A DNA stretch of 32,691 nt. Origin: Candidatus Saccharimonadota bacterium (GTDB lineage: Bacteria; Patescibacteriota; Saccharimonadia; Saccharimonadales; Saccharimonadaceae). The notes under the pieces were generated by a model. It was not told the origin of the DNA. It worked only from the letters and a program-made list of their open reading frames with translations, and searched no databases. Position numbers and translations under genes: made by a program. Below, one piece after another: positions 1-32,691 of this stretch; the stretch's first letter is position 1, and the number at the start of each line of letters is the position of its first letter. The stretch lies in the NCBI GenBank assembly GCA_017433765.1, contig JAFRGO010000003.1, positions 1 to 32,691 on the forward strand. The letters run 5' to 3'.

Positions 1-195
1 ACCTACAATTCCTACCTCGCCACTCTCGACTACTCCTCCTATCTCGCCTTCGGCGAAACCGCTATCAAAGACCTCCCAGCCCCTCTCTATCCTCAAGAAG
101 ATTCCGACTCCGCCCTCCTCTCTATCTCAATCTTTTCCGACCAAAAATCCACCCCCGAGTATGAAAAAAGGAGACTAGTTGCCTATGTCGCCTAA
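1..195 (+). CDS. 3' end of an unknown protein (partial)
   Basis: Reading frame 1 is open from the left edge to a TAA at 193-195 and gives the last 64 residues of a protein whose start lies outside the window. The visible part is rich in Ser, Tyr and acidic residues and contains no motif I recognise. Codon choice is strongly C-ending, like its plus-strand neighbours, which supports real coding. The next gene begins inside this one: its AAGGAG Shine-Dalgarno (168-173) and start codon (179 or 185) both lie before the stop. The two are therefore probably co-transcribed and translationally coupled. Function cannot be inferred. Confidence 0.7.
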   Translation, partial: TYNSYLATLDYSSYLAFGETAIKDLPAPLYPQEDSDSALLSISIFSDQKSTPEYEKRRLVAYVA

Positions 196-1150
196 AACCC
201 GCCCCCAATCCCAAACCTCCAACCTCTCTAGAGACCGCCAAAACAACCATCGTCTCCACCGATTCCCGTCCATTATACCACACCATAAGCATTTTGTCAA
301 TGCTCTCTCCCTCCTCGCCCTCCTTCTCTCTCTTGTCTCCTGCGTCTTCTATCTCCCCCGTGCCTCCTTCGCCGCCAGTGAGTGCGACCTCTCCAAATCC
401 GACCTCGCCTTCTACGCGAAAAACAACATCCTCTACTACTGCCCCCAAAAAGACCACTCCACCTCCGGTCTCGCCGGCGGCGACTGTATCATCTCCGCCT
501 CCCTCTCCGACAACGTCTCCACCGTCCTCTCCGCCCTCCTCGAACACGGCTATAACAAAACCGCCGCTGCCGCCATCATCGGCGCCCTCATGGGCGAGTC
601 CGGCACCGGCCTCTCCAACTCCGTCATCGAAGGCGGCTCCCACGCCTCCAGCAATTTCCGCCTCTGGACTTCCTCCGGTCGCGTCCTGCCTGCGAACACC
701 GGCTTCGGTATCGCCCAATGGACCAACGACGCCCGCCAGCGCGCCCTCCAAGCCTACGCCGATAGCGTCGGCGAGTCCGTCACCTCCCTCGAGGTCCAAG
801 TCCAATTCCTCCTCCAAGAGATTTATCTCAAAGATGGCACCATCACCTCCGGCTACGACGTTACCCCCGCCCACATGAACACCCTCTCCCTCGAAGAAGC
901 CGTCACCCATTGGGTCCGCGGCTTTGAGCGCGCCGGCATCGAATCTCTCTCCACCCGCACTTCTCGCGCCGAGCAGGTTCTCGGTGGCTACCTCACCGTC
1001 TGCGACGCCACCGTCTCCGCCGGCGAGACTCCTCCCGACGTCACCGTCGAGCTCGATCCGGGCGAAACTACCGGCAACATCCGCCAGACCATCACCACCG
1101 ATAGCGGCAAGACCGACACCACCTGGTACAACATCACCCGCCCCGACTAA
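185..1150 (+). CDS. Membrane-anchored phage-tail-type lysozyme
   Basis: A 321-residue protein that probably cleaves peptidoglycan outside the membrane. Residues 1-37 are basic and polar, residues 38-58 form a hydrophobic segment, and the rest would be extracytoplasmic. Residues about 108-215 resemble the phage tail lysozyme family (Pfam Phage_lysozyme2): a helix reading VSTVLSALLEHGYN, then IIGALMGESG with the likely catalytic Glu138, then GFGIAQWTN and a helix ending in QVQFLLQEI. The C-terminal 50 residues are Thr/Asp-rich and look disordered. AAGGAG at 168-173 lies 11 nt before ATG 185 and 5 nt before an in-frame TTG at 179, so a two-residue-longer product is possible. Family assignment is by motif recognition. 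In epibiotic Saccharibacteria such enzymes could act on self or host wall, but the target is unknown. Confidence 0.75.
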   Translation: MSPKTRPQSQTSNLSRDRQNNHRLHRFPSIIPHHKHFVNALSLLALLLSLVSCVFYLPRASFAASECDLSKSDLAFYAKNNILYYCPQKDHSTSGLAGGDCIISASLSDNVSTVLSALLEHGYNKTAAAAIIGALMGESGTGLSNSVIEGGSHASSNFRLWTSSGRVLPANTGFGIAQWTNDARQRALQAYADSVGESVTSLEVQVQFLLQEIYLKDGTITSGYDVTPAHMNTLSLEEAVTHWVRGFERAGIESLSTRTSRAEQVLGGYLTVCDATVSAGETPPDVTVELDPGETTGNIRQTITTDSGKTDTTWYNITRPD

Positions 1151-1176
1151 TCCTCCTTGTCTTTCCATGAGCTTTT

Positions 1177-1185
1177 TGTTATAAT
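1177..1185 (+). promoter_or_regulatory. Extended -10 promoter of the 1192 gene
   Basis: TGTTATAAT with TTGTCT at 1157-1162, a 17-nt spacer. Only 6 nt separate the -10 from ATG 1192, so transcription should start at or next to the start codon and give a leaderless mRNA. No Shine-Dalgarno is present. Confidence 0.7.
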
Positions 1186-1191
1186 TTCTCT

Positions 1192-2058
1192 ATGGACAAC
1201 GAGTCAATTTTCTCTCCTCCGGAAGTCGAGCTTCCGCCTTCTTCTTCTCCCTCTCCTAGCTTCCAGCCTCCTCTTATCTCTAGCGAGGAGAAGCCGAAGC
1301 CTATCTATTATATTATCCTCGCTCTCGTCGCCCTCGCCCTCGGCGTCGCTACCTTCTTCCTCGTCCGCTCCCTCCGTTCTTCCGCCGAGACTGCCACCGC
1401 CCGCGCTGATGCCGCCGCCGTCGCCTCCATTACTGAGCGCGAAGAAGACGGCTACTCTCCTACCGACTCCGCCCTCACCCTCCGCTACGGCATGTACAAC
1501 GCCCTCGAGTCCGCAGCCTCCAACGGCGCCGATCTCGACGCTCTTACCGAGCTCTTGAACTCCTGGATCACCTACCCCACCTCCGACGAGACGAAGAATT
1601 CTCTCTCTATTTTCGCCACCTACATTCTCCTCGACCTCGGCTACTCCGACGACGCTCTGAGCCATTACAACAACCTCATCCTTCGCGACGACCTCTCCCT
1701 CTCCGATCTCTGCGAACTCTCCGCCTATCGCTACCTTATCGCCAGCGTCCGCAATTCTAGCACCTCCGACCTCGAGGGCTTCGCCTATACCCACTCTGTC
1801 GCCTGCGCCTCCGCCCCCGCCGGCGACGGCACCTTCGCCATGGCGAAGACTCTCTTCTTTAGTGGTTTTTATGCTTCCGCCATTTCTAGCCTCCAGAGTA
1901 TCGACCTCGCCACTCTCGAGCCCGTGGATATTATCTTTTCTCTGAGTTTGCTCTCTCGTCATTATGCCCTGACCCGCGACGAAGCCAACTTCGCCGCTAC
2001 CTACGCTACTCTCCAAGACGTTCTAACCGCGGCCTATGCCAAGAAAGACACCGAATGA
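1192..2058 (+). CDS. Single-pass membrane protein with helical extracytoplasmic domain
   Basis: A 288-residue protein of unknown function. Residues 1-38 are Pro/Ser/Glu-rich and probably cytoplasmic. Residues about 39-61 form one transmembrane helix (YIILALVALALGVATFFLV) followed by Arg. The remainder is Ala/Leu/Ser/Asp-rich with repeated short helices (for example LSIFATYILLDLGYSDDALSHY), which suggests a TPR-like solenoid, though I see no clean TPR consensus. It starts a probable operon: its promoter at 1157-1185 is leaderless, and its stop overlaps the next start (ATGA, 2055-2058). It could be an assembly or scaffold partner for the secreted protein encoded next, but that rests on context only. 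Confidence 0.7.
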   Translation: MDNESIFSPPEVELPPSSSPSPSFQPPLISSEEKPKPIYYIILALVALALGVATFFLVRSLRSSAETATARADAAAVASITEREEDGYSPTDSALTLRYGMYNALESAASNGADLDALTELLNSWITYPTSDETKNSLSIFATYILLDLGYSDDALSHYNNLILRDDLSLSDLCELSAYRYLIASVRNSSTSDLEGFAYTHSVACASAPAGDGTFAMAKTLFFSGFYASAISSLQSIDLATLEPVDIIFSLSLLSRHYALTRDEANFAATYATLQDVLTAAYAKKDTE

Positions 2059-3641
2059 AACACTTCCTCCCCGCCTTTACTTTATCTATTCTAGCTCTCG
2101 GGCTCCTCTCCTCTCCCGCCTTCGCCGGTAGCTCCGTCGTCATTGTCGGCGGTGGCAGTTCCTACAGCGGCGGCTCTTCCTATAGTAGCGGTGGCAGTTC
2201 CTATTCCTCCTATAGCGCCCGCACCTACACCTCCGGTTCCTCGACCGTCGTCATCCCTTCCTCTAGCTACGGCTATTCCTCCTCCTATAGTTCCTCTAGC
2301 TATTCCTCCTCCGGCAACCCCATGATTGACGCCATCAACGCCAGCGGCACTCCCATTAGCTCTTCTTCCTCCTATAATAGCTACAATAACTACAGTTCCA
2401 ATTACACCTCCGGCTACACTGCTTCCAGCAGTCTCGCCGACCGTATCAGCGCCAGCGGCACCCCTCTCGCCGGCAACGTCAGCACCCTCCCCGACGGTAC
2501 CCAAATCCTCGACACCGGCCATAGCCTCTCCGTCCTTTCCGAGGGTTCCAGCGGTTGCGGCACTTCCATCTATTGTACCTTCACCAACTCTGTCAACATC
2601 AACTACGTCGAGTCCAACTCCGACTATTATAATCTCCCCGCTTACGGCCTCGTCGATTCCGATGGCCACATGATTATCCAGCAACAAATCTCCTCCAATA
2701 ATAACAACACTTCGAAGACCAAGACCCGCATTGTAAAGAACAAGGACGGCAACTATAGCACCGTCCTCAACGCCGACGGCACCCTCTACGAGGGCGACGA
2801 TTTCATGGACTATATTAACAAGGACTACACCCAGACCAACACTTCCACTAATACCACCACCCAGGGCGGCCTCAAGCCCAGCATCATCTCCAAAATCGTC
2901 AGCACTGCCACCACTATCGTCAACGGCTATAACAATTTCATCGACAATGCTTCCACCGCCGTCCGCAATCTCTGGGACAAGGTCTCCAACGCCTTCGGCG
3001 GCAACGACGGCACCGCCGAAATTATCCCCGACAACACCACCGCCACCACTACCTTGACCCCCTCCGCTACTACTACTTCCGCCACTACCGTCTCCAACAA
3101 CTCCAACCTCCGCTCCCCCAACACTTCCGGCGACGGCGGCACTTATTCCTCCACCGCCGTCATCACTCCCACCTACACTCAACCCGCCGAGATTATCTAT
3201 TCCGGCGAACAAGCTCGCAGCCAAATCAACTACTACTCCAACAACGGCTATTATAGCGAAGGCAACACCCGCGACAACACCGCCTGTAACGAGACCGTCT
3301 ATACCGTCGCGAAAAACTCCTTCGACCCCAACTATTCCTCCGAAGGCACCTACGGCCAATATAGCTACGTCACCAATAACTCCAACTACCAGCAAATTTA
3401 CTACGACCAGTCCTCCGATACTTATCGCTATTCCTCCACCGGCAACCAAGTCACCGGCGACTACGTTGCCGTCGGCTTTTCCAACAACAACGGCCACACC
3501 TACCTCCTCGACCTCCAAAACGACTCCGCCACTTCTTCTTCCTGGGGTAGTCGCGGTTTCACCACCAACGCCGGCGAAGTCTGGTATGCCCACGATCACA
3601 ACGGCACTCTCTGGGCCTACACCGGAGGAAATGGAGTTTAA
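2055..3641 (+). CDS. Secreted Ser/Tyr/Asn/Gly-rich protein, possible surface protein
   Basis: A 528-residue protein with a classical signal peptide: Lys-His n-region, hydrophobic core FTLSILALGLLSS, and likely cleavage after AFA near residue 24. Residues 25-120 are low complexity, built of Gly-Ser-Ser-Tyr runs. A unit containing ASGTP occurs twice, after MIDAIN and after ADRI. Cysteines occur at GCGTSIYC and in DNTACNET and could form disulfides. The middle is Thr/Asn-rich. The C-terminal 130 residues are less repetitive, with YVAVGFSNNNGHTYLLDL and EVWYAHDHNGTLWAYTGG, perhaps a small beta domain. I recognise no family. It overlaps the upstream membrane-protein gene by 4 nt, and the next gene follows after 2 nt, so these three genes probably form one operon. 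A surface or adhesin-like role is possible but unproven. Confidence 0.7.
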   Translation: MKHFLPAFTLSILALGLLSSPAFAGSSVVIVGGGSSYSGGSSYSSGGSSYSSYSARTYTSGSSTVVIPSSSYGYSSSYSSSSYSSSGNPMIDAINASGTPISSSSSYNSYNNYSSNYTSGYTASSSLADRISASGTPLAGNVSTLPDGTQILDTGHSLSVLSEGSSGCGTSIYCTFTNSVNINYVESNSDYYNLPAYGLVDSDGHMIIQQQISSNNNNTSKTKTRIVKNKDGNYSTVLNADGTLYEGDDFMDYINKDYTQTNTSTNTTTQGGLKPSIISKIVSTATTIVNGYNNFIDNASTAVRNLWDKVSNAFGGNDGTAEIIPDNTTATTTLTPSATTTSATTVSNNSNLRSPNTSGDGGTYSSTAVITPTYTQPAEIIYSGEQARSQINYYSNNGYYSEGNTRDNTACNETVYTVAKNSFDPNYSSEGTYGQYSYVTNNSNYQQIYYDQSSDTYRYSSTGNQVTGDYVAVGFSNNNGHTYLLDLQNDSATSSSWGSRGFTTNAGEVWYAHDHNGTLWAYTGGNGV

Positions 3642-3643
3642 TT

Positions 3644-4273
3644 ATGAACAAAAGATTTATTATTATTTCAATTATCGCTATTTCGGCTAGTATTCTTCTC
3701 GCTCTCCTTCTCGCCTTCCTTCTTCCCAGCTCCCAGCCTGACAGCCACGCCGCCATGCTCGCCGCCGACGCCGAGTCCGAGGCCGAAATGAGTGCTTTTT
3801 ACGCTAAATACCCCCTCACTAAATCCCTCCCTCTCCGCACTGACAACTATCGCATCACTTTTTACACCGAAGACAACCAGCCCGTCCTCAGCCTCCTCCC
3901 CACCTCCTCCGCCCACATCAACTCCGCCGTCTCCGCCCTCCTCGACCTCTCCGACGACCTCTACGATTACAAGATTACCGTCCAGAAGCTCCCTCTCCTC
4001 ACCTACCTCAACAATTCCACCTCCGCCAACCTTGACTCTTATCTGAACGTCGTCTTTTCTAATCAATCCAATTTCCGTATTGTAAAAACCGCTTCTATTC
4101 CTGACACCAACTACACCGCCGTCCTCGTCTCCATCAACAGTGTCAACTATCGCTTCGCTCTCAAACCCAAAGACTCATCCTACAACTTCCTCACTGCCCC
4201 CTACCCTCTCCTCTCCTCCTACGATTCCGAACATCTCTCCCGCGAAGCCATCAAATTCATCAACTCTCTCTAG
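3644..4273 (+). CDS. Membrane-anchored extracytoplasmic protein, unknown function
   Basis: A 209-residue protein with a short basic N-terminus (MNKRF), one hydrophobic segment at residues 5-28, and an extracytoplasmic part of about 180 residues. That part mixes strands and helices (YRITFYTEDNQPVLSLLP, then FRIVKTASIPDTNYTAVLV) and ends in a Ser/Leu-rich tail. The layout resembles small exported periplasmic-type proteins, but I cannot assign a family. The start is well supported: GGAGG inside the end of the upstream gene lies about 13 nt before ATG 3644, and the intergenic distance is 2 nt. It is the last gene of the left operon and converges on recF. Confidence 0.65.
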   Translation: MNKRFIIISIIAISASILLALLLAFLLPSSQPDSHAAMLAADAESEAEMSAFYAKYPLTKSLPLRTDNYRITFYTEDNQPVLSLLPTSSAHINSAVSALLDLSDDLYDYKITVQKLPLLTYLNNSTSANLDSYLNVVFSNQSNFRIVKTASIPDTNYTAVLVSINSVNYRFALKPKDSSYNFLTAPYPLLSSYDSEHLSREAIKFINSL

Positions 4274-4321
4274 CCAAAAACCTCAAAAATCCCCAAAATC
4301 CCCATTTTTCTCTCTATTAAC

Positions 4322-4341
4322 GTTGTATTTTTTACAACATT
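4322..4341. repeat. Palindromic repeat, copy A (intergenic)
   Basis: GTTGTA, a T-rich centre, then TACAAC, followed by ATT, in the 89-bp gap between two convergent genes. It differs by one base from the identical copies at 6202-6221 and 11860-11879. A weak bidirectional terminator is possible here, but the other two copies lie inside coding regions. The rest of the gap (4274-4321 and 4342-4362) shows nothing I can name. Confidence 0.6.
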
Positions 4342-4362
4342 CACCAAAACTCCAAGAAACCC

Positions 4363-5358
4363 TTACGCTCCCTCCACACTCGTGATTATCACCTGATTTT
4401 CCTTGAAATTCCTCGCCAAGGCCTTTTGTCGCGTCTCGTCCAGCTCCGAGAACACGTCGTCGAGCAGCACTAGTGGTTTCTTTCCCAGCACCTCCGCCAA
4501 CGTCTCCGCCTCGATAAACTTCAGCGCAATCACTATCGACCGCGTCTCCCCTCGACTCGCTCTCCCCTCCGCCAAATTCCCGTTGAACAGGAATTCATAA
4601 TCGTCCTTCTGCGCCCCAAAAGTCGTATGCCCCACCGCCCTATCTCGCCGATAGCTCTCCCCCAGCGCCCGTAAATATTCCTGCTCGCTCCCCACCTCGC
4701 TCACGTATCTTAGTCCCACCTCGTCCCCGTTTCCCGCTATCGCCCGATACTCCCCCGTCAGCTTCCCGCTAATTCCTTCCACCACCCTCCGCCTCACCCC
4801 GCTTATCGCCGTCCCATATCTCGCCAGTAATATATCCCACGCAAACAGCGCCTCCTCCTTCAGATATTCCTCCTTCAGTAGTTCGTTCCTCTGCTTTAGC
4901 GCCTTCTTAAACTTCAATAGGAAATTATTATAACTCCCACTCATCTGCGATATTAACCTATCAAAATAATCTCTCTTCCTCGCCGGACTCGCCTCGACGA
5001 TGCCGAGGTCGCTCGGCTCAAACAATACCACTGGATATTTATATTTCGCTCCCAGCCGCTTCATCACCTTCCCCCCGCAGAGAAATTCCTTCGTCTTCGC
5101 CTCCGCGTCATATTTCACCACCATCTTCTCCCCCGACCCGTATTCTAGCTCAATCCGATAAAACTTCTCCCCCTCCTTCACTATCTCCCTATCCACCGCC
5201 CGAAAACTCCTCCCCTGCATCGCCTCATACACCGCCTCCAGTATCGACGTCTTCCCGCAACCATTTTCCCCCGCAATCATCGTCGTCCGCTTTCTAAACT
5301 CCAGCGTATATTCTCCGTGCGAGCGGAAATTCTTGAGCTTCACCCTCTCAACTATCAT
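4363..5358 (-). CDS. recF: RecF, DNA gap repair and replication-fork ATPase
   Basis: A 331-residue SMC-like ATPase that helps load RecA at single-strand gaps. The N-terminus fits RecF: VERVKLKNFRSH, then the Walker A motif GENGCGKT at about 30-37. KRDYFDRLISQ is typical of the family centre, AQKDDYEF lies before the signature region, and Walker B with D-loop (LLDDVFSELDE) lies near residue 300. Length is slightly below the usual 350-370. The start is ATG 5358, which overlaps the dnaN stop as TGATG. A GTG one codon upstream is possible but less likely. dnaA-dnaN-recF is the classical origin-proximal order, and coupling to dnaN translation is expected. It is coded on the G-rich strand, and the protein is Lys/Glu-rich compared with the Ser/Pro/Thr-rich plus-strand products. 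Confidence 0.93.
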   Translation of the reverse strand: MIVERVKLKNFRSHGEYTLEFRKRTTMIAGENGCGKTSILEAVYEAMQGRSFRAVDREIVKEGEKFYRIELEYGSGEKMVVKYDAEAKTKEFLCGGKVMKRLGAKYKYPVVLFEPSDLGIVEASPARKRDYFDRLISQMSGSYNNFLLKFKKALKQRNELLKEEYLKEEALFAWDILLARYGTAISGVRRRVVEGISGKLTGEYRAIAGNGDEVGLRYVSEVGSEQEYLRALGESYRRDRAVGHTTFGAQKDDYEFLFNGNLAEGRASRGETRSIVIALKFIEAETLAEVLGKKPLVLLDDVFSELDETRQKALARNFKENQVIITSVEGA

Positions 5359-6476
5359 CACCTATCCATCTTTAGCGGCATCACGATATGCGTATAGTTC
5401 GAGCTCTTCTCATTCTTCACCACCACCGGCGTCAGCTTCGTCGAAAACTCAATATACACCTTCTCCTCCTCCAGCGCATTTAGCGCATCCATCAGGAATT
5501 TCGAGTTCAGCGTTACCTTCCCCTCGTTTTCTATCTCCGCCTCAATCACCGAATCGTTCTCCCCAAACTCATTCGCCACACTCGCCACCGAGAACCCGCC
5601 CTTCTCCTTCGACGCCTCGCACACTATCGATCCCCCCACTTCCTTCGCAAACAGCCCCGCCAGCTTCGTCACCCTCACCAGCTCGTCCTTCGGTAACACC
5701 AGCCCACTCTCGCTCCCCTCCGGTATCAGCTTCCGATAATCCGGATACGACCCGTCGATTAGCTTCGACGTCAACTCTATCTCTCCCATCCGGAACTTCA
5801 CCTGGCTCTCGTCGAATAATATCTCTATTTCCTCCACCCCCTCCCCAATACTCCGCATCACCTCCTGTAGTCCAGCCGCCGGCACGATCGCCTTCACTTC
5901 CACCCCCTCGCCAATTTTATCCATCAGCTTCTTTTCCGCCAGCCTATACCCGTCTGTCCCCGCCACATATAGCTTCTCCTCCTGGCTATTAAAGAACACC
6001 CCCGTCAGCGCCGGCCGTGTCATATCGTTCGATGTCGCGATTATCACCTGATTTATTCCCGTCCGGAACTCATCCACCCCCACCTTTATTTTCACCGCCT
6101 TTTCCTCGTCCATCTCCGGCAGTTCCGGAAAATCCTCCGCCCCCGCCCCGTTCATCGTCGAACTATACTTACCCGCCTCCGTCACCACCTTTGTGCCTTT
6201 TGTTGTAATTTTTACAACATTCTCTCTAGGCAAATTCGCTACAAACTCCGCCAACAGCCTCGCTGGCACCGTCATCACCCCATCTTCCACCGCCTTTACC
6301 GGCAGATAATCCACCACCGCCATGTCCAGGTTTGTGGTCGTCAGGCTCACCTTCTCCCCCTGCGCCCGAATGAGAACGTTATTTAATATCGGCAGCGTTG
6401 CCTTCGCTCCTCCCGCTATTCTACTTACTATATTCAGCGCTTTAGCCAAAGTATTCTGCTTGATTTGTATCTCCAT
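5358..6476 (-). CDS. dnaN: DNA polymerase III sliding clamp beta
   Basis: A 372-residue beta clamp that tethers the replicative polymerase to DNA. The first domain starts MEIQIKQNTLAKALNIVSRI and contains ATLPILNNVLIRA. Later conserved stretches are MTRPALTGVFF, GTDGYRLAEKK and DGSYPDYRKLIP, and the chain ends THIVMPLKMDR, like the common YLVMPMRL ending. All three clamp domains fit in the usual length. AGGAGG lies 7 nt upstream of the ATG at 6476. Residues 86-92 (NVVKITT) are encoded by one copy of a 20-bp repeat also found in the LCP gene. Upstream lies the AT-rich part of the proposed origin. Confidence 0.95.
   Translation of the reverse strand: MEIQIKQNTLAKALNIVSRIAGGAKATLPILNNVLIRAQGEKVSLTTTNLDMAVVDYLPVKAVEDGVMTVPARLLAEFVANLPRENVVKITTKGTKVVTEAGKYSSTMNGAGAEDFPELPEMDEEKAVKIKVGVDEFRTGINQVIIATSNDMTRPALTGVFFNSQEEKLYVAGTDGYRLAEKKLMDKIGEGVEVKAIVPAAGLQEVMRSIGEGVEEIEILFDESQVKFRMGEIELTSKLIDGSYPDYRKLIPEGSESGLVLPKDELVRVTKLAGLFAKEVGGSIVCEASKEKGGFSVASVANEFGENDSVIEAEIENEGKVTLNSKFLMDALNALEEEKVYIEFSTKLTPVVVKNEKSSNYTHIVMPLKMDR
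6202..6221. repeat. Palindromic repeat, copy B (inside dnaN)
   Basis: GTTGTAATTTTTACAACATT, containing the 7-bp arms GTTGTAA and TTACAAC around TTT. It is identical over 20 bp to 11860-11879 and has one mismatch to 4322-4341. It is read on the minus strand as NVVKITT. Confidence 0.75.
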
Positions 6477-6489
6477 TTATTCTTCCTCC

Positions 6490-6757
6490 TTCTTTTTATC
6501 CGTTTATTTATATATATTTAATAATAGTAATAATATACCCCGTGGAAATGTGGAAATCCCCCTTCCCATATCTGGTCTTCCACCCCCTCCCCCGTGCAAA
6601 TCCCCCTGCAAATCTACCCCCCATTCCCGTGCAAATCTCCCCTTTTCCCACCATCTCCCCCCTCTCTTCCAAAATTCCGTGGAAATCACTCCCCTTTCTC
6701 CACCATTTTCCCACCGCTTTCTCACCACTTTCTCCACAACTTTCCCACCATTTTTGC
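6490..6757. other. Probable replication origin (oriC), DUE plus DnaA-box-like arrays
   Basis: The 299-bp dnaA-dnaN gap has three visible parts. 6496-6537 is almost pure A/T and is a candidate unwinding element next to dnaN. 6541-6687 holds six copies of a GTGSAAAT-type iteron (6541, 6549, 6593, 6605, 6628 and 6678), close to the DnaA-box half TGTGGA. 6700-6749 is a strictly phased array with CCACC, CCACC, TCACC, CCACA and CCACC beginning at 6700, 6711, 6722, 6734 and 6745, spacings of 11, 11, 12 and 11 bp, separated by TTTC tracts. Origins between dnaA and dnaN with such parts are known in many bacteria. The function here is inferred. Confidence 0.65.
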
Positions 6758-6775
6758 CAAAGTCTCACATTTATT

Positions 6776-8158
6776 TTATTCATAAATCTTCTCCTTGATC
6801 GCCTCAATCTCCTCCCTTAGCTGAAAATCATTCTTAATGTCCCCCTCTATCTTCTTCACCCCGTGCATCACCGTCGTGTGGTCCTTCACCCCCACCTCGC
6901 TCGCGATTTTATTCGTGCTCATCCCCAGCTCCTTCGATAGCAAAAACATCGCCACCTGCCTCGCCGTCTTAATATTTGAGACTCGACTCTTGCTCCGCAG
7001 CTCCTCCACCTCTAGTCCATATTGCTTCGCCGTCTTATCGAGAATCTTCCGCGGCGTCACCGACCGTATCCTCCCGCCCGTCTGTGTCACCGAGGTATAA
7101 CCATCTTCGATTAGCTGCAGCGGCGACATCCCCCGTAGCTCCGACACCGCCAAAATCCTCGATAATTCGCTCTCCAGGTCGCGAATATTCGTCTTTATCT
7201 CCTCCGCGATAAACTCAATCGCCTCGTCCTCTATCTCCGCCCCCAGGAAATCCGCCTTGCTCTTCAGTATCGCACACTTATCCTCGAAGTTCGGCATCTG
7301 TAGGTCGATCGCCCCCGCCATCGCCAGCCTGCTCGCCAGCCTCTCGTCTAGCGTCTTGATTTGCCCAGGCAGCCTATCGCTCGTAATAATAATCTGCTTG
7401 TTCGCCTGATATAGGTCATTAAAGATATTGAAGAATTGCTCTTGGCTCGCTTCCTTCCCGATTATCATCTGGAAATCGTCGATAATCAGCACATCCAACT
7501 TCCGATATTTCTCCGCGAAATCCTCTCTCTTACTACTCTGTACCATCTTGATATACTCGGAATAAAAATGATTGACCGGCGTATAAAGTATCTTTAGTTT
7601 CGGATTTCTTTTTGCCAACTCATTTCCAATCGCCTGTACTAGATGCGTTTTTCCCAACCCAGGTCCCCCGTAGAGGAAGAATGGGTTATATTTTTCCCCA
7701 GGCCTCTCCACCACCGCCTTCGCCACCGACACCGCCAAATCATTATTCGACCCGATGATGAAGTTATCCAAGGTGTATTTCGGGTTCAAATTCGTGTTCG
7801 CGCTCTTCGCCCGCATCGCCGTCGCTAGTGGCAGGGTTTCACCCACCTTTCCCACCTTTCCGCTCCGCTTCGCCGTACTCCGCTTGATTTCCACTCCCCC
7901 CTCCTCGTGTGTCTCTATCTTTTTATCTACACGAAACTCTACTTTTTCTACCTCCGCCCCATTGTTCCTTAGCGCCGCCAATATCATCTCCTTATATTTC
8001 TTCTCTAGATTTGTCTTCTTGAACACGTCTGGCACCCCAACCGTCGCCACTCCGTCCTCTACCCCTATCAGTTCCACTCCTCGAAAATAAGTCACAAACA
8101 GGGAACGGTCGAGCTTGCCCTCGATTTCTGTCAACACATTTTTCCAGACGCTAAACAC
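6776..8158 (-). CDS. dnaA: Chromosomal replication initiator DnaA
   Basis: A 460-residue AAA+ initiator that binds origin boxes and opens DNA. Domain I is residues 1-75 (VWKNVLTEIEGKLDRSLFVTYF), followed by a short linker. Domain III carries Walker A GGPGLGKT at 164-171 and Walker B VLIIDDFQ at about 223-230. Domain IV carries RQVAMFLLSKEL and the signature DHTTVMHGVKKI. The frame is open further upstream, but I choose GTG at 8158. AGGAGG (8165-8170) sits 6 nt before it, the protein then begins exactly where other DnaA proteins begin, and the promoter -10 (8183-8188) lies inside the longer alternative. A DnaA-type box overlaps the -35 region, which suggests autorepression. Confidence 0.95.
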   Translation of the reverse strand: MFSVWKNVLTEIEGKLDRSLFVTYFRGVELIGVEDGVATVGVPDVFKKTNLEKKYKEMILAALRNNGAEVEKVEFRVDKKIETHEEGGVEIKRSTAKRSGKVGKVGETLPLATAMRAKSANTNLNPKYTLDNFIIGSNNDLAVSVAKAVVERPGEKYNPFFLYGGPGLGKTHLVQAIGNELAKRNPKLKILYTPVNHFYSEYIKMVQSSKREDFAEKYRKLDVLIIDDFQMIIGKEASQEQFFNIFNDLYQANKQIIITSDRLPGQIKTLDERLASRLAMAGAIDLQMPNFEDKCAILKSKADFLGAEIEDEAIEFIAEEIKTNIRDLESELSRILAVSELRGMSPLQLIEDGYTSVTQTGGRIRSVTPRKILDKTAKQYGLEVEELRSKSRVSNIKTARQVAMFLLSKELGMSTNKIASEVGVKDHTTVMHGVKKIEGDIKNDFQLREEIEAIKEKIYE

Positions 8159-8182
8159 TCTCGACCTCCTTTTACTCCCTTC

Positions 8183-8211
8183 ATTATACCAGTCCATCTT
8201 AAACTTTTCCA
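8183..8211 (-). promoter_or_regulatory. dnaA promoter
   Basis: On the minus strand there is an extended -10 TGGTATAAT (8191-8183). A weak -35 TGGAAA (8211-8206) lies 17 nt upstream. The -35 is part of TGTGGAAAA (8213-8205), a DnaA-box-like sequence, so DnaA could repress its own promoter. The leader would be about 17 nt and carries AGGAGG. Confidence 0.65.
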
Positions 8212-8335
8212 CAACTTTTCCCAAAATTCCCCTTTTATGATATTTTATGTTTCCCGCCCAAAAGAGGTGGGCTTTTCCACAGCCCCTCCTATTCCCCAGA
8301 AGAAAGGTGGAAAACTCCTTGAAAAATGTGGAAAA
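8205..8335. other. DnaA-box-like cluster upstream of dnaA
   Basis: TTTTCCACA occurs at 8205-8213 and 8273-8281, its complement TGTGGAAAA at 8327-8335, and GGTGGAAAA at 8306-8314, all in the 224-bp gap between divergent dnaA and rpmH. Each differs from the classical box TTATCCACA by one or two bases. Together with the dnaA-dnaN gap this resembles a bipartite origin as in Bacillus. The boxes overlap the dnaA -35 and the rpmH promoter spacer. Confidence 0.6.
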
Positions 8336-8347
8336 CCGCGCTATACT
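8319..8347 (+). promoter_or_regulatory. rpmH promoter
   Basis: TTGAAA (8319-8324), a 17-nt spacer, then TATACT (8342-8347). A DnaA-box-like TGTGGAAAA lies inside the spacer, so the box could tie ribosomal protein L34 and RNase P expression to DnaA. The leader is about 30 nt and carries AAAAAGGA before ATG 8383. Confidence 0.7.
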
Positions 8348-8382
8348 AGAACAAATATTTGCCAATTTTAAAAAAGGATACT

Positions 8383-8520
8383 ATGCCCAAGCGTACATAC
8401 CAACCCCACAAACGCCAGCGCAAAGTCGAACACGGCTTCATGAAGCGCAACGGCTCCCATTCTGGTCGCCTAGTTCTAAAGCGTCGCCGCCTCAAGGGTC
8501 GCGCTCGTCTCACCGCCTAA
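8383..8520 (+). CDS. rpmH: Ribosomal protein bL34
   Basis: A 45-residue, very basic large-subunit ribosomal protein. It begins [19 protein letters not shown] and contains [17 protein letters not shown] and KGRARLTA, close to the universal L34 pattern MKRTFQPS...GFRARMAT...VLARRRAKGRKRLSA. A purine-rich AAAAAGGA (8371-8378) lies 4 nt before the ATG. The stop codon overlaps the rnpA start as TAATG (8518-8522), so the two are translationally coupled, the classical arrangement next to the origin. Confidence 0.96.
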
Positions 8521-8861
8521 TGTTAAGCGCGAAATATCGCTTCCATTCTCGTGGTGGGGTGCGCTACACCTACCAAAAGGGAAAGACTCTCCGCACTCCG
8601 GAGCTTTCCCTTGTTTTTAATCCCAACGACCGGGGCTACACCCGCTTCGCTGTTGTCGTGTCCAAAAAGGTCGCCAAATCCGCCGTCCTCCGCAACCGTA
8701 TCCGCCGCCGCCTCTACGAAGCCATTCGTCTCAACCCCACCAGCTTCTCCCGCCCCCAAGACAACATCTTCGTCGTCTATTCCAAGTCCCTCGCCACCCT
8801 CCCCTTCGACGAACTCTGTCGTCGCCTTGCCTCTCTTCTTGAAGAATCCTACCATTCTTGA
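8520..8861 (+). CDS. rnpA: Ribonuclease P protein component
   Basis: A 113-residue basic protein that helps the RNase P RNA cleave tRNA 5' leaders. The family signature is clear: FAVVVSKKVAKSAVLRNRIRR followed by RLYEAIR, matching the RNRIKRR helix that binds the RNA. Near the N-terminus KYRFHSRGGVRYTYQKG matches the usual substrate-binding start. The true start is ATG 8520, overlapping the rpmH stop, although the same frame stays open about 270 bp further upstream, antisense-free but beneath rpmH. The final residues LLEESYHS end at a TGA embedded in the yidC promoter. Confidence 0.94.
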   Translation: MLSAKYRFHSRGGVRYTYQKGKTLRTPELSLVFNPNDRGYTRFAVVVSKKVAKSAVLRNRIRRRLYEAIRLNPTSFSRPQDNIFVVYSKSLATLPFDELCRRLASLLEESYHS

Positions 8862-8867
8862 TATAAT
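8839..8867 (+). promoter_or_regulatory. yidC promoter inside the end of rnpA
   Basis: TTGAAG (8839-8844), a 17-nt spacer, then TATAAT (8862-8867) extended by TGA (8859-8861). The TGA is also the rnpA stop codon. ATG 8876 follows after 8 nt, so the yidC message from this promoter would be leaderless. Confidence 0.7.
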
Positions 8868-8875
8868 TATCTCTA

Positions 8876-9952
8876 ATGAAAAAATATCTCAAATATTTTA
8901 TTCTTATCGCCTTCTTTGTTGGGATGTTTTTCACCCAATGGAATCTTGTCGCCCTGATTGATATCGTCGTCGTCCGCCCCATCGTCAACGTCCTCTTCCT
9001 GATTTACAACGTCATCGGTGACTTCGGCTCCGCCATCATTCTCTTCACTATCCTAGTGAAGCTCCTCATGTATCCGCTGACGAAGAAACAACTCTTCCAG
9101 ACCCGCCTCATGAAGAAAATCCAGCCCGAGCTGGTCGAGATTCGCAAGAACTCGAACGGTAATAAGCAACTCGAGTCGCTCCAGACCATGGATTTGTACA
9201 AAAAATACAACATCCACCCCTTCCGCTCGATTTTGACTATTTTCATCCAGCTCCCGATTTTCATCGCCCTCTTCTCGGCCATTCGCATCATGGTCGTCCC
9301 CACCCCCGACGCCAATCTCGAGAATCGCGCCTATTCCTTTGTTGCTTACGAGGGGTCAAAAATTTCCGAAGTTATTGAACTCCAAAGACCTTATCTCGCT
9401 GATAAGACAGATGATTCTATTCCGAATGAGGACAAGACTGCCTATGATTTCCACCCCGTCCTCTTCGGTCTCATTCCTCTTGACGGCTACGCCAGCGGCG
9501 TCCTTTCTTTGAATTTCTCTCTTGCTAATCTCTTCGCTCTCGGCTGCGCCCTCGTTGCCACTCTTGTCCAATATATCGTCACCAAGCAACAGCAGCCCAC
9601 GAATAAAAAGCATCGCTTCCGCGACCTTATGGCCGACGCCAAGGCCGGCAAGGATATCGACCAGTCCGCCCTTTCCGACCTCTCCACTTCCCAGATGAAT
9701 ATCATGATGCCCCTTATGATGTTCATCATCATGTTCTCCCTTCCGGGCGCCCTCGTCTTTTACTATTTCCTGAGTAATCTTCTTTCTATGGCTCTCAACA
9801 AATTCATCCTCCATCGCGCCGAGCGCACCATGGATGATAACGTTGATCGCGCCATGACCCGCGAGCTGAAACATATTCAAGAAGCCCAAATTATCGAAAA
9901 CAAAAAAACCGGCACCAAAATCACCATTTCTTCTAAAAAGAAAAGGAGATAA
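8876..9952 (+). CDS. yidC: Membrane protein insertase YidC/Oxa1
   Basis: A 358-residue integral membrane insertase that places proteins into the cytoplasmic membrane with or without SecYEG. There is an N-terminal hydrophobic segment (4-22). The Oxa1 core then begins with NVLFLIYNVIGDFGSAIILFT, followed by LVKLLMYPLTKKQLFQTRLM, the amphipathic RMMKKIQPEL-like stretch (here MKKIQPELVEIRKN), and YKKYNIHPFRSILTIFIQLPIFIALF. Further membrane helices occur at about 200-225 and 270-300. The tail is Lys/Arg-rich (KKTGTKITISSKKKRR), as in ribosome-binding YidC proteins. It has no large periplasmic P1 domain, as expected outside Gram-negative Proteobacteria. It is followed after 2 nt by khpB. Confidence 0.93.
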   Translation: MKKYLKYFILIAFFVGMFFTQWNLVALIDIVVVRPIVNVLFLIYNVIGDFGSAIILFTILVKLLMYPLTKKQLFQTRLMKKIQPELVEIRKNSNGNKQLESLQTMDLYKKYNIHPFRSILTIFIQLPIFIALFSAIRIMVVPTPDANLENRAYSFVAYEGSKISEVIELQRPYLADKTDDSIPNEDKTAYDFHPVLFGLIPLDGYASGVLSLNFSLANLFALGCALVATLVQYIVTKQQQPTNKKHRFRDLMADAKAGKDIDQSALSDLSTSQMNIMMPLMMFIIMFSLPGALVFYYFLSNLLSMALNKFILHRAERTMDDNVDRAMTRELKHIQEAQIIENKKTGTKITISSKKKRR

Positions 9953-9954
9953 CC

Positions 9955-10425
9955 ATGTCAAAAGAAGAATCAATCATATTCGCCACGAAGTTCCTCGAGG
10001 ATCTACTCTCGTTCTTCGGGATTAACGTCGCCGTCTACTCCACCATGGACGACGAAGTCATCCAACTTTCCGTCCCTTCGACCTCGATGAACTCCCTCCT
10101 CATCGGCAAAAACGCCGACAACCTTCGCGCCCTCCAGCACGTCGTTTCCCAGGCTCTTGTTTCTCGTGACGCCGAATACACTCGCGTCAACGTCGATATC
10201 GCCGACTATAAGCGCCAGCGTGCCGACCGCATCGCCGAGCGCGCCGAAGCTTGGATTAAGCGTGTCCGCCAGACTGGCGAACCTATGCGTCTCGACCTCA
10301 ACGCTGCCGACCGCCGCGTCGTCCACAAACTCGCCGAAGACTATTCCGACATCGAGACCCACTCCGAAGGCGAAGGCCGCGAGCGCCAGCTCATCATCTC
10401 GAAGAAATCCCTCCCCGAAGAATAG
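9955..10425 (+). CDS. khpB: KhpB/Jag-type KH-R3H RNA-binding protein
   Basis: A 156-residue RNA-binding protein. Residues about 20-70 form a KH domain (LLIGKNADNLRALQHVVSQAL). Residues about 90-150 form an R3H domain with the R-x3-H motif in DRRVVH. The N-terminal Jag_N domain found in longer Firmicutes proteins is absent. The KH loop reads GKNA rather than the standard GxxG, so RNA binding by that loop may be altered. The start is ATG 9955, preceded by AGGAG (9945-9949) in the end of yidC. The position after yidC is typical. In Firmicutes this family affects cell elongation and cell-wall gene expression. A terminator follows. Confidence 0.85.
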   Translation: MSKEESIIFATKFLEDLLSFFGINVAVYSTMDDEVIQLSVPSTSMNSLLIGKNADNLRALQHVVSQALVSRDAEYTRVNVDIADYKRQRADRIAERAEAWIKRVRQTGEPMRLDLNAADRRVVHKLAEDYSDIETHSEGEGRERQLIISKKSLPEE

Positions 10426-10435
10426 GGAACTATAA

Positions 10436-10472
10436 AAACACCCGCTCTCTCGGGCGGGTGGGCGGGTTTTAT
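10436..10472. terminator. Bidirectional intrinsic terminator between khpB and the LCP gene
   Basis: CACCCGC (10439-10445) pairs with GCGGGTG (10454-10460) around an 8-nt loop. An A tract precedes the hairpin and GGCGGGTTTT follows it, so it can end both the rightward khpB and the leftward LCP transcripts. Confidence 0.8.
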
Positions 10473-10484
10473 TCTTCTTCCATG

Positions 10485-11960
10485 TTATTGCTCTTCCCCT
10501 ACCCCTTCCGCTTCCATCTCCGTCACCTCTGACTCTTCCACCACCGGCGTCGTGAATTGCTCCTTGATATACTCTTGTAGCGGCCCATAATTATCTACCC
10601 CCGCCGTCGGCAAGACATAGGAAATCCCATTCACCATCCCCGTCGTCATATAATTCACCCCCTGTTCATAGTCAATTAGCGGCACCTGTCTCATATTTTT
10701 CAAATCAATATCCCCCAGCATCCACAGCGCACTCTTCATCTCTTCGATCGACACATTCGTCCGCAGATTATCGCCCAGCGCATTTATCATCTCTAGCCCC
10801 TTCATCCAGCCAATCCCGTTCTCCATCAGCTTGTCCTTAATCGCCACCAATATCTTCTGCTGGCTATTGCCTCTCGAGAAGTCTCCCAGCGCCGTCCCGT
10901 GTCTCGCTCTCGCCAACCCTAGCGCCTGCCCCCCGTCGAGATGATACTCCACCCCCGCCTCAAACACCGCTCCCGTATAATATATATCTCCAATATCCTC
11001 GTCTAACACTACATCTATCCCGCCCAGCGCATCCACTATCGTCGTCAGCGCCGCCCAATCTACGTGCACATAATACTGCGTATCCACTCCCAATATCTCG
11101 ATAATCTTCTCTTGTAGCGCGCTCGCCCCCGCCGCCTCGTTCTCGCCGTACATATTCGCGCACCAATACACCTCGTTCACCTTCCCCGTACTCGTACAGG
11201 TCCGCCCCGCCTTCAAATCTCTCGGCAAGCTCACCATCGCCACGTCGTTCGTGTCCGGGTCCACCGAAATCACCATTATCGAATCCGTCAGCGCCGCCCC
11301 ATCATGTACCCCATTCCCCTCGTTGCCTTCCATATCATATCCGCTCGTCCCAAACACCAGGATATTTATCCTCCCGTTCGACCCAGTCTTGAGCGCCACG
11401 AATTTCTCGCTCGTCAGCATATTTATCGCGTCAAAAATCCCCGACTCTCCCCCCGTCAGCTTCGCGATAATATCATTTCCCCAATACATCCCCCAGACCA
11501 CCACCCCAATCGCCCCGAGTACTATCACCAGCAATATCGACGTGATAACTAGCCGTACCTTCGAAACCTTTTTCTTCTCCTTCTTCGCCCCCTTCTCACC
11601 CTTGGCTTTCTTCTTGGCTTTTTCGTCTTCGGCCCTCATTTCTTCCTCTACCTTGTCTAGCTCCAATTCTTCGCTTGTCAGCTCCAGGTCAAAACTCTTC
11701 ACTGGCGCCACGAACTCATCTCTCGCTCGTGCCACCTTTTTCGGCACTTTCGCCTCCGTCGTCATCTTTTCGCTCGGCCTATTCGATACTTTTTTCTTTG
11801 CCTTGACCGGCTCACTTTGCGGATTTTTCGTCTTTTTTACCATTTTCTTCTCTGTTGGTGTTGTAATTTTTACAACATTAGCCTTTTCTGGCACGACTTT
11901 ATAGGCGCTCATCATCGCGACCTTATCGCTTTTGCTTACTAATCCATCTATTGATCTCAT
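10485..11960 (-). CDS. LytR-CpsA-Psr (LCP) family glycopolymer ligase
   Basis: A 491-residue membrane enzyme. LCP proteins move polyprenyl-phosphate-linked polymers onto peptidoglycan. Residues 1-135 are cytoplasmic and highly charged, with many Lys/Glu runs, much longer than in most LCP proteins. Residues 136-158 are one transmembrane helix. The LCP domain begins near 197 with INILVFGTSG, followed by LTDSIMVISVDP, VAMVSLPRDLK, ALGGIDVVLDEDI, LDGGQALGLARARH and FSRGNSQQKIL, which carry the conserved Asp and Arg residues for lipid phosphate and Mg binding. ATG 11960 follows an extended -10 by 8 nt, giving a leaderless start shared with a divergent LexA-like gene. It probably attaches the glycan made further right to the wall. 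Confidence 0.9.
   Translation of the reverse strand: MRSIDGLVSKSDKVAMMSAYKVVPEKANVVKITTPTEKKMVKKTKNPQSEPVKAKKKVSNRPSEKMTTEAKVPKKVARARDEFVAPVKSFDLELTSEELELDKVEEEMRAEDEKAKKKAKGEKGAKKEKKKVSKVRLVITSILLVIVLGAIGVVVWGMYWGNDIIAKLTGGESGIFDAINMLTSEKFVALKTGSNGRINILVFGTSGYDMEGNEGNGVHDGAALTDSIMVISVDPDTNDVAMVSLPRDLKAGRTCTSTGKVNEVYWCANMYGENEAAGASALQEKIIEILGVDTQYYVHVDWAALTTIVDALGGIDVVLDEDIGDIYYTGAVFEAGVEYHLDGGQALGLARARHGTALGDFSRGNSQQKILVAIKDKLMENGIGWMKGLEMINALGDNLRTNVSIEEMKSALWMLGDIDLKNMRQVPLIDYEQGVNYMTTGMVNGISYVLPTAGVDNYGPLQEYIKEQFTTPVVEESEVTEMEAEGVGEEQ
11860..11879. repeat. Palindromic repeat, copy C (inside LCP gene)
   Basis: GTTGTAATTTTTACAACATT, identical over 20 bp to 6202-6221 in dnaN and again read as NVVKITT on the minus strand (LCP residues 28-34). 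It lies about 100 bp from the start of the LexA-like gene. Confidence 0.75.
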
Positions 11961-11961
11961 G

Positions 11962-11977
11962 TGCTATAATTATATCA
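11962..11977. promoter_or_regulatory. Overlapping divergent promoters (LCP and LexA-like gene)
   Basis: Plus strand TGCTATAAT (11962-11970) and minus strand TGATATAAT (11977-11969) overlap in the core TATAATTATA (11965-11974). The LCP start is 8 nt from its -10 and the LexA-like start (11980) is 9 nt from its own, so both messages would be leaderless. The two polymerases could not bind at the same time. Confidence 0.75.
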
Positions 11978-11979
11978 TA

Positions 11980-12312
11980 ATGCCTATGAAAATATCAAAA
12001 AGCCAGAAACAAATTCTCGACTTTGTCGCCGCCTACCTTTCCGAGAACGATTCCTCTCCTAGCTACCGCGAAATCGCCTCCGCCGTTGGCTTTTCTTCTG
12101 TTGCCTCCGTAGCCGAGCACATCGACAAACTCGTTGCCCTCGGCGCTCTCCGTCGCGTCCCAGGTTCCGCCCGCTCCCTCGAGCTCGCCAACTATCGCTA
12201 CCCCGAGACGACCAACCTTTTTCGCGACCGCCTCATCACCGCCACCCCCGAGGAGGCGAAGATTCTGCTCAAAGCCATGAAAATCCTCGGCCTCGACCTC
12301 CCCGAGAAATAG
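11980..12312 (+). CDS. LexA-type winged-helix DNA-binding protein without protease domain
   Basis: A 110-residue protein. Residues about 5-65 match the LexA DNA-binding domain: SQKQILDFVAAYL, then PSYREIASAVGFSS (recognition helix region) and SVAEHIDKLVALGALRR, with RSLEL like the LexA wing end. The remaining 40 residues form a short helical tail (TPEEAKILLKAMKILGL). The Ser/Lys peptidase half and cleavage site of true LexA are missing, so it cannot self-cleave in an SOS response and is probably a dimeric repressor of another signal. The start is ATG 11980, with ATG 11986 as an alternative. An open frame further upstream overlaps the promoter and is unlikely. It diverges from the LCP gene over a shared promoter and could regulate it. 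Confidence 0.82.
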   Translation: MPMKISKSQKQILDFVAAYLSENDSSPSYREIASAVGFSSVASVAEHIDKLVALGALRRVPGSARSLELANYRYPETTNLFRDRLITATPEEAKILLKAMKILGLDLPEK

Positions 12313-12318
12313 TCCTCC

Positions 12319-12347
12319 TTGACTTTTCTCTCTTTATCCTCTATACT
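12319..12347 (+). promoter_or_regulatory. Promoter of the 12369-14395 operon
   Basis: TTGACT (12319-12324), 17 nt, TATACT (12342-12347). Unlike most promoters here it has a leader of about 15 nt carrying AAGGA (12355-12359), 9 nt before ATG 12369. Confidence 0.75.
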
Positions 12348-12368
12348 TTAGGTTAAGGATTATTTTCC

Positions 12369-12932
12369 ATGACAAAACAAACACCTCCTCAGTCTTCTTC
12401 TCGCCAACGCAACCCCCTCGCGATTCTTTTGGGGCTCGCCCTTCTCGCCGCTGTCGGCCTCCTCGTCGCCAAACTTATCACCACGCTTAGCGCCCCCGCC
12501 GCTTCCACCGATTTTTCCACCGAGACTGTGGAAAACTCCTCCGTCTCGACAGATACCCCCGCCGATTCTTCCACATCTGTGGAAAACTTACCTCTGGAGA
12601 AAAAGCCCGTCGAACAATATTCCGCTCCCGACCCCAACACTCTCTCCTCCCTTACTGGCTTCCTCACCACCGCCCGCGTCTCTGGTGACAAACTCCTCCT
12701 TCGCGTTGCCATCGACCAATTCCTCGATTCCGGCACCTGCACCCTCTCCTTGACCTCCGCCAGCGCCCCCGCCTATTTCGCCTCCGCCCCCCTCGTCCCC
12801 GACGTCTCTAGCTCCACTTGCGAGGGCTTCGACGTCCCGCTTTCTTCCCTCGGCTCTGGCGCCTACGACATCCGTATCGAACTCACCTCTGGCGACCGCA
12901 CCGGCCTCATTCTCGGAGATGTGAAGCTATGA
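12369..12932 (+). CDS. Single-pass membrane protein with exported domain
   Basis: A 187-residue protein of unknown function. Residues 1-15 are polar and basic, and residues 16-40 form a hydrophobic segment (LAILLGLALLAAVGLLVAKLI). Residues 41-85 are a Ser/Thr/Glu-rich linker in which SVEN-like units recur, and residues 90-187 are a compact domain (LLLRVAIDQFLDSGTCTLSL, YDIRIELTSGDRTG) with two Cys that could pair. The domain looks beta-rich, immunoglobulin-like, but I cannot place it in a family. It overlaps the next gene as ATGA (12929-12932), so both are co-translated. The linker DNA contains four DnaA-box-like 9-mers. Confidence 0.7.
   Translation: MTKQTPPQSSSRQRNPLAILLGLALLAAVGLLVAKLITTLSAPAASTDFSTETVENSSVSTDTPADSSTSVENLPLEKKPVEQYSAPDPNTLSSLTGFLTTARVSGDKLLLRVAIDQFLDSGTCTLSLTSASAPAYFASAPLVPDVSSSTCEGFDVPLSSLGSGAYDIRIELTSGDRTGLILGDVKL
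12513..12586. other. DnaA-box-like cluster inside a coding region
   Basis: TTTTCCACC (12513-12521), TGTGGAAAA (12527-12535), TCTTCCACA (12567-12575) and TGTGGAAAA (12578-12586) lie within 74 bp. The last two form a perfect palindrome, TTCCACA-TC-TGTGGAA. The cluster lies about 4 kb from dnaA, in the part of the gene coding for a disordered linker. Confidence 0.5.
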
Positions 12933-14395
12933 CCTCTCGCCGCCTCCTCCTCGGTCTCTCTGGCTTTCTCTTCGCTTTCGTCGCCACGCTCACCTTTTTG
13001 CAGTTTTCCCGCCCCACCTCCTCCTCCGCCGCCTCGCTTGACGCCTTCGATCCGGGGCTAATTATTAGTGATTACACTATGTCCAACGCTTCCACCATGT
13101 CCGAGGCGGACATCCAGGCTTTTCTGACTAGTAAAAATAGCTGCACCAACACCAATCGCGCCTACTACGACGCTCTCTCTGCTGCCAACCCCAGCGCCTC
13201 TTGGCATTGGCAGGACGACCACTTCGTCTGTCTTTCCGAGGAACTCTTCGGCGATGGCGAGATTATCGGTTCTGGCGATACCGCCGCCCATATTATATAT
13301 ACTATTTCCCAGGAATACAGCATCAACCCCCAAGTCCTCCTCGTCCTCCTCCAGAAAGAGACCGGCCTCATCACCGACCCCATCCCGAATAACTACGATT
13401 ATCGCAAGGCCACCGGCTTCGGCTGTCCCGACACCGCCGCCTGTAGCGCCGAGTATTATGGCTTCAAAAACCAACTTCGCCACGCCGCCGCCCTCTTCCG
13501 TACCGTCCTCGACGGTGGCTGGACCAACTATCCTCTGGGTGAAAACTACGTTCGTTTCAGCCCCGATGCTTCTTGCGGCGGTTCCACCGTCAACATCCGT
13601 TCTCTCGCCACCTCCGCCCTCTATCGCTACACTCCCTACCAGCCCAACGCCGCCGCCCTCGCCGCCGGCTACGGCACCGCCGTCTGTGGCGCCTACGGCA
13701 ACCGCAACTTCTATCTCTATTTCCTAGATTATTTCGGCTATGACCCCTCTTCGTCTCCTGTGGCTCAGGGAACTGCCGCCAGTGAGCCGACTGCCGAGGA
13801 AATCCTCGCCCGTCTCCAACCCATCGACCCCGTCGCTAGTGACCTCGCCCTCGAATATTCCGCCCATGTCCAGAAGCTCGGCTGGATGGACTGGTCCAAC
13901 GCCGGCGAAATGGCTGGCACCACTGGCTTCTCTCTCCGCCTCGAGGCGCTGAAAATTCGTTTGAAGGATAAACTCTCTGGTATTGAATATCGTTCTTATG
14001 TTGAGGGTAGCGGCTGGGAGACTAGCTATCGCAAGGACGGCGCCGAGTCCGGCCTTACTGGCCAGTCGAAACGTCTCGAAGCTCTAGAAATTCGCCTGAC
14101 CGGCAGCCTTGCCGACGAATATGATATTTATTACCGTACCCATATCCAGAATATCGGCTGGACTGACTGGTCAAAGAACGGTGCGGTTTCCGGTGCGCCA
14201 GGCGAAGGTCTCCGTCTCGAAGCTCTCCAAATCAAGGTCGTGAAAAAGCCGAAACAGATTTCCGCCCTCTCCTACCGCGCCCACGTCCAAAACATCGGCT
14301 GGCAAGATTGGGTGAAGAACGGCGCCCTCGCCGGCACTTTCGGCCAATCTCTCCGCCTCGAGGCCCTCGAAATCAAGCTCTCCCCAAAATCATAA
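12929..14395 (+). CDS. Secreted hydrolase-like protein with four ChW repeats
   Basis: A 488-residue exported protein. There is a signal peptide at residues 1-35 with core LLLGLSGFLFAFVATLTFL. Residues about 40-275 form a lysozyme- or glucosaminidase-like domain with YSINPQVLLVLLQKETGLI (candidate catalytic Glu144), six or so Cys and FYLYFLDYFGY. From about residue 308 to the end there are four ChW (clostridial hydrophobic W) repeats. Each has the pattern HVQ..GW.DW...G..AGT.G.S.RLEAL.I, and the second is divergent (YVEGSGWETSYRKDG). ChW repeats are known in secreted Clostridium and Saccharibacteria proteins and are thought to bind surfaces. The start at 12929 overlaps the upstream stop, although the frame is open 111 nt further. 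The last 36 nt belong to the 43-bp direct repeat. Confidence 0.82.
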   Translation: MTSRRLLLGLSGFLFAFVATLTFLQFSRPTSSSAASLDAFDPGLIISDYTMSNASTMSEADIQAFLTSKNSCTNTNRAYYDALSAANPSASWHWQDDHFVCLSEELFGDGEIIGSGDTAAHIIYTISQEYSINPQVLLVLLQKETGLITDPIPNNYDYRKATGFGCPDTAACSAEYYGFKNQLRHAAALFRTVLDGGWTNYPLGENYVRFSPDASCGGSTVNIRSLATSALYRYTPYQPNAAALAAGYGTAVCGAYGNRNFYLYFLDYFGYDPSSSPVAQGTAASEPTAEEILARLQPIDPVASDLALEYSAHVQKLGWMDWSNAGEMAGTTGFSLRLEALKIRLKDKLSGIEYRSYVEGSGWETSYRKDGAESGLTGQSKRLEALEIRLTGSLADEYDIYYRTHIQNIGWTDWSKNGAVSGAPGEGLRLEALQIKVVKKPKQISALSYRAHVQNIGWQDWVKNGALAGTFGQSLRLEALEIKLSPKS

Positions 14396-14402
14396 ACTCT
14401 TC
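14360..14402 (+). repeat. 43-bp direct repeat, left copy (native gene end)
   Basis: The last 12 codons of the ChW gene, including TAA, plus 7 bases downstream. It is repeated perfectly at 15149-15191, beginning GAGGCCCTCG and ending AAACTCTTC. The flanking bases differ on both sides, so the repeat is exactly 43 bp. Confidence 0.95.
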
Positions 14403-14409
14403 AATAATC

Positions 14410-14443
14410 AAAAAACCTAGGCGGGAACGAATCCAGACCTAGG
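14410..14443 (-). terminator. Terminator of the NYN cassette gene
   Basis: On the minus strand CCTAGG (14443-14438), a 16-nt loop, CCTAGG (14421-14416), then TTTTTT (14415-14410). The hexamer is self-complementary, so it pairs with its second copy. It lies 38 bp after the gene's stop codon. Confidence 0.65.
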
Positions 14444-14480
14444 CGCTGTATCTTAATAATACTCTATTTACCCTAAAATG

Positions 14481-15098
14481 TCAATAGCTATTTGTGGTTT
14501 TATATGCATTTATGATTTCATCATCTCTGAGTGCTTGAGTGGCATTACACTCATCTACCAATGCTCTGGTTAGTCTCTCGCTAAATCCGACATAAATAAC
14601 GTCCTTGCCAGCTCTTTTTGCGCTCAAGACAGCAGGGATCAAATCCGTATCGGAACTGACTAGTATGATTCGATCAACTTCGCCTCTTAAAGCATCTTCA
14701 ACAATACTCACGGCTATGCCAACGTCGACGCCTTTTTCCTGATAGCGGAAATCTTTGTTACCACAATTTTTGCAAACGTCACTATCTCTAATTTTTAATT
14801 TCCCAGCTTCAATATAAATAATATTTTACTTAGCGAGATTATTACGTATGCGACGTAAATTATCGGAAAACCTGACTGATTTATCTAAAATTTCTTGGCC
14901 GAAGTCTGGACGACGCTTGATTTTTGCGACTCCGAAGAATCGAATCTCTAACTCTTCATTAGGGAACAATTTCTCGAGCATTGGACGAATATCTATAGCA
15001 TTAAGGTCTTGCTTATCTGCGATCAATCCGTGCTTCGCCAAAATCTCGGAGGTTTTGTACAAGAAGTTTTGACCATCGATATAAACAATGTTCTTCAT
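14481..15098 (-). pseudogene. NYN-domain ribonuclease-like gene, interrupted by one in-frame TAA
   Basis: The minus-strand frame from ATG 15098 runs 205 codons to TGA 14481, with one internal TAA at 14828-14826 (codon 91). The part before reads KNIVYIDGQNFLYK (first NYN Asp) and ends RRIRNNLAK. The part after continues in the same frame with YIEAGKLKIRDSDVCKNCG, EKGVDVGIAVSIVEDALRGE and ILVSSDTDLIPAVLSAKRAG, all typical of NYN (PIN-like, LabA/DUF88) proteins. No frameshift is needed. One C-to-T change (CAA or CAG to a stop) would explain it. NYN proteins are often metal-dependent RNases. Codon use (AAA, TTA, AGA, ATT) is unlike the neighbours, which suggests transfer. Readthrough or a sequencing error remains possible. 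Confidence 0.8.
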
Positions 15099-15104
15099 GC
15101 TCCA

Positions 15105-15113
15105 ATCATATCA
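15105..15113 (-). promoter_or_regulatory. Promoter of the NYN cassette gene
   Basis: TGATATGAT on the minus strand, a near-match to the local TGNTATAAT box. It is 6 nt from the ATG at 15098, so the transcript would be leaderless or nearly so. Confidence 0.55.
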
Positions 15114-15148
15114 TATTTAGTATAATTATGCGCCGGTTTAAAACATTT

Positions 15149-15191
15149 GAGGCCCTCGAAATCAAGCTCTCCCCAAAATCATAAACTCTTC
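15149..15191 (+). repeat. 43-bp direct repeat, right copy
   Basis: Perfect copy of 14360-14402. Here it is non-coding and sits 9 bp before the extended -10 of the next gene. The native downstream sequence resumes after it. Confidence 0.95.
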
Positions 15192-15199
15192 GCCTTCTG

Positions 15200-15208
15200 T
15201 GTTATAAT
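15200..15208 (+). promoter_or_regulatory. Extended -10 promoter of the glycan cluster's first gene
   Basis: TGTTATAAT, 6 nt before ATG 15215, so a leaderless start is expected. No good -35 is visible. Any -35 would fall inside the 43-bp repeat (around 15180-15185) and is the same sequence as before the insertion. Confidence 0.65.
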
Positions 15209-15214
15209 AACCCT

Positions 15215-16081
15215 ATGGCAAAAACTCCGGCCCATCTTAGTCTTGCCGCGGCGGTTATCCTTTATCATCCTACCGACGCCGACCTCGCAAACATCTCGAC
15301 CTATCTCGATGATGTTGACCGGCTTTTTGTTGTCGATAATACCGAAGGCGAGAATAATGAGTCCCGTCTTCCCGTCTCCGACAAGATAAAGTATATCTGG
15401 AAAAACGAAAACCTCGGCGTTGCCGCCGCTCTCAATCTCGCCGCCACTCTGGCGAAAAAGGAGGGTTACACCTGGCTCCTCACCAACGACCAAGACACCT
15501 CCTTCCGTGCTGGTGTCCTTCCCGCGCTCAAAAATCACGCCGCCACCGTTGATAACTCTCTAATCGCCATTGTCGCCCCCTGGCACAAGACGAAATTGAA
15601 ATCTCGCCGCCCTCGCAAAAATCCCGACTATCCCCACGACGTCATGACTTCCGGCAACCTCCTGAACCTTGCGATTTGGGAGAAGCTCGGCGGCTTTGAC
15701 GAAGACTTATTTATCGATGGCGTTGATCTTGAATATTGTATCCGCCTAAAGAAATTTGGCTACAAGATTTTTCGCGACAACTCCCTCGAAATCGACCATA
15801 ATCTCGGCGACCTTTTCTACGGCCGAGTTCGCCAATTCGTTTTTCTCTGTACCAACCACACTCCCATCCGCCGCTACTATATGATGCGCAACGCCCACTA
15901 TCTCCTCGACCGCTATCGCGACTTCGACCTATCCTACTGTATCGAACTTTGTGCCGCCCAAAAACGCAACATGATTGGCGTCCTCCTCTTCGAGAAAAAC
16001 AAATTCGCCAAAATCAAAATGTATTTGCGGGGTTATCGCGATTATAAAAAGGGAATCAAAGGAAAATACCATGCCAACTAA
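15215..16081 (+). CDS. Family 2 glycosyltransferase, rhamnosyltransferase-like
   Basis: A 288-residue cytoplasmic enzyme with a GT-A fold. Visible motifs in order are AAAVILYHPTDADL (nucleotide-sugar site), DRLFVVDNTE, NENLGVAAALNLA, WLLTNDQDTSF (the metal-binding DQD in place of DXD) and MTSGNLLNLAIWEKLGGFDE followed by DGVDLEYCIRLKKFGY (acceptor region with the catalytic acidic residue). The DQD form and the GNLLN...GGFDE layout are typical of RfbF/WbbL-type rhamnosyltransferases, which fits the rmlACBD genes downstream. The substrate is inferred. Its stop overlaps the next start by 11 nt. Confidence 0.85.
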   Translation: MAKTPAHLSLAAAVILYHPTDADLANISTYLDDVDRLFVVDNTEGENNESRLPVSDKIKYIWKNENLGVAAALNLAATLAKKEGYTWLLTNDQDTSFRAGVLPALKNHAATVDNSLIAIVAPWHKTKLKSRRPRKNPDYPHDVMTSGNLLNLAIWEKLGGFDEDLFIDGVDLEYCIRLKKFGYKIFRDNSLEIDHNLGDLFYGRVRQFVFLCTNHTPIRRYYMMRNAHYLLDRYRDFDLSYCIELCAAQKRNMIGVLLFEKNKFAKIKMYLRGYRDYKKGIKGKYHAN

Positions 16082-18248
16082 CAGCAAAAACCTCAAAAAC
16101 AAAGCTCTCAAAGTTCTCTCCGAAGAAGGCCTTGTTTCTCTCGCCCGCCGCACGAAGAACTACCTGAAGAAAAAACACGAATCCGCTCCTTCCGACTCTC
16201 GCGCTCTGAAGGACATTCTTTTTATCAACGGCTGCTCCATCCCCCAATGCGAACGCTACCGCGTTGATCACCAAATCGAACAACTCGAAGCCTTCGGTCT
16301 TTCTTGCGACAAGGTCGATTACTCTCTCCTCACTCTCGACCATCTGAAGTTCTATCGGGGCTTCGTCTTTTATCGCTGCCCCATTCTTCCCGTGATCAAG
16401 GATTTCATTAAACTTGCGAAAGAAAACAACAAAACCGTTTTCTACGACATCGACGATCTCGTCTTTGATTTGAAGAACACTTCCAAGCTCGACGTTGTCA
16501 AGGCCATGAACGAAAAAGACCGTGCTATCTACGACGACGGCGTAACTCGTATGCGCGAAACCTTGAAACTCTGCGAATATGGCATCACTACCACCTCTCG
16601 TCTCCAAAACGAGATGGAAAAACTCCTCGGCGAAGGCAAAGTCTATATCAACCGCAACGTCGCCTCCGAAGCCATGCTGAAGCACTCCCTCGCCGCTATC
16701 GATTCCGTCACTCGCCGGGATAAACGCATCATTCTCGGCTACTTCTCCGGCTCCATGACCCACAATGCCGACTTCGATTTGATTACTCCTGCACTAAAGG
16801 TTTTGTTTGAAAAATACGACCATCTCTATCTCAAGGTCGCTGGCGAGCTCCATCTTCCCGACGCCCTCCAGCCTTTCGAGCAGCGCATCCTCTCCACTCC
16901 TTTTGTTGACTGGACTGAGTTGCCGAAAGTCATTCGCTCCGTCGATATCAACCTCGCCCCCCTCGAACCTTCCACCCACAACGAGTCCAAGTCCGAGAAC
17001 AAATGGACCGAAGCTGCGCTGGTCAAGGTTCCCACCGTCGCCAGTCGTGTTGGCGCCTTTGTCGAAGCCGTCGAAGACGGCAAGACCGGCCTGCTCTGCG
17101 ACAACACTCCCGACGCTTGGGTCGAAGCCCTCTCTCGCCTCATCGAAGACGCCGACCTCCGCGCCACTATTGCTTCGAACGCCTTCGCCGCCGTCGAAAA
17201 AAGCCTCACCACTTCCTCTGGCCGTGGCGTCGCCGACTTTATCCGCTCCCGCCTCCATCCCTCCCTTGCTTTCGTTCTCCCCTCGACCAACGTTTCTGGC
17301 GGCATCATGGTCGCCGAGAAACACGCCGCGATTTTGAAACAACACGGCTACGACGTTACGCTCCTCAATGCCGAGCCAAACGAAACTAATGTCAATAGTG
17401 AAGGTTGCGAGCTCAACGTCGTTTCTGCTCTTCGCCCCGTCTTCGCCCACTTCGACACCCTCGTCGCCACCATGTGGCTCACCCTCGAATTTGTCCAAAA
17501 ATACCCCTTCGCCACCTCGCGCAAATATCTCGTCCAGAACTACGAACCAGGTTTCTATTCTTTGACCGCCCCCGAGCGTTGCCCCGCCTCCGCCACCTAC
17601 GCTCGTGTCGCCGGCGTCGATTATCTGACCGTCTCCCAGTGGTGCAAATCTTGGCTCGAAGAAAAATACGGTATCGAGGACGTCAAACTCGCCCCCAACG
17701 GCATCAACGCCGACCTTTTCCGCCCTCGTCCGCGCAATTTTTCCAAACGCAAGATTCGTATTCTCGTGGAAGGGAACAGCGCCAGCGACTATAAAAACAC
17801 CGACGAGAGCTTCCGCGTTATTGACAAACTCGACCTTTCCAAGTTCGAGGTCCACTACCTCTCCCAGGGCGAGGGGCCGAAAAAGTTCTACCACGTTGAT
17901 CATTCCCATATCAAGGTCCCCTTCGCCGAAGTCCACAAAATCTACGAATCTTGTGACATCCTTCTGAAATCGTCTCGGCTCGAAAGTTTTTCCTATCCTC
18001 CGCTCGAAATGATGGCGACCGGCGGCTACTGTGTTGTCGCCCCCAACGACGGCAATATCGAATATCTCAATGATGGCGACAACTGTCTTCTCTACGAGCC
18101 GGGCAACCTCGATGATGCGGTCGCCAAAATTATGAAAATCGTGAAAGACAAAGACCTCCGCGCCCGCCTCGACATCGGCGCCGACATCACCGTCCACAAC
18201 CGCAACTGGCGCCGCCTCGAAGACGAAATCTTGAAAGCCTACCGCTAG
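16071..18248 (+). CDS. Two-domain glycosyltransferase: GT4-like plus WsaF-like
   Basis: A 725-residue protein that seems to join two GT-B enzymes. Residues about 45-370 hold DILFINGCSIPQCERYRVDHQ, TVFYDIDDLVFDL, LGYFSGSMTHNADFDLI, then INLAPLEPS and EDGKTGLLCDNTPDAW, a spore-coat/GT4-like transferase. Residues about 385-725 hold LAFVLPSTNVSGGIMVAEKHA, YLVQNYEPGFYS, LTVSQWCKSWLEEKYG, LAPNGINADLFRP and ESFSYPPLEMMATGG, resembling the WsaF rhamnosyltransferase family. ATG 16071 with AAAGGA upstream is chosen over an open extension of 32 codons that lies beneath the previous gene. The first half is related to the gene at 20535. A processive or dual-linkage role is possible but unproven. Confidence 0.85.
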   Translation: MPTNSKNLKNKALKVLSEEGLVSLARRTKNYLKKKHESAPSDSRALKDILFINGCSIPQCERYRVDHQIEQLEAFGLSCDKVDYSLLTLDHLKFYRGFVFYRCPILPVIKDFIKLAKENNKTVFYDIDDLVFDLKNTSKLDVVKAMNEKDRAIYDDGVTRMRETLKLCEYGITTTSRLQNEMEKLLGEGKVYINRNVASEAMLKHSLAAIDSVTRRDKRIILGYFSGSMTHNADFDLITPALKVLFEKYDHLYLKVAGELHLPDALQPFEQRILSTPFVDWTELPKVIRSVDINLAPLEPSTHNESKSENKWTEAALVKVPTVASRVGAFVEAVEDGKTGLLCDNTPDAWVEALSRLIEDADLRATIASNAFAAVEKSLTTSSGRGVADFIRSRLHPSLAFVLPSTNVSGGIMVAEKHAAILKQHGYDVTLLNAEPNETNVNSEGCELNVVSALRPVFAHFDTLVATMWLTLEFVQKYPFATSRKYLVQNYEPGFYSLTAPERCPASATYARVAGVDYLTVSQWCKSWLEEKYGIEDVKLAPNGINADLFRPRPRNFSKRKIRILVEGNSASDYKNTDESFRVIDKLDLSKFEVHYLSQGEGPKKFYHVDHSHIKVPFAEVHKIYESCDILLKSSRLESFSYPPLEMMATGGYCVVAPNDGNIEYLNDGDNCLLYEPGNLDDAVAKIMKIVKDKDLRARLDIGADITVHNRNWRRLEDEILKAYR

Positions 18249-18262
18249 TGTGATAATATAAT
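18249..18262 (+). promoter_or_regulatory. Promoter of the DUF2142 gene
   Basis: TGTGATAAT (18249-18257) and an overlapping TATAAT (18257-18262) lie 9 or 4 nt before ATG 18267. No Shine-Dalgarno is present, so a leaderless internal start is likely in addition to readthrough from upstream. Confidence 0.5.
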
Positions 18263-18266
18263 ACTA

Positions 18267-19790
18267 ATGAAAACTTGGGTGAAATCTCTTTTGCGGTCAA
18301 AAACTTTTTGGTTTTGTCTCGCCTTCCTCGTCGTCAACACCTTCGTCATTTTTGAGCTTTTTCTTCGCCACGGTTTTTCTGGCGGTAAGAAACTTTCCGC
18401 TCTAGTTGTCTTTGCTCTCGAGCTTCTTCTCCTCGGAGCCTACTTCCTCGCTCGTAAAAAATCTTGGCCTCTCGAGAAACTTTTCCTCCTCGTCGTCGTT
18501 CCGCTCGGCCTCCTCTTCCTCACTCTTATGCCTCTCGGCCAATCCCCCGATGAGTACACCCATGCCATGCGCATCTATGGCATCACTGACGGCTATCTCC
18601 TCGTCCCCCAAACCGAGGACAATTCCGGCGGCTCTCCCATCCCGACCGACTTCGACAATCTCTTCCATATTTTTATCGGCTCCGGCACCTACTCCGAGCT
18701 TCTCGGCCATCTCTCCGATTCTGACACTTCCGAGCTTTCCGACCACAACTACGTCACCGCCGCCCTCTACAACCCTATCTGCTATCTCCCCCAGACTCTC
18801 GGTGTCGGTCTCGGTCGTCTCCTCTCGCTCCCCTTCGCCTTCCAGTTTTATCTCGGACGTTTGTTTAACTTTATCCTCTGGGCTGCCCTGATTTATTTCT
18901 CGCTGAAGTTTATGCCAAAGTACAAGAGCCTCATGCTCTTCGCCACCCTCCTTCCGATTACTCTCCAGGAAGCGACCTCCCTCGCCCCTGACGCCCTCAC
19001 TATCGGTCTCGTCTTCTTTCTGATTGCCTTCGTCCTCCATCTCGCCTACGCGAAAACCACCGCGCTCAACACTCGTGACTATCTTATCCTTTACGCTTTG
19101 GCTATCTTACTTGGTTTTTGCAAAATCGTCTATCTCCCGCTTCTTTTGCTTTATTTTCTCATTCCTGCCGAACGTTTCGGCGACAAGCGTCGCAAACATC
19201 GCCACGCCATTATCATTTTTATTCTTGTTGCCGCCGTCAATCTCGCTTGGCTTCTCTTTTGCTCTCGCTATCTCGTTGACGTCCGCGATGGCGTCTCCCC
19301 TAGCGACCAGCTCTCCTTCATCCTCCATCGCCCCTTCCGCTATCTGATTATTCTCGCCCAGACTTGTTGGGCGCGCTTCGACTTCTATATGACCTCCCTC
19401 CTCGGGACTTCTCTTGCCCATTTTGAAATTATCCTCCCCCAGGTCTATTTCTATCTCATTTTCGCCTTCTTTATTCTCGTCATCTTCCAGAACACCGACC
19501 ATTTCAAATTCCGTCCCTTCGACCGGATTATTCTCGTTGCTTCCGTTGTTCTTGTTTTTGTACTCATCCATACCAGTCTCTATCTCCAATGGACGCCCGT
19601 TGCCGCCGCCACCGTCGAAGGTGTCCAAGGTCGCTACTTCCTACCCTTCCTTCCGCTCGTTCCCGTTCTCTTCAATTCTAATCGGCCAAAGCCTCTTCGC
19701 CCCTCTTGGCTTTCGCACGAGCTTATTTTACTTTTCGGTATCTTTGTCAACGTCTGCGCGCTAAGTTGTATTTTCTTTGCTAACGTATAG
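18267..19790 (+). CDS. DUF2142-type multi-pass membrane protein
   Basis: A 507-residue protein with about 11-12 transmembrane helices. The first begins near residue 11 (TFWFCLAFLVVNTFVIFELF). After the third helix an extracytoplasmic loop starts PLGQSPDEYTHAMRIYGITDGYLLVP, which is the hallmark of the DUF2142 family (PPDE.AH.YR). In GT-C transferases an acidic pair in this first loop is catalytic, so the DE here may be the active site of a polyprenyl-phosphate-sugar-dependent transferase. The gene is followed after 7 nt by a DPM1-like GT2 that could supply such a donor. The family has no proven biochemical role that I can name. Confidence 0.8.
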   Translation: MKTWVKSLLRSKTFWFCLAFLVVNTFVIFELFLRHGFSGGKKLSALVVFALELLLLGAYFLARKKSWPLEKLFLLVVVPLGLLFLTLMPLGQSPDEYTHAMRIYGITDGYLLVPQTEDNSGGSPIPTDFDNLFHIFIGSGTYSELLGHLSDSDTSELSDHNYVTAALYNPICYLPQTLGVGLGRLLSLPFAFQFYLGRLFNFILWAALIYFSLKFMPKYKSLMLFATLLPITLQEATSLAPDALTIGLVFFLIAFVLHLAYAKTTALNTRDYLILYALAILLGFCKIVYLPLLLLYFLIPAERFGDKRRKHRHAIIIFILVAAVNLAWLLFCSRYLVDVRDGVSPSDQLSFILHRPFRYLIILAQTCWARFDFYMTSLLGTSLAHFEIILPQVYFYLIFAFFILVIFQNTDHFKFRPFDRIILVASVVLVFVLIHTSLYLQWTPVAAATVEGVQGRYFLPFLPLVPVLFNSNRPKPLRPSWLSHELILLFGIFVNVCALSCIFFANV

Positions 19791-19797
19791 GAGCCTT

Positions 19798-20538
19798 ATG
19801 AAAACCAAAAAAGTCCTCATCATCATCCCCGCCTACAACGAAGAAAAAAGCATCCTTTCTGCCGTTGACTCCATTCGTGATTATAACCGGACTGCCAAAT
19901 CTCCCTACGACTACCTCGTCATCAACGACGGCTCGACCGACTCCACCGAGTCCATTCTCCGCGAACACGACATCCCCCACGTTACCCTCCAACGCAACCT
20001 CGGCATCGGTGGCGCCGTCCGCACCGGCTATCGCCACGCGCTAAAAAACGACTACGACTTCGCCATCCAATTCGACGGCGACAACCAACACGACATTCTC
20101 TGCGCCGAGGCCATTCTCGCCCCGCTTCGCTCCGATTCTGCCGACCTCGTCATCGGCTCCCGCTTCGTGAAAGGGAACGAAGACAACGAATTTTATTCTT
20201 CCTTCGCCCGCCGCACTGGTATCAAACTCCTCTCCTATCTCATGCGTTTCAAGACCGGCCACACCGTTCTCGACACCACTTCTGGCTTCCGCGCCGCCAA
20301 CCGCCGCATGATCGAAGTTTTTGCTCGTCGCTATCCCACCGAATACCCCGAACCTATCTCGACCACCGAGGCGCTCCTAGACGGTTTCCGCGTCGTCGAA
20401 GTTCCGGTGAAGATGCACGCTCGCACGACTGGCCGCTCTTCTATCCACGGACTGAAGAGTATTAAATATATGACCACCGTCTTCGCCGCCGTCCTCACCG
20501 CTCGGAAACAATCTAAACGCCAGAAATCCTCCCGATGA
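19798..20538 (+). CDS. DPM1/GtrB-like polyprenyl-phosphate glycosyltransferase (GT2)
   Basis: A 246-residue GT-A enzyme. Motifs are VLIIIPAYNEEKSI, YLVINDGSTDST, LQRNLGIGGAVRTGYRHAL and FAIQFDGDNQHD (metal-binding DGD), then LVIGSRFVKG and DTTSGFRAANRRMIEVFARRYP. This set marks the dolichol/polyprenyl-phosphate mannose or glucose synthase group. It lacks the two C-terminal transmembrane helices of GtrB, like DPM1. ATG 19798 lies 4 nt after TAGGAG (19788-19793), which also contains the upstream stop. It overlaps the next gene as ATGA (20535-20538). It could make the lipid-linked sugar used by the DUF2142 protein. Confidence 0.85.
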   Translation: MKTKKVLIIIPAYNEEKSILSAVDSIRDYNRTAKSPYDYLVINDGSTDSTESILREHDIPHVTLQRNLGIGGAVRTGYRHALKNDYDFAIQFDGDNQHDILCAEAILAPLRSDSADLVIGSRFVKGNEDNEFYSSFARRTGIKLLSYLMRFKTGHTVLDTTSGFRAANRRMIEVFARRYPTEYPEPISTTEALLDGFRVVEVPVKMHARTTGRSSIHGLKSIKYMTTVFAAVLTARKQSKRQKSSR

Positions 20539-21647
20539 AACTCACTCCCCAAACCAAACTCCTCCTCGCCGCCCTCGCCAAGGGCCAGCGTCTCGCCGTC
20601 TATATTGTCGAGAACCAGACTTCCGCCCAATTCCGCTATCGTTGTGCCAATCCTTCTGCCGCCACCGAGGCCAGCTCTTCTTGGCAAGCCGTCTATTACG
20701 AAAAGTCCGAGCTCTCCGAAGTCGAAAAAGTCCTCGACCGCATCGACCTGATTATTATCGAACGCCAAACCGCGAAGGATAATCTCCTCCTCGATTTTAT
20801 CCGGCTCGCTCACTCGCGGGGCAAAAAGGTTCTCTTCGATCTCGACGACCTCATCTTCGACTACCGCGACCTCCCCACTCTCATGCGTGCCACGAGTAGT
20901 AAAAATATCTTCTACTGGCTCGCCTACTTTTTTGCTATTCGTCGCATCGCTCGTCGTGTTGACGGCTTCCTCGCCACCAACGATTTTCTCGCGAAGAAAT
21001 TAAAGCGGAGCTTTAAAAAGCCCGTCGCTGTCATTCCCAACTCTCTCAACTCCGACCAGCTCACTGTCTCCGCTGAACTTTTGCTGAAGAAATCCGAGAA
21101 ATCCACCTTCACCCTCGGCTACTTCTCCGGCTCCCCCACCCACCAAAGAGACTTCGCCCTCATTCTTCCCACTCTCCTTGACTTCCTCTCCGCCCATTCC
21201 GACGCTCGCCTCCTCATCGTCGGCTATATGCGCCTTCCTCGCTCCGCGCGCTCTCTCCTCGCCGCGAAACGCATCATCCAAAAGCCCCCCACCGACTATC
21301 TAAAGCTCCAAAAGCACATCGCTTCCGCCGATCTCAACCTCGCCCCGCTGGTGAAAAGCGACTTCGCCGACTGTAAAAGCGAGCTCAAGTTCTTCGAATC
21401 CGCCATCGTCGAAGTCCCCACTCTCGCCTCCCCGACCTACGCCTTCCGCCACGCTATCAAATCCGGCGAAACCGGCTTCCTCTGCTCCGACGCAAAGGCT
21501 TGGCGCAACACTCTCGAGCTTCTCTATTCCGACCAGAAACTCCGCCACTCCGTCGCCAAAAAGGCCAAAAGCTACTGCCTAAAGACTTATTATGGCAAAA
21601 CTTTCTTGAAACAAATCGAGGAGGCCTATGACTTCTTTAAAAAATAA
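20535..21647 (+). CDS. Glycosyltransferase, paralogue of the first half of the 16071 enzyme
   Basis: A 370-residue GT-B-like protein. It shares with residues 45-370 of the 16071-18248 product the blocks GKKVLFDLDDLIFDYRDL (versus NKTVFYDIDDLVFDL), LGYFSGSPTHQRDFALILP (versus LGYFSGSMTHNADFDLITP), LNLAPLVKS (versus INLAPLEPS) and SGETGFLCSDAKAW (versus DGKTGLLCDNTPDAW). The two are clearly related by duplication. It starts within the upstream stop codon. Its last 20 nt overlap the next gene, whose GAGGAGG Shine-Dalgarno is inside this frame. Substrate unknown. Placement in the cluster suggests it adds a sugar to the same glycan. Confidence 0.82.
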   Translation: MKLTPQTKLLLAALAKGQRLAVYIVENQTSAQFRYRCANPSAATEASSSWQAVYYEKSELSEVEKVLDRIDLIIIERQTAKDNLLLDFIRLAHSRGKKVLFDLDDLIFDYRDLPTLMRATSSKNIFYWLAYFFAIRRIARRVDGFLATNDFLAKKLKRSFKKPVAVIPNSLNSDQLTVSAELLLKKSEKSTFTLGYFSGSPTHQRDFALILPTLLDFLSAHSDARLLIVGYMRLPRSARSLLAAKRIIQKPPTDYLKLQKHIASADLNLAPLVKSDFADCKSELKFFESAIVEVPTLASPTYAFRHAIKSGETGFLCSDAKAWRNTLELLYSDQKLRHSVAKKAKSYCLKTYYGKTFLKQIEEAYDFFKK

Positions 21648-22617
21648 TTTCGAGAGCCATCTCAAACAATCTACCTTTATCCCCGCTCTCTATAGCTCCT
21701 TCACCCGTCCCTTCCGGAAATCTCTCCGTCGCCTCGACCCCACTCCCCCTCGCATCCCGCTTGAGCCAGCAAAAGTCTCCGTCGTCGTCCCGAACTATAA
21801 TTACAAACACTACCTCGCTGCCCGCCTCGATTCGATTTTGTCTCAGACCTACCCGCTCTACGAACTAATTATTCTCGACGACAACTCTACCGACGGCTCC
21901 ATTTGGTTCATCGAGGACTGGCTCGAGGCCACCCAAAAATCCTTCCCCGAGCTCAAAATCCGCTTTATTAAGAACGACCAAAACTCCGGCTCCGCCATCG
22001 CCCAGTGGCAACGCGCCTTCCGCGAGGCTTCTGGCGACTTTCTCTGGCTCGCCGAGGCCGACGACCTCTCCGACCCCTACTTCCTCGCCACCGCCATGTC
22101 CGCCTTCGCCTCGGACGACTCCGTCCTCCTCTCCTATACCGAATCTTCCGTCATCAACGCTCGCGGCTCCTTCCTCTCCTACGATTTTTCTTCTCGTATC
22201 GACAAAGAAAAATCCGGCCTCTTCCAGAAATCGTTTGTGAGGAGCGGGGAAGAACTCGCCAGCTCCATTTTTGCCATTCGCTGCGCCATTCCTAACGTCA
22301 GCGCCGTCGTTTTTCGCAAAACCTCCGGCCTCCCATTTGCCGACTATCTCGAGTCCGCGAAAAAGTTTTCCCAATGTGGCGACTGGTATTTCTACCTCCA
22401 GCTCCTCGCCCACGGCAAAGTCGCCTATAATCACGCCTCACTCAACTTCTTCCGTGTCCACTCCGCTAGCATTACTGCGAACTCAAAAAAGGCGAAACGT
22501 CACCTCTCGGAAGTCGAAGAAGTCCAAGCCTTCGCCCGCGAACATTATTTCCTCTCTCGCGAAACCCTCTCCGCCCAAGCTGCCGAGCTCGACCGCATCT
22601 CTTCTCGCCTCGCCTAA
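21628..22617 (+). CDS. Family 2 glycosyltransferase
   Basis: A 329-residue GT-A enzyme. Residues 1-45 are basic. The catalytic domain then begins VSVVVPNYNYKHYLAARLDSILSQ, followed by LIILDDNSTDGS, then NDQNSGSAIAQWQRAF and FLWLAEADDLSDPYFL (ADD as the metal-binding DXD), and a region with CGDWYFYLQLLAHG and NFFRVHSAS. This pattern is common in GT2 enzymes annotated as adding sugars to O-antigen or teichoic-type polymers. GAGGAGG lies 5 nt before ATG 21628. It is the last gene before the rml operon, whose promoter begins just after its stop. Confidence 0.82.
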   Translation: MTSLKNNFESHLKQSTFIPALYSSFTRPFRKSLRRLDPTPPRIPLEPAKVSVVVPNYNYKHYLAARLDSILSQTYPLYELIILDDNSTDGSIWFIEDWLEATQKSFPELKIRFIKNDQNSGSAIAQWQRAFREASGDFLWLAEADDLSDPYFLATAMSAFASDDSVLLSYTESSVINARGSFLSYDFSSRIDKEKSGLFQKSFVRSGEELASSIFAIRCAIPNVSAVVFRKTSGLPFADYLESAKKFSQCGDWYFYLQLLAHGKVAYNHASLNFFRVHSASITANSKKAKRHLSEVEEVQAFAREHYFLSRETLSAQAAELDRISSRLA

Positions 22618-22629
22618 TTTACTCTCTTA

Positions 22630-22638
22630 TGTTATAAT
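22630..22638 (+). promoter_or_regulatory. rmlACBD operon promoter
   Basis: TGTTATAAT with no clear -35. Unlike most promoters here it leaves a leader of about 17 nt with GAGGAG (22651-22656), 5 nt before ATG 22662. Confidence 0.7.
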
Positions 22639-22661
22639 AGACTAAAATAAGAGGAGATTTT

Positions 22662-23549
22662 ATGAAGGGAATTATTCTTGCTGGCGGTTCGGGCACGCGC
22701 CTCTATCCGTTGACCCTCGCGACTTCCAAGCAAATGCTTCCAGTTTACGACAAACCAATGATTTACTATCCGCTCTCGACCTTGCTTCTGGCGGGCATTC
22801 GCGATATTTTGATTATTTCCACTCCTGCCGACCTCCCCAACTTCGAACGCCTACTCGGCAACGGCGAGAAATTCGGCATCAACCTCTCCTACAAGGTCCA
22901 GCCTTCTCCAGATGGCCTCGCCCAAGCCTTCATTCTCGGCGAAGACTTCATCAGCGACGATAGTTGCACCATGGTGCTCGGCGACAACATCTTCTACGGC
23001 GAAGGTTTCTCCGAATCCCTCGCCCACGCCGTCCAAGATGCCGAGGCCAACTCCCGCGCCACCGTTTTCGGCTACTACGTTAACGACCCCGAGCGTTTCG
23101 GCGTCGTCGAATTCGACTCCGACTGGCACGCGATTTCCATCGAAGAGAAACCCGCTGCTCCGAAGTCCAACTATGCCGTCACTGGCCTCTACTTCTATCC
23201 CGCCGGCGTTTCCGCCAAGGCGAAGACCATCACTCCTTCCGCTCGCGGCGAGCTCGAAATCACCGACCTGAACAAACTCTATCTCGACGCCCAAACTCTC
23301 GACGTCCAACTCCTCGGCCGTGGCTTTGCTTGGCTCGACACCGGCACGATGGAATCCCTCGCCGACGCCTCCGATTTTGTCCGCGTCATCCAGAAACGCC
23401 AAGGCATCGAAATCTCCGCCCCCGAAGAAATCGCCTATCGCAACGGCTGGATTACGAAAGCCGCTCTCCTCGATTCCGCTACGAAATACGGCAAATCTAG
23501 CTACGGCCAGCATCTCCGGAGCGTAGCAGAAGGGAAGATCAAGGACTAA
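22662..23549 (+). CDS. rmlA: Glucose-1-phosphate thymidylyltransferase
   Basis: A 295-residue enzyme that makes dTDP-glucose from glucose-1-phosphate and dTTP, the first step to dTDP-L-rhamnose. The nucleotide-binding start is [17 protein letters not shown] (residues 2-18), followed by [20 protein letters not shown], then [29 protein letters not shown] and [12 protein letters not shown], all hallmarks of RmlA. Full length for the family. Its stop overlaps the rmlC start as TAATG (23547-23551). The strong Shine-Dalgarno and dedicated promoter suggest steady expression. Confidence 0.96.
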
Positions 23550-24115
23550 TGCTCACCTTCACTCCCACCAAACTCGACGGCGTTTACGTTATCACTCCCC
23601 AGGTTTTCGGCGACGACCGCGGCTACTTCATGGAGACTTATTCCGACCAGGATTTCCAAGCCGCCGGTCTCCACTACAATTTTGTCCAAGACAACCAAAG
23701 CTCCAGTCGCCAAGGCGTCCTTCGCGGCCTTCATTTCCAGAAAACTCACCCCCAAGCCAAACTCGTGCGTGTTTTAAAAGGCGAAGTTTTCGACGTCGCC
23801 GTTGACTTGCGCGAAGGCTCCGAGACCTACGGCCAGTGGGTCGGCGTTCTTCTCTCCGCCGAGAACAAAAAGCAACTCCTCATTCCGCGCGGCTTCGCCC
23901 ACGGCTTCCTCGTCGTTTCCGACTCCGCCGAGTTCGCCTACAAATGCGACGAGTTCTATCATCCCGAAGACGAAGGCGGTCTCCCCTTCGACGACCCCGA
24001 CGTCGCCGTTGACTGGCCTCGGCTCGATGTCGAGTATATTTTGAGCGAAAAAGACCAACATCACCCGCCCTTGCGCGAGTCAAAGATAACTTTCAAAGGA
24101 GAAAACCATGTCTAA
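23549..24115 (+). CDS. rmlC: dTDP-4-dehydrorhamnose 3,5-epimerase
   Basis: A 188-residue cupin that epimerises dTDP-4-keto-6-deoxyglucose at C3 and C5, the third step of the pathway. Visible motifs are FGDDRGYFMETYSDQDF, FVQDNQSSSRQGVLRGLHFQ (His62 is the usual catalytic base), AKLVRVLKGEVFDVAVDLR, LLIPRGFAHGFLV and KCDEFYHPEDEGGLPFDDP. Gene order rmlA-rmlC-rmlB-rmlD is found in several bacteria. It overlaps rmlB by 8 nt, with AAAGGAG of rmlB inside this frame. Confidence 0.95.
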   Translation: MLTFTPTKLDGVYVITPQVFGDDRGYFMETYSDQDFQAAGLHYNFVQDNQSSSRQGVLRGLHFQKTHPQAKLVRVLKGEVFDVAVDLREGSETYGQWVGVLLSAENKKQLLIPRGFAHGFLVVSDSAEFAYKCDEFYHPEDEGGLPFDDPDVAVDWPRLDVEYILSEKDQHHPPLRESKITFKGENHV

Positions 24116-25136
24116 AACTATCGTCGTCACTGGTGGCGCCGGCTTCATCGGCTCCAACTTCGTTTATTACTTGCTCGATAAGCATCCCGACTATCGTGTC
24201 GTCTGTGTTGACTGCCTGACCTACGCTGGCAATCTCTCGACCCTGAAGACTGCTCTCGAGAATCCCAACTTCCGCTTCGCGAAAGTCAATATCTGTAACT
24301 ATGACGCGATTAAATCTCTTTTCGTAGAAGAACACCCCGACATCGTCGTCAACTTCGCTGCCGAGTCCCACGTTGATCGCTCGATTCGCACTCCGGGCAT
24401 CTTCGTCGATACCAATATCAAGGGCACCGAAGTCCTGATGGATGTCTGCCGCGAACTTTCCATTCCTCGCTACCACCAAGTCTCGACCGACGAAGTCTAT
24501 GGCGACCTTCCGCTCGACCGGCCCGACCTCTTCTTTACCGAAGCTACCCCCATCCACGCTTCCTCGCCATACTCCGCCTCCAAGGCCAGCGCCGACCTTC
24601 TCGTCCTCGCCTACCACCGCACCTACGGCTTCCCCGCCACCATTTCCCGCTGTTCCAACAACTACGGCCCCTACCATTTTCCCGAGAAACTCATTCCTCT
24701 GATGATTATCAACGCCCTTCAGGACAAAAAACTCCCCGTCTATGGTGACGGCCTCAACGTTCGCGACTGGCTCTATGTTGAAGACCATTGCAAAGCTATC
24801 GACCTTATCATCCACGACGACCGTCTCGGCGAAGTTTATAACGTCGGTGGCCACAACGAAATGTCCAACCTCAACATCGTCAAACTCATTCTCGAGAAAC
24901 TAGGCAAGTCCGAAGATTTGATTACTTTCGTCGAGGACCGCAAGGGCCACGACCGTCGCTACGCTATCGACCCCACGAAGATTAAGAACAATCTCGGCTG
25001 GTATCCCGAAACCAAATTCGCCGACGGTATCGAGCGGACTATCGACTGGTATCTCTCCCACAAAGACTGGTGGCAAGAAATCATCAGCGGCGAGTACCAG
25101 AACTGCTACGACAAAATGTACGGAGGGAATCGCTAG
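24108..25136 (+). CDS. rmlB: dTDP-glucose 4,6-dehydratase
   Basis: A 342-residue short-chain dehydrogenase-type enzyme that makes dTDP-4-keto-6-deoxy-glucose with bound NAD. The Rossmann motif GGAGFIG is at residues 9-15. FAAESHVDRSI follows, then the active-site STDEVYGDL and YSASKAS (catalytic Tyr-x3-Lys), NNYGPYHFPEKLIP, NVRDWLYVEDHC and VYNVGGHNE. Length and motif order are standard. AAAGGAG lies 6-7 nt before the ATG. The rmlD start follows directly after the TAG stop. Confidence 0.96.
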   Translation: MSKTIVVTGGAGFIGSNFVYYLLDKHPDYRVVCVDCLTYAGNLSTLKTALENPNFRFAKVNICNYDAIKSLFVEEHPDIVVNFAAESHVDRSIRTPGIFVDTNIKGTEVLMDVCRELSIPRYHQVSTDEVYGDLPLDRPDLFFTEATPIHASSPYSASKASADLLVLAYHRTYGFPATISRCSNNYGPYHFPEKLIPLMIINALQDKKLPVYGDGLNVRDWLYVEDHCKAIDLIIHDDRLGEVYNVGGHNEMSNLNIVKLILEKLGKSEDLITFVEDRKGHDRRYAIDPTKIKNNLGWYPETKFADGIERTIDWYLSHKDWWQEIISGEYQNCYDKMYGGNR

Positions 25137-26033
25137 ATGAAAGTTTTTGTTACTGGTGTTTCCGGTCAACTCGGCCACGACCTTATGCTCGAACTAGAAC
25201 GACGCGGGATTAGCGCCGTCGGTTCCGACCGTTCGGGCGAGAGCGACGAGTTCACCGTTGTCGCCCTCGACATTACCGACCGCGAAAGAGTTCTCTCCAC
25301 TCTCTCCGCCGAACACCCCGACGCCATCATCCACTGCGCTGCTTGGACCAACGTTGACGCCGCCGAAGACACCGAGAACCTTCCGAAAGTCCGCGCCGTC
25401 AACGTTGATGGCACTCGCAACCTTGTTGACGCCGCCAAAACTCTCAACGCCAAGTTTATCTACATCTCCACCGACTACGTGTTCAACGGAGAGGGAACTA
25501 CCCCCTGGCAACCCGATGACAAAAACTACGCCCCCTTGAGCGTCTATGGCCAGTCCAAGCTCGACGGCGAGCTTATCGTTGCCAAGAATCTCGAGAAATA
25601 TTACATCGTCCGCACCGCTTGGGTCTTTGGCAAAAACGGCAAAAACTTCGTCCGCACCATGTCCGCCGTCGGCAAAACCCATCCCGAAGTTCGCGTTGTT
25701 TCCGACCAAATCGGCACCCCAACTTACTGCCCCGACCTCGCTCGTCTCCTCGTCGATATGGTTGAGACTGACCGCTATGGCTATTATCACGCCACCAATT
25801 CCGGCGGCTATATTTCCTGGGCGGACTTTACGACAGAAATCTTCCGCCAAGCTGGTATCCCCTCCAAGGTCATTCCTGTCACTACCGCAGAATACGGCCT
25901 CTCCAAGGCTCCCCGTCCGAAGAATTCTCGTCTCGATAAATCGAAGCTTGCCGAGAACGGCTTCGCCGAGCTTCCCGACTGGCGCGACGCCCTCACTCGC
26001 TTCCTCGCTGACAACCCCGAACTCAAAAACTAG
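25137..26033 (+). CDS. rmlD: dTDP-4-dehydrorhamnose reductase
   Basis: A 298-residue NAD(P)H-dependent reductase that finishes dTDP-L-rhamnose. The nucleotide motif GVSGQLG is at residues 7-13. IIHCAAWTNVDAAEDTE, FIYISTDYVFNG, YGQSKLDGE (Tyr-x3-Lys), RTAWVFGKNGKNFVRTM and VVSDQIGTPTYCPDLA follow, and the C-terminal RPKNSRLDKSKL is the usual RmlD ending region. The gene starts immediately after rmlB and is the last of the operon. It converges on wzt with only 28 bp between them. Confidence 0.96.
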   Translation: MKVFVTGVSGQLGHDLMLELERRGISAVGSDRSGESDEFTVVALDITDRERVLSTLSAEHPDAIIHCAAWTNVDAAEDTENLPKVRAVNVDGTRNLVDAAKTLNAKFIYISTDYVFNGEGTTPWQPDDKNYAPLSVYGQSKLDGELIVAKNLEKYYIVRTAWVFGKNGKNFVRTMSAVGKTHPEVRVVSDQIGTPTYCPDLARLLVDMVETDRYGYYHATNSGGYISWADFTTEIFRQAGIPSKVIPVTTAEYGLSKAPRPKNSRLDKSKLAENGFAELPDWRDALTRFLADNPELKN

Positions 26034-26042
26034 CCCTCTCTA

Positions 26043-26060
26043 ATATATATATATATATAT
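26043..26060. repeat. (AT)9 dinucleotide repeat
   Basis: Nine AT units fill most of the 28-bp gap between convergent rmlD and wzt. No GC-rich hairpin is present in the gap. The repeat is self-complementary and could weakly pause polymerase. Confidence 0.9.
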
Positions 26061-26061
26061 T

Positions 26062-26835
26062 CTATTGGAACAGCTTCAGATACTTTTCCGCTACTTTTTC
26101 CGGCTCGCCGTCCGCCACAATTTTTCCTTGGTCAATCATAATTGCGCGGCTACAATATTCCTTCACCGCATCCATCGAGTGCGTGACGAGGATTATTGTT
26201 TGCTTGCCCCTGAGCGAAGCGAAATAATCATTACACTTTTTCTGGAAGGCCGCATCCCCCACCGCCAGCACTTCGTCGAGAATCAAAATATCTCCTCTCG
26301 CCCGAATCGCAATCGAAAACGCCAGCCTTACCTGCATCCCGCTCGAATAGTTTTTGAGCTTCTGGTCTTGGAACTGTTCCAGCTCCGCAAACTTCCAAAT
26401 ATCCTCATACATCTCGTCCATGTCTTTGTTCGAGAATCCTAGTAGCGCCCCGTTGAGATAAACATTTTCTCTCCCCGTCAGCTCCGGATTAAACCCCACC
26501 CCCAGCTCGATGAACGGCACTAGGCTCCCATTGACGATGACTTCGCCTTTCCCAGGATAATATATCCCAGCCAAAATCTTCAACAAAGTCGATTTTCCGC
26601 TTCCGTTTCTTCCTACGATGCCCACGAACTCGTTTTTCTTGATTGCCAGGTCGATGCCGTTCAGCACCTTTTGCTCGCGGTAGCCCTTTATTCCGCGCAG
26701 ATTATTAAAAATCGCCTGCTTCAACCCTCCCGCTTTTTCCGTCGGCAACTTGAAACTTTTGTGCAGCCCCTTGATTTCGATTGCGATACCGTTATCGATT
26801 CTTACTTCTCGCCGAATTCCAGTTTTCCTTTTCAT
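26062..26835 (-). CDS. wzt: Polysaccharide ABC exporter, ATP-binding subunit
   Basis: A 257-residue ATPase that drives export of a lipid-linked polysaccharide or teichoic-type polymer. Walker A GRNGSGKS is at residues 75-82. The family-typical SLVPFIELGVGFNPELTGRENVYLNGALLG is split by short variations, signature YSSGMQ is at 163-168, Walker B ILILDE at 183-188, and the switch His is in VTHSMD. It ends after the ATPase domain and lacks the C-terminal carbohydrate-binding domain of E. coli O9a-type Wzt, as in TagH-like short forms. Export would therefore not be gated by a recognised terminal cap. It overlaps the permease gene stop as TAATG, with GGAGG upstream. Confidence 0.92.
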   Translation of the reverse strand: MKRKTGIRREVRIDNGIAIEIKGLHKSFKLPTEKAGGLKQAIFNNLRGIKGYREQKVLNGIDLAIKKNEFVGIVGRNGSGKSTLLKILAGIYYPGKGEVIVNGSLVPFIELGVGFNPELTGRENVYLNGALLGFSNKDMDEMYEDIWKFAELEQFQDQKLKNYSSGMQVRLAFSIAIRARGDILILDEVLAVGDAAFQKKCNDYFASLRGKQTIILVTHSMDAVKEYCSRAIMIDQGKIVADGEPEKVAEKYLKLFQ

Positions 26836-27647
26836 TATATTTCCTCCGCGAAGTATCGCGACTTTTTCCTAAAATACAACGCTCCGGCCAGTAGTATCCC
26901 CCCAGTCAACACTATCGGCAGTATCATCAGTATCGGATTCTGGAAATAATTCCATATCGTCACCGCCTGATCCGTAATTAGGCAATATCTCACGTCTTGT
27001 ATTATCTGCGCTATCGGGTTGAGCAGGATAATCTTCGCCGCAATTTCGCTCGTCTGCGCCACCATTGCGATGGGATAAATAATCGGCACCGCGTAGAACA
27101 GCGCCTGTACCAACACTTCCCAAATCGACGCAATATCGCGGAACTTCACATTTATCGCTCCGAATAGAAACGCAATTCCTAGCGACAAGCAATATAGCTC
27201 CAATACCAGCAAGGGAACTACTAGCCACGTCCAACTCGGCGTTACGCCGTTTATTAGCGCAAAAGCCACCACCACCACGAGATTTATCGCCAGATTTATC
27301 AGCGCCGTAAACGTTGTCGAAACCACCACAATATACTTCGGAAACGATATTTTTCGGATGAGATCTCCTCTCTGCACCATCGCTTGTATCCCCTGGCTAG
27401 TACACTCCGTGAAAAAACTCCACAGCGTCGTCCCCGCCAATAGATAGACCGGATAATGCGGTATATCTCCCCCAAAGCGCAACAACTTCGCGAACACGAT
27501 ATAGAGTATCGCGAACATTAAAAGGGGTCGCAGTAGCGCCCAAGCATACCCCAACACCGAACCTTGATAACGCAACTTAAAATCTGTTTTTGTGAGTTCC
27601 TTTATCAGTATCCGGTTATTTCGGTATAATACGTTCGGGATATTCAT
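26835..27647 (-). CDS. wzm: Polysaccharide ABC exporter, permease subunit
   Basis: A 270-residue ABC-2 type permease with six predicted membrane helices. The N-terminal cytoplasmic part has ILIKELTKTDFKLRYQGSVLGYAWALLRPLL, the signature of the Wzm/TagG family, and later come GDLIRKISFPKYIVVV, FRDIASIWEVLVQALFYAVPIIYP and LNPIAQIIQDVRY. I start it at ATG 27647, not at the eight-codon upstream ATG. The -10 TATAAT (27659-27654) lies between them, 6 nt before 27647, giving a leaderless message. It is divergent from the glycosylphosphotransferase gene over a fully symmetric promoter. Confidence 0.92.
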   Translation of the reverse strand: MNIPNVLYRNNRILIKELTKTDFKLRYQGSVLGYAWALLRPLLMFAILYIVFAKLLRFGGDIPHYPVYLLAGTTLWSFFTECTSQGIQAMVQRGDLIRKISFPKYIVVVSTTFTALINLAINLVVVVAFALINGVTPSWTWLVVPLLVLELYCLSLGIAFLFGAINVKFRDIASIWEVLVQALFYAVPIIYPIAMVAQTSEIAAKIILLNPIAQIIQDVRYCLITDQAVTIWNYFQNPILMILPIVLTGGILLAGALYFRKKSRYFAEEI

Positions 27648-27663
27648 GGTATAATTATACCAT
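27646..27663. promoter_or_regulatory. Perfectly palindromic divergent promoter (wzm / glycosylphosphotransferase)
   Basis: An 18-bp perfect palindrome, ATGGTATAATTATACCAT, contains TGGTATAAT on both strands (27647-27655 plus, 27662-27654 minus). The start codons are 8 nt (27664, plus) and 6 nt (27647, minus) from the two -10 boxes, so both messages would be leaderless and the two promoters should compete. Confidence 0.8.
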
Positions 27664-29091
27664 ATGAACAAACGTTCTGATTACATCTTTCGCTTTTTCG
27701 TTGTTTTTGGTGACTCGGCGTCGATTTTTCTTTCCTTCCTCTTCGCCTACCTCCTACGCATGAACCTCGATACTCGCCCCTACTTTTTCGAGGAACGCCC
27801 CATCGACTTCCTGACCACCTTCGTCTTTCTGATTCCTTTTTGGCTTATTCTCCTCGCCTCGCTTGAACTCTACAAGAAGAAAATCCTCCTCGGCTCCTCT
27901 CGCTCCCCCGAATTTTTTCGTCTCCTCTTCGCTTCCGTCCTTGGCACCATGTCGATTATTGCCATCGGCTACTTTAAACAAGAAAACCTCTTCCCAGTCC
28001 GCCCCGTCGCCATCTATTCCACCGTCCTCTGTCTCGTTTTTCTCCTCCTCTTCCGCACCCTTATCCGCACCATCTATCGTCTCTCTCTGAAGAAATCCGA
28101 CCGCGGCGTCCTCCGCGCCGTCATTATCGGCAACAGCGCCAACACTACCTTCCTCGCCGATTATATCGCGAAAAACCCCGCCTCCGGCTATCGCATCGCC
28201 GGCATCGTCGCTGGCCGTCGCTATCTCCCCCGCGATTTGAAGATACATCAATATCAGTCATTAAAAGACGCCCTGCGCAAGTCCCACCCTGACGTTGTCT
28301 TCCAGACCGACGAACGTCAGACCGAATATGTCTATAAACAATCTTTGAACTACCACCTCCCCTACTATTTCGTTCCTAGCGAAGCCGCCCTCTCCTCCCA
28401 GCTTGGCGACCTCGAACTCGTCGGCAACATCCCCGCCATCCTCGTCAAGGTCACCCCTCTTTCTGGCCCCATGCGCTTCATTAAACGTTTCTTCGATCTT
28501 CTCCTCGGCGGCCTCGCCACCCTCCTTGCCCTGCCGATTATGGCCATCGTTTTCCTTCTGGTGAAACTTTCCGACCCCCGCCACCGCGCCTTCTACTCCG
28601 AAATCCGTCTCACTCGCCACAACAACAAATTCAAGATTTACAAATTCCGCACCATGAAGCCCGAATTTTCCGGCCTTTCCCCCGAAGAGGCTTTTATTAA
28701 GATGAACAAGCCCGAATTGATTAAGAAATACCGCAAAAACGGTGATTATTTGGAGCACGACCCTCGCGTCACCAAGCTCGGCGCCTTCCTCCGCCGCTCC
28801 TCCCTCGACGAACTCCCCCAGCTTTTCAATATCGTCCGTGGCGACATCTCCCTCGTCGGTCCCCGCGCCCTCGTTCCAGGCGAGCTTCGCAACTACGGCG
28901 ACCGTAGTCTCCTCTTGTCGGTCAAATCCGGTCTTACCGGTCTCGCCCAAGTCTCCGGCCGGCGCAACATCTCCTTCGCCGAGCGCCGCTCCATCGACCT
29001 CTACTATGTCCAAAACTGGTCGCTCTTCCTCGACTTCCAGATTTTGCTCCGGACCATCGGCGTCGTTCTTCGCGGCGAGGGTGCCAAATAA
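27664..29091 (+). CDS. Polyprenyl-phosphate glycosylphosphotransferase (initiating enzyme)
   Basis: A 475-residue membrane enzyme that transfers a sugar-1-phosphate from a nucleotide sugar to undecaprenyl phosphate and so starts glycan assembly. The N-terminal half has about four membrane helices and a CoA-binding-like Rossmann region (VIIGNSANTTFLADYIAKNP). The C-terminal catalytic domain has FDLLLGGLATLLALPIMA, IYKFRTMKPEF, the acidic HDPRVTKLGAFLRRSSLDEL, NIVRGDISLVGPRALVPGE and KSGLTGLAQVSGRRN, the full WbaP/WcaJ set. The sugar (glucose, galactose or other) cannot be told. Its stop overlaps the next gene as TAATG. Confidence 0.92.
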   Translation: MNKRSDYIFRFFVVFGDSASIFLSFLFAYLLRMNLDTRPYFFEERPIDFLTTFVFLIPFWLILLASLELYKKKILLGSSRSPEFFRLLFASVLGTMSIIAIGYFKQENLFPVRPVAIYSTVLCLVFLLLFRTLIRTIYRLSLKKSDRGVLRAVIIGNSANTTFLADYIAKNPASGYRIAGIVAGRRYLPRDLKIHQYQSLKDALRKSHPDVVFQTDERQTEYVYKQSLNYHLPYYFVPSEAALSSQLGDLELVGNIPAILVKVTPLSGPMRFIKRFFDLLLGGLATLLALPIMAIVFLLVKLSDPRHRAFYSEIRLTRHNNKFKIYKFRTMKPEFSGLSPEEAFIKMNKPELIKKYRKNGDYLEHDPRVTKLGAFLRRSSLDELPQLFNIVRGDISLVGPRALVPGELRNYGDRSLLLSVKSGLTGLAQVSGRRNISFAERRSIDLYYVQNWSLFLDFQILLRTIGVVLRGEGAK

Positions 29092-30218
29092 TGAAAGTCG
29101 CCCTAGTTTGCGACTGGCTGACCAACGTCGGCGGGGCCGAACGTGTCCTGAAATCCATCCACGACCTCTATCCTTCCGCTCCGATTTATACCTCACAATA
29201 CAATCCGAAGAAAATCAACTGGTTCGCCGATGCCGACGTCCGCACCGGCTGGCTCAATTTTTTTCCTTCCTCCCTCCGTCGTTTTCTCGCTCCGCTTCGC
29301 TCGTTCTATTTCAAACATCTCGACCTCTCCGACTACGACCTCATCATTTCCGTTACTGGCGCCGAAGCCAAGGGCGTGAAAAAGGGAAACGCCTGCCACA
29401 TCTGCTACTGCCACGTCCCGACCCAATACTACTGGCAGCTCTACGACGACTATGTAAAGAATCCAGGTTTCGGCTTCCTCAACCCCTTCGTCCGCTTCTT
29501 CTTCAAGGCTCTCGTCCGCCCTCTCCGCCGGGCCGACTATGCCGCCGCCCAGAGGCCAGATTATTACGTCACAATTTCGACCTATGCGCAAGGGCTAATT
29601 AAAACATATTACGGCAGGGAATCAATAGTCATTTTTCCACCAGTGGCTGTGGAAAAGTTTTCCGCTGTGGATAAAAAGGGAACTAAAATCCCGCGAAATG
29701 ACAACATGATTATTACTTCCCGTCAAGTTTCTTGGAAAAAAATCGACCTCGCCATCCAGGCCTGCAAGAAAACTAACTGGCCCCTCGTCATCATCGGCGA
29801 AGGCCCCGAGCACAAAAAGCTAGTGAAGCTCGCCGCCGATTCCCCCTTGATTAGTTTCAAGCCCCTGATGACTGCTGACGAGCTCCGCGCCGAGCTTCAC
29901 TCCGCCCGCGCCTATATTTTCCCCTCCCTCGAGCCCTTCGGCATCGCCCCCGTCGAGGCTCTCGCCTCCGGCTGTCCAGTCATCGCTCTAGCCAAGGGCG
30001 GCTCTCTCGACTACGTCATCGACGGCGAGAACGGCCTCCTCTTTGGCAAACAAACCGTCGCCTCCCTCTCCTCCGCCCTGTTAAAGATTCAGAAACTCTC
30101 CTTCGACGAGCAGAAAATCGTCGCCTCCGCCCTTCCCTTTAGCGAGCACAATTTCCAGACCAAACTCCAAAAGTTTATCATGAAGGCTCTAACCATCTAT
30201 GCGAAAAAATCTCTCTAA
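29091..30218 (+). CDS. Family 4 glycosyltransferase, mannosyltransferase-like
   Basis: A 375-residue GT-B enzyme. The start VALVCDWLTNVGGAERVLKSI and CYCHVPTQYYWQLYDDY are typical of WbaZ-like mannosyltransferases. The donor site contains IITSRQVSWKKIDLAIQAC, LVIIGEGPEHKKL and PSLEPFGIAPVEALASGCPV (the E-x7-E motif). The stretch of about 130 bp at 29590-29720 uses codons (CTA, ATA, AGG, TCA, GTG) rare in the rest of the gene and contains DnaA-box-like sequences. It overlaps the downstream gene by 20 nt. The substrate is inferred from family resemblance only. Confidence 0.88.
   Translation: MKVALVCDWLTNVGGAERVLKSIHDLYPSAPIYTSQYNPKKINWFADADVRTGWLNFFPSSLRRFLAPLRSFYFKHLDLSDYDLIISVTGAEAKGVKKGNACHICYCHVPTQYYWQLYDDYVKNPGFGFLNPFVRFFFKALVRPLRRADYAAAQRPDYYVTISTYAQGLIKTYYGRESIVIFPPVAVEKFSAVDKKGTKIPRNDNMIITSRQVSWKKIDLAIQACKKTNWPLVIIGEGPEHKKLVKLAADSPLISFKPLMTADELRAELHSARAYIFPSLEPFGIAPVEALASGCPVIALAKGGSLDYVIDGENGLLFGKQTVASLSSALLKIQKLSFDEQKIVASALPFSEHNFQTKLQKFIMKALTIYAKKSL
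29633..29674. other. DnaA-box-like cluster inside the GT4 gene
   Basis: TTTTCCACC (29633-29641), TGTGGAAAA (29648-29656) and TGTGGATAA (29666-29674) lie within 42 bp. The last is the exact complement of the classical DnaA box TTATCCACA. Confidence 0.5.
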
Positions 30219-31686
30219 ACTCCCCTCTCTTCGTCTTTTTCTTCTCTGTTGCTTCCCTGTTGCCCTCTATTTTTCCTTCTATCCTCGTATCTTCCTCGCC
30301 TCGACCGAGACCATGGATCTCGAGCTTTCTCTACCTCTAATTCTTCTTCTTCTCTTCGCTCTCCTCTCTCTTCCCTCCGCCCTCCGGATGGCCGCTAGCT
30401 TTATTAAGTCCTTCCTCGCCGCCCCCAGCCTCCGCTCCTTCGCTCCGCTCGCCCTCCTTCTCTTTCCTCTCTATACCGTCCTTTCGCTCCTCTGGACAGC
30501 CAATCTTCCCCGTGCCATTCTCACCGCTGGGATTTTTGGCTGTATCCTTATCTCCGTCCTCTCAATGCTTGACTTATATAGAAATCATGATTTATTAAAA
30601 CATAAAACCGCCATTTTGAAAGTCTATCTCTGGGGAACTGTCGCCGTCTGTCTTTTCTGTTGGCTCCAATGCGCCCTCGACCTCCTCGCTCTCCCGCGCG
30701 AAATTACTCTTCTCTGCCCAGGTTGCGTCTCCGCCACCTTTGGCTTTCCCCATCCCTCCGGCTTCGCCATCGAGCCCCAATTCATGGGCAACCTCCTCCT
30801 CCTTCCTAGCCTCCTCCTTATTTACTTCCTCCTCCACCCCGACCAACCCCCCTTCGCCGCAAAAAAGTCCAACTATCTCATTCTTGTCGCCCTCTCCTCC
30901 ATTACGCTTTTTACTCTCTTCCTCACCTTCTCTCGCGGCGCCATCTACTCCTTCCTCCTCGCCCTTGCCCTATTCCTCATCTGGGAGTTCGTCCGTCAGC
31001 TCTGCGCCAAAGCCCCAAAAACCAAATCCAGTAGCTTCCTCGCTCCCCTCCTCGTCACTCTCTTCGCCTTTCTCTTTTCTCTCGGCGCCCAAGGCCTGAT
31101 GTCTGCCCTCTCCCCCTACGATACTACTTTCGTCTCCGGCGTCTCCAAATCCCTCTCCCAGCTCACCCTCGGCAAGCTCGACCTCTCCTCAACCGCCAGC
31201 TCCGCCGAAAACCCCGCCGAAATCTCCCCAGACACCTCGGAAACCCCCAAACAGCCCCTCTTCTCCGGCTACGTCGAAGAATCCACCAACACCCGCGTCC
31301 TCCTCTCTTCTCTCGCCCTCGGCGCCTGGACTTCTTCGCCCTCCGCCTTTCTCTTCGGTTTCGGCCTCGGCTCTTCCGGTGTCACCATCCACCGTTTCTA
31401 CCCCGATATCGTTGATTCCAAAGAAATCATCCAAAACGAATTCTTCACCCTCGCCCTCGAACTCGGTCTCGTCGGTCTCCTCCTACTTCTTCTCGCCCTC
31501 ACCTATCTCGTCCGGCTTATCTTCTCCTCAAACACCGCCCCTCTCTTTGCCTCGCTCGCGGTCGCCTTTGTCGCTTCCCTAATGTTCTTCTCCGGCCTCC
31601 CCAACGCCCTCCATATCTACCTCCTCCCTCCTCTCTCCTATCTCCTATCAAAAAATCCCCCCAAGCCAGCCCAGAAACAATCCTAG
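30199..31686 (+). CDS. O-antigen ligase/polymerase-like membrane protein
   Basis: A 495-residue protein with about ten to twelve membrane helices. The Wzy_C-type signature region is visible: HPSGFAIEPQFMGNLLLLPSLL, then TLFLTFSRGAIYSFLLALALFLIWEF (the conserved Ser-Arg-Gly after a helix). A large extracytoplasmic loop of about 110 residues follows (residues about 300-410), with LFGFGLGSSGVTIHRFYP, where the family has its second conserved segment. Such proteins either polymerise lipid-linked repeat units or ligate glycans to an acceptor. Which applies here is not clear. It starts 20 nt inside the GT4 gene and ends 8 bp before the convergent GtrA gene. Confidence 0.85.
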   Translation: MRKNLSKLPSLRLFLLCCFPVALYFSFYPRIFLASTETMDLELSLPLILLLLFALLSLPSALRMAASFIKSFLAAPSLRSFAPLALLLFPLYTVLSLLWTANLPRAILTAGIFGCILISVLSMLDLYRNHDLLKHKTAILKVYLWGTVAVCLFCWLQCALDLLALPREITLLCPGCVSATFGFPHPSGFAIEPQFMGNLLLLPSLLLIYFLLHPDQPPFAAKKSNYLILVALSSITLFTLFLTFSRGAIYSFLLALALFLIWEFVRQLCAKAPKTKSSSFLAPLLVTLFAFLFSLGAQGLMSALSPYDTTFVSGVSKSLSQLTLGKLDLSSTASSAENPAEISPDTSETPKQPLFSGYVEESTNTRVLLSSLALGAWTSSPSAFLFGFGLGSSGVTIHRFYPDIVDSKEIIQNEFFTLALELGLVGLLLLLLALTYLVRLIFSSNTAPLFASLAVAFVASLMFFSGLPNALHIYLLPPLSYLLSKNPPKPAQKQS

Positions 31687-31694
31687 AGCCCTCC

Positions 31695-32159
31695 CTATTC
31701 CTCGCCCTTCTCCTCTTCCGCCTCTTTTTTCTTCCCCGTAAACACCACCTTGTCGTACACAAAATATGTTACCACCATACTCGCCAGCGCCGTAAACCCA
31801 AACACCCCCGTACTCTCAACGAAATCGTAATCAAACGGGAGTTTTAGTGCTTGTGAAATCCCAAACGCCAGTTCATACACCGGCGTAATCATTCCAAATA
31901 CCCACACAAAAAACTCCTTAATCGTAAAAGTCTTCGCGATATTATAGATAATAAACTTCGCCGCCTCTACCTTTCCGCCCTCCTTCCAAACTAGCCTACT
32001 ATTGATAAAATACGCAATCACCGTCCCAATCACCCCTCCAATCAATGTCGCCAGCCAAATCAAATCGTTCCCCAATATCCGCACCGCCACCGTAAAAATT
32101 AGATATTCGATTAGTGTCGTCCCCACCCCCAGTCCAAAAAATTTCGCAAACTTTTTCAT
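31695..32159 (-). CDS. GtrA-like membrane protein (putative lipid-sugar flippase)
   Basis: A 154-residue protein with four membrane helices. The start KKFAKFFGLGVGTTLIEYLIF and GGVIGTVIAYFINSRLVWKEGG match the GtrA/DPMS family, where NyxxNrxwvF is the family mark (here YFINSRLVW). GtrA proteins are thought to flip polyprenyl-phosphate sugars. The last 13 residues are Lys/Glu-rich. ATG 32159 is 6 nt after an extended -10, hence leaderless. It may work with the DPM1-like and DUF2142 proteins encoded at 18267-20538. Confidence 0.85.
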   Translation of the reverse strand: MKKFAKFFGLGVGTTLIEYLIFTVAVRILGNDLIWLATLIGGVIGTVIAYFINSRLVWKEGGKVEAAKFIIYNIAKTFTIKEFFVWVFGMITPVYELAFGISQALKLPFDYDFVESTGVFGFTALASMVVTYFVYDKVVFTGKKKEAEEEKGEE

Positions 32160-32165
32160 TCTCCC

Positions 32166-32174
32166 ATTATACCA
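32166..32174 (-). promoter_or_regulatory. Promoter of the gtrA-like gene
   Basis: TGGTATAAT on the minus strand, 6 nt before the ATG at 32159. GGGAGA lies directly between the -10 and the ATG, so transcript and ribosome signals cannot both be used. Confidence 0.7.
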
Positions 32175-32196
32175 TACACCTTTCCACTCGTTTTCG

Positions 32197-32205
32197 TGCT
32201 ATAAT
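32197..32205 (+). promoter_or_regulatory. Promoter of the right-edge secreted protein gene
   Basis: TGCTATAAT, 6 nt before ATG 32212, so a leaderless start. It lies 23 bp from the minus-strand promoter of the gtrA-like gene, so here the divergent promoters do not overlap. Confidence 0.7.
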
Positions 32206-32211
32206 AACTTT

Positions 32212-32691
32212 ATGAAGTTTTTTGCGCGTCGCTCCCTCCTCCTTCTTCCCCTCTTGGCGCTCTCTTTTTCTCTCCTCCCCTCTCCCGCCTCCGCCCTCGA
32301 GGCTCTCTCCGAGGCGAAGTCTTCCGCCATCTCCCAACATTGCTCCACCACTCGCCAAACTCTCCAGACCATCCAAAAGTCCGACGCCTACACCCGTTCC
32401 CACCTCGGCCGTTCTTACGAAACCCTCATCTCCGACTACCTCACCCCGCTCAATCTCGCCCTCGTCCGCCTCAACCGCCCCGACTCCACCCTCTCGAAGC
32501 TCCAGGTCAACTTCGTTTCCGCCCGCGCCAAATTCAACGAAGATTACATCACCTACAGCAAATCCCTCGAGGAGCTCATCGCCATCGACTGCGCCTCTGT
32601 CCCCGAGATTTTCTACGCCAAGCTCGAGTCCGTCCGCTCCCTGCGCCAGACCGTCGCCAGCGACGTCGCCTCTCTAAACAAAATCATCTCC
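32212..32691 (+). CDS. Secreted helical protein (partial, runs off right edge)
   Basis: The first 160 residues of an exported protein. There is a signal peptide at residues 1-28 (MKFFARR, then LLLLPLLALSFSLL, with probable cleavage after ASA). The mature part is Leu/Ser/Lys-rich and helical throughout (for example YLTPLNLALVRLN and SKLQVNFVSARAKFNEDY), with Cys at HCS and DCAS. A coiled-coil or four-helix-bundle surface protein is likely, but no family is recognised. The frame is open to the end of the window. Start ATG 32212 is fixed by the signal peptide and by the -10 box 6 nt upstream. Confidence 0.7.
   Translation, partial: MKFFARRSLLLLPLLALSFSLLPSPASALEALSEAKSSAISQHCSTTRQTLQTIQKSDAYTRSHLGRSYETLISDYLTPLNLALVRLNRPDSTLSKLQVNFVSARAKFNEDYITYSKSLEELIAIDCASVPEIFYAKLESVRSLRQTVASDVASLNKIIS

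Follow-up and report, generated by a model that had tools for sequence, protein, structure and literature searches.

A horizontally spreading NYN-ribonuclease gene with a candidate hairpin RNA antidote, inserted between 43-bp direct repeats in a Saccharimonadaceae genome

We describe a small unit in a contig of a Candidatus Saccharimonadota bacterium that we consider, with a probability of about 0.6, to be a two-part accessory module acquired horizontally. It would consist of the gene of an NYN-family endoribonuclease and of a separately transcribed hairpin RNA of about 38 nt, the former acting as a toxin that is neutralised by the latter, and it would have been inserted with duplication of 43 bp of target. 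The evidence for this reading, laid out below, is computational.

Results

An A+T-rich unit inserted between two neighbouring genes

The window, that is, the whole stretch of 32,691 nt that was analysed, contains two copies of a 43-nt sequence that are 100% identical and start 789 nt apart (Table 1), whereas in 20 shuffled windows exact repeats reached at most 13–17 nt. The 43-nt sequence begins with the last 36 nt of the ORF of a ChW protein and runs on for 7 nt beyond it. An earlier note, made from the sequence alone, had described this repeat and its spacing, an intact ChW gene upstream and a compositionally foreign interval between the copies, all of which was confirmed: the stop codon of the ChW ORF (14393–14395) lies inside copy 1, and the interval has about 38–39% GC versus roughly 50–58% in its flanks. 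In the available genome assembly (327 kb, 49.6% complete) the 43-bp sequence occurs only in these two copies and the 746-bp interior is single-copy. As for the rest of the window, GC skew is negative (mostly −0.2 to −0.5) from position 1 to 32691, and a series of glycosyltransferase and sugar-transferase genes at about 20535–30215 is probably a surface polysaccharide cluster.

Table 1. Features of the unit and of its neighbours (positions in the window).
Feature	Position	Strand	Basis
Upstream neighbour, intact, four ChW repeats	12818–14395	+	Pfam ChW 3.7e-66
Direct repeat copy 1	14360–14402	+	Last 36 nt of ChW-protein gene with stop, plus 7 nt; identical pair
Inserted unit, 746 bp, A+T-rich, single copy	14403–15148		Composition; no unit at this site in two relatives
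Conserved hairpin RNA (model R1), predicted	14410–14451	−	Outer stem 14443–14438 with 14421–14416, T-run 14415–14410
Predicted promoter of the hairpin RNA	14456–14484	−	TTGACA 14484–14479, 17-nt spacer, TATTAT 14461–14456
NYN-domain RNase gene (predicted), 205 codons, broken by in-frame TAA 14828–14826	14481–15098	−	Pfam NYN; intact full-length relatives
Direct repeat copy 2, adjoining glycosyltransferase promoter	15149–15191	+	Identical to copy 1
Downstream neighbour, intact family-2 glycosyltransferase	15215–16081	+	Pfam; ChW-type gene adjacent in relatives

The comparison with related genomes that the earlier note had proposed did reveal an empty site. When the genus was surveyed for the downstream glycosyltransferase (E≤1e-30), only two other members had it, G318 and G297, and in both a ChW-type homologue lies directly upstream on the same strand, separated by a 17-nt gap that has a −10-like box and in which no NYN gene, hairpin or repeat was found. 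Both relatives that have the two neighbour genes are therefore empty at this place, and if the unit is taken out of the window together with one copy of the repeat, a similar gap of 30 nt is left. The C-terminal parts of the upstream gene in G318 and G297 differ, which counts against our explanation. We conclude that a foreign unit was inserted between two ancestrally adjacent genes, most likely with duplication of 43 bp of target. Identity of the NYN protein to its homologues in G349, G014 and G107 is 81%, 78% and 61%, whereas that of YidC is only 53%, 42% and 46% in the same genomes; therefore the unit moves between lineages and the NYN module spreads horizontally. As the earlier note had stated, the unit carries no integrase, there being no integrase-sized ORF inside, and no terminal inverted repeats were found at its ends.

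The protein is a probable NYN-domain ribonuclease

The in-frame TAA is codon 91 of the frame that runs from 15098 to 14481 on the minus strand, a position at which close relatives have Gln, and the gene is thus disrupted, unless the TAA base is a sequencing error. The Pfam NYN match (1.5e-12) falls in the C-terminal part of the frame, and the catalytic aspartates D8, D125, D150 and D152 are invariant across 21 homologues. PADLOC profiles gave HEC-09 matches in 21 and NYN matches in 19 of the same number of homologues. The fold was predicted by AlphaFold with a pLDDT of 93.8; its best match to a solved structure is 2qip, which is uncharacterised, no ToxN/AbiQ entry was among the matches listed in the fold search, and a search of solved structures by sequence gave no real match. 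A predicted NYN/PIN-like fold with conserved acidic residues points to an NYN-domain RNase. In its domain, invariant Asp and profile matches the protein resembles the LabA-like/NYN nucleases (PF01936; PADLOC HEC-09, NYN), for which no partner RNA was described in the part of the literature that we covered.

A covarying hairpin with its own predicted promoter

The earlier note had seen a self-contained unit made of a promoter, an NYN gene and a terminator. Self-contained it is, though its NYN gene is not intact and the putative terminator appears to be a separate hairpin RNA gene, driven by its own predicted promoter and absent from Rfam (no match up to E 5). The hairpin ends in six T, and the −35 box of its promoter overlaps the NYN stop codon. 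A covariance model of it (R1) has a single match in the genome under study, at 59.3 bits. In an alignment of 20 hairpins, 95.6% of cells were paired versus 80.8% in shuffles; six of the nine pairs show changes on both sides, outer and inner stems covary, and the pairing signal collapses in slid controls. Promoters were called as consensus matches upstream of the model, and by this measure 67% of R1 hairpin loci score at least 10 of 12 positions versus 2% of random sites. The −10 box usually lies six bases ahead of the start of the model, which suggests a transcript of about 38 nt.

The hairpin accompanies NYN genes across Patescibacteria

NYN homologues were gathered from 34 of 394 family genomes, together with 80 loci from named Saccharibacteria and other Patescibacteria genomes. 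Almost every close homologue has a hairpin of the same type alongside, and no close relative (at least 40% identity) has an intact NYN gene without it; more distant homologues often have no R1 match, which counts against our explanation. The model also matches NYN loci outside the set from which it was built, including those of Dojkabacteria, Gottesmanbacteria and a serine-recombinase contig, and in 29 ChW loci used as controls it has no match at E≤1. The hairpin was found in 39 of 388 family genomes, 24 of which share it with NYN versus 3.4 expected (p about 2e-20). It is retained beside broken NYN genes in the window and in L038, L053, L159 and L243. Its side varies, after the gene in the window and L037–L039, before it in most loci and divergent in L041, and it is therefore not only a leader. 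The window and most loci have a single hairpin; L060/L105 has two copies and G141 two matches.

Some R1-type hairpins have no NYN gene beside them and lie near DUF3800, Fic, RelB/PIN or other genes, so that NYN is a putative partner of the RNA. In L149, L150, L153, L154, L165 and L168 the neighbour of such a hairpin is RelB/PIN, Fic, DUF3800 or an unassigned gene that reads into a DNA methylase match, and the lone hairpin of L149 lies between near-perfect repeats of about 40 bp. An R-x4-H-like motif suggested a HEPN domain in the gene that follows the hairpin in L165/L168, but this was rejected, as Pfam gave no HEPN match.

Repeat scars at other NYN loci

The search for NYN cassettes at other gene ends that the earlier note had proposed was successful, in that some related NYN units are flanked by repeats of 23–92 bp with unrelated sequences. 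In L037/L066 the repeat measures 32 bp, with one copy within rplU (as judged by its translation); in L039/L068, 23 bp with one mismatch, where a reverse transcriptase gene ends; in L040/L069, 25 bp; in L048/L077, 92 bp, corresponding to the 3′ half of the 5S rRNA and its terminator; in L058/L087, 31 bp; in L060/L105, 42 bp; in L123, 66 bp with one mismatch, where an RNase J-like gene ends; in L129, 52 bp with mismatches; and in L121, 30 bp with mismatches, at the start of atpG, the unit sitting between atpA and atpG. Because the piece duplicated in L037 lies within rplU, a subsequent deletion or a different history has to be assumed there.

Under a fixed criterion, direct repeats flank 8 of 75 NYN loci versus 24 of 2940 random intervals (p about 7e-7), the latter drawn from the same NYN loci with runs of N set aside; ChW loci were rejected as background since their proteins are themselves repetitive. 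Across Patescibacteria only about one in ten NYN homologues is flanked by repeats, which weighs against our explanation. No common core beyond the shuffled level was found among the repeats of ten loci, and the ends of the units are not conserved between loci.

The three NYN units that lie near reverse transcriptase genes of the diversity-generating type (L066, L068 and L105) are all repeat-flanked, and in two of them the repeat coincides with the end of the reverse transcriptase gene; these cases are too few to base a mechanism on. Apart from them, the 80 loci yielded no convincing reverse transcriptase motif, and the available half of the genome under study yielded none at all.

Discussion

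What might the hairpin do? AbiF is accompanied by a hairpin RNA of about 35 nt that acts in cis by termination and neutralises in trans by binding the protein (PMC12373285). By analogy, we infer that the hairpin described here serves the NYN RNase as its antidote. Strongly transcribed, it would bind the NYN protein and hold it inactive as abiF RNA does with AbiF; were the RNA lost or titrated, the protein would become an abortive-infection or addiction toxin. In the present genome the toxin gene would have been broken later, the RNA remaining. An antidote RNA predicts the asymmetry observed, namely that hairpins are kept beside broken NYN genes while intact close NYN genes do not occur without them. 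A different role for the hairpin, after the same insertion, is unlikely, though it deserves consideration: it might regulate something else, for instance as an attenuator or as a site of NYN autoregulation, and NYN would then be a defence or RNA-processing RNase and not an RNA-neutralised toxin. Attenuation is conceivable in most homologues, where the promoter-hairpin lies ahead of the gene, and the PADLOC matches point to defence contexts. However, a hairpin that was an attenuator and nothing else could not change sides, whereas the one found here lies 3′ of the gene with its own predicted promoter in the window and L037–L039 and is divergent in L041; its persistence next to broken NYN genes likewise argues against regulation and in favour of an antidote.

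How does the antidote-bearing module relate to known systems? AbiF (Abi_2, a HEPN RNase) with abiF RNA (RF03085) is likewise a lone RNase gene beside a promoter-driven conserved hairpin RNA, and is accessory, patchy and located on mobile DNA (PMC12373285). In contrast, our protein is NYN with no Abi_2 match in Pfam, our hairpin matches neither RF03085 nor any other Rfam family and may sit downstream of the gene or divergent from it, and its neutralising role is putative. With the type III toxin-antitoxin systems (ToxIN, AbiQ, CptIN, TenpIN) the module shares the combination of an endoribonuclease and a small structured non-coding RNA, which is found adjacent to the gene, with a promoter called by consensus match. 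Unlike them, the putative toxin falls outside the ToxN/AbiQ family (NYN only in Pfam), and in the window, as in most loci, the RNA is one hairpin, whereas classic type III antitoxin RNAs are tandem repeats; this difference counts against our explanation. Since two type III features (ToxN family, tandem repeats) and both AbiF ones are lacking, the module is described as working like these systems and not as a member: it is most likely a horizontally mobile pair of RNase and RNA antitoxin. In the part of the literature covered, nothing was found on NYN in type III systems, on RNA antitoxins in Patescibacteria or on type III systems of the CPR.

Regarding the way in which the units insert, the scars look like target duplication at tolerated gene junctions. 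A staggered break with fill-in at the target would leave a duplicated scar, and recombination with imported DNA that duplicates the repeat would leave the same one. It may well be, and this concerns the mechanism only and is compatible with our explanation, that DNA from other cells recombines in a homology-assisted or illegitimate manner, with the NYN-RNA pair as a successful cargo and the repeats as by-products; we hold this to be nearly an even chance. In its favour, unit ends vary by locus and take in bystander DNA (L048/L077), and direct repeats bound further small toxin cassettes (RelE, CdiA_C) as well. Against it stands the rarity of direct repeats around random intervals of the same size in the same loci, which indicates a process that does not affect genes in general.

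Attachment sites moved in trans explain the scars less well than target duplication at gene junctions does. The earlier note had likened the unit to islands that insert at the 3′ end of a gene and restore it, and had thought of a non-autonomous unit moved in trans. Location at gene ends holds, and is shared, like the direct repeats, with such islands and with integron cassettes; the toxin cassettes of L069 even stand in a row with a shared repeat of about 80 bp. The NYN units differ from these islands and cassettes in having no integrase or shared attachment core, a variable repeat length and promoters inside the units. It is accordingly improbable that the unit is a non-autonomous element integrated in trans by a tyrosine or serine recombinase, with the repeats as attL and attR. 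Repeats that often restore the gene end (window, L068, L077, L123) and the large serine recombinases on the contig of a related unit, L243, would agree with it, but the lengths of the repeats range too widely, the L121 repeat is a gene start, the unit ends are not conserved and, above all, the repeats have no common core, because of which the integrase model was set aside. An integrase-borne genomic island is likewise not what was found, and neither is a transposon or MITE, given the absence of inverted repeats and a duplication that is not fixed and short. Searches of a phage collection with the cassette, and of viral contigs with exact and degenerate hairpin patterns, gave no match. That the repeat is an artefact of a fragmented and half-complete draft assembly can practically be dismissed, since the foreign module lies exactly between both copies and unrelated assemblies show similar NYN scars with other sequences.

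Few protein families of RNA-neutralised toxins are known (ToxN-like, AbiF). A covarying RNA family absent from Rfam and apparently tied to NYN RNases over much of Patescibacteria is thus a testable new pair, and such modules are a likely route by which very small genomes could gain defence or addiction genes. Long and variable target duplications around units without a transposase provide a defined insertion signature, and the hairpin model allows both the toxin-RNA pair and the insertion questions to be pursued directly. More tentatively, and with considerable doubt, NYN and its hairpin might be the first known pair of a new group of Patescibacteria toxins that are neutralised by RNA. Within this group, several RNase families (NYN, CdiA_C, perhaps others) would each have a dedicated hairpin RNA and would travel as minimal mobile cassettes, inserting at gene junctions by an unrecognised process that duplicates 23–92 bp of target.

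Other nuclease-hairpin units

CdiA_C nucleases occur in 150 of 388 family genomes, and their genes are mostly followed by a conserved promoter-hairpin different from R1. Together with the L069 row, the L243 contig and the R1 hairpins without NYN, the CdiA_C units suggest that a larger set of RNase-plus-hairpin units may exist.

Downstream of the CdiA_C genes of L211–L238 lies a second hairpin RNA family (GAAAGyyCG.CAGGCAACGC..GCGTAGGTTCGGGGCTTTC, T-run) with its own promoter, convergent in some loci and with partial covariation. In the same genome as the window, L197 (G000:C3) has a CdiA_C-domain gene (8234–8638) with its own 3′ promoter-hairpin; this unit is bounded by two perfect 98-bp repeats (7782–7879 and 8834–8931), which sit in a duplicated surface-protein gene end resembling a diversity-generating variable region. 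L069 has at 735–2810 its row of toxin-like units (CdiA_C, hairpin-NYN and, judged by eye, MazF-like), each with a strong promoter and a hairpin and with the repeat between them; additional promoter-hairpins belong to the row. On the L243 contig (IMGVR_UViG_3300050014_001054), the large serine recombinases are found together with the hairpin, a truncated NYN gene and Doc-like and CdiA_C-like genes, the gene names being taken from the translations.
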